Shown here: positions 1-64,000 of the stretch, one piece after another | Position numbering within the stretch: the first letter of the stretch is position 1 | Layout of the letters: every line of letters begins with the position of its first letter | Assembly (NCBI GenBank): GCA_003162475.1 | Contig: PMOI01000004.1 | Coordinates: 367,728-431,727 of the forward strand | Reading direction: 5' to 3' | Length of the DNA stretch: 64,000 nucleotides | Origin: Acidimicrobiaceae bacterium | Lineage (GTDB): Bacteria > Actinomycetota > Acidimicrobiia > Acidimicrobiales > RAAP-2 | Made by a program: the position numbers and the translations under genes | The notes under the pieces: generated by a model | The model's input: the letters and a program-made list of their open reading frames with translations, nothing else | Database searches by the model: none | Told to the model about the DNA's origin: nothing

Positions 1-227
1 GCGCCCTGCACTGCGGCGACCGCGGCCTTCAGCAGTTCCGCGTGCCCGTCGTCAACGGCGTTGCAGGTTATGTCGACGACCATGTGATTTCCGTCGGGCT
101 CGACGACATCAAGCGCCGTCACCGCACCGCCGGCGTCGCTCACCGCGGTTGCCACCGAACCCAGCAGCGACGCGTTGTCCATCGCGACCCTCATCGTCAC
201 CGAATAGGAGGCACTGGGGATACTCAT
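1..227 (-). CDS. N-terminal ACT domain of a probable NAD-dependent malic enzyme (truncated by window edge)
   Basis: Not in ORF track (open at edge). Reverse translation from ATG at 227: MSIPSASYSVTMRVAMDNASLLGSVATAVSDAGGAVTALDVVEPDGNHMVVDITCNAVDDGHAELLKAAVAAVQGA; ACT-like, typical of the N-terminus of ACT-containing malic enzymes. Confidence 0.55.
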   Translation of the reverse strand, partial: MSIPSASYSVTMRVAMDNASLLGSVATAVSDAGGAVTALDVVEPDGNHMVVDITCNAVDDGHAELLKAAVAAVQG

Positions 228-570
228 CGTTGCGACGACTCCTTATAGAGATCACGAGTGGAGTGTCGAGTCACTAATGACGACGGTGGACTTTCAAACT
301 CGTAGCTGGACTCTTTTTCAATGTTACAGGTGCACACTTGACGTCAGAAAGAGAAGAAGTGAAACGACCTATTTGTTCGTCGCGATTGGTGAAGGCGGTT
401 TCAGGGGGTGGGCGAGAGCTCGGCGAGCTTATCCAAGCGCCACGTATAGCCAAGGTTCTCGCGCGATCGTCCGTTGAGGCTTCACCGAATTCTTAGAACG
501 TCTTCTTCTGACTAAAGGGAACTTTGAGATCGTTGTTGTGAGCCGAACTGGTCGAGATCACGGTCCGGCA

Positions 571-1092
571 CTAAGGCGCTCCAGGAGCCGTCGGGCCGCT
601 CTCGCCTGCTTCGAGGCTCGTCGCCACCCGCGCGAGGAACGAGCGCACCGTCGATTGTGCTACTCGGTTCAACAGAGCGCGGTCGAGAGCAAGACCAACG
701 TCGCCAAACGGGGGTAAGTAGGTGGCGGCGAGCGTGAGGCGGCAACTCTGCGAACTGAGCGGGGCTAACTCAAGGTCACCATTGAGCACCGGAAACCAGC
801 CCGCTAGACCGGTCGCCCTCCAGACGAGCGGCACCACACGGGCTTCCTCTCGTTCACGTGTCGGCCCAACAGTCACTTCGACCTCTCGGGTCATGCGCCC
901 ACCGGCCCAGGCCGGACCAATCTGCAGGCGCAACGCCTCGCCATCATCCTCTGCCGCGCTCGCCAAGTCGGACAGCCACTTTTCGGCGCGGGCAAATCGC
1001 TCTCGAATGGTCGCGAGCGGCAGCGGGACGTCGATAAAGTCCAGGATGAAAATGACGCCTCGCCGTTCGACAGCCCCCGTTCGCGCACCCAT
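571..1092 (-). CDS. hypothetical protein (possible SRPBCC-like fold); start probably internal Met at 1092
   Basis: ORF 571..1269 -; its first part is a translation of the tRNA-like repeat, and MGARTGAVERRG at 1092 is a more natural start. Confidence 0.45.
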   Translation of the reverse strand: MGARTGAVERRGVIFILDFIDVPLPLATIRERFARAEKWLSDLASAAEDDGEALRLQIGPAWAGGRMTREVEVTVGPTREREEARVVPLVWRATGLAGWFPVLNGDLELAPLSSQSCRLTLAATYLPPFGDVGLALDRALLNRVAQSTVRSFLARVATSLEAGESGPTAPGAP

Positions 1093-1225
1093 GAATCTGA
1101 GGGTAGAGGCCGTGGTGGAAGCGGCGATAGAGACGAAGGTCCTTTCCTCAGCGCACCTAATTAATGTCCGTGACCCGGGGATAATGGTTGGGCATCTAGC
1201 GCGAATGACTCCCAAACTCCTGGTA

Positions 1226-1261
1226 AGCCACCTGGGTCTCGATCCCGACACCTTGGGATTA
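1226..1261 (-). repeat. tRNA-Lys(UUU)-like 3' fragment, scar 1
   Basis: agccacctgggtctcgatcccgacaccttgggatta; reverse complement TAATCCCAAGGTGTCGGGATCGAGACCCAGGTGGCT matches the anticodon-stem/T-arm/acceptor 3' half shared with the other copies; no 5' half adjacent. Confidence 0.7.
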
Positions 1262-4180
1262 CTGCCCACCGCACTGTTTGGTTTGCAGAAGATCGGCTAG
1301 TAACTCCGCCGTTGAAGTCGTTTCTAGTTTGGCGAGTTCACTCGCCTGAAGCTGACAACTGAAACCATCCAATATCACGGGACCATCGAGTGCACTGCGA
1401 ACAATGCCTGGCAGGAACCGGTCTTGGGCGATCTCACGCGATAGTTCGTCGTGCTCTTTTTGGAAGCCGAACGATCCGGCGAGCCCGCAGCATCCAAGGT
1501 CGAGCACTTCGACATTGAAACCCGCGCTGGCGAGTACCCGCTCGTCCGACGACGTTGTTCGCACCGCTCGCTGGTGACAGTGGGGATGAATGCTCACGCG
1601 TTGATTGGACGCTTCGATTGGTGGGACCCAACCGATTGCCTCAAGGTGCTCGCTCAGACTACGACTGAGTGATGCCAGTTTGGCGGCCCGAGGATCGTCG
1701 GGGAGGAGCTTGGGCATCTCGTCTCGAAAGACGGCCAGACAACTTGGCTCGGGCACCACGATCGGAATTTCCGCGCTGATCAATGCGTCAAGAGCATCGA
1801 GGACTTTGCGCGCCGCGGAGGTCGCGAGACTTAGCATCCCCGAGTCGTAGAGCGGGCGCCCACAACAGGCCCACTGGCGAGGTAGCGCCACACGCTCGCC
1901 GGCGTATTCGAGAACCTGAACCGTCGCGTCGCCCCGCGCCGGCAAATAAATGTCAGTGAACGTGTCGGGCCAGAGCACGACGCTGGGTCTCGTTTCATCG
2001 CGCAACTTTGCCGCGACGGCGCCGTGACGAAAGCTCTTTTTAGCGAATGCCGGGACCTCACGTCGTTGGCTGATGCCGGCGAGACGTTTGAGCAACGCAC
2101 CCGTGATCCGATTGCGCAGCAGTCCGTTCGCCGTTCTCGGAATCCTTGAGGCGACCCGCCCGGACCACGGGATGAGTCCGAGCGCGTACGCGGACAGGGG
2201 CCGTAGACGCTTCGAGTAGTAGTGGAAGAGGAACTCTGACTTGTAGGTCGCCATGTCAACCTGCGTCGGACAGTCGACCGCGCATCCCTTGCACGAAAGG
2301 CAGAGATCCAGCGCCTCAAAGACCTCTTTATTCCTCCACGTTTCGGGTGTCGTCTCGCCCTGGAATAACTCGCCCAATAGTTTGGCTCGACCCCTGGTTG
2401 AGTGTTTCTCATCGTGCGTCACCCGGTACGACGGACACATCACCGCGATCGTTTCGCTGCGACAGCGCCCCACACCGACGCAGCGTTCGGCGGCCTGTTG
2501 CAGGGAACCGCCGTCCTGCGCGAACGAGAAGCCCGTCGGCAGCAGCGTGGACGTGCGATAGCGAGGACCGTAGCGAATATTGGTGTCGAGGGGGAAAGCA
2601 TCGATCACCTTGCCGGGATTCATTCTTCCTCTCGGATCCCACGCGTACTTAAAGCGCCGGAACGCCTCCATCAGCTCGGGGCTGTACATGCGAGCGAGCA
2701 GTTCGCCTCGACTCTGGCCGTCGCCGTGCTCCCCTGAAATCGAGCCGCCCAAGGAGACACAGAGATCAGCTGCGCGTTCGACAAAGGCTCGGTACTTCTT
2801 GAGTCCCTCGACGCTCGACAGGTCAAAGTTGTTGCGGGTGTGCACACATCCCTGGCCAAAATGTCCGTACCAGGCACCGGAGTAGTCGAACTCCGCCCAC
2901 AGATCTCTGATGCCTCGTAGGTAGCGACCGAGGTTCTTGGGCGCGACCGCCGCGTCTTCCCATCCTTCGTAGTTCACCGCTTGGCCCTTGGGATGTGCGG
3001 TCGCGCCAAGACCCGATTCGCGTACCCGCCAGACCCGGTCTTGATCTGCTTCATCGAGCAGGGTCACCGTGCGCACGTTCGATGGCAAACTCTGCACGAG
3101 TTCGTCGGCCATCAGTTCCGCTTGAGCTGCACTCTCTGCACCAACCTCCGCCAAGATCCAACCCTCGCCTTCAGGCAAGAGACGAAGATTCTCGACATTG
3201 AGGTTGGCGTGTCGCATTTGTTCCACGAGTCGTGCGTCGAAACCCTCGAGCCCGATGAGATCAAAGCGCAAGAGTTCGGGCACGTGGTCAGCGGCTTCGT
3301 AGATGCTGTCGTAGCCCAACACGACTAAGACCCGGTGGCGAGGCCAGGGCGAGAGCAACACGGTGATCTCGGTGACGAGTGCGCACGTCGACTCGGTGCC
3401 GACCATGGCCCGTGCGAGGTGAAAGCCGTTTTCGGGGAGAAGTTGTTCGAGGTTGTACCCCGAGACCCTTCGAGAGATCGAAGGGTACCCCGATTGAATG
3501 TCATTGGCGAACTCGCGGCGCAGCGTGCGTAGTTCACGGATGATCCTCCCGGCGTCACCTTCAGTACTCGCGAGGTTCAGGTACTCGTCGTCGGAGCGCC
3601 CCAGTACCATGCGCTCACCCCCGTAGGTGATGACGACGAGTTCTTCGACGTTGTCAACGGTTTTACCGGCGTAGAGCGCGTGCGTGCCGCACGAGTTATT
3701 GCCCACCATGCCGCCAATCGTGCACCACGCGTGCGTTGCGGGGTCGGGCCCGAACGTAAGGTCGAGTGCTCGAGCTACGGCGTTGAGATCGTCGAGCACT
3801 ACGCCTGGCTGAACTCTCGCGGTGTGGTTCACGGCATCAATCTCGAGTATTTGATTCATGTGGCGACTCATATCCACGATCACCGCGACGTTGCAGGCTT
3901 GTCCCGCCAGACTGGTGCCCGCACCTCGGCCGAGAATCGGTGCGTCGTAGCGTCGACAGACGTCAACGATGCTTTGCACGTCCCTTTCGTCCAAGGGGAA
4001 GGTGACCCCTAACGGCACTTGCCGGTAGTTGGACGAGTCCGTTGCGTAAATGCCGCGCGTGGCCCCATCAAAGTGAACTTCTCCACGAACGACCTCGGTC
4101 AGATCACGTTCTAAGGAACGACGAGTCGCTTCGTCAACACCCGACCTGTCAATATCATCGCCGGGTTCATAGGTCACCAC
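1259..4180 (-). CDS. FAD-linked oxidase fused to Fe-S (CCG-domain) oxidoreductase; D-lactate/glycolate dehydrogenase-like
   Basis: GAGTSLAGQACN / GNNSCGTHALYAGKT FAD-binding motifs, CLSCKGCAVDCPTQVD Fe-S motif, C-terminal CCGR and DLGCCGLAGSFG CCG motifs. Confidence 0.92.
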   Translation of the reverse strand: MVTYEPGDDIDRSGVDEATRRSLERDLTEVVRGEVHFDGATRGIYATDSSNYRQVPLGVTFPLDERDVQSIVDVCRRYDAPILGRGAGTSLAGQACNVAVIVDMSRHMNQILEIDAVNHTARVQPGVVLDDLNAVARALDLTFGPDPATHAWCTIGGMVGNNSCGTHALYAGKTVDNVEELVVITYGGERMVLGRSDDEYLNLASTEGDAGRIIRELRTLRREFANDIQSGYPSISRRVSGYNLEQLLPENGFHLARAMVGTESTCALVTEITVLLSPWPRHRVLVVLGYDSIYEAADHVPELLRFDLIGLEGFDARLVEQMRHANLNVENLRLLPEGEGWILAEVGAESAAQAELMADELVQSLPSNVRTVTLLDEADQDRVWRVRESGLGATAHPKGQAVNYEGWEDAAVAPKNLGRYLRGIRDLWAEFDYSGAWYGHFGQGCVHTRNNFDLSSVEGLKKYRAFVERAADLCVSLGGSISGEHGDGQSRGELLARMYSPELMEAFRRFKYAWDPRGRMNPGKVIDAFPLDTNIRYGPRYRTSTLLPTGFSFAQDGGSLQQAAERCVGVGRCRSETIAVMCPSYRVTHDEKHSTRGRAKLLGELFQGETTPETWRNKEVFEALDLCLSCKGCAVDCPTQVDMATYKSEFLFHYYSKRLRPLSAYALGLIPWSGRVASRIPRTANGLLRNRITGALLKRLAGISQRREVPAFAKKSFRHGAVAAKLRDETRPSVVLWPDTFTDIYLPARGDATVQVLEYAGERVALPRQWACCGRPLYDSGMLSLATSAARKVLDALDALISAEIPIVVPEPSCLAVFRDEMPKLLPDDPRAAKLASLSRSLSEHLEAIGWVPPIEASNQRVSIHPHCHQRAVRTTSSDERVLASAGFNVEVLDLGCCGLAGSFGFQKEHDELSREIAQDRFLPGIVRSALDGPVILDGFSCQLQASELAKLETTSTAELLADLLQTKQCGGQ

Positions 4181-4239
4181 TTCGTGTCTTTCTGCTTGGG
4201 TAAGAGGTCCTTCGCGCGACCACTACGACGGTGAACGCT

Positions 4240-5094
4240 TTACGCTTGGCCGATCAAGCTTCGCTGAGAACCAAGACCGTCGATGGATAGTTCAACCACG
4301 TCACCCTCAGCGAGAAACGGAACGTCATCGTGACCGAGCGAAACGCCGGCCGGGGTACCAGTGTTGATGAGGTCTCCAGGTTCCAAAACCATGAACTGAC
4401 TGAGATACCAGACGATGTAGTTGACGTCGAAGATCATGTCACTCGTCGAGCCATTTTGTCGGGTTATCCCGTTTACGCTGAGGCGCAGACCGAGATTCTG
4501 CGGAGTATCGATCTCGTCAGCAGTGACGAGCCACGGGCCGAGTGGATTGAACGTTTCACAAGACTTGCCCTTGTCCCATTGGCCGCCCCGTTCGAGTTGG
4601 AACTCGCGCTCGGAAACGTCGTGGGATAAACAGTAACCGGCTATGACGTCGCGAGATTCGTCGGGCGAGCTGAGGTATCGAGCACGTTTTCCAATGACCA
4701 CACCGAGTTCAACTTCCCAGTCGGTCTGCGTGGAGCCTCGCGGCACGAGAACCTGGTCGTTAGGCCCAATGACGCAATTGGGTGCCTTCATAAACAAAAT
4801 GGGCTCTTTGGGAATGGCGCTTCCCGTCTCGGTGGCATGGTCGCGATAATTCAGACCGACGCAGATCACCTTCTCAGGCTTCGAGATTGGCGATCCAAAT
4901 CGGACGTCACCTTGTATCTCGTCCTCGGCGCCAAAGCTTTTGAGAAAGGACTGCAACTCGTTCACTGAATCGCGTTGCCAGAAATTGCCGTCAATGTCGC
5001 CGAACTGATCAGGTAGCGCCAATAGTTCACCGTGTGGGCCCACGACGGCTGCTCTTTCCCGGCCGAAATCTCCAACGCGAACCAGCTTCATCAA
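4240..5094 (-). CDS. fumarylacetoacetate hydrolase family protein
   Basis: KVICVGLNYRDHATETG, DWEVELGVVIGKRAR, GDLINTGTPAGVSLG signatures. Confidence 0.93.
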   Translation of the reverse strand: MMKLVRVGDFGRERAAVVGPHGELLALPDQFGDIDGNFWQRDSVNELQSFLKSFGAEDEIQGDVRFGSPISKPEKVICVGLNYRDHATETGSAIPKEPILFMKAPNCVIGPNDQVLVPRGSTQTDWEVELGVVIGKRARYLSSPDESRDVIAGYCLSHDVSEREFQLERGGQWDKGKSCETFNPLGPWLVTADEIDTPQNLGLRLSVNGITRQNGSTSDMIFDVNYIVWYLSQFMVLEPGDLINTGTPAGVSLGHDDVPFLAEGDVVELSIDGLGSQRSLIGQA

Positions 5095-5228
5095 AGTTCC
5101 TCTCGTCGTACGCTCGACGCGACAATTTTCATAGCGTCATCGTCGCGAACCGCTCCTACATAACCAAAATGCCACCCTGCTCCAATGACGGATGAGCCCA
5201 GTCTGGCTAAAGTACGGTGGCAATAATT

Positions 5229-5249
5229 AAATGAAAGCGACTTTCATTT
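5229..5249. promoter_or_regulatory. perfect 9-bp-arm palindrome, candidate IclR-family operator (copy A)
   Basis: AAATGAAAG-CGA-CTTTCATTT; near-identical to 10387..10407. Confidence 0.65.
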
Positions 5250-5495
5250 CGAATGCTAACACTGAGTCGTCGTACCCACAATCACGCCATTGTGACCAGG
5301 CATGACGGGCCTTGAACGTCCGACGTCACGCAAGTTCTTGCGCGAAAGCCAGTAGATATCACGTGTCAGCGCCGTGTCCAAATGATGTTGCATGCTCAAA
5401 CAAACTGTGATAGGCATTCAAAGATGAAATTGAAAGTTCATATCAGTGAATGAAAGTGCAGAACTTCCGTTGATCTTTCGAACGAAACTCGAACT

Positions 5496-6452
5496 GTGAC
5501 GGCTCGAGCAGAACTACGAGGTGTACTGCCAGTCCTGCAGGCTCCGTTTGATGATGACGATCGTCTCGATGAAGGCGCGCTCGCCAAAGAGATCGAATGG
5601 GTTTTCGGCTGCGGCGTGAACGGCGTGGTTCTTGGCATGGTGTCGGAAGTCCTGCGCCTGTCTGATGACGAGAGGTTTCAGTTTGCCGAGGCGACGTGCA
5701 AGCACGCAGCTGGCCTGGGGCCGGTCGTGGTAAGTGTCGGCGCGGAGAGCACGTCCGTCGCGGTTGATCGCGCCAAGCATGCTGCTGCGGTCGGTGCGAG
5801 CGCCCTTATGGCGACGCCGCCGCTCTTGGCCGCTGGCGCCACGGAGCTTGGACTCGAGCAGTACTTCAGCGCAATCCTGCGGGCCGTTGATCTGCCCCTC
5901 ATCGTCCAAGACGCGAGTGGCTACGTCGGTCGGGGTCTTTCCATCGATCTCCAGGTGCGCCTCTTCGAGGAGTTTGGCGATCGAGCGCAGTTCAAGCCCG
6001 AAGGCCCACCAGTTGGGATTTCGATCAGTTCGATCTTGGAAAAGACCCAGGGCAGGGCTCGTATTTTCGAAGGCCTAGGTGGAGCGGCGCTAATCGAGAG
6101 TTACCGACGCGGCGTTGTCGGGAGCATGCCCGCGGCCGACCTGTGTTGGGCAGTCGTTGCCATGTGGCGTGCGCTCGAGCGCGGTGACTTCGCGCGCGCG
6201 TACGAAATCTCAGCTCCACTTTCGGCACTGATCGGGATGCAGACGAGTCTTGACGCCTTCGTGGCCATCGAGAAGCATCTTCTGGTACGCCAAGGGGTGA
6301 TTCCTCGAGCACTGTGCCGAGGGCCAGTCGGCTTCGCTGTTGAAGGTGAGACGTTAGCTGAAGTAGATCGGCTTTTCGATCGCCTTCACTTGATCGCAAG
6401 CGACGACCTCCCTCAAGTCCCGGAACAGAATGAGTTGGTTCCGGCGGATTGA
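5496..6452 (+). CDS. dihydrodipicolinate synthase / N-acetylneuraminate lyase family aldolase
   Basis: DDRLDEGALAKEIEWVFGCGVNGVVLGMVSEVLRLSDDER and QFKPEGPPVG lysine region. Confidence 0.88.
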   Translation: MTARAELRGVLPVLQAPFDDDDRLDEGALAKEIEWVFGCGVNGVVLGMVSEVLRLSDDERFQFAEATCKHAAGLGPVVVSVGAESTSVAVDRAKHAAAVGASALMATPPLLAAGATELGLEQYFSAILRAVDLPLIVQDASGYVGRGLSIDLQVRLFEEFGDRAQFKPEGPPVGISISSILEKTQGRARIFEGLGGAALIESYRRGVVGSMPAADLCWAVVAMWRALERGDFARAYEISAPLSALIGMQTSLDAFVAIEKHLLVRQGVIPRALCRGPVGFAVEGETLAEVDRLFDRLHLIASDDLPQVPEQNELVPAD

Positions 6453-6568
6453 TTGAGTTGCGACCACGGGAGGAGAGCAGCAGGGCGCAGATTGTAACGA
6501 ATGGCATCGACGAAGTCCATCAGGAAACCACTTGGCTGTGGTTCAAACAAGTAAAGCGAGGATTGAAT

Positions 6569-7426
6569 ATGTTTGGATTGAATATCGGTTATGGGAAAAA
6601 GCGGCTAGCGCTCGCGTCGATCGTCGCGATCGCCGGAGTCGTTGCTAGCGGCTACAGTGCGTCCGCTGCATCGCGGCAGAACAAGTCATCGAACAACGAG
6701 TTAGCCACAATTCAGAAGGCCGGGGTCATCACCATTGGTGTGGCGCAGGACCCCCCTTTCGAGTTCACGACTACTTCAGGCACGTGGACTTCGTTCGATC
6801 CAATTCTGGACCAGAAACTCGCTGCCTATCTTCACGTCAAGGTGCAATTCGTTAGCACGGGTTGGACTGGCATCGTGGCGGGATTGCAGACCGGCAGGTA
6901 CGACATCATTGGGGCTGACATCAATGCGACGGCCGCTCGCGAGAAGGTAATCGCCTTCACTAGTCCTTACTATGAGACTGGCACGTCGTTCTTCGCGCTT
7001 GCAAGCAACGCAAAGAAGCTGAATTCCATCGCGTCCCTGAACAATTCGAGCGTCACGGTTGCCGTCGTCACCGGCTCTGATAACCAAACTGCGGTGACCA
7101 AGTACTTGCCGAAAGCAAGCATGAGGGCCCTTCCAAATGGAAGCATTGCAAACTTGATATCAGAGGTAGTGAGCGGTAGGTCGGAAGTCCTAGCTACCTC
7201 AACCTATTTGGCACCTGCGCTTGTGTCTAAATATCACTTGACTGTCATCCCGCCTCTCGCTCAGTCACCAAATGGCGTCCTTCCCGTGGGAGTCGCTTGG
7301 GGAGTACCGAAGGGCCAGTCGCAACTACTTGCAAAAATCAACACATTCTTAAAAGCCGAAACGAAGAATGGCGATATTGCAAAACTTGAGAAGCAGTGGC
7401 TAACACCCGCAAACTCGCTCAAGTAA
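6569..7426 (+). CDS. amino-acid-type ABC transporter substrate-binding protein
   Basis: Signal peptide MFGLNIGYGKKRLALASIVAIAGVVASG; ITIGVAQDPPFEF, ADINATAAREKVIAFTSPYYETG. Start moved from 6449 to ATG 6569. Confidence 0.9.
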   Translation: MFGLNIGYGKKRLALASIVAIAGVVASGYSASAASRQNKSSNNELATIQKAGVITIGVAQDPPFEFTTTSGTWTSFDPILDQKLAAYLHVKVQFVSTGWTGIVAGLQTGRYDIIGADINATAAREKVIAFTSPYYETGTSFFALASNAKKLNSIASLNNSSVTVAVVTGSDNQTAVTKYLPKASMRALPNGSIANLISEVVSGRSEVLATSTYLAPALVSKYHLTVIPPLAQSPNGVLPVGVAWGVPKGQSQLLAKINTFLKAETKNGDIAKLEKQWLTPANSLK

Positions 7427-7483
7427 TGGCGTGCGGCACCGTTCCGGCGATCGTTGCACGTCAGCAACAGCATTTTGCCAACG

Positions 7484-7522
7484 GGGCTCTGTGGACCGGG
7501 CGTTCGCCCGTCCACAGAGCCC
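7484..7522. terminator. 39-nt very stable hairpin between substrate-binding and permease genes (attenuator or mRNA stabiliser)
   Basis: GGGCTCTGTGGA-C-CGGGCG-TT-CGCCCG-TCCACAGAGCCC: 18 paired bases with one bulge; no U-tract follows. Confidence 0.7.
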
Positions 7523-7622
7523 ACAGTGCTGCTGAAATGGTCTCCACTTGCTCCGGGGTCGGGTTCATGAACGCGCTCGTTCGAAAGCCCGACGACTTTA
7601 GACCTCGAGAATTCGCATCGAA

Positions 7623-8321
7623 TTGCACACGAGCATGACCATCCTCGCGTCTGCTGCCTATCACTGGGACTGGGGGGCGGTCTTCAATCACAACGTCGAG
7701 AAACTCGGCCTCATTGGTCTGAAATACTCCCTTCTGGTGTGCGCACTTTCATTTGTTTTTGGTAGCGCCCTCGGGCTCCTGGTTGCCGGACTTCGACTTT
7801 CGCACAAGCCACCATTCGCGCAGATCGCGTATATCTACACAGACTTCTTTCGAACGACGCCAGTTCTGGTGCAACTGATCTGGGTTTTCTATGTACTACC
7901 AGTTCTTTTTGGATGGACGTTTTCTCCGGTCACCTCTGGCGTGATTGCCCTGTCCATGAATGCTGGCGCTTTCTTCGCTGAGGTATTTCGCGGCGGTATT
8001 GAGGCGATACCTCAGGGTCAATGGGACGCATCGAAGGTACTTGGTTATCGGCGTCGTTCAACAATAACGTGGGTCATTCTGCCGCAGGGAATGCGTAACG
8101 CTCTTCCCGCCACGGCCAATATCTTTATTAGCTTGCTAAAAGACTCGTCCCTTCTATCGGTGATAGCTGTACCTGAACTGACGTATCAGGTTCAAACGCA
8201 GGCGGCAGTGACGTTTCGACCCCTGGAGCTCTACACAGCATTGGCGGTGGCCTACTTCGTGCTCACCTATCCGTTGTCATTGACGTCGTCATGGCTCGAG
8301 CGACGGTTCCGCATCCGATGA
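7623..8321 (+). CDS. amino-acid ABC transporter permease (HisM/ArtQ type)
   Basis: [39 protein letters not shown]-like loop, [17 protein letters not shown]. Confidence 0.92.
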
Positions 8322-9160
8322 CGTTCGAAAGCCACTTGGGTGATAGTGATGCAACGCGGATTGACGAGGTCGAACGCGCCAGAGTCTTTGGAGGAGCAAA
8401 GGCGATCGAATTTGTCGACGTTCATAAGGCGTTCGGCAAGAAGATCGTTCTTGATGGCGTCGATCTTGCGGTCTCTGAGGGGGAAGTGCTCGTTCTCATC
8501 GGCCCAAGTGGGAGCGGGAAGTCGACTCTCCTCCGCTGCATCGCACGTCTCTTGCCGATTGACTCGGGAGAGATCCGGATCGGGGGCCAGGTAATTCAAG
8601 ATGGTGCAGCCGGCTGGCGCAGACGGAGGGACATCACGAGGAGTTCGGGAATGCTGCGGAAGGAGGTCGGCATGGTCTTTCAAAACTTCAACCTGTTTCC
8701 GCACAAGACCGCGTGTGAAAATGTCGCGATGGGCCTTCGACTCGTGCGCCAGTTGCCCAAGGACGAGGCATACAAAAACGCTGTGGAGGGGCTGACGCGA
8801 ATAGGCCTCGGAGAGCATCTTGACCAATATCCGGGCCAGCTATCTGGCGGCCAGCAGCAGCGTGTAGCTATCGCGCGAGCGCTCGCTCTGCGCCCCCATG
8901 TGATGTTGTTCGACGAGGTGACGTCGGCGCTCGACCCGGAGCTCGTTGGAGAGGTGTTGAACGTCATGCGGGAGTTGGCGCAATCTGGGATGACAATGCT
9001 TGTCGTCACGCACGAGATGGGCTTCGCTCGTGATGTCGCCGATCGTGTGATCATGATGGACGGGGGCATGATCGTGGAGGAGGGTTCTCCCACGAGCCTC
9101 TTAACGCATCCCGTTCACGCAAGAACACAGCAGTTCCTCCAGCGCGTTGTCGATCGTTGA
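8291..9160 (+). CDS. amino-acid ABC transporter ATP-binding protein (GlnQ type)
   Basis: Walker [25 protein letters not shown], Walker [15 protein letters not shown]. Confidence 0.94.
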
Positions 9161-9379
9161 TCCACGTAGCGAGCGAACGTTGCACGTGGCCGAGCGGATT
9201 AGCGTGGCAGCGCTGCAGAACTGCGCGTAAGTTCTTCAAGCCCGAGTCGAACGCATGCCCTGATCAAAGCACCTCAGGCGGTAAGGTCGCTCATGTAGGT
9301 GTCGAGCGCTGGAACTTTGGAAAGCGACGTCCAGAGACGGCCGCGACATGCCCGGAAAACGTTCGAAAGGAGTTTGCGC

Positions 9380-10174
9380 GTGGTAGAAGAAGAAGTTAAG
9401 GGCGTTGGGTCAATTCGAGCTGTGAACCGAGTTGTGACGATTCTGGAGTTGTTTCGGGAAAGCCAGGAACTGACTATGAGTGAGGTTGCGCGCGCGACCG
9501 GCTTGAGTGAGTCAACAGTGTTCCGCTACCTCGGAGCGCTGACGGGGCACGGATGGCTCGTGGCCGAGCGATCCGGTAGTTACCGCTTGGGTATCCGGGT
9601 TTTCCAGCTGGGCCAGAGCGCGGTTGCGAACCTCGACATCGGTCGGATTTCTCAGCCGTACATGGAGGCGCTACTGGGCGAATACGACGAGACCGTCAAC
9701 TGCGCAATTTTTCAATCCGACGCCGTGATCGTGATCAAGTCTCTCGAGAGTTCGAGCGCGATCCGACGTGGCGCGAGCGTAGGGGAGCGGGACTATATGT
9801 TCAGTAGCGGCCTTGGAAAGGCGATCGCTGCGTGCTTGCCTACAGAAGAGGTCTTTCGCCTTCAGGCTGGCACCGAGATGAAACAGCTCACTGAGCGCAG
9901 CATCACGTCCCTTGACGAACTACTAGAAGATCTCAGACGCGTGCGCGCGCGCGGATACAGCCTCGACGAAGAAGAATCGGAGTTAGGTCTAATGTGCGTC
10001 GCAGCGGCGAGTCAAGACTCCCTTGGTTTCCCTCGCTACGCCATGAGTGTCTCTGGACCCACCGACAGGATCCGGTTGGCGATTGAGCGTGGTCTTGGCG
10101 AAAGCGTTGCGCGCGCCGCTGCTGGACTCTCCAGGGAACTAGGAAACTTCACGGTACCGTCATTACACGTTTGA
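9380..10174 (+). CDS. IclR family transcriptional regulator (GTG start at 9380)
   Basis: SIRAVNRVVTILELFRESQELTMSEVARATGLSESTVFRYLGAL HTH; ribosome-binding-like aaaggag upstream of GTG 9380. Confidence 0.92.
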   Translation: MVEEEVKGVGSIRAVNRVVTILELFRESQELTMSEVARATGLSESTVFRYLGALTGHGWLVAERSGSYRLGIRVFQLGQSAVANLDIGRISQPYMEALLGEYDETVNCAIFQSDAVIVIKSLESSSAIRRGASVGERDYMFSSGLGKAIAACLPTEEVFRLQAGTEMKQLTERSITSLDELLEDLRRVRARGYSLDEEESELGLMCVAAASQDSLGFPRYAMSVSGPTDRIRLAIERGLGESVARAAAGLSRELGNFTVPSLHV

Positions 10175-10316
10175 CAATCATCTTCACGTCTGAACGTGAA
10201 TCCAGTCACGATGATGAAGACAACGCGAACCTCCAAATGCTCGACATGACCGGTCGGGGGTTCGTCTCATTCGTTACCTCTGAGCGGACACCGACGCCAT
10301 TATTTCGACGGACGTC

Positions 10317-10338
10317 GACGGGCCGACCCGTCTTTTTT
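10317..10338 (+). terminator. intrinsic terminator after the IclR gene
   Basis: GACGGG-CCGA-CCCGTC-TTTTTT. Confidence 0.75.
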
Positions 10339-10386
10339 CGTAGCGACGCGGTGGTTGCGCGTGCGAGGAATCGGTGTTAGCATTCA

Positions 10387-10407
10387 AAATGAAAGTCACT
10401 TTCATTT
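10387..10407. promoter_or_regulatory. perfect 10-bp-arm palindrome, candidate IclR-family operator (copy B)
   Basis: AAATGAAAGT-C-ACTTTCATTT; differs from copy A (5229..5249) at 2 of 21 positions. Confidence 0.65.
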
Positions 10408-10571
10408 CATCAAATTCGTAGTACTTTGACCGGAATCGGCTGTTCCTGCGTAGGAGTACGTTGTCGTTCTGGGGAGTGAGGAACGCGACGATAAGGCGAT
10501 GAAAGTGGTTGCGCTCGAGACACGACGAGTGCCTCACGAGGCAGTGCGTCACTTAACTGGAGGAGGCATCC

Positions 10572-11519
10572 ATCAAAGCTCTGGTCTATCTGGGTAATCA
10601 GCAACTGGTGGTGCGCGAAGAGCCAGCACCGACACCAGTCGATGGCGAAGCAATCATTCTGATGCGCGCCGCCGCTATTTGCGGCTCTGAACTTGGCGGC
10701 GTCAAGAACAACGACCCAAGCCGCAAGGTGCCCTTGATCATGGGTCACGAATTTGTTGGTGTTCGTGCCGACACTGGCCAGTTGGTGGCCGTCAACCCAC
10801 TCGTCACGTGCGGAACTTGTGACCGCTGCTTGGCCGGCCAGCAGAATTTGTGTCGTAATCGCGCGCTTATAGGTGTACATCGCAGCGGTGGCTTCGCGGA
10901 GGAAGTCGCCGTGCCAATCAAAAATATCCACGAACTTCCCACCGGGACGTCAATACTCGCGGCGGTGCTCATTGAGCCGCTTGCGAATGCGTGGCACCTC
11001 TGGCACTTGAGCGACGCAACGCCTACCTCGCGCATCGGGATTATCGGAGGGGGCGCGATTGGTCTCATGACCGCGCTCGTCGCTCTGCACAGCGGGGCGC
11101 AACACGTAACACTCGCCGACGTCTCTGAAGCACGCCGCGGCACGGCTGTCGCCGCGGGCGTCCCTACGGTTGTCGATTACCTTGACGGCGAATATGACGT
11201 AATCGTCGACGCCGTCGGTGCTCATGAAACACGCGAAGCGAGTATCCGTCAGTTGCGCCCAGGTGGTCGAGCGCTGTGGGAAGGTCTTCACGACGGGGAC
11301 ACTCCGATCGATGGTCGCGACCTTGCAAGGCGTGAGATCTCGGTGCTCGGTAGCTTTGCGTACATCGATGACGCGTTCGCCAAGGCCGTGCAGACCGTCG
11401 GGCTCGTCGACGAGCGTTGGGTGAACGCGGTACCGCTCGATGATGGTGAGCGTATTTTTCACCAGCTCATGGAATCACCAGACGCGTACGTTCGTACTGC
11501 GCTCGTACCTTCTTCGTGA
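10572..11519 (+). CDS. zinc-type MDR alcohol/threonine dehydrogenase-like; likely non-ATG start at 10572
   Basis: CGSELGGVKNN, GHEFVGV, zinc cysteines CGTCDRCLAGQQNLC; in-frame upstream codons IKALVYLGNQQLV match the canonical MKALVY N-terminus. Confidence 0.88.
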   Translation: MKALVYLGNQQLVVREEPAPTPVDGEAIILMRAAAICGSELGGVKNNDPSRKVPLIMGHEFVGVRADTGQLVAVNPLVTCGTCDRCLAGQQNLCRNRALIGVHRSGGFAEEVAVPIKNIHELPTGTSILAAVLIEPLANAWHLWHLSDATPTSRIGIIGGGAIGLMTALVALHSGAQHVTLADVSEARRGTAVAAGVPTVVDYLDGEYDVIVDAVGAHETREASIRQLRPGGRALWEGLHDGDTPIDGRDLARREISVLGSFAYIDDAFAKAVQTVGLVDERWVNAVPLDDGERIFHQLMESPDAYVRTALVPSS

Positions 11520-11635
11520 CACGCGTCACAGCGGACTGATGAAAGATCTGCATGAGGAGACCAGTCGCCATGCGTCCGAGTGGACGTTGAAGCGCAATGA
11601 CCCGGCCACTATTTCATTTGTGAAAGTGGCCGCAC

Positions 11636-12946
11636 ATGACTGACACCGCGCGCGTCCCTCCATTGGAGTGGCCGGAATCTCTTGCTCGGTGGGAACGAGC
11701 GAAGAAAGTTTTGGGCGGAGGTGTAAGCACCGGACTCCGTGCCTCGATGCCCCCGCACCCACTCTTCTTTACGCACGGGCTCGGTAGTCGCCTATGGGAC
11801 GTCGACGGCCATGAGTACATCGATTACGTCCTCGGTTGGGGCCCGTTGATTCTAGGTAGCAGTCATCCACGGATTGTTGAGGCCCTGAGGGATCAGGCAG
11901 GACGTGGGACCACGTTCGGTGCGGGCCACGATTGGGAGTACGAGGTCGCCGAACAAATCGTCGACATCATTCCGGGTGTGCAGCGAGTGCTGTGGAGTAA
12001 CACCGGCTCGGAAGCCGTTCAAGTTGCGCTACGACTCGCTCGAGCTTCGACCGGCCGCCAACGCTTTCTGAAGTTCTCCGGCCACTATCACGGTTGGTCC
12101 GATGCCGTGCTGCTCGGTTACCGATCGCTTGGACAGCTGCCCATGCCGGAAAGCCGCGGTCAAAGTTCGCGGGCCGCTGACGACGTTGCGCTCGTCGCTT
12201 GGAACGATGCCGATGAGGTCCGAAAGGTTCTCACCGACCCTACCCAGGACATTGCCGCGGTTCTTGTCGAGCCGGTCCTCTGCAACTCGGGGGTCATCGC
12301 GCCAGAGCCCGGCTTTCTCGAGCGGCTGCGTGAAGTGTGCGACGAGACATCGACGGTGCTCATCTTCGATGAGGTCATTACTGGATTTCGCGTCGCGTAC
12401 GGAGGTGCCGTTGAGCGCTTTCACGTGCAACCGGATCTTGTTGTCTTAGGCAAGGCGATTGCTGGTGGGCTGCCGTTGAGTGCGGTCGCTGGCCGCGGTG
12501 ACCTCATTGACCAAGTGACAGTAGGCGTCGTTCACGCGGGAACTCTGAATGGCAACCCACTTGTACTCGCCGCAGCGGCTGCCACGCTTGACGAACTCGG
12601 AAGGCCCGATACTTATGAATGCCTAGAGCGACGCGCTGCAACTCTCGTCAACGGGATCGCTGTGGTGTTCGATTCGGCGGCCTTTTCGGCCACCGTCCAT
12701 AACGTGGGAGCAATCGTGCAAGTCACACCCACATCGAGCATTGGACTACCCACGTTTTCCACGTATATGGGTGCCGATTGGAAGTTCTACAACGAGTTGA
12801 TCGTGGCCCTTTTACGACGGGGCATCTTTGTGATGCCAGGAGGTCGGATGTATCTCTCCACCGAGCACAGTGACGAGGATATCGCCGCAACGGTCGACGC
12901 ATTTTCGGGTGCTGTCGAAGAAGTCGTGAATAGTTGCAAACCGTGA
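11636..12946 (+). CDS. glutamate-1-semialdehyde 2,1-aminomutase-like class III aminotransferase
   Basis: GGGVSTGLRASMPPHPLFFTHGLGSRLWDVDGHEYIDYVLGWGP, FDEVITGFR, LGKAIAGGLPLSAVAG PLP lysine. Confidence 0.9.
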   Translation: MTDTARVPPLEWPESLARWERAKKVLGGGVSTGLRASMPPHPLFFTHGLGSRLWDVDGHEYIDYVLGWGPLILGSSHPRIVEALRDQAGRGTTFGAGHDWEYEVAEQIVDIIPGVQRVLWSNTGSEAVQVALRLARASTGRQRFLKFSGHYHGWSDAVLLGYRSLGQLPMPESRGQSSRAADDVALVAWNDADEVRKVLTDPTQDIAAVLVEPVLCNSGVIAPEPGFLERLREVCDETSTVLIFDEVITGFRVAYGGAVERFHVQPDLVVLGKAIAGGLPLSAVAGRGDLIDQVTVGVVHAGTLNGNPLVLAAAAATLDELGRPDTYECLERRAATLVNGIAVVFDSAAFSATVHNVGAIVQVTPTSSIGLPTFSTYMGADWKFYNELIVALLRRGIFVMPGGRMYLSTEHSDEDIAATVDAFSGAVEEVVNSCKP

Positions 12947-12968
12947 GGCAAACCTCGATTGGTGATGA

Positions 12969-14282
12969 ATGAACACACGGCTTCGTAATTTGACGTCGGC
13001 TGTTGTAGCCGAGAAGAATAAAAAATTCAACTGGAGTGACAAAGCAGTACAGCCAGCTTGGTACGGCCGCTCAGCGTCTGAGGTTGCAGCGTCGCGTCCA
13101 ACACTTGATGAACTCAGCACTCCGATGATGACGCTTGATCGACGCGCCATCGATGCGAACCTCGCGACAATGGCGAGCTGGTGCGCCGCAGCAGGACTTT
13201 CCCTGGCTCCTCACGGCAAGACGACAATGGCACCAGCCCTCTGGCTTGAGCAGCTACTGGCCGGTTGCTGGGCCATCAGTGTCGCCAACGAGCCGCAGCT
13301 TCGCGTTGCTCGTGGCGCCGGTGTGCCGCGCGTGATTGTGGCCAACTTGTTTCTGCGGCCCGCTGGTCTTAAGTGGCTCGCCAGCGAAATGGACGCCGAC
13401 CCAACGTTTGAGTTCATGTGCTGGGTTGACTCCATCGAGGCGGTTCAGATCATGGAGGCCGCGCTGGCGGATGTGGCGCCAACGCGGCCAGTTACCGTGT
13501 TAATCGAGCTCGGTCACGCGGGGTCTCGCACCGGAGCACGAAGCGTCGACGCCGCGTCGCGCGTGGCCGACGCCGTCATTGCGTCGTCGGCACTTGCTCT
13601 CGCGGGTGTCGCTGGTTTCGAAGGGGCTGTCGTTCACGGGGTCGATGAGCAATCAATCGTTGCCGTTGATGAGTTTCTGCGACAACTCGTTGAACTGCAT
13701 CGCGCGTTGACCCCTCGCTATGAAGTTTCCGAAGCACTACTGAGCGCCGGCGGGAGTGAATACTTCGACCGCGTCGCGGCAATTCTCGGACCAGAGGGTT
13801 CAGAGACGGCGACGCCACGCACGCGCGTCGTGTTGCGCTCGGGCGCGTACATCGTGCACGACGATGGCTACTACCGGACGGCGACACCGAGTACTCGCGG
13901 TGCCGGGCCAAAGTTCGAGCCCGCAATGCATGTGTGGGCGCGCGTCATCTCGATGCCCGAGCCGGGACTGGCGTACCTCGACGCAGGTAAACGTGATGTG
14001 CCCTACGACGAAGGCCTTCCCGAGGTTCAGTTAGTGCGTCGCGTCGTGTCGGACGGTACTGTCATGTCGCTGCCTCTCGTTGACCACGAGCTCTTTGCAA
14101 CGAATGACCAGCATTCGTTTGTCCGCATCCCCGCCGATTCGCCGCTGCGAGTAGGTGACCTCGTGCGATTGGGGTTGTCACATCCTTGTACAGCATTTGA
14201 CAAGTGGTCGCTCATCCCTGTGATCGATGACTCATCCGCCACGACGCCTCTCGTCGTCGATTTTGTGCGGACCTATTTTTAG
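12969..14282 (+). CDS. D-threonine aldolase / D-serine dehydratase-like PLP enzyme (alanine racemase N-fold)
   Basis: LSTPMMTLDRRAIDANLATMASWCAAAGLSLAPHGKTTMAP, ELGHAGSRTGARS, DKWSLIPVID zinc/C-terminal motif region. Confidence 0.88.
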   Translation: MNTRLRNLTSAVVAEKNKKFNWSDKAVQPAWYGRSASEVAASRPTLDELSTPMMTLDRRAIDANLATMASWCAAAGLSLAPHGKTTMAPALWLEQLLAGCWAISVANEPQLRVARGAGVPRVIVANLFLRPAGLKWLASEMDADPTFEFMCWVDSIEAVQIMEAALADVAPTRPVTVLIELGHAGSRTGARSVDAASRVADAVIASSALALAGVAGFEGAVVHGVDEQSIVAVDEFLRQLVELHRALTPRYEVSEALLSAGGSEYFDRVAAILGPEGSETATPRTRVVLRSGAYIVHDDGYYRTATPSTRGAGPKFEPAMHVWARVISMPEPGLAYLDAGKRDVPYDEGLPEVQLVRRVVSDGTVMSLPLVDHELFATNDQHSFVRIPADSPLRVGDLVRLGLSHPCTAFDKWSLIPVIDDSSATTPLVVDFVRTYF

Positions 14283-14366
14283 AGTTACGACGGGCCGAGG
14301 CTTGAAGCATTCTGCGCATGAGATTTATCAAAATTTCGCCAATAAGTATGAGGAGACATAGAGAAT

Positions 14367-14747
14367 ATGATCGAGCAGTTCCAACCATCGTCCGTGCCAC
14401 CCCCCGGAGGTCCTTATTCCGCGGGAATCAAGGTGGGAAACCTGCTGTTCTTGGCGGGACAGGGGCCCTTTGATAAGAACGGCGAGCGTGTAGGTAACAC
14501 TTTTGCAGAGCAGGCGCGTGCGACCTTCGACAACCTTGAGCAGGTGGCGAACGCGGCAGGAACATCGCTCAAGAACGCCGTACGGATCGGCGCGTACCTC
14601 AGTTCGCTCGACTACTTCGAGGAATTCAACACGGTCATGGCCGAGTACGTGAACCAGCCATTCCCTGTTCGCACCACCATCCCCGTCGCGTTGAGCGAAT
14701 TCGACGTCGAAATAGATGCGGTCGTGTTCATCCCAGAGTCCAGTTAG
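14367..14747 (+). CDS. RidA/YjgF family reactive-intermediate deaminase
   Basis: GPYSAGIKVGNLLFLAGQGPFDKNGE ... FDNLEQVANAAGTSLKNAV. Confidence 0.92.
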   Translation: MIEQFQPSSVPPPGGPYSAGIKVGNLLFLAGQGPFDKNGERVGNTFAEQARATFDNLEQVANAAGTSLKNAVRIGAYLSSLDYFEEFNTVMAEYVNQPFPVRTTIPVALSEFDVEIDAVVFIPESS

Positions 14748-14806
14748 CCCGGATCCGATGCACGCCGTTCTTTTCGCTCGCGAGCACCTCGAGGAGTCCT
14801 GAACTG

Positions 14807-14873
14807 ACCCCGTTGACCTGAGCCACTTGGTCCGAGGAATGGAGTCCAAGTCAAGCGGCTTAGGAAACGGGGT
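14807..14873. repeat. 67-nt long imperfect hairpin, MITE-like or fused insertion-sequence ends
   Basis: ACCCCGTT / CCTGAGCC / ACTTGG ... CCAAGT / GGCTTAGG / AACGGGGT nested stems; outer sequence TGAACTGACCCCGTT resembles IS terminal repeats. Confidence 0.55.
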
Positions 14874-14945
14874 TCGGCCAGGGGAAAAGTGTGAAACATC
14901 AGCCGTTACCCTGCCACGCATCAACCGAGATAGAACATGAACTCA

Positions 14946-14988
14946 GTGGGCCGCCTGGGTGTAGATCCCGGCACCTTGGGATTAAAAG
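14946..14988 (-). repeat. tRNA-Lys(UUU)-like 3' fragment, scar 2
   Basis: gtgggccgcctgggtgtagatcccggcaccttgggattaaaag; reverse complement has CTTTTAA anticodon loop and T-arm/acceptor 3' strand. Confidence 0.75.
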
Positions 14989-15274
14989 AGGGATGCATAT
15001 GGTCGGATTGGTCCGGTGACGTCGGAATCATCCGAGAATCAAAGAGAAGTTGTCCGCTTGTGTCGGAATGGTCTGTGGGATGAAATGTGGGATTTCTGAG
15101 CGAACGGGACGATAACGCATCGCACCGATTCATAAGTGACGTTCCACATCGGCACATTCCAAAAGTCAGCCAACTCGTTCGTCAGCCTGGTTCGGGAGCG
15201 ATCCTCAGAGGATTTGGTCTCCGACTTTTCCGTCGCGATACATGTAGCATGCGGAGCACTCAAAAGGAAGCGCA

Positions 15275-15832
15275 ATGATGACAGCCATTGTCGATGTTCT
15301 CACCAACGGTTACGTGGGTGATCGAGTGGCCGGGACCGTGGTCTTGGTGCGAGAAAATGATGTGGTCATTGTCGTTGACCCGGGGATGGTCTCGAGTCGC
15401 GAGGCCATTCTTGGACCTCTTCACGACCGTGGTGTTCATGAAGACGACGTGACGGACGTGATTTTCAGTCATCACCATCCCGATCACACTCTCAACGCGG
15501 CGCTTTTCCGGAGTGCTCGTTTTCACGACGTGTGGGCCATTTACCAGAATGATGTTTGGGGTGAGCGCACCGACGTGATCGAGGGCGCGCCGTCGGTGTC
15601 GTTACTGGATACTCCGGGTCACAGTTCTCAGGACATTTCAACATTGATCCAAACCGATGACGGCCTAGTGGTTTGTACCCACCTGTGGTGGTCGAGCGAG
15701 GGACCCGCAATCGATCCACGAGCAACGGATCAGGCGCAACTCGAACAGTCTCGCCAGAAGGTTCTCGACCTTCGTCCGTCTCTGATCATTCCTGGTCACG
15801 GTCCCTCATTCGCGTCAGGTGACTTGACGTAG
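15275..15832 (+). CDS. MBL-fold metallo-hydrolase
   Basis: VIFSHHHPDHTLNAALF, LLDTPGHSSQDIS, IIPGHGPSF. Confidence 0.9.
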   Translation: MMTAIVDVLTNGYVGDRVAGTVVLVRENDVVIVVDPGMVSSREAILGPLHDRGVHEDDVTDVIFSHHHPDHTLNAALFRSARFHDVWAIYQNDVWGERTDVIEGAPSVSLLDTPGHSSQDISTLIQTDDGLVVCTHLWWSSEGPAIDPRATDQAQLEQSRQKVLDLRPSLIIPGHGPSFASGDLT

Positions 15833-15985
15833 TAGCACTGGCCGTCGATGATCAGGACGCGCCGGTGAAACTATCGGCGCAGGAACGGTTACGAGATTTA
15901 TGAGAGTTGGTCACACTGTGTACCAACTGAGCAAAGTCCCACATTCTGCCACGTGTTGTCCCTACGAAAGAGGGTCGTGGACGTC

Positions 15986-17827
15986 TCACTCTTGAATGAT
16001 CTCGAAAGCCCGAAGACCCCGAATCCTCTCTTGGCGACGGCTCCGTAGGCGCTTCTCGGAGAGTTGCGCAAGCTCGACGTACGAGCGAAGAATGGCCGCG
16101 TGTATGTGCTCCACGGTCACGAAAGGATTGTCGTCTTCGGGGATGATCTCGTCGATGAGCCCGAGATCGAGTTGGTCCTGAGCGGTCGATCGCATCGTGG
16201 CGAGGGTGGTTCGGATCTGATCGTGCGAAGGGTCCGGGGTCTTATAGAGGATCGAGGCGGCCGAGCGAGGTTCGGCGACGTAGGCCATCGCCTTTTGCAA
16301 CATGATCACGTGATCGGCCATCGGGGTCGTCGCCAGCCCGCCTCCGCTACCGAGGGCCCCGGCGACCAATGAGATCACCGGATGGGAGTAGTCGATGCCT
16401 TTGAGAATCGAGCGCGCGATGGCGCGCGACTGGCCCCGGCGCTCGCTCTCCAAGGTCGGCTTGGCCCCCAGGGTGTCGGTGACGAAAAGTGCGGGCAGCC
16501 CGAGCCGCTCGCCCATCTCGAGTATTCGCTCCATGAAGAAAAAATCCTCGGGCGCGGGATTCGAGGGCCGCTTGATGACTGTGTCGCCGATAAGTTGGTA
16601 CGAAGGTTGCGTTCCCACGATGACGAACGGTTGTGCCCCGATCTTGGCGAACGCGCCGACGATGGCGGGATACTTCTTGTAACCGACCTCCTGCACGTAG
16701 TTATAAATCGCGACAGCATCGCTGAAGCCGTAGTGAAGGATGAACTCCAGATCGACGCGGTTGGCGTCGGTCAGCAAGTCCTGGTACTGCTCGACCAGGG
16801 CGTCAGATTGATCGCTCGCGCGCTGAAGTCGCGCTGGCGCCGGTAGCCGCGGGACCGAATCCTTTGAATCGTCGAAACGGGGTCCGCGAATGCCGACCGG
16901 ACCGAAATCGAAAACGCGTCGCTGATCGGCGACGCTCACGTTGCGGATCAGCGGCAAAGTCTCGGCGGTGAGTTGGTGATGCCGGTCGGGCAGGTTCGTC
17001 GAAGAGAGAATCTCGCCGAGATACCCCACGAGTTCTCCCACGTCGGAGAGGACCACGTCAATATTGCGGTCCAGGAGATTGGCCTCGGCGCTCTGGGAGT
17101 CGAGGGGGACCGCCGAACCCTCGTAGGCTTCGATGACGTTGGGACCGGCGAAACCGAAATTCGTGCCCGAGGTGGCCAGAATCAGGTCCGCGTTGGGCAC
17201 CGCGCTCGCTGAAACGCCGCCCCACACGTTGCCAAGCAGGACCGCGACGTGGGGCAGGGCGACCTTCTCCTTGTAGTGACGGATCGCCTCTACCATGCGC
17301 GTCATCTGCGTCAGTCCGGCGAAGTTCTCTTGCTGGCGCACTCCGCTCGAGGCGTACACACTGACGAAGGGGAGTTTCTTGCTAATCGCCAGATCGGCGG
17401 CGGCCTGGAATTTCTCGCCCGAAACTACACCAAGCGAACCCGCAAAGAAGTCCCAGTTCATGGCGTAGAGGACCACCGGACGGCCCGCCACCTCGGCCAA
17501 TCCGTAGGTCGACGACTCGGACTTACCCCGCCCGGTCTCACGGCGCAGCTTGTCAAAGTACGACTCGTCGCTCTCGCCGCCGTGCCCTCGGCGAACCAGT
17601 CCCACGAGATCCTTGGCGATGCGCCAGCGTCCGTGACTCGCCTTGAACTTCACCAATTCCTGGAGGTCCAACAACTGCGATGGACTGTTGACCTTGCGGC
17701 GATTGCGGAGGTGCGCGCCAACTTTGGTTTCGAAAACCGGCAATCCCTCGGGGTGGCCTTCGCCGAAGAGGCTTGTATCAAAATCTTCATCCGGTCGTCG
17801 CTCACCGTGACCCGTGGATTCGCTCAT
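15986..17827 (-). CDS. acyl-/acetyl-CoA carboxylase carboxyltransferase, beta and alpha domains fused
   Basis: LAEVAGRPVVLYAMNWDFFAGSLGVVSGEKFQAAADLAISKKLPFVSVYASSGVRQQE and C-terminal ILKGIDYSHPVISLVAGALGSGGGLA. Confidence 0.9.
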   Translation of the reverse strand: MSESTGHGERRPDEDFDTSLFGEGHPEGLPVFETKVGAHLRNRRKVNSPSQLLDLQELVKFKASHGRWRIAKDLVGLVRRGHGGESDESYFDKLRRETGRGKSESSTYGLAEVAGRPVVLYAMNWDFFAGSLGVVSGEKFQAAADLAISKKLPFVSVYASSGVRQQENFAGLTQMTRMVEAIRHYKEKVALPHVAVLLGNVWGGVSASAVPNADLILATSGTNFGFAGPNVIEAYEGSAVPLDSQSAEANLLDRNIDVVLSDVGELVGYLGEILSSTNLPDRHHQLTAETLPLIRNVSVADQRRVFDFGPVGIRGPRFDDSKDSVPRLPAPARLQRASDQSDALVEQYQDLLTDANRVDLEFILHYGFSDAVAIYNYVQEVGYKKYPAIVGAFAKIGAQPFVIVGTQPSYQLIGDTVIKRPSNPAPEDFFFMERILEMGERLGLPALFVTDTLGAKPTLESERRGQSRAIARSILKGIDYSHPVISLVAGALGSGGGLATTPMADHVIMLQKAMAYVAEPRSAASILYKTPDPSHDQIRTTLATMRSTAQDQLDLGLIDEIIPEDDNPFVTVEHIHAAILRSYVELAQLSEKRLRSRRQERIRGLRAFEIIQE

Positions 17828-17988
17828 GAAGGGCCATTATGTCACGTCGCTTTTCGTTGCTAGAACCGCCATACGGAGTGGCGCCCTCAAAGTCTCGAGT
17901 CACTGGATATTCGATTGTGGTCAGATTTAGGGTCGGCGTTCTTCAACCCGATTCGTAGACAAACCACGGGACCGCTATTTCACCAATT

Positions 17989-18031
17989 GGTGAGCCGCCG
18001 GGGTCTCGATCCCCGCACCTTGGGATTAAAA
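17989..18031 (-). repeat. tRNA-Lys(UUU)-like 3' fragment, scar 3
   Basis: ggtgagccgccggggtctcgatccccgcaccttgggattaaaa. Confidence 0.75.
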
Positions 18032-18312
18032 AAAGCTTGATGAAGGTTGTTGCTCGTCGGCCTTATCGCGTAGATCGTTTGTCTTCAAGGAAACGTGTTG
18101 TTGCTTGTCAGTTTCGTCATCGAGGCGGAGTACTCAGACTCAGATCAGACCAAGGCGGCCTGAGATTTCCAAGTTCGGAAGTCTCCAGGAATACCCAGGA
18201 TTCATTCCGAGTGATGCTTACTGATTCTCGCAACATCTGTCTATCAGCTGTTCCCGATCTCGATTCACTTCCGCTATCGCGATCGTGTTGTCAGTTTCTC
18301 CAAATCTCAAAA

Positions 18313-19728
18313 CTACAGGCACACAATCAATATGCATAGTGGCTTCGTGGTCGTCGTCGTGGGCGGCGGCTTCGTGGTTGTCGTGGTTGAAGAAGGCTTC
18401 GTGGTGGTCGTGGTTGAAGAAGGAATTGTCGGCGGCGAGGATGTCGTGGTGGCGTTCGATGTCGTTGAGGTCGTTGTCGGCGAGAAAGTCGACGTTGGCC
18501 CCGGGTTTGGGTTCGCTGCGGATGCAGAGGATGCGGCTACGAGCGTGGTTGTCGGCGCGGCGACCACGTTGAGATGGTGGGCGACGTGTGAGGTCGACAC
18601 CGTGCCGGAAGCAACGTCAGGGCGGACATGCGTCAACGCCAGTCCGCCGGCGGCGGTGGTGCCGAGCGCCACTGATCCCGCGACAAGGGCAACTTGGGAA
18701 CCTGTAACAACAACATTGCCCAGGTTGCTCAACTGGCTTACGATGGGTATATCGAAGAGCCAGGCAAGTGGGCCGATTACCCAGCGCTGGCGACCCACTG
18801 AAATGTTCAGAAACGCTCTCACAATCGCGGGATCGAACTGGGTCCCCGCGCAGCGAGTGAGTTCCCTTCGAGCGTCACGAGGTGACATTGCGCTTTTGTA
18901 AGATCGGACGGCGGTCATTACTTCAAAAGAGTCAGCCACCGCAACGATTCGTGCGCCGAGGGAAATCTGATCACCTGAGATGCCAAAGGGGTATCCGGTG
19001 CCGTCGAAGTTCTCGTGATGCTGCTCAACCGCGAGTCCCCACTCTCCGAGCCAGGCGCTCAACGGTTCGATCATTCGCTTGCCCTCGAGCGGATGCTGGT
19101 GGAGAATTTCCCACTCGACAGATGACGGAGCTCCGGCCTTATTCAAAATCTTGACGTCGACGGAGATCTTTCCTACGTCGTGCAACAGGGCCGACCATCT
19201 CAGTCGATCGCGGTCGGGCTGAGAAAGCCGAAGTTCGTCGGCGATAAGGTCGGTGTAGGCACGAACACGTTCCGAGTGACCACGGGTACGTCGATCGTGG
19301 GAGCTGAGTGCGGTGACCATCGCAAGAATCTGCGTGGCCGTCTCCACCGGCTCGCGATTGCCGGATTGATCGAGCCCGTGCACATAACGGTCAAGCTGGC
19401 GCGTTGACCCAGAGCGCCACGCGACAGCAAAGCGAGAGGGAGCGCGATCGGGAAACAAGAGCGACATTTTTAAGAGGCTGGCCAACGGCAAAAGTGGGCG
19501 TGCCAACCGTTCTCCAAGAACGGCTGCGACCCACGCAATTATTAGAATCGCGATCCACCAGAGAACCCTCCCCAAGTTTGTGGAGGGGTGAGGAAGTATC
19601 TTCGAGGCGCCAAACACCGCCGCGATCGACAGAACAACGGGAACGGCGAATGAAAGAAGGGAGACGAGAATGCCCATCCGCGAACGCGCCAACCACCGTT
19701 CACTGCGACCTTCGACTTGCTCCGACAC
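18313..19728 (-). CDS. membrane HD-GYP/HD domain phosphodiesterase-like protein with Thr-rich C-terminal tail
   Basis: TRGHSERVRAYTDLIADEL ... LLHDVGKISVD ... HPLEGKRMIEPL ... QHHENFDGTGYPFGISGDQISLGARIVAVADSFEVMTA; TTTTTKP repeats at C-terminus. Confidence 0.9.
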   Translation of the reverse strand: MSEQVEGRSERWLARSRMGILVSLLSFAVPVVLSIAAVFGASKILPHPSTNLGRVLWWIAILIIAWVAAVLGERLARPLLPLASLLKMSLLFPDRAPSRFAVAWRSGSTRQLDRYVHGLDQSGNREPVETATQILAMVTALSSHDRRTRGHSERVRAYTDLIADELRLSQPDRDRLRWSALLHDVGKISVDVKILNKAGAPSSVEWEILHQHPLEGKRMIEPLSAWLGEWGLAVEQHHENFDGTGYPFGISGDQISLGARIVAVADSFEVMTAVRSYKSAMSPRDARRELTRCAGTQFDPAIVRAFLNISVGRQRWVIGPLAWLFDIPIVSQLSNLGNVVVTGSQVALVAGSVALGTTAAGGLALTHVRPDVASGTVSTSHVAHHLNVVAAPTTTLVAASSASAANPNPGPTSTFSPTTTSTTSNATTTSSPPTIPSSTTTTTKPSSTTTTTKPPPTTTTTKPLCILIVCL

Positions 19729-19808
19729 ACGAACAGTCTAAGAAGTGAAGTTACGAAAGTCCGTCATTTGTGGGCGATTTGTTGTGCGCGTAACACTCTG
19801 GACGCTCG

Positions 19809-20126
19809 CTAACGTAGCCGAAGGTCAGAGGGAACCCCTGAAAACGGTCGAGGTGTCAAACACGGGAGTGGCCCGTAACGAATCAGCCGGAATGGGTCTT
19901 CAACGAAATCAACAACGTGATTTTGGCGAACTGATCCCGTAGTAGGGGTCATTGTGAAAATGTCGCCGACCGAGTGAACTCGTTGACCGGGAGCTGCGTG
20001 TGCAAGATTGTCGTTGCTGCCCCACTCCGGTTGACGAGAGGGATCAGCGATCATTTCGAATTTTCGATCTGGTGTGGCGCGAAGTTCGCGTGACGCAGAC
20101 GCGATTCTGGGCTCGGCGGAAGGCAT
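19809..20126 (-). pseudogene. SRPBCC-family (polyketide cyclase-like) remnant with scrambled C-terminus
   Basis: IASASRELRATPDRKFEMIADPSRQPEWGSNDNLAHAAPGQRVHSVGDIFTMT...NHVVDFVEDPFRLIRYG then ends; N-terminal half only. Confidence 0.5.
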
Positions 20127-20263
20127 CGACTAAGTATTTCAACTAACGACGCGATGCACCCGCAACTTTGTTGCGTCGACCGTCTGAACCCGCAGGCGTT
20201 ACTGAGTAACAGAACATTCGTTATCGATCTGTCTAGGATCAACTGAGATAGAACATCAAATTT

Positions 20264-20306
20264 GTGGGCCGCCCGGGTCTCGACCCCGGCACCTTGGGAT
20301 TAAAAG
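20264..20306 (-). repeat. tRNA-Lys(UUU)-like 3' fragment, scar 4 (best-paired T-arm)
   Basis: gtgggccgcccgggtctcgaccccggcaccttgggattaaaag; preceded by atcaactgagatagaacat, also found before scar 2. Confidence 0.78.
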
Positions 20307-20670
20307 GAGCTTTCAAACTGTTGCGTGGTGTCGGTCCGGTCGCGCATGTCGTTTGATTTCAAGGAAACGCGTTGTCGTGTGTTGTTCTGGTCTCGCAGTG
20401 TCGCAGAAACATGAGGCCTACGATGAAGCCTGTTTGAGGTCAGTCCCAACCGCCTGCGTCCTGTTCAGTTCAGTTCACTGCGGACGTTGGAGAACTCTCG
20501 CAGCATGGAACGCGTGTTTAGCCAACGAATGTGCACGTGTTATTGGTCAAAGGCCCGAACGCGTGGCTCTCCGTCCATCATTCAACGACTCCTTCGAACT
20601 CTTGGCCTTGCTATCGAATGATCAATGTGGTGAGTAATTAATTGAAGTCGCTCCTCTATGGCACCGAGCG

Positions 20671-22425
20671 TTAAGGATTCAGGCGGCGCTCGTTCGAAGC
20701 GGACGGTCCCGTCGTAGCCGCGGTTTGCAGAACATCGTGCACCGCTTCCATCCATAGCGTCACCGCGTACGCTCCAGGGTCAACGTGACCGACCGCTCGC
20801 TCGCCAATGTAGCTGGATCGACCCAACGAGGCTCGAATATCTACGGTAGCGGCCGTCCCTTCTTTGGCGACGTTGAGCGCGTTGGTGAAGGCCTCGAGTG
20901 GCTCAGCGTTTTGTTCTAACTCTCGTGCAAGTTTGATGCTCGCGGGGAGCAACGCGTCGAGCATGGTGCAGTCACCGGGCACCGCGCCTCCGACTGTCTG
21001 CACCCCATCAACGGCAGCCGAAAACGCCTGGGCCCAGTCGATTGCCGTCAAGGTGTCTCGACCGTCCAAGTAAGACGCGGCGCGAAGAAACATGATGGAG
21101 TAGAGCGGGCCCGAGGTGCCGCCGACCGTTTCTCGAATCTTGGCGCCAATGTCACGTAAAAGTTTCGAAACAGAGAAAGGCGACTCTACATGCGACAACT
21201 GAGCAAAGATGCTTCGCGCACCTCGGGCGAGGCTTGTCCCCAGATCACCATCGCCGACGATTCGGTCCAACTCGGTCAAAGGAACTTCCGCGTCCAGCAT
21301 CGCCTGAGCGGCGGCTTTCAGACTCAAAAATAGTAACGAATCGGTAGTACTCATGGCGTGGAACTGTTCGTCTCGCAAATCCGCAGGATCGTCAGGGCGA
21401 GGAACGACGGCGATCTTCGAGGGAACGTTGCGCACACTCGATCCCGGCCACGCAGGTGCGTGCGTGATGGCATCCAAGAGTTCGGTCATACCGTCGCTCA
21501 ACTTAAGGACACTGACCGAGCAGCCGTGGGTGTCCAACGCGGTGAGGAAGTTGCCAGTCCATACTCGCTCGATGTCTATCCCTCTTTCGGTGACGGCCTT
21601 CACTATTTCACCTGCCACAATGTCGAGCTCACAAGGCGGTGTCGCCCCGAGTCCATTGATCAAAAGGGCGACCTTCTCTCCGGCGCGGACCTTTCCCTCC
21701 GTTACCACCTGGTGCGTGAGTCGCTTCGCAATATCGTTCGCCGAAAGCAGGGCCGAGCGCTCGAGTCCTGGCTCGCCGTGAATCCCGAGGCCCCACTCAA
21801 TTTCATCTTCGCCAAGGTCGAAGTTAGGAACACCGGCGGCGGGAACCGTGCCCGCGGACAGCGCCACGCCCATGGTGGCGACGGACTCCGCGGTGAGTTT
21901 CGCCCATCGGGTCACAACGTCGAGGGGGCGACCCCTCGACGCGGCGGCGCCGGCAACCTTGTGGACGAACACCACACCGGCGAGCCCTCTCGCTCCGACC
22001 TTGCCACCTCGGGGCAGTGCGACATCGTCCGCCACCACCACTATTTCGACGTTGACACCTTCTCCGCGAGCGATCTCGGCGGCCAGGCCAAAGTTCAGGC
22101 GATCACCGGTGTAGTTCTTGATGATCAACAACACGCCCGCAGGGCCAGCCACCGCTCGGATCGCGGTCAACACGGCGTCCACTGAAGGCGAGGTATAGAC
22201 CTCGCCAACAACCGCTGCCCCTAACATTCCGTCACCGACGTAGCCACCGTGAGCTGGTTCGTGACCTGCACCTCCGCCGGCGATCACTGCCACATGATTC
22301 GGGTTGCGTTCGGTGTCAACGACGATATTCCAACCTTCGATTCGAGCGAGGCCCGACGACGTGGAGGTCAGGCCGACAATGGCGTCGCGGACAAAGTCCG
22401 ACGACGCGTTCATCATTTTCTTCAC
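20671..22425 (-). CDS. fused dihydroxyacetone kinase (DhaK + DhaL domains)
   Basis: VIAGGGAGHEPAHGGYVGDGMLGAAVVGEVYTSPS and LDRIVGDGDLGTSLARGA, GGTSGPLYSIMF. Confidence 0.93.
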   Translation of the reverse strand: MKKMMNASSDFVRDAIVGLTSTSSGLARIEGWNIVVDTERNPNHVAVIAGGGAGHEPAHGGYVGDGMLGAAVVGEVYTSPSVDAVLTAIRAVAGPAGVLLIIKNYTGDRLNFGLAAEIARGEGVNVEIVVVADDVALPRGGKVGARGLAGVVFVHKVAGAAASRGRPLDVVTRWAKLTAESVATMGVALSAGTVPAAGVPNFDLGEDEIEWGLGIHGEPGLERSALLSANDIAKRLTHQVVTEGKVRAGEKVALLINGLGATPPCELDIVAGEIVKAVTERGIDIERVWTGNFLTALDTHGCSVSVLKLSDGMTELLDAITHAPAWPGSSVRNVPSKIAVVPRPDDPADLRDEQFHAMSTTDSLLFLSLKAAAQAMLDAEVPLTELDRIVGDGDLGTSLARGARSIFAQLSHVESPFSVSKLLRDIGAKIRETVGGTSGPLYSIMFLRAASYLDGRDTLTAIDWAQAFSAAVDGVQTVGGAVPGDCTMLDALLPASIKLARELEQNAEPLEAFTNALNVAKEGTAATVDIRASLGRSSYIGERAVGHVDPGAYAVTLWMEAVHDVLQTAATTGPSASNERRLNP

Positions 22426-23462
22426 TTCCGCGCCAACCTTTGGGAGAGAATTTGCTCGAGACGGTCAGAAAAACCAACAATGTCGTCACTCGTGGTGTCG
22501 TGTGAACACATCAACCTGACCTCTGACGTCACGGGATTCCAGGTTTGAAACACAGCGTACTGACGAAGTTCCTCGTCGACGCCCTCAGGGAAAATCGCGA
22601 AGACCGCGTTTGCCTGCGTCGCCTGGGTCACTACAACTTCGGGCAGTGCGACGAGGCGTTCACGCAGTAGTGCCGCCATCGAGTTCGCGCGAGTCGCGGC
22701 CTCACGCCAGAGATTCCCCTCCAGCAGCGTAACGAATTGTGCGGAGATGAACCTCATCTTTGACGCCAACTGCATGTTGAATTTGCGAATGTACTTGATC
22801 CCTTCGGTCGCGTCGGGGTTCAGGACCACAATCACTTCGCCAAAGAGCAGTCCGGCCTTTGTTCCGCCAAAGGAAATGACGTCGACACCGAGATCGGTGG
22901 TGAACTCACGAAACGGAACTCCCAGTGACGCCGCGGCGTTCGAGAGACGCGCGCCGTCCATGTGGACCTTCATTCCGAGGCGGTGTGCGTGCGCACAGAT
23001 CACCCGAATTTCATCCACGCTGTACAGCGTGCCGACTTCGGTACTTTGCGTTATGGAGACGACGGAGGGCTGAGCGTTGTGTTCGTTGTTGAAGCCGTGC
23101 GCTCTTCGATCAATGAGCTCCGGCGTCAGCTTTCCGTCGGGCGCGTCGACGGACAGAAGCTTCATGCCGGCCACGCGTTCGGGGGCAGCGCACTCGTCGG
23201 TATTGATATGCGCAAGGCTCGTGCAAATGACGGCTCCCCACCGTGGCATCATGGACTGCAAGGCGATGACGTTGGCTCCCGTGCCATTGAATACGGGAAA
23301 ACCCTCGGCCAGTTCTCCAAAGTGCGAACGTAGGACCTCTTGAAGACGCTCAGTGTAGACGTCGCGCCCGTAACTCATCTGGTGACCGACGTTCGAAGCG
23401 ACGACCGCCTCCATAACCTGCGGGAGCGCGCCCGCAAAGTTGTCAGAATCGAATGTGTACAT
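22422..23462 (-). CDS. low-specificity L-threonine aldolase
   Basis: MYTFDSDNFAGALPQVMEAV, HMDGARLSNAAASLGVP, DVISFGGTKAGL PLP lysine. Confidence 0.92.
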   Translation of the reverse strand: MYTFDSDNFAGALPQVMEAVVASNVGHQMSYGRDVYTERLQEVLRSHFGELAEGFPVFNGTGANVIALQSMMPRWGAVICTSLAHINTDECAAPERVAGMKLLSVDAPDGKLTPELIDRRAHGFNNEHNAQPSVVSITQSTEVGTLYSVDEIRVICAHAHRLGMKVHMDGARLSNAAASLGVPFREFTTDLGVDVISFGGTKAGLLFGEVIVVLNPDATEGIKYIRKFNMQLASKMRFISAQFVTLLEGNLWREAATRANSMAALLRERLVALPEVVVTQATQANAVFAIFPEGVDEELRQYAVFQTWNPVTSEVRLMCSHDTTSDDIVGFSDRLEQILSQRLARK

Positions 23463-23579
23463 AGTTTGCTCCTTAATGAAAATTGTGTAAATCCCTACGG
23501 TGGTGATGAGAGTTGCGCGCGAGGCACGTGGTTGACGCTCTAAGACATCACCGCTATCGGAACGTTGGTGCTCGCTTGA

Positions 23580-25469
23580 TCACATGCCAATGGCCCACTC
23601 CAAATTCAGGTTCGTCAGCGTGGTGTCCGTTGGTTGACCCATCTCATCCCAACCAACCAGGTGGTAGTACTGCAGGAGACGCGTTTGAAAGTTCGACTCC
23701 TCTAACACGACTCCGAGGTGTCGCCCCGCGTCGATGGGCTCGCGATGGAATCTCTCTGGGAGACGGTCGGTGTCGGCTCCCAACCCTTCGCGCAAGTTGT
23801 ACACCCGCATGAGTTGCCACCGGCGACGTCCCCAAAGGAAAATCTCGTAATCACTGGTTTTCCAGCCGGTCACGGCGCTCACTACTCTCGCGACGTCGGG
23901 CAACGTGAGTTCGCGAAGCGGCGGTCCGGCGAAGAGCGACACGCACAACGCATCAAGACCGCTCCACATGTCGAGTAGGACGCTGGTCCGCGACACTCGT
24001 CGAAGGTTGAGTTCCGCCATTGGTTCCCATTCAGGGAATCCAATCGTGCGCATCTGATCGAGACCGTGGGGATAGCCATCGACCGGATCAAAATCTACGT
24101 CGTGCTCTACTATCTCGTACCTCGGCCCGAGTGGACTCACGGCATAGGCCAGTGCCTGTCCCCCCGAGGCGCGCGGGTCGAACGACACCATCTCCAGGCC
24201 CTTTACTTCCATCGCGCACTCCTGCGCTTCGGCGTCGACGCACCGCGCAGCACGTCGGACACCCTGTGCGAGCCATTCGACACCGGGACGATTTAGAGAC
24301 ACGTCTTCGAGAAGCTCCAGCAGTCGCTCCTCCTCACCGAACTTCGGCACGGTCCCTCGCAGTTCTGCGGCGCCGAGGAGCCCCTTCTCTCCTACTTCGC
24401 AGACGAACGAGATCGTGAAGGCGAGCGACACTGGGTCGACGCCCCAGAGGTGGCAAGCGGCGTTGAGATTCAAGAGTGTGTCGATGTTGGTGATGCCGAG
24501 ACCCAGAGCGAAGGCGCCAAGAGCTTCCTCGTGGAGGCCACCCGCGCGATCATCGAGCGCGTTGGCGTAGAGCTTTATGCAGTCATTAGGACACCCCGGA
24601 CAGTTGTCCTCACTCTTCGTCACGCGTTGGCGAAACAGCTCAGAAGATAACTCCCCCAGAGGCGGAATCTTGCTGGTGGCGTAGTTGAACGAACCCACGT
24701 AGCCCTCCATGGAGTTCGCCTGCGTGATCCACGCGCCAAAGCCCGGCGACGAATACTGACTCTCGGTCAGCACGTTGTGCATCATGCGCTCGCGGTAACC
24801 CTCGGTCATTTCAATCAGCGTTGCGGTGTCGGCACACGCGGGTGTCACACCGTCCACCAAGACCACGGCCTTTAGATTCTTGGCACCCATAACGGCGCCC
24901 ATGCCCATGCGCGCCGCCGGGTGAGTTCGATCGGTCACCACGCTGGCAAAACGGACCAAACGTTCTCCGGCGAGTCCAATCGTCGCTACGTGAGCCGCAG
25001 GGCCGTAGGACGCCTGGAGTAGGTCAGTCGTTGCGGCGGTATCTTTTCCCCACAGTGACGAGCCATCGTGCAGCGAAGCGACGCCTTCAGCGACCACTAA
25101 GTACGTTGGCCGCTCTGCCCGCCCTGTGAGAACAATCCCTTCAAAACCCGAAGCCTTGAGAGCAATGCCGAACGGGCCCTCGACTCGCGATTCTCCCACG
25201 CCTCCGGTCAGTGGCGACTTGGCGACCACCGCACATCGAGCTAATCCCACGTACGGTTGTCCCGCGACCACGCTGGACCAGAACATGAGCAGCGCCTCTG
25301 GGTCAAAAGCGTCGAGTCCCGAGCGGGTATCGGTCAAAAGTCGCCGTACCCCCATGAGTCCGCCGCCCACGTAACTACGCCACTCTTGTTCGCTCGGTGT
25401 CGTAACGCCGATTTCGCCCGAACTCAGATTGATTTCCAGCACTCGTCCGTGGTACCCGACGCCGTTCAT
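23580..25469 (-). CDS. aldehyde ferredoxin oxidoreductase family protein
   Basis: GRVLEINLSSGEIGV, YVGGGLMGVRRLL, KSEDNCPGCPNDCIK Fe-S cluster motif. Confidence 0.92.
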   Translation of the reverse strand: MNGVGYHGRVLEINLSSGEIGVTTPSEQEWRSYVGGGLMGVRRLLTDTRSGLDAFDPEALLMFWSSVVAGQPYVGLARCAVVAKSPLTGGVGESRVEGPFGIALKASGFEGIVLTGRAERPTYLVVAEGVASLHDGSSLWGKDTAATTDLLQASYGPAAHVATIGLAGERLVRFASVVTDRTHPAARMGMGAVMGAKNLKAVVLVDGVTPACADTATLIEMTEGYRERMMHNVLTESQYSSPGFGAWITQANSMEGYVGSFNYATSKIPPLGELSSELFRQRVTKSEDNCPGCPNDCIKLYANALDDRAGGLHEEALGAFALGLGITNIDTLLNLNAACHLWGVDPVSLAFTISFVCEVGEKGLLGAAELRGTVPKFGEEERLLELLEDVSLNRPGVEWLAQGVRRAARCVDAEAQECAMEVKGLEMVSFDPRASGGQALAYAVSPLGPRYEIVEHDVDFDPVDGYPHGLDQMRTIGFPEWEPMAELNLRRVSRTSVLLDMWSGLDALCVSLFAGPPLRELTLPDVARVVSAVTGWKTSDYEIFLWGRRRWQLMRVYNLREGLGADTDRLPERFHREPIDAGRHLGVVLEESNFQTRLLQYYHLVGWDEMGQPTDTTLTNLNLEWAIGM

Positions 25470-25557
25470 CCTCTAAAGGCTCCTGCGCGTCCCTTCGAAG
25501 TGATCATCTCAACGAAGACCACTTCGCACCAGTTCGCGCACATTCTGGCCCCGTTCA

Positions 25558-26580
25558 TCACGAGAGCAACGAGTCATTGGCCTCCACCAAGGGCACTTGA
25601 CAGTCCTCGTTGAGGGCGTGCCACAACTCGTCGGGAATCTCGATACCGGCGAGTCGAACGTTTTCTTCAATCTCGGCCGGTGAGCGCGCTCCGACGACAA
25701 CCGAGGCAACGGCCGGGTGCCGGTAAGGGAACTGCAGCGCCGCGGCCTTGAGGGGCACTTCGAAACGAGCACAGACTTGTTCCATCGCGAGCGCTCGGTC
25801 CTTGATGTGTGGGGGACACGGCGCGTAATCGAACGTCGCGTCGTCGCCGGGCGAAGCGAGGACGCCACTGTTGTAGGCCCCCGCGACGATCACCTTCACC
25901 TTTCTGGCGAGTGCCTTGGGTAAGAGCTCACGCAGAGCGTCTTGGTCCAAGAGAGTCCAGCGTCCCGCAATTAAGACGCAGTCGACGTCAGTCTCTTCGA
26001 CAAAACGAACGGCCGGCTCTGAATAGTCGGTGCCTATCCCGACCGCGCCCACGACGCCTTGGCCGCGAAGGTCGACCAGGGCGCGACACGCTCCGGTCAG
26101 GGCTTCGTCGATGTGGTCCTCGGGGTCGTGAACGTGAACAATGTCGACGTAGTCGAGATTGAGTCGAGCCAAGCTTTCTTCGAATGAGCGCATGGCGCCG
26201 TCGTAGGAGTAGTCGAATACGGGGATCTCGGTTCCCGTGTTCTTGTAGAAGGGACTACCTTCAAAAAACTGTGTCGTGTCAACGTCGTACTTCGAATCAC
26301 CGATCGACGTGTCGCGAAGTAGTCGACCTACTTTGGTAGTGAGCGAAAAAGACGATCGGGGAAAACTCGCAAGGGCACGGGCAAAGTGTCGTTCGGCCTT
26401 CCCGTAGCCGTACAGTGGCGCCGTGTCGAAGTAGCGAAGCCCCAGTTCGTAACCTCTCACCACGGTGGCGTACGCGACGTCATCACTGACGGGTTGAAAG
26501 AGTCCACCCAAGGGTGCACTTCCCAGTCCAAGGCGGGTGATCTGAACGTCCCGAATCGTAGTCACGTCGGTTGGTCTCAT
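25558..26580 (-). CDS. aldo/keto reductase
   Basis: ITRLGLGSAPLGGL, YFDTAPLYGYGKAERHFARAL, DYVDIVHVHDPEDH. Confidence 0.92.
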   Translation of the reverse strand: MRPTDVTTIRDVQITRLGLGSAPLGGLFQPVSDDVAYATVVRGYELGLRYFDTAPLYGYGKAERHFARALASFPRSSFSLTTKVGRLLRDTSIGDSKYDVDTTQFFEGSPFYKNTGTEIPVFDYSYDGAMRSFEESLARLNLDYVDIVHVHDPEDHIDEALTGACRALVDLRGQGVVGAVGIGTDYSEPAVRFVEETDVDCVLIAGRWTLLDQDALRELLPKALARKVKVIVAGAYNSGVLASPGDDATFDYAPCPPHIKDRALAMEQVCARFEVPLKAAALQFPYRHPAVASVVVGARSPAEIEENVRLAGIEIPDELWHALNEDCQVPLVEANDSLLS

Positions 26581-27224
26581 GGACTATTTTCCTCCAATAC
26601 CGCCACCGCTCGCACGGGGCAGCCGTCACCGCCCACGATGGGCAGCGGCAATATGATGACGTCGCATTCGTCGGGTAGCGACGACATATTGACGAGGTTC
26701 TCGACGATCACCACGTTGTTCTGAAGAAGAATCTGGTGCGCGTTATCGCCGCTTTGGTCCACCGACGGGCAGTCGATCCCAACCAAGCGCACGCCAGCTC
26801 TCACGAGTACGTCGGCAGTGTCTGAGGTCAAAAAGGCGTGGTGACCGAAGTAGCCCTCCGGGTCTTCATCGATGCGATTGGACCAACCCGTTCGAAACAG
26901 AACTCTTGGTTGAGTGATTTCGGGTAGGTGTTCGCATTCGATTGGGACGTCGTAAGCCGAAGTCGGAATGTCAATGATCTGACAGCGCCCAATGAGACAG
27001 TCCAGGTCCACTGCTTCAACTGTTATGCCGTCAGCAACGAAGTGCGAGGGTGCGTCTAAGTGCGTTCCACAGTGCGAGTCGAACGTGAGTTTGGTTCCTC
27101 TCCAACCGCTGACGGCGATGTCCGAATACGGAGTCACTGATGGCGCAAAGTGATCCGGATGATTGGTGGGCATATCCTCTCGGATGGCCATGGACAGTTC
27201 AACGTAGGTTCTCTTCGTAGTCAC
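26577..27224 (-). CDS. cyclase family protein (kynurenine formamidase-like)
   Basis: DSHCGTHLDAPSHFVADG motif and GIDCPSVDQ. Confidence 0.9.
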   Translation of the reverse strand: MTTKRTYVELSMAIREDMPTNHPDHFAPSVTPYSDIAVSGWRGTKLTFDSHCGTHLDAPSHFVADGITVEAVDLDCLIGRCQIIDIPTSAYDVPIECEHLPEITQPRVLFRTGWSNRIDEDPEGYFGHHAFLTSDTADVLVRAGVRLVGIDCPSVDQSGDNAHQILLQNNVVIVENLVNMSSLPDECDVIILPLPIVGGDGCPVRAVAVLEENSP

Positions 27225-27234
27225 CCTTGCAGTC

Positions 27235-28776
27235 TCACCCTTCGGACGTTGGTCGACTGAGAATCTGATCTACATCAGACTCGGAGGTCTCGTTCAGGCG
27301 ATGAAAGTCGAAGACGACGTCCAACTCTGGATCGAACACGTTGGGCTGGGTCTTTCGAAGGTAGAACACCCAACACGCTCCCAGCGCGAGCCAGATCACG
27401 ACCGCGAGTTGCACGCTCCGGCCGTAGGTCCACCCGGCTTTCCACAATGACAAGAGATAGGACTTTTCAATGACGAAACAGACGACGACGACACCGAGTG
27501 CAGGTACCACACCGTGCATCCATACCTGAAACTCGGAGCGCTTGAATCGCCAGTGATAGACAAAATTCGCAATGTTTACCGAGAGATACGTCAAGAGAGC
27601 CAAGAGAGAGGACATTGTGCCAGTCCAGTTGTACTGGTTGACGGTGCCGAGCAAAGCGCCTAGGAACAACGTGATCAACACCGTCACGATAAGTCCCAAC
27701 GTCATGGCGTTATTGGGCACTCGATCCTTCGCGCCGACCCTTCCAAACACGCGTGGGGCAGCCCCCTGACGGCCCATGGCGTAGAGCGTCCGGCTGCTCG
27801 CCACGTTCTGCGCGAGAAAAATCGCAGCAATGGAAGAAAAGGCAATGACTGAGATGAGCGCCTGACCGGAAGACCCCCAATAGCGATTCGCTATGGCGGC
27901 GACTGGGGTACCGCCAGACGCGGCAACTTTCAGTACCTTTGCGAGGGGTAGGGCGGCGACGAAGCCCAGGCCCGTAATGATCCAATATATGCCCACAGTA
28001 ATGACGGCCACGACCGTAGCGATGGGAATGAACTTTCTCGGGGTCTTCGTCTCTTCGGCTAGCGTCGAGACCGCGTCAAAGCCGACATTGGACTGGATGC
28101 CAAAGACGAGAGCGCCGAAAATGGCTCCGGAACCTCCCAAAGCAAAGGACGGGTTGAAACTGTGCAGGGCGTCGGCTCCTGTGAACTGACCGTTTCGGCC
28201 CTGCACGATGAATATTGTCAGCATTAGTGCGAACACGACGATTGATTCGGTAATCATGAATACGACGGTGCTCCTAAGACTCAACGATATTCCGCGATAG
28301 TTAAAGGCGACGACGATGCCCGTCATCAACAGAACACCGACGGCCCAGGTCCAGTAGCCGGTGTGCAGACCAGCCTGACTCAACAGGTCGTTAAAGAACA
28401 GAGCTCCGATCCCCGGAAGTACGACTTGGGCCATGAGGTAGAAACCATTAAGGATCCATCCCGCGAAGATCCCGGTCCCGGGGTTCGTTGCTCTACGCAT
28501 CCACGTGTAGGAGGCTCCGGCACTCGGAAGTGATCTCGACAGCGACGCGTACGACAAGGCGGTCGGCAGCGTCACGACCATGGCCACGATGAACACGAAG
28601 GGAACGACTTTGCCCGCCGCCGCCTCCATCGGCGTGAAATTGAAGTACAGACCACTGGCCGGTGACATGATGATCGCACCCAGCACGGCCGCGCCCACCC
28701 ATGTCATGGAGTTCGAGCACAAGCCGTGGTTCGTTGCCTTCTCGTTCTCGGAACTTTCGACTTCAGTATCACTCAC
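27235..28776 (-). CDS. APC family amino acid permease
   Basis: Multi-TM protein with SSRTLYAMGRQGAAPRVFGRV and SLPSAGASYTWMRRATNPGTGIFAGW. Confidence 0.92.
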   Translation of the reverse strand: MSDTEVESSENEKATNHGLCSNSMTWVGAAVLGAIIMSPASGLYFNFTPMEAAAGKVVPFVFIVAMVVTLPTALSYASLSRSLPSAGASYTWMRRATNPGTGIFAGWILNGFYLMAQVVLPGIGALFFNDLLSQAGLHTGYWTWAVGVLLMTGIVVAFNYRGISLSLRSTVVFMITESIVVFALMLTIFIVQGRNGQFTGADALHSFNPSFALGGSGAIFGALVFGIQSNVGFDAVSTLAEETKTPRKFIPIATVVAVITVGIYWIITGLGFVAALPLAKVLKVAASGGTPVAAIANRYWGSSGQALISVIAFSSIAAIFLAQNVASSRTLYAMGRQGAAPRVFGRVGAKDRVPNNAMTLGLIVTVLITLFLGALLGTVNQYNWTGTMSSLLALLTYLSVNIANFVYHWRFKRSEFQVWMHGVVPALGVVVVCFVIEKSYLLSLWKAGWTYGRSVQLAVVIWLALGACWVFYLRKTQPNVFDPELDVVFDFHRLNETSESDVDQILSRPTSEG

Positions 28777-29065
28777 GTGTTTCTCCTCATTGATTGTTGA
28801 ACTTCAAATTGAGGGATCAACTCTTGCGATGGGGGATACCGCACTTACGTCCGTACTACCTCGTGCCCGGCGGACACGGTTATACGAAAAGCAATGAAAA
28901 GCGCAATCCAAAGAGGTGAGATTCGACACTTAGCGGACACGACGTCGCGAAAATTGAAGGCTTGATCGATGGCCCTCCACGATGAACTCGTGCACTCTTA
29001 CGCCCCTCACCTAAACAGATTGGCGAATGTTAAGGCGGGCAGCCGTGCATGTAAAGTAACTATTT

Positions 29066-30001
29066 ATGATGTTTGACATCACGAATAGTGATAGCCAACC
29101 GGACCTGCGCCTCCTCGTCACTTTCTCACACGTAGTCCGATTAGGGTCAATGACCGCTGCGGCTGGCGTCCTGGGTTACGTTCCTTCCGCTGTGTCACAA
29201 CAGATAACAGCTTTGGAGCGAAGCCTCGGTGGAGTGGAGTTATTCACTCGTAGTTCGGGACGGCGCCTCGCGATAACGGCTGCCGGGAGATTGTTGACCG
29301 AAGCGGTGGATGAATTACTCGTGGCCGCCGCGACCTATCAAGACATTGCTCACTCGGTGTCGCACGGCGAGGGTATGGAACTCATCGTTGGTGCCTACGA
29401 GACGGCCGTAAGCCACCTCCTTCCCGCGGCGCTGACAAAGCTGATGAGTGCCGACACGAAGACGATGATCCAAGTGATAGAAGTCGAGACGCGTGACGGA
29501 CTCCCTATGTTGGAACGTGGTGAACTCGATCTTTTAGTTGCTTCGCGATACCTTCACGAAGATCCGCCCTACTACTCGGACAAATTGGCAATCATGAAAT
29601 TGGGATGTGAGCAACTTCTACTCACCTCCTCGTCGGACAGCGGCAACGTGACGCCAAACTTTTCGCAGTGTAAGGATCTCGACTGGGTGGCGGGAGCGCC
29701 GGACGACATTGACCGGAAGCTACTTCACCGGTGGGCGGGTACTCTTGGCTTTGAACCACGGGTACGCTTCGAAACTCGGAGTTGCCACACGGCTATTGAA
29801 CTCATTGCCAGTGGGTTGGCCGTTGGGTTGATTCCGGCGTCGGTAATTCACGCTTTCCGCGAACCGAGGAATCTCTCGCTCGTCGACCTCCCATCATCGA
29901 CGCCAACTCGCGAGGTGCTAGCGATCACTCGTGCGCGGTTCAACATGCCCATCGTTAATGACTTGATGAATCTTCTGGGTGACGTGCCTTATATAACGTG
30001 A
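29066..30001 (+). CDS. LysR family transcriptional regulator
   Basis: LVTFSHVVRLGSMTAAAGVLGYVPSAVSQQITALERSLGGVELFTRSSGRRLAITAAG. Confidence 0.92.
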   Translation: MMFDITNSDSQPDLRLLVTFSHVVRLGSMTAAAGVLGYVPSAVSQQITALERSLGGVELFTRSSGRRLAITAAGRLLTEAVDELLVAAATYQDIAHSVSHGEGMELIVGAYETAVSHLLPAALTKLMSADTKTMIQVIEVETRDGLPMLERGELDLLVASRYLHEDPPYYSDKLAIMKLGCEQLLLTSSSDSGNVTPNFSQCKDLDWVAGAPDDIDRKLLHRWAGTLGFEPRVRFETRSCHTAIELIASGLAVGLIPASVIHAFREPRNLSLVDLPSSTPTREVLAITRARFNMPIVNDLMNLLGDVPYIT

Positions 30002-30267
30002 GGGCGAGATGTTTCGCACGACTCGCTCCTGAGGATGTCGCCGTCTATCTTGCGGTAAATCCCCCGTCCAAGACGAGCAAGCTTTCCAGCTTCGAAGTTG
30101 ACGTGGATCGGTTACAGTTCTTGGATCTTGAGTCTGGTGACGCCATTTGGGGGTAGCGCGGGGCGTATCTCTAGTTCACGTGGAGGGTTTATCGATTGGA
30201 CGCCGAGAGGGGTTGCGGCTGCTTTTCTTCGATCGATCTCGAAGGATGCGAGGCAACTCAACCAGAG

Positions 30268-30975
30268 TTATTGATCTTTCATGGATTCATGACTTTGCGA
30301 AGCCGACTCTACCGGCGTAATGACGAGATTTCGAAAGCTGACATCGAAGCCGCCGCCTTTCGGCGCGGCGCACATCACTCCCGCAAACGTTTCTCGGCCG
30401 GGAGGCAAGTACAGTTGAGCCGAAAACTCCTCTGGCGCTCCGTCCAACGAACGGTGCACTTCGACAGCGTTGCCTCGATGAGAGATGCGAATGCTCAAAT
30501 GATCGAAGGAGTCAGGTAAATCAGTGAGCATCCAGTTGGAGTAGTCGAAGGTGACAACAGTAGAAAACCTCGGTCGTCCATCAAGAAACTCAATGCCCGT
30601 CTTGAACCATTGACGATTATCGACGCGCACCATGACGCCTGCTTGATCGTACTGCTCCTTTAAATCACCGTGGACATCGACGGAAAGGTCGAAATCGCCC
30701 GCGATCATCTCTCCGAAAAGGTGCCCGTTGTCTCGAACGGCCTTGATTCCTTCTCCGGTCACACGCCAAAAATCGGTCGAAGCCTCCGTGACTATGTTGA
30801 GATCTCTCTCGTTTGAGCTCCACTCGGTTGGCTCATTCATCCACTCCACGACACACTCTCCTACCAAATTGTTTGGTCCAACGCCGCATGTGACTTGAAC
30901 TGAACTTGTTTGAAACGACAATGCTCGACACTCTAATTGGGGAAAATTGAGATTGCCGTCGGTGCCAACGCACAT
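30268..30975 (-). CDS. DUF1349 (concanavalin-like) domain protein
   Basis: ASTDFWRVTGEG...NGHLFGEMIAGDFDLSVDVHGDLKEQYDQAGVMVRVDNRQWFKTGIEF and RETFAGVMCAAPKGGGFDVSFRNL. Confidence 0.85.
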   Translation of the reverse strand: MCVGTDGNLNFPQLECRALSFQTSSVQVTCGVGPNNLVGECVVEWMNEPTEWSSNERDLNIVTEASTDFWRVTGEGIKAVRDNGHLFGEMIAGDFDLSVDVHGDLKEQYDQAGVMVRVDNRQWFKTGIEFLDGRPRFSTVVTFDYSNWMLTDLPDSFDHLSIRISHRGNAVEVHRSLDGAPEEFSAQLYLPPGRETFAGVMCAAPKGGGFDVSFRNLVITPVESASQSHESMKDQ

Positions 30976-31081
30976 TTAGTTGGCATTTGATTTTCAGAGA
31001 ACTCGTCTGGGAATCGACTGCAGCAGTTCCAATGTCTTGAAGTTGTTTCAACAGCGATTTGTCGGACATATACATTTGCTA

Positions 31082-31124
31082 GTGAGCCGCCTGTGTCTCG
31101 ATCCCGGCACCTTGGGATTAAAAG
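31082..31124 (-). repeat. tRNA-Lys(UUU)-like 3' fragment, scar 5
   Basis: gtgagccgcctgtgtctcgatcccggcaccttgggattaaaag. Confidence 0.75.
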
Positions 31125-31353
31125 GCCACCGAGTTCTTTATTCTCAATTCATTAGATTCAGAGAGCCCCATATTCATAGGGTTTTGCGTTCAGCACGTTC
31201 AGTGCGTTCAGTGGCTATCGGGAAATGTTAGGGATGAAATTAGGGATTTTCCCACCCGATCCTGGCGTCCGCGATTCAACAACGGCCAGCGCGATTATTG
31301 CCGGAAACCCAAGGATCACCATTGGAATCGCTTCTGTGAGTTAGCGATGGCGA

Positions 31354-32505
31354 TCAGTCGGAGGCATCGGGTGCGTAGGTTTGTGGCTCGGATTCTTCCG
31401 GGCGTCTGAATCGTCGTGGCGACTTTCTGATTGGAGCCGCGTTGACTCCATCAGTGTTTGTGAGCACCGCATCATCGGCGGAAATGGTGAATAAGGGGCG
31501 GTTAGGGTCTGGAAATTCGAGACCGTCTAGCTGGGTCTCGTCGGCACTGTTGCAGTAAACCTCATTGATTGCGTTTCCAACGACGTACTGGTTAATCTGA
31601 CGCAAGAGTAGGTCGTCACTGGTTGTGATCACTCCACATCCAGTGGTTCCTAAGTTTCCTAAGACCAGTGCAGCCTGCCTATCAATTGGCACGATAATTT
31701 GGTCAGCGTTAGCGAGGCCAATCCCTTCGCCGAGTTTCGTGGCGGCAGATTTGAGAATCACTGGACGGTCGGAAAGAACTAGACCCGGTTGTCGAAACCG
31801 GTAGAGCTTGACACTTCGATTGGTGTAAAGCGGTAGAGACCATAGAGCGGCGTCGAACATCGTGACAATGAGTGAGTTTTGGTGGGGCGTCACTTCGATG
31901 TCGTTGAGCGATGTCGCCAATTCAATATATTCATTGACTTCGCTGTCGGTTGGCTCTCTCCCTACATTGTGAAGAAACTGCTTCCGAATGCGATCGGGGG
32001 ATCGCTTGGAGAGGAGATCCAACTTGAAGACTTGATCACCAAGCGCTTCCAAGGTGCGTCTCGTTCGCGGGTCTCGCACGTGAAGAATCGACAACCAAAG
32101 GGAAAGGGTTTGATGATCGTTGGAGTTGAGTAGGTGTTGATCTCGATCAACAAAGTCTCGGAGAACGGCGGCAGCCGTGCTGTCGAGATCTCCGAGGATA
32201 GTTTCAAAGCCAACGTTCTCTCCCACGTCGTCGTCGATGGAGGTGTAGAAATCCGCGACTACTGCAATATCTTGAACTCCACAAATCCGTCTCTTGCTGC
32301 CATCTAGCGGTACGACGAGCAGTTGCGATTCGGCGTTGGCGAACCGCCGTTGAAAGAACTGTGGAATGAAATGATGTCGTTTCGAGTCGCCCGGTTGCCT
32401 TCCGACTCGTGATCTCTGAAGTAAGGCGTCAAGTCGAATTTGGTCTTCAGGAGAAAGTGGCTTACGGGTGTAAGGCGATCCCTCAGGTTCTCCAAGGTGC
32501 TCCAT
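31354..32505 (-). CDS. DUF4238 domain protein
   Basis: SKRHHFIPQFFQRRFANAESQLLVV N-terminus; SDRPVIL motif. Confidence 0.8.
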   Translation of the reverse strand: MEHLGEPEGSPYTRKPLSPEDQIRLDALLQRSRVGRQPGDSKRHHFIPQFFQRRFANAESQLLVVPLDGSKRRICGVQDIAVVADFYTSIDDDVGENVGFETILGDLDSTAAAVLRDFVDRDQHLLNSNDHQTLSLWLSILHVRDPRTRRTLEALGDQVFKLDLLSKRSPDRIRKQFLHNVGREPTDSEVNEYIELATSLNDIEVTPHQNSLIVTMFDAALWSLPLYTNRSVKLYRFRQPGLVLSDRPVILKSAATKLGEGIGLANADQIIVPIDRQAALVLGNLGTTGCGVITTSDDLLLRQINQYVVGNAINEVYCNSADETQLDGLEFPDPNRPLFTISADDAVLTNTDGVNAAPIRKSPRRFRRPEESEPQTYAPDASD

Positions 32506-32717
32506 CTATTTGCCCGTATGGCGACACTGAGAGTTCCAACGGCGACCCAGTTCGACGTGGTGGAACCTGATCCAACTGCTACGACTCAAATCAGACGGTG
32601 TCGTTGGTTGGCGATTCTGATTCGTCGTCCAGGTTGCCGGCATCACGAGAAATCGTACCTGCGTAGTGCAGAAGTGGCTCTAAGGTGAGTCATTTGCAAA
32701 ACCGTGCCACTTGAGCG

Positions 32718-32733
32718 ACCTGTTGATTAAGAG
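32718..32733 (-). repeat. short degenerate tRNA-Lys(CUU)-like fragment, scar 6'
   Basis: acctgttgattaagag, 16/16 identical to 37033..37048, with acttga upstream as in the longer copy. Confidence 0.5.
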
Positions 32734-33060
32734 GGCGATATTCGCGTCGGTTTTGATCATTTATGTCTGGCGAGTCCTTTGTTTGCTGGTGTTTTCCTCT
32801 TATGCGTCTGATGAATCCGGCGGGTTCGCGTCAGTTTGGGGCCTATTTGCTACTTATCACGACGACCAAAATGCCGACGCAAGAGGGCTAACGTCTCCGG
32901 AATACACCTCGAGGTTCCATCACCACTTGTTCGAGAAACCATCAACACACTGCTGTCGACGGGCAAATCGGGCCGGTGGACGCCAATGCGTTATACATCG
33001 GTTGTGCTGCGAAGCTGAGAATTCCACATGCGATGACGCGACTTGACAGCGGTCATACCT

Positions 33061-33086
33061 AACGGTTAGTTTACCAACGGTTAGTT
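33061..33086. promoter_or_regulatory. 11-bp direct repeat (15-bp period) upstream of PadR gene; candidate autoregulatory operator
   Basis: AACGGTTAGTTtaccAACGGTTAGTT just upstream of the start at 33097. Confidence 0.5.
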
Positions 33087-33096
33087 AGGAGGAGCT

Positions 33097-33624
33097 GTGA
33101 AGCAGGAAGTAATACTCGCTCTTCTCGCAAAGGAGCCTTCGCATGGTTATCAATTGCGAGGAAGGCTCAGTCAAGCGCTCGGCCCACTCGGTGACGTACT
33201 GAACGGCGGACAGGTATACGTCACGCTGAGCCGACTTGAAAAAGCGGGACTCGTGTTCAGCGAACGAACTCCGGGCTTGCCCGATCGGCCCGACCGAAGG
33301 ATGTTCGAGCTGACGGCCCTCGGCCAGGAACGCGTAAGCGAGTGGCTCACCGAAGTCAGCTGGCCAAAGCCGGACCTCGCCGAGTTCCATTTGAAGTTGA
33401 TCGCTGCGGCGTCGGCGGGCTTGGCGGATCCCATGGCGATCATTGACGCGCAACGTCGAGACCTGCTCCGCCGCCTTCGCGAAGCGCAGTTGGCAGCGAT
33501 TGCGGAGCCGCGCGGCTCGGACGGGAGTTTGCTGCTCGAAGGCATCGTGCTCCGTCTCCAGGCTGACCTGCGCTGGTTGGAAGCATGCCAAGCCAGTTGG
33601 ACCGTTCGAAGGAGTCAATCATGA
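33097..33624 (+). CDS. PadR family transcriptional regulator
   Basis: KQEVILALLAKEPSHGYQLRGRLSQALGPLGDVLNGGQVYVTLSRLEKAGLV. Confidence 0.92.
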   Translation: MKQEVILALLAKEPSHGYQLRGRLSQALGPLGDVLNGGQVYVTLSRLEKAGLVFSERTPGLPDRPDRRMFELTALGQERVSEWLTEVSWPKPDLAEFHLKLIAAASAGLADPMAIIDAQRRDLLRRLREAQLAAIAEPRGSDGSLLLEGIVLRLQADLRWLEACQASWTVRRSQS

Positions 33625-34367
33625 CAGCAATTGACACGGAATTAGCTATCCGTGCTCGGGATCTTCGCAAGGAATACGGAAGCGCTGAAGGCCTCGTGCG
33701 TGCCGTCAATGGCGTCAACATCGATATCGCACGTGGTGAAGCACTCGCCATCATGGGTCCGAGCGGATGCGGAAAGTCGACCCTCCTCCATCTCTTAGGA
33801 GGGCTCGATCGCGCGAGCGGGGGCGAGCTGTGGATGCGGGATCTTCGCCTCGATCAGATGAACGAAAAGCAGCTGGCTCAGTTACGCCGGAGCGAGATCG
33901 GGTTTGTATTCCAGGCGTTCCATCTAATGGACGAGTTGACAGCTCGAGAGAACGTCGAACTTCCCGTGCTTCTTGCTGGAAGACCACAGAGCGAAGCGCG
34001 TCGCCGTGCGACCGAACTGCTCGGTGAGGTGGGGTTATCGGACCGAGCCGATCACCTGCCGTCGGCCCTATCGGGAGGTCAACGTCAACGCGTCGCGATC
34101 GCGCGCGCGCTCGCCAACGAGCCCATCGTTGTTCTCGCCGATGAGCCGACGGGCAATCTCGACAGCGCTGCCACGCTTGATGTGCTGGAGTTGTTCCAGC
34201 GGATACATACTGCCGGCCAGACGCTCGTCATCGTTACCCACGACGAGCGAATTGCCGCCACCGCGGATCGCCTCATCACGATGCGTGACGGTGCTTTCGT
34301 AGACGAAACCGTCCTAAGAGGTGGCACGGTCGGTCCTCTTGGCGCATATCTCGGGCTGGAGGGCTAG
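33621..34367 (+). CDS. MacB/LolD-type ABC transporter ATP-binding protein
   Basis: [55 protein letters not shown] at 33621 overlaps PadR stop. Confidence 0.93.
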   Translation: MTAIDTELAIRARDLRKEYGSAEGLVRAVNGVNIDIARGEALAIMGPSGCGKSTLLHLLGGLDRASGGELWMRDLRLDQMNEKQLAQLRRSEIGFVFQAFHLMDELTARENVELPVLLAGRPQSEARRRATELLGEVGLSDRADHLPSALSGGQRQRVAIARALANEPIVVLADEPTGNLDSAATLDVLELFQRIHTAGQTLVIVTHDERIAATADRLITMRDGAFVDETVLRGGTVGPLGAYLGLEG

Positions 34368-34370
34368 CTC

Positions 34371-36221
34371 GTGAGTCGCTTCGTGCTTATTTTGCGACTT
34401 GCCGCACGAGACTTCCGGCGTCGGCGCGGAGAAGCCGCGATGCTGCTTGTGGTCATCGCCGCGGCCACCACTGCATTGACGCTTGGTCTCGTACTTCGTG
34501 GCGTCACGACGCAGCCTTACGAACAGACCCGGCAGTTAACCGCTGGCCCCGATGCGGTTGCCACCGCATTTCCGTACCATTCGGGTCTTCCCTCTAATCC
34601 AACTGGTCTCGCCAAAGTGAGTCCGATTGCTCAGGCACCAGATGTGCGCGCATCCAGCGGCCCGTTCCCAGTCGCCTTTCCAGTGATGACGGCTCACGGT
34701 CACACCGACGCGGTTCTCGCCGAAGGGCGCAGCAGCTCCGCGGCTCTTGTTGACCAGCCCAAACTCACTCAAGGCAGTTGGGTCCGTCCCGGCGGGGTCG
34801 TCGTCGAACGTAGCTTCGCCGACGCGCTCGGCATTCATGTGGGCGATCAAGTGATCTTGAACGGTAGAAAGTTTCACGTCGCAGGAATTGCAGTAACTGC
34901 AGCCTTGCCCACTTCGGGCCTCGGTTTTCTCGAAGCAAGCAGCCGTTGGCCAAATCCCGGTTTGGTTTGGCTCTCTAAAGCCGCCGCTCGAAGCATGGCG
35001 ACTCGAGCGCAACCGCTTGGCTACATCTTGGACGTCAAGCTCGCACAGCCAGCGGAGGCAGAGTCATTCGCGAACCGATACACCGCGAGTGGCAATTACC
35101 GCAACAACACGGGAACTCCGTACGTGATGCCCTGGCAGGCGATCAGTCAACAGGACGGTCTTCTCATGCGAACAGATCAGAAGATTCTGCTCATTGGGAG
35201 CTGGTTGCTAGGTCTGCTGGCCGTCGGAAGCCTCGCCATTTTGGTTGGAGGTCGGATGGCAGAGCAGCGACGACGAGTCGGTCTTCTTAAGGCAGTCGGG
35301 GCCACGCCGTCCTTTGTCGCGAGCGTGCTGCTTGCCGAGTACCTTGGCATCGCCCTTGCGGCTGCGGCGCTCGGTCTCTTTCTGGGGCGGCTGGTGGCTC
35401 CGCTCCTCACGAGCCCCAGTACGGCAATGCTCGGGACCGCGGGCGCGCCGCAGTTCACCGTGGAGACCGCGGCGATCGTCCTTCTGGCAGCAGTCATTGT
35501 GGCAGGTCTCGCGACCGTCGTTCCTGCACTCCGCGCCGCTCGAACGAGCACGGTCGACGCCCTTGCCGACTCTTCGAGCCCCCCAAAGCGCCGAAGTTGG
35601 TTGGTCACCCGATCGGCGAGACTTCCCGTGTCGATGCTGCTCGCTGTCCGAGTGGGAGCTCGACGGCCTCGACGCGTTCTTCTGAATGTCTTGAGTATCG
35701 CCGTCACCGTGAGTGGAATCGCTGCACTGCTCTTCGCGCGCGCGACAATTGCCGCCTCTCAATTCGGTTCAGATACGTCTGGATCTGCAAATTTCAATCA
35801 ATTCGACGTGGGCTTCGTGTCGAAGACCGCGAGAGAGGACCAGGTGCTGTTGATCGTTTCGATTTTGCTGGTGGCGTTGGCCGCAGTTAATGCCGTGTTC
35901 ATTACGCGAGCGACAGTGCAAGACTCTCAGCACACTTCTGCGATCATGCGCGCCCTTGGTGTGGAGCCCGGTCAGTTGACCGCTGGACTGTCTGTTGCAC
36001 AGGTGCTTCCGGCGTTCGCGGGAGCGCTCATCGGGATTCCAGGAGGCTTCGCCTTGTTCACGCTTGCCAACCAAGGCGGTGGCGCAAGCCAACCTCCCGC
36101 ATGGTGGCTGATCGCCGTTGTCGCGGCAACCGTGATCGTCATTGCCGGTTTGACTTCGATACCAGCGAGTTGGGGCGCTCGTAGGCCCGTCGCCGAAATC
36201 TTGCAAGCTGAGGCGTCCTAA
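34371..36221 (+). CDS. FtsX-like ABC transporter permease
   Basis: Two FtsX-type TM blocks (RRVGLLKAVGATPSFVASVLLAEYLGI; TSAIMRALGVEPGQLTAGLSVAQVLPAFAGALIGIPGG). Confidence 0.9.
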   Translation: MSRFVLILRLAARDFRRRRGEAAMLLVVIAAATTALTLGLVLRGVTTQPYEQTRQLTAGPDAVATAFPYHSGLPSNPTGLAKVSPIAQAPDVRASSGPFPVAFPVMTAHGHTDAVLAEGRSSSAALVDQPKLTQGSWVRPGGVVVERSFADALGIHVGDQVILNGRKFHVAGIAVTAALPTSGLGFLEASSRWPNPGLVWLSKAAARSMATRAQPLGYILDVKLAQPAEAESFANRYTASGNYRNNTGTPYVMPWQAISQQDGLLMRTDQKILLIGSWLLGLLAVGSLAILVGGRMAEQRRRVGLLKAVGATPSFVASVLLAEYLGIALAAAALGLFLGRLVAPLLTSPSTAMLGTAGAPQFTVETAAIVLLAAVIVAGLATVVPALRAARTSTVDALADSSSPPKRRSWLVTRSARLPVSMLLAVRVGARRPRRVLLNVLSIAVTVSGIAALLFARATIAASQFGSDTSGSANFNQFDVGFVSKTAREDQVLLIVSILLVALAAVNAVFITRATVQDSQHTSAIMRALGVEPGQLTAGLSVAQVLPAFAGALIGIPGGFALFTLANQGGGASQPPAWWLIAVVAATVIVIAGLTSIPASWGARRPVAEILQAEAS

Positions 36222-36267
36222 TGGAAACCGATTCGTTTGGGCCAGTCGAGAGCATGGGTAATAAGCC

Positions 36268-36756
36268 TTGACCAATCAAACTAAAGCTGTTCCTCATAGC
36301 GATTCGATCGCCCGAAATCGCTGGGCCGTCCATCTGGCGCTGATCGTTGGTTTCATTGCCACCGTTGTCTCGGCGGTCTTTCTGTCTCGCAAGTACTTGG
36401 GTCACTCCGGTGCCACTGTCCACGCAATTATTGGACTTCTGGTCCTCGCTCTCGTCGTCGTGCACCTGACTCAGAGACGTCACACCGTTAGACGGCTCCT
36501 TGCGCGCCTCTTCGGCCGACCGTCAGGCCGTCAGTCACGTCAGGCTGTAGCGGATGCGACCTTATGGCTCTTGACTTTGAACGCAATGGTTTCGGGCTTC
36601 GCGGACTTCCTCGTGGGTCACGCGATTCTCGCACCTCTCCCGGGCCCGTACATCTTCCAAAAATGGCACGCAATGTCGGCCATTGTTCTCCTCGTGTACG
36701 TCATCGTCCACGTTGGTCGGCGAAGGAAGCGCCTCAGGACATCGCGAATCACGTAA
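36268..36756 (+). CDS. small membrane protein (DUF4405/cytochrome b561-like)
   Basis: Four predicted TM segments with His in HAIIGLLVLALVVVHLTQRRH and KWHAMSAIVLLVYVIVHVGRR. Confidence 0.6.
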   Translation: MTNQTKAVPHSDSIARNRWAVHLALIVGFIATVVSAVFLSRKYLGHSGATVHAIIGLLVLALVVVHLTQRRHTVRRLLARLFGRPSGRQSRQAVADATLWLLTLNAMVSGFADFLVGHAILAPLPGPYIFQKWHAMSAIVLLVYVIVHVGRRRKRLRTSRIT

Positions 36757-37003
36757 GACCCACCTCGACGGCGGAAGCTGTCCCTCTTTCGACGTAAAGA
36801 GCGGATTCACCGCGCGTCGCCGCAACAGTTGGAGCCAACGCTTCGAGCGGAACTCACCTCGCCCTCGACGACCCGGCGTTCTACAGTCGCTCGAAAACCG
36901 AATAGATGCGATGATCAGGACAGGCCCCGAATAATTGAGGGTTTTTTCGCGTTAGAAACGATGCTGGCGACACGAGAAAATGGCTTTAATCAGGACTTTT
37001 AAC

Positions 37004-37048
37004 TGGTGCGCCGGCCGGGACTTGAACCCGGAACCTGTTGATTAAGAG
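37004..37048 (-). repeat. tRNA-Lys(CUU) 3' half including CCA, scar 6
   Basis: Reverse complement CTCTTAATCAACAGGTTCCGGGTTCAAGTCCCGGCCGGCGCACCA: anticodon loop CTCTTAA, T-arm CCGGG-TTCAAGT-CCCGG, 3' CCA; no 5' half. Confidence 0.85.
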
Positions 37049-37366
37049 AACTATGACACCTGTATTGACGTGTCGGTTTGGTCGTTGCAGCCCTTTGTTT
37101 GCAAGGAATCACTGTTCGTTCCAGTCGGTTTGGTAGTTCTAGTTAGTTGTGGTTTGTGGTGTTTTCTGTGGTGTTGAAACTGATGAAACTGACCTGGAAG
37201 TAATAGAGATCGATCTGCGATCCAACTCCACAACTGGCGCCACCTTTTGATTACTCAACCAGTGGAGCAAAGTTAGTCGTCCGTCGAGTCTGATCCGCGT
37301 GTGCGCGAGGAATGGGACCGGTTTCTATTTGCAAGTTGCGACAACGAGGCTGACGCGACGTGAACG

Positions 37367-38176
37367 TCACTTGTGCCTGTTGTGTGGAGGCCTCGCGGCC
37401 AGTTGGCTTGGCACGCGCGAGTGGAGGAGAACCCAGTCTCGAAAGTCAGCGTCGATGTAACCCAATAGGTCTTCGAGGTCCCGGATTCGTGCCTCAAGAT
37501 GAAGATTCCAGATTCGTTGATGGTGAGCGATGCGATTTCGAAGATCGAGGAGCCTGATCAGTGGATCTTCGACCGTTTTCAATGAGCGATTGGGTGCATT
37601 GGGAAATCCTCCAGCAAGGTCGGGCCATAACTTGAGATTGCGCTTGGAGATCAGGTAGCGCCAGAAACCGAAACTCAGTTCACTCACGATCTGGGGGTGA
37701 GTCAGCGATTTGCCTTTCCCCGCAACTCTCGATCGGGCATCCAAAATGTCCGTGCGTGCCCGTAGGGTCAACTCATCGGCCGGATCATCGAGCCACGTGC
37801 CGCTTCGTCCGAGGTTGTTGTGGCGCAGGGTCAATTGTCGCGATAGGGCGTTGCGAACGCCGATCTCCAGGTGGCCCAACGATTCCGAAATAGCTGCGCT
37901 GACGGTCGAATTCCAAAGATAGAGTTCGAGGGCTCGGTCGAGGTTGCCGTCGCATACCGCGAGGTACCCTTGAAGTCGCTCCGGACTTAGGTGGAGTTCT
38001 ACGACGGTCCAAAGATTGTTGTCCGGAAGTTCCACGGCTTCTATACTGCTATACGAAAGCCCCGGAGCGGTCCCTGGTAGTTCTTCGGAACAGGCCACAC
38101 CGCCGGGGTTTAGTATTTTCGTTTGGATTGCGCTCACATGGTTCTGATCCTGAGCGCGAGTTCCGAGTGTTTTCAT
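37367..38176 (-). CDS. Abi-like (Abi_2 superfamily) abortive-infection-type protein
   Basis: LELYLWNSTVSAAISESLGHLEIGVRNALSRQL, SFGFWRYLISKRN, LRNRIAHHQRIWN. Confidence 0.8.
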   Translation of the reverse strand: MKTLGTRAQDQNHVSAIQTKILNPGGVACSEELPGTAPGLSYSSIEAVELPDNNLWTVVELHLSPERLQGYLAVCDGNLDRALELYLWNSTVSAAISESLGHLEIGVRNALSRQLTLRHNNLGRSGTWLDDPADELTLRARTDILDARSRVAGKGKSLTHPQIVSELSFGFWRYLISKRNLKLWPDLAGGFPNAPNRSLKTVEDPLIRLLDLRNRIAHHQRIWNLHLEARIRDLEDLLGYIDADFRDWVLLHSRVPSQLAARPPHNRHK

Positions 38177-38291
38177 ATAACCCAGCCGGGTCGGATGAGA
38201 CCCGACCCGTAAGCGAAGATGACCAATTGAGCACGGTCGCGGGCGCCGAATTTTAACATTGCCTGATTGGCGTGCGTCTTGACCGTTACCG
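38173..38291 (-). pseudogene. LuxR/NarL-type HTH C-terminal remnant
   Basis: VTVKTHANQAMLKFGARDRAQLVIFAYGSGLIRPG = recognisable LuxR C-terminus without the rest of the protein. Confidence 0.7.
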
Positions 38292-38402
38292 GCTCGGGGT
38301 GTGACCAATTCAACGCGCGATGGAGAAATTTCAAAGTTGTGGACAGGTTGACCACCGATTCTGACATGTAGTGGGTATGCATTGTTCTAGGAGAGATAGA
38401 CG

Positions 38403-38835
38403 GTGACCGCTCGAACTTCGCAGAACGACATCGAGAGGTTCGAGTCGCTCTACGGGGGCGAACTACAAGTCCATCTACGCCTACGTGCGTCGTCGAGCTG
38501 TTAACTCCTCTTCGGACGTTTCTGACATCGTCTCGGAAGCATTCACTACGGCGTGGCGCAGAATCAACGACGTTCCGCTGCCATCCCCGCAAGATCGTCT
38601 CTGGCTCTTCGGTGTCGCGCATAAGTGTCTTCTCGGACATCACCGTCGCTGGTCACATCGACTCCGGCTCCTCTCGCACCTGGGGTCCCAACCCAATCGA
38701 ATTGAACTCTTAGATATCGCCACTGATCCTCTCCAACTCCGAGTGCGGGTGGCGCTCCAGGAACTTCGACCGCTCGACCGAGAAGTCATACTTCTCGTCT
38801 ACTGGGACGGGCTCAGCCATGGGGCGCTCGCGTAA
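38403..38835 (+). pseudogene. ECF sigma-70 factor remnant: N-terminal frameshift and truncated sigma4
   Basis: VTARTSQNDIERFESLYGG then +1 shift to YKSIYAYVRRRAVNSSSDVSDIVSEAFTTAWRRI...LRPLDREVILLVYWDGLSHGALA stop. Confidence 0.75.
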
Positions 38836-38936
38836 CTGTCCCGACCTGCCCGATTGCAACGTCTGGTGTGAGTAAATCCTCCGAGACGACCCAAGAATTC
38901 CTCTTGAGGCAAGCCGCCGGAGGGAAGAGTGGTCAC

Positions 38937-39899
38937 TCATTGTTGATCGAGGTACTCCGAAAGCGCCGCCGTCAGTAGCAGAATCAGCCTCGCGTCTCGT
39001 CTCTCGAATAACTCGGCGTCCACATCGCCCTCGGGGTGGTGTGGGGCATCCGCAATGTCGCCGACTCTCTTCCAAATGGTGTCGACAAGTTGGCGGCGGA
39101 CGTCGTCCTCGGGCCAACCACGTTCATCTGCGATTATCTGAGCAACGTGCCGATTCTTTGTCGCTTTGAACTGCTTTTCCCACATGTTCAAAAGTCCACG
39201 GCTATCTCCGATGCAGTCACCGTATCGACGTTCGTCGAGTGCTCGTTTCGCCTTGTCGAACTGCTTGGCAGCGTTTTCGAGCGAGGGAGGTGGGAACTTG
39301 AGTTCCATGAGCCGTAGTCGGTCGTAGCCGAGCCCCGGCAGAACGTTGTTGACCCATGATGAGTTCTCGATGTTTATCGGCACTGGCTGAACCTGCGTCG
39401 TCCAATAGGGGAGCACTTCGGCGAACATTCCAAATCGAGCATTCCCCGTTTGCTCTGTACCCGTTTGGTTGTGGTTCTTGAGCGCCGCCACCACAACATC
39501 GAGATAAACGTACAGCGTGAATACCGCTGCGTTGGAGACGTGGCGCAGTGCTTCGACATCCTCAACTTCTGCTTGAGTCAAGAAGAATCGCAAGTCCTCT
39601 TGGTGGCTGGTTGGATGGGACTGCGAGTGAGCGGGGAATCGAGATATGAGTTGCCGGGTGATGGGCTGGCAGAGAACCTGTGCGGGCGACGCGTGCGGTT
39701 GTACTCCAAGCGAGGCCGTAAGGGAGATCACCGCAATCATCGCGTCGTCGGGCTGCGGATTCATCTCGAATTTTAGAGGCACGACGATTCGCGGACGCAC
39801 AGGGCCACCTTCGCCGAGAACTGCGCCCCCATTGACCGAGACAGAGCCAATGTCTGGTCCCATTCCGACTCGAATGCCTTGAGGGTTGATGTGCGCCAC
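38937..39899 (-). CDS. hypothetical protein
   Basis: Long ORF (320 aa) on same strand as neighbours. Confidence 0.6.
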   Translation of the reverse strand: MAHINPQGIRVGMGPDIGSVSVNGGAVLGEGGPVRPRIVVPLKFEMNPQPDDAMIAVISLTASLGVQPHASPAQVLCQPITRQLISRFPAHSQSHPTSHQEDLRFFLTQAEVEDVEALRHVSNAAVFTLYVYLDVVVAALKNHNQTGTEQTGNARFGMFAEVLPYWTTQVQPVPINIENSSWVNNVLPGLGYDRLRLMELKFPPPSLENAAKQFDKAKRALDERRYGDCIGDSRGLLNMWEKQFKATKNRHVAQIIADERGWPEDDVRRQLVDTIWKRVGDIADAPHHPEGDVDAELFERRDARLILLLTAALSEYLDQQ

Positions 39900-39907
39900 G
39901 TTCTATC

Positions 39908-41500
39908 TCACGGCCCTGTGTAGTTGACGGTAAAGCCATCATTGACCACCGGCTCGGGAACGGAGAGCGGCACGCCGTTCTGCACGATTTCGTAGGCGTC
40001 ACTGTTCGGGAGCGTCCATGACGAAAGGTTCGTCGTCAGGTTGCTAAAGGTCACCGTTCCGTAGTTTGCGAACGGTTCGAGCGAGCCAGTACTCGAAATC
40101 GTTTCGTCTTCCTGAACCCACTCCGCCGAGGCGCCGCCAGAGTATGAGGTGTTCGTGGCATTTCCTTGAATTCCACCGACGAGAGTGTTGCCTGAAATCG
40201 TCGATACGTCCCACGCATCTCCGATAGCGAACACGCCTTGGAGTCCAGTGGTGAGGTTTTCAAGGACCGTGACCCATTGGTCGTCAGTATTGATCTCGAC
40301 TTTCGCGATCATCGTGTCGCCCGGACTTATGGGGAAACTTGAGAAGTACGTTCCGTAATCCCACGACGGATCGACAAGGAACCACCAGCCTCGATCTTCC
40401 TGTACCCCATTCACACAGTCATCTTCGGTGCCAGTTTGGAGGAGGGCTCCCGAGTACCCTCCACCGGGCCAATAGTCCCCGCCTGTACCAACCCACGTGG
40501 CTGAGTTGCTGTTCGGTGTATCGGCGCAATTGAGCGTGGGAACTTTCCACTCGCCCGACACGTACGTGAAATAAGCACTATCGGTGGCGCTTGGAAGTAC
40601 ATAGCCAGACCAATTCGGAGACTCTGCGCCCGTAAAGGGCGTCGTGATCTGCGCGGTAGTCCACTGGGCGTAGAGCGTGATTGACGCAGTGAACGCGTAC
40701 GTCGCGCCATTGGCGTAACTGGTGCCATTACCGCTTGCCGCTGTGTTCCAACCGCTGAAGGTGTACCCAGTTCGGATAAAGACGTCGGTCGTCAATGCCG
40801 TCGAGAAGTTCAAGTTCTCGGTCTCGTTAGCCATCGAACCGGTACCGCCATTCGCGTTGAAAGTAATCGTGGCCGTTGTTGCCGAGCCCACTGTCCATTG
40901 CGCGTAGAAGGTGGCATTCCCATTGAACTTCGCAAGCGCACCGTCGGTGAACGCAGTGCCGCTGCCGTTGGCTTTGGTATTCCACCCGGCAAACGTGTAG
41001 CCCACGTAGGTAAAGACACTGGGCGTGAGGGCAGCGGTCGCATCGTACGGCTCGGTCTCGGGGGCCATTATGCCGGACCCGCCATTTGCGTTGAATGTGA
41101 TGGCGACTGATCCGGTTACTGTGACGACTTTCGAAGGGAGCGAGTATGCGCCTCTTCCGACTTTGGTGACGGCAGCGACTTGAAAGAAGTACAAAGTTCC
41201 TGCTGTCAATCCCCCTACGCGGCAGTCGGTCGCTGTGCAGGTGTATACCTGCTTCGAGACAGTTGTTTCACTGAGGATGTCATAACGATTGACCCTGTAG
41301 CCGCCGTTGGAAGTAGGGGGCAAGAAACGCACAATCGCTGAATTGTTACCCGCAACGGCTGTTACGTGGCGAGGCTCACCTGGCCGTGCGCTTGTCGACG
41401 CCGATGCCGTCGATGCAGGCGCGAGAGTCATAACTGACGCCACGGGCAACGCAATAGCCAAGACGACAACGAGTCGTTTGAGGTGGCTCTTAACATGCAT
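39908..41500 (-). CDS. secreted G1-type (eqolisin-like) peptidase domain with fibronectin-III and InlB/Flg_new repeats
   Basis: Signal peptide; two FNANGG(S/T)G...YTFAGWNT...YAQW repeats; SPNWSGYV...WKVPTLNC...ATWVGTGG...GASAEWVQED. Confidence 0.78.
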   Translation of the reverse strand: MHVKSHLKRLVVVLAIALPVASVMTLAPASTASASTSARPGEPRHVTAVAGNNSAIVRFLPPTSNGGYRVNRYDILSETTVSKQVYTCTATDCRVGGLTAGTLYFFQVAAVTKVGRGAYSLPSKVVTVTGSVAITFNANGGSGIMAPETEPYDATAALTPSVFTYVGYTFAGWNTKANGSGTAFTDGALAKFNGNATFYAQWTVGSATTATITFNANGGTGSMANETENLNFSTALTTDVFIRTGYTFSGWNTAASGNGTSYANGATYAFTASITLYAQWTTAQITTPFTGAESPNWSGYVLPSATDSAYFTYVSGEWKVPTLNCADTPNSNSATWVGTGGDYWPGGGYSGALLQTGTEDDCVNGVQEDRGWWFLVDPSWDYGTYFSSFPISPGDTMIAKVEINTDDQWVTVLENLTTGLQGVFAIGDAWDVSTISGNTLVGGIQGNATNTSYSGGASAEWVQEDETISSTGSLEPFANYGTVTFSNLTTNLSSWTLPNSDAYEIVQNGVPLSVPEPVVNDGFTVNYTGP

Positions 41501-42744
41501 TATTTGCTCCCGTACGCGGATACAAAGTCATCCAGGGACGCTGAACAAAGCGATTGTTCGCTAGGCGGAAGTAGGCAGGTTTCCATCCAACTTGTCACCA
41601 ATTGACCGGATGAGAATGTCATCGCACCTCGTGCTGCGTACGCACCCCCGGAAGGATTGGCGTCTCCGTGGACACCGGGTGGATCGGTGAACTCGACGAC
41701 ACTCTTAGTGAGTTGAGTGATTGACTCGCTTGCCGGTGCAGAAGTGAGACACCCTTGTTGGTAGTCGCTTTGATTCTCTTGCGCGGCGGCAGCGAATAGA
41801 GGACACGCTTGATCCAGTCCGCAACTGACACATGCACTCGTTTGCGAGCCGCTGATCTGCTCGACCGTCGAACTCGACGCAAGTTTGCCGCTGTAGTTGT
41901 TTGTTCCGATTGGTCCAATGAAAAGACTGCTCGAACCATCAGCGCCAATCGAAGCGTCGCAACCCCATTGGCGTGGACCAACCAATTCCATGACTCCTTG
42001 GGCATCCGCGAAGACTTTCAACTTTCCAACGTCGCCACGAGGAATCATCTCTCGGATGTAATTGGGGAGGCGTGCAGGCTTGGTACCAGGTATTCCATAG
42101 GTCGTAGTACAAGACGACAAGGGGAGATTCGCAGAAACGAGACCAGAGGGGCGAATCGTTGTCTGTGAAGTTGAACTGCTGGTAACAGTGGGGTCGTGAT
42201 GATCATTGATTGCCACCGCGACGGCACCCGACGCGAGAATCAATGCAATTACAATCAGTCCTATTGCAACTGGATGATTCCATGCGGAGCGACGACGCCC
42301 GATTGACTTTTCGTCTTCCGACTTCTCCAGTGACACCGCCAACTCGGACTCTGATGGCCCCTTGTTGTCTTGCGGCGTTTCGATAACAACGCTTGAGTTT
42401 GTTGGTGCGGCGGTCGCGCCACACTGCGGACAAAATGCTGAGTTGATCGCCATCGGCTTTCCGCACGAAACGCAAAACTCTTGATTAGGCGATTGACCTG
42501 TAGAGGTGGAGTTTCGTGACTGAGTAAGCGAAGCGATCTGACCGAGAGTCATCAGGATTGCAATGGCTATCAGAACCCACGAAATTATGTAGAACGTGTT
42601 GGCCGTTCGACAGAGCGATTCGTTGGTTGCCTGGATCAGAATTGAACTACACGCCGAATGATTGGGCGTATACAAGACCAAGCCGCCAACCCCAAGTGCG
42701 CCAAGTACAACTGCTGCGGGTACGAAAATTTTGGGTCTCACCAT
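41500..42744 (-). CDS. membrane protein with zinc-ribbon
   Basis: FCVSCGKPMAINSAFCPQCGATA; TM segments. Confidence 0.7.
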   Translation of the reverse strand: MVRPKIFVPAAVVLGALGVGGLVLYTPNHSACSSILIQATNESLCRTANTFYIISWVLIAIAILMTLGQIASLTQSRNSTSTGQSPNQEFCVSCGKPMAINSAFCPQCGATAAPTNSSVVIETPQDNKGPSESELAVSLEKSEDEKSIGRRRSAWNHPVAIGLIVIALILASGAVAVAINDHHDPTVTSSSTSQTTIRPSGLVSANLPLSSCTTTYGIPGTKPARLPNYIREMIPRGDVGKLKVFADAQGVMELVGPRQWGCDASIGADGSSSLFIGPIGTNNYSGKLASSSTVEQISGSQTSACVSCGLDQACPLFAAAAQENQSDYQQGCLTSAPASESITQLTKSVVEFTDPPGVHGDANPSGGAYAARGAMTFSSGQLVTSWMETCLLPPSEQSLCSASLDDFVSAYGSK

Positions 42745-42827
42745 TTCGCCTTCCGCGTGGGCTTCCTAATTTCTAGCCTCACTGTCTGACACGCGAGTCG
42801 GACGGGCGGATCGACGACGTCGAACGT

Positions 42828-43256
42828 CATTGCGTGCACTGGATCGTGCCCCTACCGGGAACTGGGAACCCGTCGGGGTCAACCGAGGCCCGCACGATGG
42901 TCGTCGGGTTTATCGACGTGCTCAAGAGTGTGTCGCTAAACGCCACAGTCGCACCGGGGCTCACCGCAGCCCCAGTGGGCTCGTTGTCTCCGCCTACAGA
43001 TTTGACTCTGTGCGTTCAGGTACACGATGTAAATCGTCGCGTCGGACGGCAGCAATCGGGTGTACGGATTGCGCAGGCTCCCAGCAACCGAACTAAAGAT
43101 GGAATCTCCGGTTTTCGCGATCACGTTGGTGACTATCGGAAGGGCCAAGGGCCCCGCCGTACTACCGCCTACTTTCACCGACAGCGAATCAAGAGCTGCA
43201 GACGCTTTCGGATCTTCATTCGCCAGAAAGCCGCGAAGTGTAGCGAGATCATCCAT
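42828..43256 (-). pseudogene. hypothetical protein split by an apparent frameshift near 43000
   Basis: Frame 1 MDDLATLRGFLAN...ATIYIVYLNAQSQ; continuation in another frame KSVGGDNEPTGAAVSPGATVAFSDTLLSTSINPTTIVRASVDPDGFPVPGRGTIQCTQ stop at 42828. Confidence 0.5.
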
Positions 43257-43377
43257 GGTTTCAGTTTGCCCTTTTTGGTAGTTGTGCCGTTGGACGATGC
43301 CTGACCCTGTGCACAACCTATGAGTGACCCTAAGGATTCTCGCGCCTTTTCAGATTCACACGGATAAAGGGCGTTCG

Positions 43378-43881
43378 CTAACTATTGTCATCCAGCTTCT
43401 TATTCTGCTGCGCTGACTCCATCCCCGTACCCCATCGTGAATCGGGCGGACCAAGCCACCATCGCTCATCGACTTCGGTAAGAGCGGCGAAGTCGGCAGC
43501 TATCGCATCAATGGCAGCGTCCTGTTGGGATGGGTCGTTGGGAATGATGTAGTTAGCGTACGTTTTCCCATCCGCATCATCGATATTTGCTTCCTGACCT
43601 CCATCGTGCGCCTTTCGGGCTTTCTTAAGAGCCCTCTTGGTGGCTTCCCATGCATCGGCTCCTGCTGCGGAGAAGTAGCCCTGGAGAAACTGCAACACCG
43701 GAAAGGTGACGATGAATCCAATGATCAGGTTCTCAGGGGAAACACTGCCTCCCTTGTAAAAGATGTCGCGATCCGAGAGCTTTGCGTCAATCCCTTCGTC
43801 GGTAAACGCCCGGTGTATCGCATCGCGATCCGAGTGTGGGAACGCATCGGAGAATTGCAGTTCTACTTTTACGTCTTCCAT
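43378..43881 (-). CDS. hypothetical membrane-associated protein
   Basis: 167-aa ORF with TM segment NLIIGFIVTFPVLQFLQGYF. Confidence 0.6.
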   Translation of the reverse strand: MEDVKVELQFSDAFPHSDRDAIHRAFTDEGIDAKLSDRDIFYKGGSVSPENLIIGFIVTFPVLQFLQGYFSAAGADAWEATKRALKKARKAHDGGQEANIDDADGKTYANYIIPNDPSQQDAAIDAIAADFAALTEVDERWWLGPPDSRWGTGMESAQQNKKLDDNS

Positions 43882-43910
43882 AAGTCAGTTACCTCCTGGT
43901 ATTGACGAAG

Positions 43911-44462
43911 CTATTGGATGGGTTGTTCTAGCTCTTCAAGTTGTTTCAGCACCGTTGCCTTCAGCGAATCGGCAGCAGATAAAATCGCTGCGAACTGTTT
44001 CTGGAGGTCCTCGTAGGTCGTAGAGTTGTGTACCGTGGCGTTCGTATTCAACGAACGCAGGTACGAGTCGCAGGCGGCGTATGTTGCTTCGTACGCCTTT
44101 AGAACTTTGATCGTCCCAGGTTCTATGACGGTTGCTGCGATCACTGTGCCGACTTGATGCATTCCTGCGGCTAATTCGTTTTGGTGACGCTCGTCTCGCT
44201 TTTCTACCGTGTCGCCTTCCATGACGTACGACTTCTCTTTTGCGACCTGTTGCAACAGCATGGCAAATTTGACCAATGGCTCATACAGTTTCCGAAGCCG
44301 TTCACCCTTCAGGTCGCGTAGGTGTTGTCGATCGGCTTTTGTTAGTCGTGTGTTCTCGCCACGCTGTCCGAGTGCGACTCCACCAAGGGCAGCAGCGGCA
44401 GCAACCGCTCCTCCGACGACTGACGCCCCAAAATCAAGCCAGGCGCTCATAACGACCTCCAA
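43911..44462 (-). CDS. hypothetical protein with N-terminal TM
   Basis: 183-aa ORF, SWLDFGASVVGGAVAAAAALGGVALG. Confidence 0.6.
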   Translation of the reverse strand: MEVVMSAWLDFGASVVGGAVAAAAALGGVALGQRGENTRLTKADRQHLRDLKGERLRKLYEPLVKFAMLLQQVAKEKSYVMEGDTVEKRDERHQNELAAGMHQVGTVIAATVIEPGTIKVLKAYEATYAACDSYLRSLNTNATVHNSTTYEDLQKQFAAILSAADSLKATVLKQLEELEQPIQ

Positions 44463-44681
44463 AATGACAGCGATGTAGTTTCATTCTACGTTGGAGGTGT
44501 TGCCTTGTCTCCCGGCAAGTAACTCATCGGGCATAGTCCGCCGGGACCTAACGTTGACAGAAAAGATCTATGGCAGCTATGTCAATCCTCAACGAACAAT
44601 TTTTCGTGCATACTCGTCATATCTCATGAGTAACTACTCAATCTAAAGCTTCGAGGATTAGGGGAATGAGGAGAGCGGCGA

Positions 44682-47366
44682 GTGACACCGAAAGAGACCG
44701 AGCGTCAGACCCGCAGGACACGGATCGACCCAAAGCTGCGAGCCTCGGGATGGTCAGTGGTGCCCTTCGTCGATATTCGTCCAAGTGGAGCTGCGCTCGC
44801 AATTGAGGAGTTTGAGACCGATCTCGGTCCTGCTGACTACGTACTCGCCGATCAGGCTGAGCTTCTTGGCGTCGTTGAAGCCAAAAAGCTAACGCTCGGA
44901 CCTCAAGGGGTTCTTCCACAGGCTGAGCGTTATGCCTGTGCGATTGAGAGCGGCGAACAGTATCAGGGAAAGTTCGGCGTCCCATTTATCTACTCGACGA
45001 ATGGCGAGGAGATTTGGTTCCACGATGTCAGGCATGCGCTGAACCGCTCCCGCAAGGTCTCCGCATTTCACACCGTGAAGGCTCTACGCGAGATGCAAGA
45101 GCGCAGCCTTGAAGTCGAGTTAGCGACACTACGTGCAATTCCCATTCAGGAGGGCGTTCGCCCATATCAGGTAGAGGCCAACACCGCCATTGAACAAGCA
45201 ATCACCGATCGCCATCGCAAGATGATGGTGACGATGGCGACGGGCACCGGCAAGACACTCATGACAGTTAACGAGATCTACCGACTCATGAAATCGGGAG
45301 TAGCTCGGCGTGTACTTTTTCTTGTCGATCGACGGGCACTGGCAGCACAAACCGTACGCGCCTTCGCCAGCTTTGAGGCAGAGCCAGGTCTCAAGTTTGA
45401 CAAGATCTATCCTGTCTACTCGCAGCGATTCCAACAGACTGACTTCGACGAAAGCGAGAAGTTTGACCCAAACGTCATGCCGAACTCGTTGCTCACCAAT
45501 CCGAAGCTTGGTGATGCCTTTGTCTATGTTTCCACGATCCAAAGAATGAGCATAAACCTGTTCGGTAGCGAAGCCGGTATCCACTTTGGTGAGGGCGATG
45601 CAGTGGACGGAGATGCGAAGAAGCTCGACATACCGATCCACGCATTTGATCTGATCGTGGCCGACGAGTGCCATCGTGGCTACTCTGCCAAGGAACTTTC
45701 AATCTGGAGATCGACACTCGACTGGTTCGATGCGACCAAGATTGGCCTGACCGCCACCCCTGCGGCACACACCATGGCGTACTTCGAGAACATGGTCTAT
45801 CGCTACGACTACGAGCGAGCTGTGCGCGAGGGCTATCTCGTTGACTACGACGTGGTTCGAGTGGCGAGCAATGTCCGAATGAATGGTGTATTCCTTCATG
45901 AAGGGGAACAGGTTGACGAAGTCGATACTGATACGGGTGCTCGCCAACTCGACTTTCTCGAAGACGAGAGACTCTTCGATGCATCAGAAGTTGAGCGAAA
46001 TATCACGGCACCAGATTCAAATAAAAAAATCCTTGAAGAACTGAAGCGTTATGCAGAGGAGCATGAAGCTATAACGGGGCGCTTTCCCAAGATCTTGATT
46101 TTCGCAGCGAATGACCTTCCTCACACTTCTCACGCTGATCAGCTTGTGAATCAGGCGCGAGAGATTTTTGGACGAGGCGAAGCTTTCGTATCAAAAATCA
46201 CAGGACGTGTTGACCGGCCTCTGCAGAAAATCCGAGAGTTTCGTAATCGCCCGAACCCCAAGATCACCGTTACAGTTGACCTGCTCACGACGGGTGTTGA
46301 CATACCCGATCTCGAATTCCTGGTCTTTCTCCGACCCGTGAAGTCTCGAATTCTCTTTGAGCAGATGCTCGGTCGAGGAACTCGCCTGTCTCCGGATCTG
46401 GTGCCCGGTAAGGATCATTTTGTCGTTTTCGACTGTTTTGACGGAACTCTTTTTGAGTATTTCCGCAGCACCACAGGGATGACCGTCGAACCTCCAGAAG
46501 GCGATGGCAAGGCCGTCGAGCAAATCGTCGAGGAGATCTGGCAGAACACTGACAGGGACTACAACACCAAGAGATTGGTGAAGCGCCTGCAACGCATCGA
46601 CAAGAACATGAGCGGCGATGCGCGTGATCTCTTCGCTCGCTTTGTGCCAGACGGGGACGTTGCCCGTTTCGCCGAAGATCTGCCAGCAAAGATTCGAGGT
46701 GAATTCGCCGATACCATGGCAATACTTCGTAATTTCGAATTTCTTGAACTGCTCACCAAGTATCCCAGGGCGGAACGCGTCTTCATCGTGGCTACCGGAG
46801 TTACGGACACGGTTGAATCCGAGTGGCTCATCAAGGCCGGGGTCGGGATGGAATACAAACCTGACGACTACCTCAAGCTCTTTGAGCAGTTCATTGATGA
46901 CCATTCCGACGAGATTCGTGCGGTTCGAATTCTGCTTTCCAAACCAGCGGATTGGGGTGCAGGACCGCTTAAAGAACTTCGTGATGCACTACTTCACGCA
47001 CCTGAGCACTTTACGGAGACGAACCTTGAAAAGGCATTTAGGGCTACGCATCACAAAGCGCTCGTTGACATCATTTCGATGGTGAAACGGGCGGCTACCG
47101 AAACCTCACCATTATTGACTGCGGAGGAGCGCGTCAATTCCGCCGTAGCAACCGTTTCAGCCGGACGTCACCTGACAGAAGAGCAAACTAAGTGGATGGA
47201 ATACATCCGTCAACACCTAGTCCAAAACCTCTCTATTGAACCTAACGACTTTGACATCATCCCGGTCCTCGCCGATCGAGGGGGATGGGGTCGAGCAAAT
47301 CGGACATTTGGCGGCCACCTTGCTGAGTTACTTGACGAGCTGAACATGGAACTGGTGGCCGCATGA
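44682..47366 (+). CDS. hsdR: type I restriction enzyme R subunit
   Basis: N-terminal nuclease VVEAKK, Walker A MATGTGKT, VADECHRGYS, FLRPVKSRILFEQMLGRGTRL; GTG start. Confidence 0.95.
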   Translation: MTPKETERQTRRTRIDPKLRASGWSVVPFVDIRPSGAALAIEEFETDLGPADYVLADQAELLGVVEAKKLTLGPQGVLPQAERYACAIESGEQYQGKFGVPFIYSTNGEEIWFHDVRHALNRSRKVSAFHTVKALREMQERSLEVELATLRAIPIQEGVRPYQVEANTAIEQAITDRHRKMMVTMATGTGKTLMTVNEIYRLMKSGVARRVLFLVDRRALAAQTVRAFASFEAEPGLKFDKIYPVYSQRFQQTDFDESEKFDPNVMPNSLLTNPKLGDAFVYVSTIQRMSINLFGSEAGIHFGEGDAVDGDAKKLDIPIHAFDLIVADECHRGYSAKELSIWRSTLDWFDATKIGLTATPAAHTMAYFENMVYRYDYERAVREGYLVDYDVVRVASNVRMNGVFLHEGEQVDEVDTDTGARQLDFLEDERLFDASEVERNITAPDSNKKILEELKRYAEEHEAITGRFPKILIFAANDLPHTSHADQLVNQAREIFGRGEAFVSKITGRVDRPLQKIREFRNRPNPKITVTVDLLTTGVDIPDLEFLVFLRPVKSRILFEQMLGRGTRLSPDLVPGKDHFVVFDCFDGTLFEYFRSTTGMTVEPPEGDGKAVEQIVEEIWQNTDRDYNTKRLVKRLQRIDKNMSGDARDLFARFVPDGDVARFAEDLPAKIRGEFADTMAILRNFEFLELLTKYPRAERVFIVATGVTDTVESEWLIKAGVGMEYKPDDYLKLFEQFIDDHSDEIRAVRILLSKPADWGAGPLKELRDALLHAPEHFTETNLEKAFRATHHKALVDIISMVKRAATETSPLLTAEERVNSAVATVSAGRHLTEEQTKWMEYIRQHLVQNLSIEPNDFDIIPVLADRGGWGRANRTFGGHLAELLDELNMELVAA

Positions 47367-48781
47367 CCGATGTCGTCAACAAACTTTGGGGCTTCTGCCA
47401 CACGCTCCGTCATGACGGTGTGGACTATGGCGACTACATCGAACAGCTCACGTATCTCCTGTTCCTGAAGATGGCTGATGAACGCGGAGTTGCCGTACCA
47501 GTCGAGACTGACTGGCCCTATCTTCGCAAACAATCTGGAACGGATCTCCTCGACGCCTATATTGAGGCACTGCGAACGCTCGGAAAACAACCCGGCATTC
47601 TTGGTGACATCTTCGGCGGAGCTCAGAACCGATTCACAAATCCCGTAAACCTCGGGAAGCTCATCGGCCTGATTGACGAAACCGAGTGGATATCGATCGA
47701 CACCGATATCAAAGCTGAAGCATTTGAAGGACTCTTGGAAAAGGCGGCCAGCGAAGGGAAGAAGGGCGCGGGTCAGTATTTCACTCCACGAATTCTCATC
47801 CAGAGCATTGTTCGCTGCGTTAAGCCCGACCCGAGGGTCAGCAAGGGCTATTCAATAGACGATCCCGCATGCGGTACTGGTGGCTTTCTCATTGCTGCTT
47901 ATGAGTGGCTTAAGGATGAGACCGGGGGCGCATTCGACCGCGAAACTGCAAAGAAAATTCGTGGCGCAACTTACTTCGGGCAGGAACTCGTCGCCCGCCC
48001 TCGGCGCTTGGCGCTGATGAACATGTACCTCCACCAAGTTGAGCCTCATATCACGCTCGCTGATTCGATTTACGAGGTTCCGCCAGCCCAACGCTACGAC
48101 GTGATTCTTACTAACCCGCCATTCGGGACTAAAGGAGCAAACCAGGCACCCGACCGTGAGGATTTTGTTGTCCAAACCAGCAACAAGCAACTCAACTTCA
48201 TCCAGCACGTACTCACGATTCTCAAGCCGGGCGGACGGGCTGCAGTCGTCGTTCCTGACAATGTTCTATTTGCTCAACAGGCGGGAGAAGTATTCAAAGT
48301 GCTGATGGAGGATTGCAGCGTTCACACCGTCCTGCGTTGTCCCCGTGGCACATTCAGTCCCTATACGGAAGGGACTCAAACAAACGTCATCTTCTTCACA
48401 AAAGGTAGGCCGACCGAGACAGTTTGGATTTACGACGGCCGAGCCAACGTTCCGAAGATAACGAAGAAGAGCCGGCCGCTTACAGCGAAGCACTTCGCAG
48501 AGTTCGAGCTGTGCTTCGGTGAGGATCCCAATGGGCTAGCTTCACGATCTGGTGGCGACTCGATACAAGATCGTTGGCACAGCTTTTCCATTGCTGAAGT
48601 GAAGGACAAGCACTACAAGCTTGACGCTTTCAAATGGCTCCGGGACGAGGAGATCGACGATCCTGATGAGCTTCCTGATCCCGAGGAACTCATAACGGAA
48701 GTAATGGAAGAGTTACAACTCGCGCTCGACGACCTCGCGGACATTCAGCGACTGCTCGACAGCAATGGGAGTGAGGCGTGA
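47363..48781 (+). CDS. hsdM: type I restriction-modification DNA methyltransferase (M subunit)
   Basis: GQYFTPRILIQSIV, DPACGTGGFL, ILTNPPFG. Confidence 0.95.
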   Translation: MTDVVNKLWGFCHTLRHDGVDYGDYIEQLTYLLFLKMADERGVAVPVETDWPYLRKQSGTDLLDAYIEALRTLGKQPGILGDIFGGAQNRFTNPVNLGKLIGLIDETEWISIDTDIKAEAFEGLLEKAASEGKKGAGQYFTPRILIQSIVRCVKPDPRVSKGYSIDDPACGTGGFLIAAYEWLKDETGGAFDRETAKKIRGATYFGQELVARPRRLALMNMYLHQVEPHITLADSIYEVPPAQRYDVILTNPPFGTKGANQAPDREDFVVQTSNKQLNFIQHVLTILKPGGRAAVVVPDNVLFAQQAGEVFKVLMEDCSVHTVLRCPRGTFSPYTEGTQTNVIFFTKGRPTETVWIYDGRANVPKITKKSRPLTAKHFAEFELCFGEDPNGLASRSGGDSIQDRWHSFSIAEVKDKHYKLDAFKWLRDEEIDDPDELPDPEELITEVMEELQLALDDLADIQRLLDSNGSEA

Positions 48782-50040
48782 GTTGGGATGCTGTTGAATT
48801 GCCGGAGGGATGGCGGATGGTCGCCACTGGCGACATTGCCAAGGTGGTCGGCGGTGGAACGCCGAAGACTTCAATCACAGGAAATTTCACAGACAGTGGG
48901 GGGCATCCGTGGGTCACTCCTGCAGACCTGACTGGCTATAACGACAAGTACATTTCGCGCGGACGGAGGAACCTGACCGATCAAGGTCTTAAGGAAAGTT
49001 CGGCCACGTATATGCCCGCAGGGACGGTTCTATTCTCCTCGCGAGCGCCAATCGGGTATGTTGCTATCGCCGCAAACCCAGTCACGACAAACCAGGGTTT
49101 TCGAAGCTTCGTGCCTTCGGAAGAGGTCGATTCAGAATATCTCTATTACGCACTGAAGCTTCTTCGTGCTGATGCAGAGCAGCTTGCGAGCGGCACCACC
49201 TTCGCTGAGATTTCGGGGACAAACGCGAAGAAGCTTCGTTTTCCTCTCGCCCCGAAGGAATCGCAGCACCAGATTGTGAACCTGCTTGACACAGTTTCTG
49301 ACCGACGTGAGACTGCGACGAACCACCTTTATGCGTCTCGTCAAGCTATCGAAAAGTACCGACACGCTGTTCTTGGTGCTGCTTTTCGTGAAGCAAGCCA
49401 AGCCTGTGAAGAAGAAGGGTCTGTGCTCGATCTGGCGCAAGTTCTTCGTGAGCCTCTAAAGAATGGATACTCGGCACGACCCGTGACATTCGAGACTCAA
49501 TTTCGTGTACTTACATTGACAGCTACTACTAGTGGATTATTTGACGGTCAGCACTTTAAATACACCGATGAGGTGTTCCCAGACGATTCGCCATTCTGGC
49601 TGATGCCCGGCGATGTGGTCATTCAACGAGGAAACACAGCTGAGTACGTGGGCGTTCCCGCCATATACGAGGGAGGACCGAGAGAATATTTGTATCCAGA
49701 CCTCATGATCCGGGCACGAGTGCGCGATGACATTGATCCGCGCTACCTGTGGTACATGCTCCTCGCACCTCAATCGAGGAAGTTCCTTCGCGATCGTGCC
49801 ACTGGCTCAGCGGGCAATATGCCCAAGATCAATCAGAAGATTCTGAATGTCGTCCCAATACCCGTGCCCCCAATCGAGACACGGAAAGCAATAGTGATGA
49901 ATCTCGACGTGAGAATGGCGGTAGCAGCGGCAACACTTAGGCGGATTCATGAAGGAGTCGGACACGTTGACCGCGCCTGCCAGGCGGTAGCTCGTAAGGC
50001 TTTCAGTGGGAGCTTGACGACTAATCCTTCTTACCGTTAA
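48778..50040 (+). CDS. hsdS: type I restriction specificity subunit
   Basis: Two TRD-type segments, GGGTPKTSITGNF and GSAGNMPKINQKILNVVPIPVPPIE. Confidence 0.93.
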   Translation: MSWDAVELPEGWRMVATGDIAKVVGGGTPKTSITGNFTDSGGHPWVTPADLTGYNDKYISRGRRNLTDQGLKESSATYMPAGTVLFSSRAPIGYVAIAANPVTTNQGFRSFVPSEEVDSEYLYYALKLLRADAEQLASGTTFAEISGTNAKKLRFPLAPKESQHQIVNLLDTVSDRRETATNHLYASRQAIEKYRHAVLGAAFREASQACEEEGSVLDLAQVLREPLKNGYSARPVTFETQFRVLTLTATTSGLFDGQHFKYTDEVFPDDSPFWLMPGDVVIQRGNTAEYVGVPAIYEGGPREYLYPDLMIRARVRDDIDPRYLWYMLLAPQSRKFLRDRATGSAGNMPKINQKILNVVPIPVPPIETRKAIVMNLDVRMAVAAATLRRIHEGVGHVDRACQAVARKAFSGSLTTNPSYR

Positions 50041-51616
50041 TGGGCGTGACGCGGGTCACGCCATTGTCATCCGTTTCAAGAGCCACATCACCGTAAGGCT
50101 GGAGAACCATCTCTTCACCTCCATCGTCACTTCTCCAGTCAGTGACAGCACGGGCAATGAGGGCATCCGATGTCCACGACGATTCAATCATCCACAGGTC
50201 ATATCCGGATTTGTGACTGTCAACCGCGTGCCACGAGCGCAAACTGCAGACGAGAAATTCGGTGTCACTGAGTATGTGGGGGATCCATTCCGGCATCGTG
50301 TTTCTCTTGGATCCATGCCCAAGTCTGAAAGGATTCTTAACGACTATGCCGACGACCCATTCTGAATCAACGAGGATCTCAGAATCTGGCGAAGCAACGA
50401 CAAATGCGACCGGAACGACTGAACGCAACTTCGTATCCCTCTTCGGATGTCCACGGGTCACTGACTTGTCAATTCTGGGACGAAAATGAATCCGTTCGTG
50501 AATTCCGAGTCGCTCGCATAACTCCCGGAGTGGATTGAGATCCAGTGGTATTCCCACCAGCTGGAAGGAAAGTTCGGCGTGCCAGATGGAGCGGTTCTTG
50601 TCTGCCGAGATAGAGGCAGTCAGTGTGTAGTAGCCATCATCGATTTCGTTGAAGTAGCACATCTCTTCGGAATGATGCGTTTCCATTCCTTCGTATCGCG
50701 TTGCCCAACTTTGGAGGGCTTCGCACAGTGATTGAGTTCCAAACCCATGCCAGTTGGCATGGGCCTGTTGAATGCTCCAACTTCCATTCGTGTTCACCCA
50801 GCCCATCTCCGCCATTTGGCGTATGACATCGAGTAAGCCGTTCTGACCATCAACTGACACTGCGATGTCAACCGAGACTCCAGAACCTCCAGCGGACGCC
50901 CAGTCAATGTCTGGCATTTCTGGAACGAACGTAAACATTCCAAAACCGCCGCCGGACGTGAACCACGAGGATCGGTGTCCGTCGGGATAGAGGAACTCAG
51001 TTTTCGATGAGGGCAAGTCGCCAGGTTTCACCTTCTTGATGTGCGATTGATGCTTAGGAGTCTCGTCGAGTAACACTTCACGATTCACTAACAAAGCCTG
51101 TTTCTTGTCGTGGAGAAGTTTGAGAAAATTGCCGCTCCATCCGAGTGCGTTCTCAATCTCAAGACCGGACACGAGAAGTACAGGACGATCCGACTTGTTT
51201 TTGACCTGCACGATCACGTCCTTGGTGAAGCCCACGTAACTCACGAGTATTCCCGTTACTGATGCAGGAACCGCAGCAAGGCGAGTAAAGAGTGAATCAA
51301 CGTCGTCGATATTCGCGGGATCTTTACGCCACTTTGTTTCGATGAGGTATATCTCGGTCCCGCGAGATGCAAAGAGATCGACCTGGCGTGGCCTTGCAGC
51401 TCTTGCCTTCTTCTCGACTTTGAAATGCTGAGCTTGAAAAAGCTTTCCAACGAACGGCTGGAAATTGTAACCACGTCGATGTGGATCCGTTTGATGCTTG
51501 AGTGCCTCGAACTCCTTAGGAAGGGCGGAAGAGTCTCTCATCTTCGGGCGTACTTGCTTGTCATAAATTGATAGTACGATAGGGGTGTGTCGAGCAGCTG
51601 CGATCCGCTTAAACAC
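50021..51616 (-). CDS. PD-(D/E)XK restriction-endonuclease-like protein with long uncharacterised C-terminus
   Basis: RRGYNFQPFVGKLFQAQHFKVEKKARAARPRQVDLFASRGTEIYLIETKWRKD: D...ExK motif. Confidence 0.75.
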   Translation of the reverse strand: MFKRIAAARHTPIVLSIYDKQVRPKMRDSSALPKEFEALKHQTDPHRRGYNFQPFVGKLFQAQHFKVEKKARAARPRQVDLFASRGTEIYLIETKWRKDPANIDDVDSLFTRLAAVPASVTGILVSYVGFTKDVIVQVKNKSDRPVLLVSGLEIENALGWSGNFLKLLHDKKQALLVNREVLLDETPKHQSHIKKVKPGDLPSSKTEFLYPDGHRSSWFTSGGGFGMFTFVPEMPDIDWASAGGSGVSVDIAVSVDGQNGLLDVIRQMAEMGWVNTNGSWSIQQAHANWHGFGTQSLCEALQSWATRYEGMETHHSEEMCYFNEIDDGYYTLTASISADKNRSIWHAELSFQLVGIPLDLNPLRELCERLGIHERIHFRPRIDKSVTRGHPKRDTKLRSVVPVAFVVASPDSEILVDSEWVVGIVVKNPFRLGHGSKRNTMPEWIPHILSDTEFLVCSLRSWHAVDSHKSGYDLWMIESSWTSDALIARAVTDWRSDDGGEEMVLQPYGDVALETDDNGVTRVTPINGKKD

Positions 51617-51649
51617 CGACCAATAGTCGGCGTTGGCTCTACCGGATAG

Positions 51650-52942
51650 CTAGGTATTCCTATCGCAGTATTTGAACTTCAGTCCACTTCCGCACGGGCA
51701 TCTTTCATTACGTGCGGCCTTGGGAAAGTTGACCTGACCAGCCTCTGGGTCAAACACCCCGTGCTCATGTCCTACTGATCGCATCAGCTCCGGGGAAGCA
51801 TCGATAGGTGGTTCCATGTAGATGTAGCGGTAATCGATATAGCCATCTCCCACAATGTGCCCGACGGCAAGAAGAGACGTGATGGAATTTCCCTGCAATC
51901 CAATTTGCTTGGCTCGTACACATGCGAGAGAGGCAAGCTTGGCATCGAAGTGCTCGATATCTTCGAACAAATCAGACGGTGAACAGCCGAAAACAAACAG
52001 CCGCTCGCTGTTGAACATCCATGCGCCTGACGCCCACGGTCTGTCACGAATCTCCGAGCGCTTTCTCAGAATCCATCGACCTGCTTCAACTTGCATGCCA
52101 GGTGGTACGTCATCGAGAAATTCCAGAATACGTCGCGTGTCCCCAATCGGCACTTGAAGTAATTGCCCCGATTCTTCTGGCCAGATCCTCTCAAGGAGTT
52201 GGCGATAGAGCGCTGCACCCGTCGGGTCGTTGAGGGAATCTGCCGTCAGCCAGGGACGACTTCTTGTTCCTCCAGCGGCTGCGTACTTAGCATCCGCTTG
52301 GACCATCTGTTCAAATCGTTCAGCTTCATAGCCAAGTCTCGGACACACGTTCGGTCCAGCTTCGAGCACGCGCTCCACGTAAATCAACAGACCGGTTACG
52401 GAGCGGATGGCATGGTTGAGCATTAGCCAATCGTCAGTCGTAATCCAGAACGCGTCGGTTCTGGTCGGTTGAGTTCCGTCCATTTCTGGGTGGTCCACCA
52501 CGATGATGGTTTGCCAGTCTGATACATCCATGTCCAGCGGAAGGCCAACCCTTTCTCGAACTTCCGGGCTCCAATCCTCTGCGCGCACAGGAAACGCAGT
52601 GACAATCTCTCCCGCCTTTTGCTGTTCGCTAATCTGTCGTCGAGTTCCCTTCCCCTGTCGATAAGCGCGTTCTCCATGTTTGGCTAACCAGGACTCACCA
52701 GTTTCTGAGCGAGAGACTGGATCACGGGTCTTCACTTGAAGGATTGCCCCGTGTCCATTTGAAATAAGCAGCCCATCTCCGACTTCCCGACTGCCGCCAG
52801 CTCCCTTGGAAAGTACTGGAACGGTGTAAACGAAATCAGCGACGCCCAGACGAGCCGCAATTTTGCGTACGTCATGTTCTATGGCGTTTCCATAGCTCAT
52901 CTCGTCGGTCATTGATTGATGGTAACTAATGGGTGTGACCAT
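51650..52942 (-). CDS. SEC-C motif protein with Mrr/QxK-like N-terminal domain
   Basis: C-terminal NERCPCGSGLKFKYC; N-terminal GDGLLISNGHGAILQVKTRD resembles D...QxK nuclease core. Confidence 0.75.
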   Translation of the reverse strand: MVTPISYHQSMTDEMSYGNAIEHDVRKIAARLGVADFVYTVPVLSKGAGGSREVGDGLLISNGHGAILQVKTRDPVSRSETGESWLAKHGERAYRQGKGTRRQISEQQKAGEIVTAFPVRAEDWSPEVRERVGLPLDMDVSDWQTIIVVDHPEMDGTQPTRTDAFWITTDDWLMLNHAIRSVTGLLIYVERVLEAGPNVCPRLGYEAERFEQMVQADAKYAAAGGTRSRPWLTADSLNDPTGAALYRQLLERIWPEESGQLLQVPIGDTRRILEFLDDVPPGMQVEAGRWILRKRSEIRDRPWASGAWMFNSERLFVFGCSPSDLFEDIEHFDAKLASLACVRAKQIGLQGNSITSLLAVGHIVGDGYIDYRYIYMEPPIDASPELMRSVGHEHGVFDPEAGQVNFPKAARNERCPCGSGLKFKYCDRNT

Positions 52943-53010
52943 AAGAAGGCCTTTAGTTACGGCGATTCGAAGAGACTTGCATAGTGGTTGATGACGTCAG
53001 CGTGCTCGGG

Positions 53011-56000
53011 CTACAAATCGAGTCCGAAGTCGTGGTCGGGCGGCTCCAAGGGACCTTCGCCGGAGAACACGTAGTCGGGTTTCGCCGATGCAGTGAGTGC
53101 GTTGGCTCTCATTGCAGCACCGAGGACTCGACCTCGCTGAGCCTCTTGTTCGTGGTTAACAGGTGCATCGTCGAAGATCGTGTCAGGGTTGTCAATACCC
53201 CAGCGATCTAAGAAGGTCGCGCCAGCGAGGACTTCCCACATCCATTGTTGGTAGCTTTCGTCCGCATCGGGAGCGTCGCCGAAGTCCGACACCCAGGCGT
53301 CGCCGCGTTCAATAGCCATCGTGGCGAGTTCGCAGGCCCGCTGCTCGATGGCGTCGGCCCGGTCGTTCAGCGCGCGCACGACATCGGGATCGGTGATCCC
53401 GCTGGGACGCGCAAAAATGCCGGCGACGAAGTCGCTCGCACTCGGGGCGCGGTAGCCGACGCCCGTCAGGTAGCAATCAATGCGGTGGTACAAGACACTG
53501 GCGACGTCCTCGGCGTCATCGAACGAACGACCCGTGACCAGCGTCGGGAGATCGGTGCCACTATCGAAGCCCCGACTCTCTGCGTCTCGTAATTGCGCGA
53601 GCAGCGCTGAGTACGCGGAGGAAGTTTTAGCTTGGACGAGCTCAGCGTCGCTGAGTCCCGCCTCGCGAAGTGCTTTCTCCCAGCGTCCGCCTTCGGCCAC
53701 CGCGACGATAGTGTCGTACTCGGCGACCAGCGCGGCGATCGACTGGGTCTGGGATCGACGGATCAGGTCAGTAGCCGACACGTCGGCTCCCTCGTGGCGC
53801 AGTACCCCGGCGAGCACGTCGAGGGCGCTCTGCGTCTCGGCCATCCCGTCGTGGCCAGTCGACGGATCAGGGTCGTAGTGGGTGTCCACGTAGAGGTGGT
53901 TGGACTGCGAACCTCGCGTCAGTGACACGTACAGCACTTCACGGGTAGAAGTGGGGCTCGCGAAGGCGTGGGCGGTATCAACGGTGCGCCCCTGGGCGCG
54001 ATGGGCCGTCGAGGCGTAGGCCAGTTCGACGTTCTTGGCGACGTAGTTGGCCGGCAAGACCACCGAGCCGTGACCACTCACCCGGGTGACAGTCATGGAG
54101 CCATCCCGGTGCATAGCCGCGACGGTCCACACGTCGCCGTTCTTGACCCAACTGGTGTCTGTTCTCAGGCGGCGGTCGTTCTCGCGGGTGACGACGAGGT
54201 CGTTCACCCCCGCCGTCATGGCTCCCGCGACGTCGATCCCCTCTTCGCTGACGTAGCCACCGGTGACCCGAGCGCTCCGGGCGCGAGCGTTGAGCTCGTT
54301 GACTGTGGCGGTGTCGCTGGCCAGCATCAACGAGTGCAGCCCATGATCGCTGTCACTCTTCCAGGCGTCGTAGAGCGCGTCGAGCATGTCGTCACGGGTG
54401 CCCTCTGCGACGCGCCCGTGCGCGGCGTAAGTCGCCAGAGCCGCGTGGGTGCCGAGGCGCACCCCGAGGCTGGCCTCCTTCTCCCACGCCGCCGCGAAGC
54501 GGCGGACGTCAGCCAGCGTGGGCGCATCCTCTGCGCGTTCTCGCACCAGGGTGCGGAACATTCCTCCGGCGTCCACACTGGAGAGTTGGGCTCCGTCGCC
54601 GACGAGGACTACTTTGGCCTTCGCGTCGAGGGCGGCCGACGTCAGTTCATCCAGCGCGAACGTCGAGGCCAAACTGGCCTCGTCCACCACGACCAGTTGA
54701 CCGGCGCGAAGAGTCCAGTGCGCCAGGGCCTCCTCGCGCCGGCGAATCTCTTCACGCAGTCGGGGGCTAGGACGTCGTCGCGCGAGGGTGCCCCGACGGG
54801 CCCGCTCGCGAAGTTCTCGGAGCTCGCGAACCCGCTGGCCGTGCTGGCGGTGTTCGTAGAGCCACTTGGCGAGATTGTCTGTGTCAATGCCCATGTCCTC
54901 GCCCAGAACTTCGGCGGCGGCGGCCGACGGCGCGAGACCGATGACCGAGCCGGCATTGTGCTCCGCCTCCCAGGCGGCGCGGAGTCCCGCCATGGCCGTC
55001 GACTTGCCCGTGCCCGCGGGTCCCACCAGAAGATCGAGCGAGCGACCAGAGGTCGTGATCTGCTCGACGCAGTGCGCCTGGTCGATCGAGAGCGTGAAGG
55101 TTCGCCCAGGGAGTCGCCGCTTGGTCGTGGCGAGCACGGTAGCGCTCGCCACCACGGGCGCGTCGAGGCGCTCGGCCGCATCGAGCAGACGGGCTTCGGC
55201 GTTGAGCAGCGTCGTCGAGGTGTAAATCCGGTGGCCGCTGCCTTCGAACTTCGAGCTGCCGTCAGCACGCAGCAAGAAGCGAGGCGTGTGGTGCAGGTGG
55301 GGCGTGGTGATCAACAGCGCCTGGGTCACGGCCAGGTCTGTCGCGCGAGTAGACGTGAGAAGGCGCTCAGCCGGCTCGCGAAAGCGCACCCCCTGCATCT
55401 GGCGAAAGACCTCTGCTTGGAGGTTGGCCCGAGAGAACGTCGGGCGCTTGGTGCTCACGACGTCGAGGGCCGCGTGAGCGACGTCGAGCAGGATCTCGTC
55501 CTCGAAATCGTTGCTCGTGAAGACTGCGACGTCCCGACCCCCCAGCTCGTGGACCCACGACAGTGGTTCGTCGTCGAGGTAGAGCGCGGCTCGAGTGGCC
55601 CACTCTTTCGTCAGATCTCCGAGGTTTCGACCCTTCTTCGCCCGTCGGGTAGCGAGCGTGGCCGTCTGGCGAAGTTTGATCACTTCGACATCGGTCGGGG
55701 CGCGACCGTGATCGTCCTCGAACTGGATGATCAGTCGATTCTTAGCGTCGACGATGGCGGTGGTGCGCTGGGAGAACTCATCCATGAGGACCGTGGAGAC
55801 ACCCGCCACCTCCCACTTCGGGGCGGTGCTGGAACGCCGGGTGTGGGCCTCCCACTCCCAGCCGAGTTCGCCGGTCAGTAGATCAGAGAGCACACCCTGG
55901 TGCATTTCGGAGAGCATCACCGTGGAGGCGAAGAGTTGACGGCTATCGAGGGTGCGCCAGAGGCCGTCACTGGTGGCCTGGGCCCGATTGAGCACGACCA

Positions 56001-56577
56001 CATGGTCGTGGAGTTGGGGATCGCCGTCGCGCGAATCGAAGTGGGTGAAGCTCGCCGCCACCACTCCCACGATGTCCTCCTCGACGCAGCCTTGCTGGCC
56101 GGAGCGAGTGTGAAACACGTCGCGCTCGGCGTGGGCGAGGACCTCGGCGAGGGCCTGTTGGTGGCACCGGTAGATCACTTGGCGAGTCTCTCTGTCGGCC
56201 AGAGCCCAGGCCACCGACACGCTCTTGGAAGGGCTGAACGTGAGGTCGAAACCTCCGACCGCCTTCGCCCCCGGAGCCCTGCCGAGTTTCTCCCCGGTGA
56301 GGGGATCGGCGCAGTCCTGGAGCATCCGCTGGAGGTGCTCTGGCGTGACGGTCTGCCCGACGGCAACGCCACGACCCTCGTCGAGCCCGACCAGTCCGGC
56401 ACCGAGAAAGACTCCCGGGGGAGTGCCGGTCTCTGAGTAGTAGCGAACGAGGTCCGACTTGTCGGTGCCTTCGGGACCGTCGCCGACGGCGATGGATTTG
56501 AGGAGGTACTTGTAACCCGCTCCGATGCTGAGACGTCGAATCGTCATCATGGGGTCGACGCATCCTTCTCGGTACAA
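53011..56577 (-). CDS. MobF (TrwC/TraI-type) relaxase-helicase
   Basis: GGFDLTFSPSKSVSVAWALAD, histidine triad DPQLHDHVVV, Walker A GPAGTGKST, VVDEASLAS, STAHRAQGRTVDTA. Confidence 0.93.
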   Translation of the reverse strand: MYREGCVDPMMTIRRLSIGAGYKYLLKSIAVGDGPEGTDKSDLVRYYSETGTPPGVFLGAGLVGLDEGRGVAVGQTVTPEHLQRMLQDCADPLTGEKLGRAPGAKAVGGFDLTFSPSKSVSVAWALADRETRQVIYRCHQQALAEVLAHAERDVFHTRSGQQGCVEEDIVGVVAASFTHFDSRDGDPQLHDHVVVLNRAQATSDGLWRTLDSRQLFASTVMLSEMHQGVLSDLLTGELGWEWEAHTRRSSTAPKWEVAGVSTVLMDEFSQRTTAIVDAKNRLIIQFEDDHGRAPTDVEVIKLRQTATLATRRAKKGRNLGDLTKEWATRAALYLDDEPLSWVHELGGRDVAVFTSNDFEDEILLDVAHAALDVVSTKRPTFSRANLQAEVFRQMQGVRFREPAERLLTSTRATDLAVTQALLITTPHLHHTPRFLLRADGSSKFEGSGHRIYTSTTLLNAEARLLDAAERLDAPVVASATVLATTKRRLPGRTFTLSIDQAHCVEQITTSGRSLDLLVGPAGTGKSTAMAGLRAAWEAEHNAGSVIGLAPSAAAAEVLGEDMGIDTDNLAKWLYEHRQHGQRVRELRELRERARRGTLARRRPSPRLREEIRRREEALAHWTLRAGQLVVVDEASLASTFALDELTSAALDAKAKVVLVGDGAQLSSVDAGGMFRTLVRERAEDAPTLADVRRFAAAWEKEASLGVRLGTHAALATYAAHGRVAEGTRDDMLDALYDAWKSDSDHGLHSLMLASDTATVNELNARARSARVTGGYVSEEGIDVAGAMTAGVNDLVVTRENDRRLRTDTSWVKNGDVWTVAAMHRDGSMTVTRVSGHGSVVLPANYVAKNVELAYASTAHRAQGRTVDTAHAFASPTSTREVLYVSLTRGSQSNHLYVDTHYDPDPSTGHDGMAETQSALDVLAGVLRHEGADVSATDLIRRSQTQSIAALVAEYDTIVAVAEGGRWEKALREAGLSDAELVQAKTSSAYSALLAQLRDAESRGFDSGTDLPTLVTGRSFDDAEDVASVLYHRIDCYLTGVGYRAPSASDFVAGIFARPSGITDPDVVRALNDRADAIEQRACELATMAIERGDAWVSDFGDAPDADESYQQWMWEVLAGATFLDRWGIDNPDTIFDDAPVNHEQEAQRGRVLGAAMRANALTASAKPDYVFSGEGPLEPPDHDFGLDL

Positions 56578-56666
56578 CCCCTTGTAAGGGCCACCGTAGC
56601 ACTAGTGCCAGACGTGTGAGCCAACAAATAAAAGTGAACGCATAGAGCGGGGAAAGAAAGCGGACT

Positions 56667-56737
56667 GAGAAGCAGGAGGTAGCAAGGCCGAAAAGGGAAG
56701 TCGGATGGAGATAGAGAAGCAGGAGGTAGCAGAGCCG
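56667..56737. repeat. imperfect direct repeats (24 bp, 47-bp period) upstream of relaxase gene; oriT candidate region
   Basis: gagaagcaggaggtagcaaggccg (56667-56690) and gagaagcaggaggtagcagagccg (56714-56737). Confidence 0.6.
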
Positions 56738-56803
56738 ACAGAAGGACGAAAGAGGGGAGGGATATTTAAGATGATGTGGGCCAGGACAACGACGGCGACG
56801 TTG

Positions 56804-56831
56804 ATAGGTCTGTCCCAATAGGTCTGTCCCA
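56804..56831. repeat. 14-bp tandem duplication
   Basis: ATAGGTCTGTCCCA twice in tandem. Confidence 0.7.
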
Positions 56832-56854
56832 ACAGGCTCGATGGAACCTTGATC

Positions 56855-56914
56855 CCCTCGGTTGTGGGTTCGATTCCCCTGACCTCCACTCTGACCTCCA
56901 CTCTGACCTCCACC
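56855..56914 (+). repeat. tRNA/tmRNA-like 3' end fragment followed by triplicated 12-bp unit
   Basis: cctcggttgtgggttcgattccCCTGACCTCCACT: T-loop GGTTCGATTCC and acceptor-like end; CTGACCTCCACT at 56879, 56891 and CTGACCTCCACC at 56903. Confidence 0.5.
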
Positions 56915-57087
56915 GTCGCGTCTGAAGACTCCGTCAGGCAGTCCCGAACGCTCCCTTAATTTGAGTCGTACGCTCGATTCTCAGTTGATTGTGAGAGCGT
57001 TCATGACCTTGCCCACTTGAATGCCTCAAGCGGGTGCTGTGTTACAGGGAGCGCACCCGGCAAATGTTGTTCGCCGACCCGCTACTT

Positions 57088-59289
57088 CTACGGATTACTG
57101 ACAACTGCGGATAGCACTTCCACCATGCCCACAGGCTTGAAATTTTCGGTCACCATACTTTCGATAATGAGGTTCACGAATCCTTCGTACTTGACCAATT
57201 CGATACAGTTGTCGCTCACGAACTTTTTGAGCACAGCCCGACCTGGAAAAGTCTTAACCCATTCACCTTGATCAAGCGCAGTCTGAAACCCATTTCGAAT
57301 TTCGCTCTCCCGAGACTCGAGCCAAGTCACGTCAGCAAGCTCCGACTTAGCCCCTTCGATCCGTTCATAGCTACCAATTATCGAAGGCAATAATGCATTT
57401 GCTGGCGATGCTAAATTTCCACCTTTGATTACGACGCTCTGCACGAGCCGATCGTTAACCTCCGCCTGCAGCCGCCGCTGAACCAAGTCTTCGAGCGTCC
57501 CCGCGGCGGCCACCTTCAGTGCTGCCTCGACGCTCGCAACACTATCGAGCGCCATCGACCCTACCGACGACAAAGCTTTCAATATGTGGGGTGCAGACAA
57601 TAGATAATTCTCAATGTGATATGCATCCCACGACAGTACGTGCGTCCCAGTTTGCATCTCAGCAGAGGGCGTCGAATCACGATCCGTGATGGCGTAGTAC
57701 TTGTCAGTCAGACCGACCTGTTCTGCGGTTCTAGCGAGCACGCCATACAAGTCATTTACCCGACCTTTTGAACCGCCGCTAACCAAAGTAACTCGTTCTG
57801 CCAGGCCGGGGAACAGACGCTGAACCACAGTTACATCGAATTCGGTACCTGCCTCACCTTCGAAGATAAGCACCTTGGCAAATGGTCGGTAGGCGGCAAG
57901 ATCTCCCACAAGATCAACCAGTACCGCTTGGAGCTCATCTTCAGCGACCAGCAGAACCTGATTGTTACCAGGCTCGATATTGACGGCATTCGTCATGTGG
58001 TAGACGGAGTAATTTGGATTACCCACAGCATGCCTCAAGAGGGCATCGGAGTGAGTAACCAGCCAGACCTGGTTGTCGTTAGATTGCGCCAGATGACGGT
58101 AGTAGAAGTCGGGCAAATTTACCAACAATGCTGGATTAAGGTGCATTTCTGGTTCATCGAAGAGGATCGTCGAATGGTGAGGCGTAGAGTTCCTCAATCG
58201 GAGATACCCGTACAGGATCTCCTTCTCGCCAGAACTGAGATCATTTATGTCGTGGCGCTCTCCAGTAGACAGCTCAACTGGGAATGACATATTGCCTTGC
58301 TCATCAATTTGAATCCCGAGGTAACTCTTATGGGGGAAGAATGTCCGAAAGAGTTCTTTTAGAGTTTCATTCAGACTCGAAGCGTCTGTGGAAGCCACAC
58401 CGGCCTCTTTGGCGACAAGATCCCGAACATATGTGGCTACGAGTTCGGACTTAACATTCGCATACTTAGCTTGGTAATTGTAGAGGGTTTGAGTCCGGCG
58501 CTGCCCTTCGATTGCCTTAAGGTCAAGGTTGATGCCGCCCAAACCCTCACGTGTATAAATCCTTTGTGAACTATGAAAGTCTATGATCCCCAAATCATCT
58601 GGTTGAAAAGTCTGAAAGACGACTCGCGCAACAAGCGAGTTTGAGATGTTGATTGCGCTATTCGGTTCTATTGACAGACTCAGAGAATGGGTTGATGCGT
58701 TCAACTCCGTTGCGAGAAGCGCTGCCGTTTGTTGAGTCTGCTGAGCGACTACCGGTGCGAGTTGAGGATATTGCGCCGTATACGCCAGATTGCTGAATAG
58801 AAATATCTCAAGTGGTTGTCTCGTAACTTCCGCCCAGATGATCGGCTCGAGTACTTGGTATGCGTTGTCCAGAAGATAGCGTTTCTCATCGTCCGCCAGC
58901 TCGATCGTTGCCGATATCCGAACCGGAAGAGTCTTATTACGAAATAGGGCCGACATATCGTTTGGTGCCATCTGAAACTCGCCAAACCACTGCATAGATT
59001 CATTAGTCTGATAACCACCGTAGGCACTCTTTAGCAGCCGAATTGCATCCAGGACCTGTGACTTCCCACACCCGTTCGGTCCGGCGATTATCACCATCTT
59101 TGCTAAGGAGTTCACTTCAAAACGCGCGATGGCTCGAAAATTGGTTATCTGGAGTTGCTGGAACCGCACGGCGAAGAGTTCCTTTCCTCCGAGAATCGTT
59201 GACCGGATGCTATAACACCTGGGTTGCTTCAGTTGCTGTAGCCGCGCGGATGCTGTCGAACGCATTTCTATCGACCGATCCCAACTCAA
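57088..59289 (-). CDS. AAA ATPase fused to TOPRIM/DUF4435-like domain (OLD-like; candidate merged PARIS AriA-AriB)
   Basis: RFQQLQITNFRAIARFEV, IIAGPNGCGKS, LSSGEKEILYGYLRL, STILFDEPEMHLNP; C-terminal KVLIFEGEAGTEFD, AITDRDS, WDAYHIENYLL. Confidence 0.85.
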   Translation of the reverse strand: MSWDRSIEMRSTASARLQQLKQPRCYSIRSTILGGKELFAVRFQQLQITNFRAIARFEVNSLAKMVIIAGPNGCGKSQVLDAIRLLKSAYGGYQTNESMQWFGEFQMAPNDMSALFRNKTLPVRISATIELADDEKRYLLDNAYQVLEPIIWAEVTRQPLEIFLFSNLAYTAQYPQLAPVVAQQTQQTAALLATELNASTHSLSLSIEPNSAINISNSLVARVVFQTFQPDDLGIIDFHSSQRIYTREGLGGINLDLKAIEGQRRTQTLYNYQAKYANVKSELVATYVRDLVAKEAGVASTDASSLNETLKELFRTFFPHKSYLGIQIDEQGNMSFPVELSTGERHDINDLSSGEKEILYGYLRLRNSTPHHSTILFDEPEMHLNPALLVNLPDFYYRHLAQSNDNQVWLVTHSDALLRHAVGNPNYSVYHMTNAVNIEPGNNQVLLVAEDELQAVLVDLVGDLAAYRPFAKVLIFEGEAGTEFDVTVVQRLFPGLAERVTLVSGGSKGRVNDLYGVLARTAEQVGLTDKYYAITDRDSTPSAEMQTGTHVLSWDAYHIENYLLSAPHILKALSSVGSMALDSVASVEAALKVAAAGTLEDLVQRRLQAEVNDRLVQSVVIKGGNLASPANALLPSIIGSYERIEGAKSELADVTWLESRESEIRNGFQTALDQGEWVKTFPGRAVLKKFVSDNCIELVKYEGFVNLIIESMVTENFKPVGMVEVLSAVVSNP

Positions 59290-59846
59290 ATGTCAGCGAC
59301 CATGTCAGCGACGGGGGCGAGTCCAGCTGAAACGTGCTGAATCTTAATTCTTCTCTAGCTCTTTAATCCCTTGGCTTTACGAGTTAGCGCGAACTGTTAT
59401 GAACACGTCCGGACGGCATGACACGCAAGAGGTCACGGACTAACATTCCGAGCCGCCCAATCCCGGACTCGCCATTAGATCGTGCACGTCGGCCCACGGT
59501 CTCGAACCCACACGGCCTAATCAAGCCGCCAGTGAGGGTGCAGAACCGTTAAGTCGGGCCCCCGACACCAATCAGACCTATTGGAACCGTGACGTCGGTC
59601 AACTGACGCGAGCGCTCTGTAACCAAAGCAGTAGTTGGCATCGTTAAGAACTGACTACTGCGAACCCGTTGGTTGACTCGACTGTTCGGAACGAACACGA
59701 TGAAGCGGTCGGTAGCAAGATGTTGTGAATACGTTGTTACAGGATTCTGCTAGCGATAGATGAGGAGGCACGACCATGTGGACGACGAGTGACATTCAGC
59801 GACTATGTGAGGTTTACCTTGAGTCCTTCATGCCGCTTGGTCCAAA

Positions 59847-61040
59847 TTGCGATCTCACATGACCGGTGCCCGTCCGCCAGTAGTTATCGAGCTCGACGTC
59901 AAGGGCACTCAGCGCCTGATCTCGCGACTTGCAGTCAGTGAATTAGTGAAGAGGATCTTGCTGCGCCATGTGTCGCTCGCGCTAGCGTGCGTCGCTCTGG
60001 GTGCCGCGTTGATGTCCCAAGCTCCGAGTGCGGGTGCCGCGGCAACAACGGTGCCTTATCCGATGCTCGGCACGAACCTCACTACGGAATACGTTGCTGC
60101 GGGAACGCAACCATCGATCACCGTGACTGCGAGTGATCCCACCGACACTCCCAATACGGGAGTATCAGAGTACCTGTGGGGCCCCCTGCAAGTACCGACG
60201 TCCGGTGAATGTTCCACCCTTACGCTCGCTCAATTTGACATGGAGAGTCCGGGTGTCGGGGTCTATACCTCGATGATCCCTAATTTGTTGGGGACAGTAG
60301 TTAGCGCCAGCGGTCCTGCAACCATCGTCGGCCCTGTCGCCTCAACTGCGGGATGTTATGGGTGGACTACTCCCACAACGGGGACTGCAGAATCAACGTC
60401 ACCCACCACGACAACGACGACCACAGTGCCGGTTGCCGTAAGGACGACCATCACTTGCATGCGCGGAAGGACCACAAAGAAGGTGGAGGCGTTAAGTCCG
60501 AAGTGTCCCCGCGGTTACAAGAGAGCCTCGACAATTTCATGCGTCAGGGGATTAGCGACTAGGAAAGTGACGGCGGTAAGTCCGAAGTGTCCCCGCGGTT
60601 ACAGGGAAAAGAAGAGTGCTCCAAAGTCACCGGTGACCACGACGAGCACGACAATCCCAGCTCCCACGTCGGGCCTGTCCTCGTGTGGGGACTGTGGAGT
60701 CGCGGCATTAATTAATGCTGACCGCGCCACTCTTGGCCTGTCTCCTTTGGCACTGATCAACAATGCCTCCGGTGTGCAACTGAGTGCCCTTCTTTTCGTG
60801 TCAGCTTCCGATGATCCGGGCATAGCGGCGTGGAACATTGCGGCAACTGACACTCCGAGACAAGCCGCTATAGCAGCGGTAGATGCTTGGTGGGCTGAAG
60901 GGCCTGGGTTCGCCGCCGATGGTCACGGTCACTATGACGCGATCGTGAACCCGAACTACACCTCGATCTCCGTCGCAGTTGCGTTCCAACCAGCGGGTAC
61001 GCCACTCGGGCCTTGTTGGGTTGTCGTCGCAGGGCTATAA
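59847..61040 (+). CDS. secreted protein: Cys-containing repeats plus CAP/SCP-like domain
   Basis: Hydrophobic signal, TTTTTT linkers, two C(M/V)RGxxT(K)KV..SPKCPRGY repeats, LINADRATLGLSPLALIN...NPNYTSISVAVAF CAP-like core. Confidence 0.72.
   Translation: MRSHMTGARPPVVIELDVKGTQRLISRLAVSELVKRILLRHVSLALACVALGAALMSQAPSAGAAATTVPYPMLGTNLTTEYVAAGTQPSITVTASDPTDTPNTGVSEYLWGPLQVPTSGECSTLTLAQFDMESPGVGVYTSMIPNLLGTVVSASGPATIVGPVASTAGCYGWTTPTTGTAESTSPTTTTTTTVPVAVRTTITCMRGRTTKKVEALSPKCPRGYKRASTISCVRGLATRKVTAVSPKCPRGYREKKSAPKSPVTTTSTTIPAPTSGLSSCGDCGVAALINADRATLGLSPLALINNASGVQLSALLFVSASDDPGIAAWNIAATDTPRQAAIAAVDAWWAEGPGFAADGHGHYDAIVNPNYTSISVAVAFQPAGTPLGPCWVVVAGL
60488..60603 (+). repeat. 32-bp direct repeat encoding SPKCPRGY module
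   Basis: ggcgttaagtccgaagtgtccccgcggttaca (60488-60519) and ggcggtaagtccgaagtgtccccgcggttaca (60572-60603): one mismatch. Confidence 0.85.
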
Positions 61041-61056
61041 ATGTCTTAGCCGCGTG

Positions 61057-61536
61057 CTACTTGTTCTGCAATTCGCCACGTTTCGAATCAAATGAGTCAG
61101 AACTCGTATCGGTGGATCGACGCCGGGGATTGGTCGAGAGCCACGGCGCGGGGGGTGTGCTCACTACCCGCACTCGGCGCAACGCTTCGTAAGCCGCTCG
61201 AGTTCCCTCCAAAGCGACCTCAATGCGACCTACGCCGCTCACCAGCACCTCGCACTGCGCCCGAAGTTCGGCGATTTCACCGTGAGCGGCCTCGAGCTCG
61301 GCCTTCAACCGGTCCACCTCACTGTCGGCAACGTAGGAACGTCCTCCCCGGAACGGTTCATCCAGAATTTCAAGTCCGGCGTTATCGAGAGCGGTCACGC
61401 TCACGAAGATGCGCTTGTTTTGATCTTCCCGGGGTTCGGGTACCAATACACCGGCCTCGATCAAGCGTCGAAGCGTCCCGTGCGACTTGTGGCACGCCCG
61501 GGCAGCTTCACTGAGGGTGAGCAGTTTCGTATCCAT
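61057..61536 (-). CDS. helix-turn-helix (MerR/excisionase-like) DNA-binding protein with coiled coil
   Basis: LLTLSEAARACHKSHGTLRRLIEAGVLVPEPREDQNKRIFVS followed by helical VDRLKAELEAAHGEIAELRAQ. Confidence 0.75.
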   Translation of the reverse strand: MDTKLLTLSEAARACHKSHGTLRRLIEAGVLVPEPREDQNKRIFVSVTALDNAGLEILDEPFRGGRSYVADSEVDRLKAELEAAHGEIAELRAQCEVLVSGVGRIEVALEGTRAAYEALRRVRVVSTPPAPWLSTNPRRRSTDTSSDSFDSKRGELQNK

Positions 61537-61706
61537 TGGCTAATCATACCAGGCTGCTGTTTGACTGTAAAGCATGCTATTTCCTCCAATTAGATACTCT
61601 TCCAGTGAGTTCATCGGAGAAATGTGGAGGAATTGGGAATTCTTTCGTGTAGATGAGTATACATATGCTACTCTACGCCACAGTAACTTCTAGTGTGAGG
61701 GATGAA

Positions 61707-64000
61707 ATGGCGAATCAGCCGAATGAAGGAAACAGATTTCATGCACAATGGATATGCAAAAGTTTGCTCGTTCCATTCATCTGTGTAGCCATGCTCGCCG
61801 CGGCAATCGGCCTCGCCGCCGCCGCGAACACGGCGGGACCCGGTGACGGTGCCTACGGCGGTTACACCACTCACTACTGGGGTGCCTATGTTCTCGATAC
61901 CACCGACGGCACGCTGTACGGCTACTGCGTCGATCCCGGCAAGGCCAGCCCCGACAACCCCGCGATCACCCACGACACCTACAGCGTCTCCACTGCCTCC
62001 AACGCCTCGGAAGCGGCGCTCGGCTGGCTCGCGACTCAGACGGGCAGTGGCGCACTCGGCCTGAGTGCGGATGACCTCGCTGGCGCAATCTCAATGGTCG
62101 CGTACAACACGTATGGCGGTGGCAGCATCGACGACGGTCCCGTGTCCGCGGCATCGATCAACACCGTCACCAACTTCATCGACAACTATCCCGGTACCTG
62201 GACCATTGGCGCGACGCTCCAGGCCGCGCCCGCGGGTGGGTACGTTGCGGGCACGACCTACACCGGCGAGGTGCACGTTGCGTCCGGCAACGGCAGCGGT
62301 GTCCCTGACGTTCAGATCCTCAGCCCCGCCGTTGGCGGCGCGGGGGAGTTCAGTTCGTTCGCCTGGACAAATGCCACGACGGGGGGTGGCGGCAATGCAT
62401 CCTTCACGTGGACCGACGACAACACCGGTGACTCCTTCTCTGCCAGCTTCACTTCCCGGTACGGCTTGCCTACGGGTCTCGCCGACATCGGTCTGGCTCC
62501 GGCCGGCTCAGGTGGTCAAACGATGTTGCTTGGGATTACTCGCAACAACGCCACCGCCACTGTCAACGGCACAACTGCCACCGGAACCATTGTCGGCGCA
62601 CCTGTCACGGTTTACCTGATTAAGGTGGCATCCGGCGACCCCACGGATACTCCAATCGCTGGCGCTGTCTTCAACATTGCCAGCGCCAGCGGAACTGTGT
62701 TGTACACCGGCGTCACTACTCAGACATCTCCCGTTGAGATCGATACCTTGATCGAGTCAGCCAACAATGGTGAGCCGATGCAACCCGAGACCGTCTACGA
62801 GGTGATCGAGACCGCGGCGCCTCCGGGCTACACGATTCCGACGGACAACGTGACCTCGTTCACGACGCCCGCCAGTGGAGGGACCATGACGGTCACGGTG
62901 GCCGACCCGGCCTCCGTGGTCACGCCGCCGCCTTCTAATACCGCGTCGGTGTACATGATTAAGACGTCGACTACCGATCCCACCGATACCCCGATCGCCG
63001 GCGCGGTGTTCAACCTGGCCGACGGCAGTGGCAACATTCTGGCCACGGGCATCACGAGCGCGACAACTCCCGTGGAGATCGATCAACTCGTGCCCGGCGG
63101 TATGACTGATGGCTCAACCTACGAGCTCATCGAGACGGCGGCTCCCGTCGGTTACTACGTTCCGGTGAACAATGTAACGACGTTCACGATTCCCGCCGGT
63201 GCGACCACTGACGAGGTAATCGCCGCTGACCCTCCCGTCCCAAGCCCCACCGTCGTGACGCAGGTCACTTCGGACAGCGGACTGCCGGGCACGGTGTTGA
63301 GCGACGTCGTCACGGTTTCGGGCGACGACGGAGAGCCCGGCGTGATCCTCGCAACGTTGTACGGCCCGGTGGCGCCTTCCGCCACCGGACGTTGCAACGA
63401 TCTGACGCTCGCCCAGTGGGAAGCGGGAGCGACCCAGACATTCACCACCGACATAACGGGCGACGGCACCTATACCCTCACCGGCCCGACCGCCGCGTCG
63501 GCGGGTTGCTACGGCTGGAGCGACACGATCACCCTGACCCCTTCAAGCACCACGGGCTCATCCCCACCCACCTCACCCACTGAATCGACCGCCATTACCG
63601 TGCCGGTCTACTTCATCAAGGCGTCGTCGACTGACCCCACGGATACCCCGATCGCTGGCGCAGTCTTCTCCTTGGCCGACTCGAGTGGTGACATTCTGGC
63701 GACGGACATTACGAGCGCGACGACACCCGTGGAGATCGATCAACTCGTGTCGGGAGGAATGCCCGAAGGTGCGACCTACGAGCTCATCGAAACCCAGGCT
63801 CCTCCCGGCTACTACGTTCCAACCGGCGATGTGACGACGTTCACGGTGCCGATGGACGCGAGCGCCTACACGGTGCTCACTATGGCGCCCACGACGGCGA
63901 TCGCCCCCAGCCCCAACAATGGGGTACGCCCCACCGGCCAACTCTTCGCCGTCAGCTGTCCGAGCGCCACGACGTGCATCGCCGTGGGCATTGACGACTC
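61707..64000 (+). CDS. large secreted surface protein with SpaA/prealbumin-like repeats (continues past window)
   Basis: Missing from ORF track because it has no stop in the window. ATG 61707: MANQPNEGNRFHAQWICKSLLVPFICVAMLAAAIGLAAAANTAGPGDGAYGGYTTHYWGAYVLDTTDGTLYGYCVDPGK...; three repeats VY(L/M/F)IK..(S/T)(G/T)DPTDTPIAGAVF...PVEID...YE(V/L)IET.AP.GY. Confidence 0.85.
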   Translation, partial: MANQPNEGNRFHAQWICKSLLVPFICVAMLAAAIGLAAAANTAGPGDGAYGGYTTHYWGAYVLDTTDGTLYGYCVDPGKASPDNPAITHDTYSVSTASNASEAALGWLATQTGSGALGLSADDLAGAISMVAYNTYGGGSIDDGPVSAASINTVTNFIDNYPGTWTIGATLQAAPAGGYVAGTTYTGEVHVASGNGSGVPDVQILSPAVGGAGEFSSFAWTNATTGGGGNASFTWTDDNTGDSFSASFTSRYGLPTGLADIGLAPAGSGGQTMLLGITRNNATATVNGTTATGTIVGAPVTVYLIKVASGDPTDTPIAGAVFNIASASGTVLYTGVTTQTSPVEIDTLIESANNGEPMQPETVYEVIETAAPPGYTIPTDNVTSFTTPASGGTMTVTVADPASVVTPPPSNTASVYMIKTSTTDPTDTPIAGAVFNLADGSGNILATGITSATTPVEIDQLVPGGMTDGSTYELIETAAPVGYYVPVNNVTTFTIPAGATTDEVIAADPPVPSPTVVTQVTSDSGLPGTVLSDVVTVSGDDGEPGVILATLYGPVAPSATGRCNDLTLAQWEAGATQTFTTDITGDGTYTLTGPTAASAGCYGWSDTITLTPSSTTGSSPPTSPTESTAITVPVYFIKASSTDPTDTPIAGAVFSLADSSGDILATDITSATTPVEIDQLVSGGMPEGATYELIETQAPPGYYVPTGDVTTFTVPMDASAYTVLTMAPTTAIAPSPNNGVRPTGQLFAVSCPSATTCIAVGIDD

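Follow-up and report, generated by a model that had tools for sequence, protein, structure and literature searches.

Type I restriction-modification genes and a single-chain PARIS-type gene as probable independent cargo of an integrative and conjugative element in an Acidimicrobiaceae genome

The defence genes described here are probably carried by an integrative and conjugative element (ICE) that is inserted at a tRNA-Lys(UUU) gene. Several islands would be arrayed there in tandem, with the ICE as the one next to the tRNA. A type I restriction-modification (RM) operon and a fused AriAB gene of the PARIS type would be independent cargo of this element. The window, a 64,000-nucleotide stretch of an Acidimicrobiaceae genome, contained all seven open reading frames of the original prediction at their predicted coordinates and strands. 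That prediction had rightly recognized a defence cluster on a mobile element, and the type I RM and the fused PARIS-type gene were confirmed as its passengers. The seven genes are as follows.

44682..47366, + strand: hsdR, type I restriction subunit, 894 aa (EcoEI_R_C 1.4e-34, ResIII 1.1e-31; PADLOC REase_I 1.6e-79)
47363..48781, + strand: hsdM, type I methyltransferase with NPPF motif, 472 aa (N6_Mtase 1.3e-62; PADLOC MTase_I 1.2e-160)
48778..50040, + strand: hsdS, specificity subunit with two target-recognition domains, 420 aa (Methylase_S 2e-35, two stretches)
50021..51616, - strand: Mrr-type restriction endonuclease, 531 aa (Mrr_cat 1.5e-6, aa 49-156; D...ETK motif readable; no domain assigned to the C-terminal half)
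51650..52942, - strand: SEC-C protein, 430 aa (SEC-C 2e-6, sole Pfam match)
53011..56577, - strand: mobF, the ICE relaxase, MobF (TrwC) with RecD-like helicase, 1188 aa (TrwC 1.5e-74, AAA_30 3.5e-55)
57088..59289, - strand: fused ariAB, 733-aa ORF (PADLOC AriAB 2.8e-173; AAA_15/AAA_21 and DUF4435)

The HsdR, HsdM, and HsdS domains were all intact in Pfam and PADLOC searches and formed one operon (44682-50040, + strand), with the HsdR/HsdM and HsdM/HsdS ORFs each overlapping by 4 bp. hsdM was the sole N6_Mtase match in the source genome, and both Methylase_S matches of that genome fell within hsdS. Beyond the operon, two opposite-strand proteins had been described as PD-(D/E)XK-like. The first has an Mrr_cat domain; a Streptomyces plasmid protein annotated "restriction endonuclease" is 37.9% identical to it over 88%. 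The second showed only SEC-C in Pfam, and its distant relatives (26%) on Streptomyces plasmids are annotated hypothetical. A D...QVK motif read by eye makes it a possible PD-(D/E)XK-like nuclease. The GC content of the MobF gene was about 61-68%, compared with 48-54% to either side, which indicates that the cluster is a mosaic. An Rfam scan of the window from 40 to 64 kb gave no significant match. Left of the RM operon, further defence-type cargo was present:

37367..38308, - strand: Abi_2/AbiD-like protein (Pfam Abi_2 9.2e-5; PADLOC PD-T4-5 1.9e-9, AbiD 7e-7)

A protein with Peptidase A4, fn3, and List_Bact repeat domains is encoded at 39908-41500, also left of the RM genes. Its homologue in a sister ICE (L054:281-1840) is inverted and adjoins the transfer module.

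The original prediction saw no coupling protein or VirB4 and took the unit to be mobilisable rather than self-conjugative. The absence was real inside the window and did not extend to the whole element, as both genes lie to the right. The transfer module and integrase begin just beyond the window, and the mobilisable reading was an artefact of its edge. We followed the contig rightward (L030, L031) and found transfer genes within 20 kb, ending at tRNA-Lys(UUU). The order was a repeat-rich surface protein, sortase, NlpC/P60 hydrolase, SCO6881-like protein, SCO6880-like protein, and ParA-like ATPase, then a VirB4-like ATPase, VirD4/TraG coupling protein, a pentapeptide, ArdC-N, and M78 protein, tyrosine integrase, and tRNA-Lys. 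The coupling protein (TraG-D_C 6.8e-25, T4SS-DNA_transf 4.3e-18), the phage integrase (1.2e-22), and ArdcN (2.4e-5) were matched, the SCO6880-like protein passed its cut-off, and the VirB4-like ATPase scored 2e-16, below model cut-offs. Beyond tRNA-Lys, the genes appeared chromosomal by eye (MshA-, ProC-, and Rex-like). Two genes of the module lie inside the window:

59847..61040, + strand: CAP-domain surface protein, with which the conserved transfer module begins (CAP 8.6e-6)
61057..61536, - strand: HTH/MerR-like regulator, conserved in the transfer module (HTH_17 2.7e-4; orthologues in L054 and L055)

The CAP-domain protein also adjoins transfer genes in four other genomes (G1184, G1193, G008, and G023). 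The pentapeptide-repeat, ArdC-N, and M78 metallopeptidase protein (L031:454-2193) places an anti-restriction-like protein alongside a putative anti-restriction sensor on one ICE. The large surface protein of the module has its frame broken by two N bases, an assembly gap, at about L030:4947-5100.

Copies of the 3' part of tRNA-Lys(UUU) were spread over the left of the window:

31080..31129, + strand: att-like 3' copy, likely left ICE end (6 mismatches in 50; intact tRNA lies beyond the window, 51.6 kb further right)
20262..20311, + strand: att-like 3' copy (6 mismatches in 50)
17988..18037, + strand: att-like 3' copy (8 mismatches in 50)
14944..14993, + strand: att-like 3' copy (10 mismatches in 50)
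1221..1270, + strand: att-like 3' copy (11 mismatches in 50)

A weak further copy was located at 37004 (14 mismatches), and none occurred on the other strand or in shuffled sequences. The simplest reading of these repeats would be islands accreted in tandem at one tRNA. From the same repeats, we infer that the last, intact island is an ICE of about 46-52 kb, whose left end lies at 31.1 kb (or 37.0 kb) and whose right end falls near 82.7 kb in extended coordinates. Relaxase, coupling protein, VirB4-like ATPase, integrase, and att repeats at a tRNA gene are thus all present.

The degenerate att copies along the array, together with the interrupted surface gene, would suit a decayed conjugative island in which defence genes remain and transfer functions are dead; the interruption itself coincides with the assembly gap (NN). 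We consider decay unlikely, as the reading frames of the integrase, the relaxase, and the VirB4-like, VirD4-like, and SCO6880-like proteins are all uninterrupted. Moreover, a sister ICE occupies the same tRNA-Lys in another species (G1193) and is colinear over 59676-82750 at 83-88%, with an integrase 98.5% identical at the DNA level.

Comparison with sister elements delimited the position of ariAB within the ICE:

56729..59637, no strand: variable cargo slot separating mobF from the transfer module, occupied by ariAB here (homology breaks at edges)

Homology to sister elements ended at about 56551-56728 and resumed at 59638/59676. In those elements, the MobF gene and transfer module are likewise divergent, with differing genes between them: G1184 (L047) has a sigma-factor-like gene with two further genes, G034 (L052) has unassigned genes, and G1207 (L095) encodes a PDC-M48B metallo-beta-lactamase-fold protein. 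The left edge of the slot in the G1193 element was cut off by the contig end. Because slot content varies between sister elements and homology stops at the slot edges, ariAB is cargo and not backbone. A second variable region lies beyond the 3' end of the MobF gene. It holds the type I RM in the window, another type I RM, distinct from that one, in G1184 (REase_I 2.2e-112), and AbiD in G034. The relaxase gene of the window is thus flanked by type I RM and the Mrr-type nuclease on one side and single-chain AriAB on the other.

The predicted MobF relaxase was borne out, with TrwC joined to a RecD-like helicase and the NCBIfam MobF model passed (7.2e-63, 212.9 against a cut-off of 100 bits). HxH and Walker A motifs are readable, and the real start of mobF is probably an ATG near 56550. 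This gene was found in 17 of 99 genus genomes, in up to three copies each and at differing places. A short sequence accompanies it:

56605..56619, - strand: candidate oriT core TCACACGTCTGGCAC, upstream of mobF (exact 15-mer recurrence)

The exact 15-mer occurred in 20 copies across 13 of the 99 genomes, compared with 0 for the reversed control pattern. Most copies lay 59-381 bp upstream of a MobF start, and the three in the source genome were distributed one per MobF gene. We propose from this recurrence that TCACACGTCTGGCAC is a putative oriT/nic region of MobF. The TTGTCT preceding it presumably resembles MobF nic sites. A tRNA-like 3' end (GGTTCGATTCC T-arm) was also observed at 56838-56890, just upstream of mobF, and a similar T-arm region lies upstream of MobF in L092; it is possibly an old att site of another element.

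The other two MobF copies of the source genome (G000:C10:41450-45004 and G000:C11:34319-37873) are about 80% identical. The C10 copy lies beside a type IIG RM and a DUF262-like gene, and the C11 copy beside Old-like, PDC-S37, and Mrr-like genes. Movement of MobF alone as a Helitron/IS91-like unit was considered and rejected, as what the copies have in common is the gene and a short motif ahead of it, and their outer ends do not correspond. We prefer a relaxase and oriT residing on several IMEs/ICEs. Among the other MobF loci, 9 out of 16 had strong, specific defence matches within about 6 kb, comprising type I RM, type IIG RM, OLD-like, three CD-NTases, AbiD, ThsA-like, and PDC-M48B. Fifteen random control stretches, tallied per family and unblinded, yielded one or more type I RM loci and a few other strong matches. 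Since this control set is small and not blind, the association between MobF and defence genes in the genus is no more than suggestive.

The last gene of the cluster had been called PARIS-like, and profiles placed it there in the single-chain form. The PADLOC AriAB fusion model (PDLC02981) was the best match and covered the full length (576 bits, 2.8e-173, query 43-730 against 3-691 of 694). The product has an ABC ATPase at aa 1 to about 400, a TOPRIM/DUF4435 region at aa ~430-540, and a helical C-terminus. Judged from the starts of relatives, translation probably begins at GTG 59169 (693 aa) and not at TTG 59289. The ATPase domain matched AAA_15 (1.6e-15) and AAA_21 (2.5e-16). Across nine aligned AriAB proteins, the Walker A GxNGxGKS, the LSxGEKE signature, and DEPE were invariant, as were TOPRIM residues E437 and D496/D498 (numbered from GTG 59169). 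A WDxYHxENYLL motif is also kept across the aligned relatives. DUF4435, the Pfam family that defines AriB, matched seven of nine family members (best 1.6e-8) and scored 0.0028 in the window protein (17.9 bits, below the Pfam cut-off of 27).

A single-chain ATPase plus TOPRIM is also the layout of OLD/GajA. The fused gene might then encode an OLD/Gabija-type ABC-ATPase-TOPRIM nuclease that attacks DNA, by nicking or degradation, and not tRNA. In PADLOC, the product was also matched by the GajA, Old, and PtuA models, with scores ranging over 43-61 bits. We searched two AlphaFold models with Foldseek. The full-length model, of mediocre pLDDT (70.5), gave retron Eco8, PtuA, and GajA ATPases as top matches, with AriA not among the 50 best matches listed; the C-terminal model (pLDDT 81) matched no solved structure at E<=0.001. 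A phmmer search of the PDB returned no significant match, including to solved AriA/AriB, and a profile search returned ATPase-domain relatives, with AriA weakly matched (0.003). A review leaves unclear whether fused AriAB differs in its working from class 1 OLD (PMC10568477). Nevertheless, a DNA nuclease of this type seems distinctly unlikely, as the AriAB model reached 576 bits over the full length against 51 for GajA and 43 for Old, and DUF4435 is present in AriAB relatives.

Relatives 38-45% identical to AriAB were found in Alpha- and Gammaproteobacteria, on two plasmids (Lichenicola and Kovacikia), and on one predicted viral contig. Apart from the window copy, searches detected fused AriAB neither in 60 close relatives of the source genome, where only weak ATPase-domain matches appeared, nor in 397 genomes of its phylum. 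In two sampled classes of relatives, AriAB matches occurred in 1 of 367 genomes (the source genome) and 2 of 352 (the source and one other). Judged from this distribution, ariAB is a rare, horizontally acquired gene. On the Lichenicola plasmid, an ATP-binding protein and DUF4435 gene pair (L014:6712-8567) follows 2.6 kb after fused AriAB, possibly placing fused and two-gene PARIS side by side. In the window, an intergenic stretch of about 100 bp upstream of ariAB (59467-59580) has 73-97% similar pieces scattered over many genus genomes and no Rfam match.

The original prediction had further proposed a layered unit of RM and PARIS, in which AriAB would protect RM from anti-restriction proteins. 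The source genome indeed has its sole type I RM 7 kb from AriAB, on the same element, and anti-restriction proteins trigger E. coli PARIS (PMC9122126). However, the two systems are encoded on opposite strands and separated by the relaxase gene, and PARIS of E. coli functions in the absence of RM (PMC9122126). No HsdR/M/S-like gene was present in the 10 kb flanks of 15 AriAB relatives. Thirteen other genomes have fused AriAB; HsdS was absent from 6 of them and in no case lay closer than 10 kb to the fusion, the nearest being at 14 kb (on a plasmid) and 17.5 kb (beside a truncated AriAB). The presence of HsdS in 7 of these 13 genomes compares with 9 of 14 well-known control genomes. Maintenance of RM and AriAB as one functional unit is therefore very improbable. 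Their co-location is best read, from the gene arrangement, as apparent shared residence on a defence-rich ICE. The two may be functionally complementary, though not a fixed two-part design.

Where PARIS is encoded by two genes, AriB is bound to a hexamer of AriA until anti-restriction proteins trigger its release, and the freed AriB dimer then cuts tRNA-Lys(UUU) (PMC11455837, PMC12409363). By analogy, RM on the ICE would cut incoming unmodified DNA, and AriAB would act as a PARIS-type abortive-infection protein. Its ATPase half would sense an invader protein, which in E. coli is a DNA-mimic anti-restriction protein, and sensing would activate the TOPRIM half, leading to tRNA cleavage and a growth stop. 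Since sensor and nuclease are one chain, release of free AriB is ruled out unless the chain is cut. The fused protein would instead be switched on in cis by a change within the oligomer, or by proteolysis.

The tRNA-Lys(UUU) that serves as the ICE site is the tRNA cut by E. coli AriB. Because the same tRNA sequence occurs in relatives without detected fused AriAB, this overlap looks like a coincidence. Alteration of the PARIS-target tRNA-Lys by the ICE was rejected on the same identical stretches. A more ambitious reading, which we regard as a long shot, makes fused AriAB a PARIS variant whose nuclease stays tethered and is activated inside the oligomer. On the ICE, it would mainly exclude competing conjugative elements and phages that bring anti-restriction proteins, the ArdC-like protein of the ICE itself would escape sensing, and MobF-plus-oriT units of the genus would be general carriers of defence cargo.

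Our findings locate a fused PARIS gene on a conjugative element, in a lineage whose several hundred sampled genomes show no other. They open to testing the question of how PARIS operates when its AriA and AriB parts cannot come apart. The recurrent linkage of relaxase, oriT, and defence genes offers a way to find defence cargo in a little-studied actinobacterial-type genus. Our results also illustrate that a window edge can make an ICE look like a merely mobilisable island.

The arrangement is informative yet largely familiar, with RM, PARIS fusion, and ICE each of known kinds. The RM operon matches type I systems with an EcoEI-like HsdR C-terminus in its R-M-S order and intact domains, with nothing unusual here. 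Actinobacterial conjugative elements with MobF and SCO6880/SCO6881 have the same relaxase, VirD4-like and VirB4-like ATPases, sortase, NlpC/P60 protein, tyrosine integrase, and tRNA att site; in contrast to them, the relaxase and transfer genes here are divergent around a cargo slot, with a recurrent oriT-like 15-mer and defence neighbours. ICE and genomic-island hotspots of Pseudomonas (PAPI/PAGI, PMC12629846) likewise keep their defence cargo in variable loci bounded by conserved ICE genes, whereas host, backbone, and att site differ. PARIS of E. coli B185 (AriA + AriB) shares with the window system an ABC ATPase, a DUF4435/TOPRIM effector, conserved catalytic residues, and residence on a mobile element. 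The window system, however, is one polypeptide, 38-45% identical to other fusions and with no significant phmmer match to AriA/AriB, in which E. coli-style AriB release would require cleavage. The single-gene AriAB fusions of Rousset et al. 2022 (PMC9122126) have the same domain order, and the PADLOC model of AriAB fusions was matched over the full length; the window copy differs from them in sitting on an actinobacterial-type ICE.

Follow-up and report, generated by a model that had tools for sequence, protein, structure and literature searches.

How can a defence system that works by releasing a toxin still function when the sensor and the toxin are one polypeptide chain? In the two-gene PARIS system a hexamer of AriA holds three AriB molecules until Ocr or other triggers cause their release (PMC12409363), and once free, AriB forms dimers that cleave tRNA-Lys and other tRNAs (PMC12409363, PMC11455837), an activity that the AriB mutation E26A abolishes. 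Fused, single-gene PARIS has already been published (Rousset et al. 2022, PMC9122126) and has the PADLOC model PDLC02981 (AriAB). Such a protein cannot release its toxin unless the chain is cut, and so it directly tests what the mechanism essentially needs; it also tests how PARIS is related to the single-chain OLD nucleases, a question that was left open by a review (PMC10568477). We analysed here a minus-strand gene in a 64,000-nucleotide stretch of DNA (the window), in which an initial annotation had seen a candidate merged PARIS protein, an AAA15-like ATPase joined to a DUF4435/TOPRIM nuclease.

The gene and its product

A stop-free minus-strand ORF of about 732-733 aa, opening with TTG, does occupy 57088-59289 as had been annotated, and all of the motifs that were quoted for it (GPNGCGKS, LSSGEKE, ILFDEPEMHLNP, EGEAGTEFD, AITDRDS and WDAYHIENYLL) are present in it, but the gene itself is more likely to be 57088-59169. 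The true start is most likely the GTG at 59169, since the AriAB profile and the starts of the relatives begin there and the codon is preceded, at 10-16 nt, by a purine-rich GGAGGAAAGGA (a rather long spacing for a ribosome-binding site). The resulting protein is 693 aa long, and the AriAB profile has 694 positions. The features are as follows:

57088..59169, minus strand: fused PARIS gene AriAB from its most likely start (693 aa plus stop, GTG; full-length PADLOC AriAB match, relatives' starts)
59180..59190, minus strand: purine-rich GGAGGAAAGGA, possible ribosome-binding site (read from the sequence)
57943..59169, minus strand: AriA-like ATPase domain of ABC type at the N-terminus, residues 1-409 (Pfam AAA_21 and AAA_15 pass their cut-offs; structural match to PtuA with Z 20)
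59059..59082, minus strand: Walker A GPNGCGKS, residues 30-37 (G30, N32, G33, G35, K36 and S37 invariant among relatives)
58219..58239, minus strand: ABC signature LSSGEKE, residues 311-317 (conserved among relatives)
58132..58167, minus strand: Walker B and D-loop ILFDEPEMHLNP, residues 335-346 (D338, E339 and P340 invariant)
58051..58053, minus strand: H-loop histidine H373 in THSD (conserved among relatives)
57091..57942, minus strand: C-terminal AriB-like DUF4435/TOPRIM domain, residues 410-693 (DUF4435 in 9 of 10 members; AriB Z 13.0 and 12.7)
57835..57861, minus strand: TOPRIM acidic motif EGEAGTEFD, residues 437-445 (E437 and D445 conserved)
57673..57693, minus strand: TOPRIM Asp-x-Asp motif AITDRDS, residues 493-499 (D496 and D498 conserved)
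57598..57630, minus strand: DUF4435 hallmark WDAYHIENYLL, residues 514-524 (W, D, Y, H, E, N, Y, L and L invariant in the C-terminal alignment)
56626..59637, no strand assigned: variable slot holding AriAB (flanks conserved in the congener locus L068, other genes in the slot)

Profile matches identify a fused PARIS protein

The PADLOC AriAB profile matches the protein over essentially its whole length, at 576 bits and E 2.8e-173 (ORF residues 42-729 to profile positions 3-691 of 694), and is by far the best match, ahead of AriA (66 bits), GajA (51 bits) and Old (43 bits). This supports the proposal of a merged PARIS, and its nearest relatives among the profiled families are proteins of defence systems rather than non-defence ATPases. 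Pfam places AAA_21 (60.8 bits) and AAA_15 (55.5 bits) in the N-terminal half, both above cut-off. DUF4435 scores 19.6 bits on this protein by itself, below the Pfam cut-off of 27, and is matched by the C-terminal domains of nine of ten family members (best E 5.8e-12). The family profile finds the AriA chains of the solved PARIS complexes 8ux9 and 8v45 at E 0.003. No relative was found among PDB sequences either with the C-terminal profile or with the AriB of a two-gene pair from Lichenicola (below). The EG, G-x-K, D-x-D and IEN landmarks of the C-terminal domain align one by one with those of the AriB of a two-gene PARIS-like pair, in a local alignment with E 8e-4 and an hhalign probability of only 24.

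The alignments also show the ATPase and TOPRIM catalytic residues kept in relatives that are 38-44% identical, and judged by this conservation the catalytic Glu and Asp-x-Asp of the nuclease (E437, D496 and D498) are intact. E437 is likely to be the equivalent of AriB E26, to judge from its motif and its position in the predicted structure.

The predicted structure and the resemblance to OLD nucleases

Is the C-terminal half also folded like AriB? When it is predicted alone (pLDDT 83.1, pTM 0.77), VIA-align superimposes the model on AriB of 8ux9 (chain A; Z 13.0, 230 residues, rmsd 6.6) and of 8v46 (chain D; Z 12.7, 222 residues, rmsd 5.1), and ranks OLD TOPRIM domains (Z 8.2-9.1), TsOLD and GajA after them. 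Foldseek with the same model gave nothing significant (best E 0.04, to an unrelated protein), so that the AriB match depends on the second-look aligner and carries a large rmsd. The C-terminus is TOPRIM-like in its predicted fold, and the case for AriB as its closest match is good without being overwhelming. For the full-length prediction (pLDDT 74.3) Foldseek ranks the retron Eco8 OLD protein and GajA first, and the matches listed by VIA-align cover the ATPase half only; among them this half is closest to PtuA and to SMC/Rad50 heads, and AriA is not one of them.

These rankings raise the question of whether the protein works in the manner of class 1 OLD and GajA nucleases, as a single-chain ATPase-TOPRIM enzyme cutting invader DNA rather than tRNA. 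OLD and GajA have the same domain order, they stand at the top of the full-length Foldseek comparison and OLD TOPRIM domains come next after AriB in the C-terminal one, and the review cited above does not decide whether fused AriAB and class 1 OLD are distinct. On the other hand, the Old and GajA profiles score less than a tenth of the AriAB profile, AriB is the nearer fold, some 4 Z units ahead of OLD and aligned over a greater length, and the DUF4435 landmarks are present. We therefore consider OLD/GajA-type action unlikely, though it is the most serious of the alternatives to an AriB-like nuclease.

Neighbouring genes

To one side of AriAB the window carries a type I restriction-modification (R-M) operon (44682-50040), an Mrr-type nuclease (50021-51616) and a TrwC-type relaxase-helicase (53011-56577). 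The last of these corrects one detail of the initial annotation, which had no helicase next to the gene and argued from this against Gabija: a helicase domain does adjoin, some 0.5 kb downstream and encoded by the same strand, and it belongs to a relaxase and not to GajB. Could this relaxase-helicase take the place of GajB in a Gabija-like pair? Apart from its position and orientation the evidence runs the other way. The gene encodes a relaxase of the MobF type and is carried by 16 of 61 congeners, whereas of the 397 genomes sampled from the order only two have AriAB (the window's own and one other); the two are lost or exchanged independently, L068 having the relaxase without AriAB; and no GajB match is present among the scanned neighbours of the relatives. 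Such a pairing is extremely improbable.

No neighbour other than AriAB itself is common to the loci of the different relatives as a partner would be, so AriAB is probably a stand-alone system. Among 20 scanned neighbours of relatives the only known defence genes are a type II R-M pair, which directly follows the relative at locus L052; together with the type I operon of the window this is consistent with AriAB serving as a backup to restriction.

The relaxase gene is an orphan and has three copies in this genome. The flanks of several TrwC copies (the window, L072, L073, L068 and L077) carry differing defence genes: DISARM DrmA/DrmB with a methyltransferase, a type IIG R-M with a GmrSD-like gene, a type I HsdR, and an OLD-like ATPase with a helicase-nuclease. 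The TrwC gene may mark a family of defence-carrying islands. Elsewhere in the window are a DUF4238 protein (31354-32505; in the paper describing PARIS, PMC9122126, a DUF4238 protein confers T7 resistance), a small MerR/HTH protein (61057-61536) with a weak match to the mads_1 model (E 2.3e-7), and two 75-nt direct repeats, 75% identical, within a CAP-domain gene (60445-60603).

AriAB lies in a variable slot and has a patchy distribution

In blastn comparison with L068, window positions 53105-56625 and 59638-64000 both match at 85%, and between them L068 has a sigma-factor cassette instead of the AriAB slot contents, so that the two genomes hold unrelated genes in a 3-kb slot. The conserved flanks with other contents, and the presence of AriAB in so few genomes of the order, indicate that it is accessory cargo, which was probably gained by horizontal transfer. 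Genome G715 was considered as a clean empty site and rejected, since its match on one side is an inverted peptidase region that is 69% identical. Just inside the slot, on the plus strand at 56850-56915, is a tRNA 3'-end-like relic, GTGGGTTCGATTCCCC, followed by tandem TGACCTCCACTC units, which is possibly a former integration site. Contig C6 of the assembly has a tRNA-Ala(GGC) gene near 107010, and contig C11, which also carries another relaxase copy, has an exact copy of its 3' part near 65350; the two have the look of attachment sites for an integrated element.

A search of 296 genomes of the phylum with PADLOC AriAB found a true member only in the window's genome, although nearly all of the genomes gave a match through the P-loop alone. 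Thirteen loci with relatives come from named genomes whose titles all place them in the Proteobacteria, and plasmid-borne relatives occur in Lichenicola and in the cyanobacterium Kovacikia. Two scans of viral contigs found no relative, and phages gave only distant, partial ATPase matches. The tree of the family has long branches, and the branch order around the window protein is not resolved. On the Lichenicola plasmid (L037, 2013-8567) the fused gene lies about 2.6 kb from a two-gene, PARIS-like ATPase/DUF4435 pair, whose ATPase finds AriA at E 8e-18. In several relatives the gene is interrupted by a frameshift, by an inserted segment or by the end of a contig; in Tianweitania (L051, 10001-13421) the protein is split into N- and C-terminal parts by a segment with an ORF on the opposite strand. 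Such breakage is common for costly accessory genes.

This distribution bears on whether the protein defends against phages at all or is a housekeeping ATPase-nuclease comparable to the archaeal OLD-like Cran1. Our literature search found no experiment on any fused AriAB, phage experiments on the family included, and for one ATPase of the OLD family a role in the cell cycle is known (PMC12796447). The patchy presence, plasmid carriage, variable slot and broken relatives are, however, marks of dispensable cargo, and we regard a housekeeping role as very unlikely.

How could a tethered PARIS work?

The architecture, the family membership, the intact catalytic residues, the lack of a common partner gene and the variable-cargo position are what the analysis shows. 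We think that the protein is probably a stand-alone, single-chain PARIS in which the ATPase senses a phage protein and a tethered AriB-like nuclease stops translation. Such a system would work as follows: The N-terminal ABC ATPase would keep the C-terminal AriB-like TOPRIM nuclease inactive until it detects a protein of the phage; as for E. coli PARIS, this trigger is probably an anti-restriction protein or a DNA mimic. The nuclease would then become active and stop translation, most likely by cutting host tRNA, and the infected cell would cease growth before phage release. The type of trigger, the tRNA target and the abortive outcome we infer by analogy with two-gene PARIS. The activation step must be different, and would be a rearrangement or dimerisation of the TOPRIM domains within or between assemblies rather than release (unless the chain is cut). 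This activation in place is an inference without precedent, which we favour over release because the single chain is equipped for the same chemistry and not for release. Whether fused AriAB, activated in place, then forms a separate mechanistic branch between PARIS and the OLD nucleases, which might differ in its trigger or in the RNA that it cuts, is a more tentative matter, and we hold it to be possible but somewhat short of an even prospect.

Comparison with known systems

Class 1 OLD and GajA share with the window protein a single chain with the ATPase before the TOPRIM domain, a feature that is also common to fused PARIS, but their profiles score much lower, their C-terminal fold is less alike and GajB is not present here. 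The OLD effector of retron Eco8 (type I-B) is the same kind of ATPase-TOPRIM chain and the top Foldseek match of the full model; Pfam found no reverse transcriptase among the main ORFs scanned at 29-62 kb. Two-gene E. coli PARIS (8ux9, 8v45, 8v46) has the same AriA-type ATPase, AriB-type TOPRIM and conserved Glu and Asp-x-Asp. Because the window protein is one chain, the release and dimerisation of AriB cannot apply to it unchanged, and it has one effector per ATPase where two-gene PARIS has three per six.

The closest known system is fused PARIS (AriAB, PDLC02981): its profile matches over the whole length, the domain order is the same and there is likewise no partner gene. Fused proteins of this kind are already in defence libraries, and the main value of the window protein is as a test case for tethered PARIS. 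It is a divergent further AriAB of a kind already known, only 38-44% identical to the fused relatives found and with EGEAGTEFD where most of them have EGGGDSDFD or similar.
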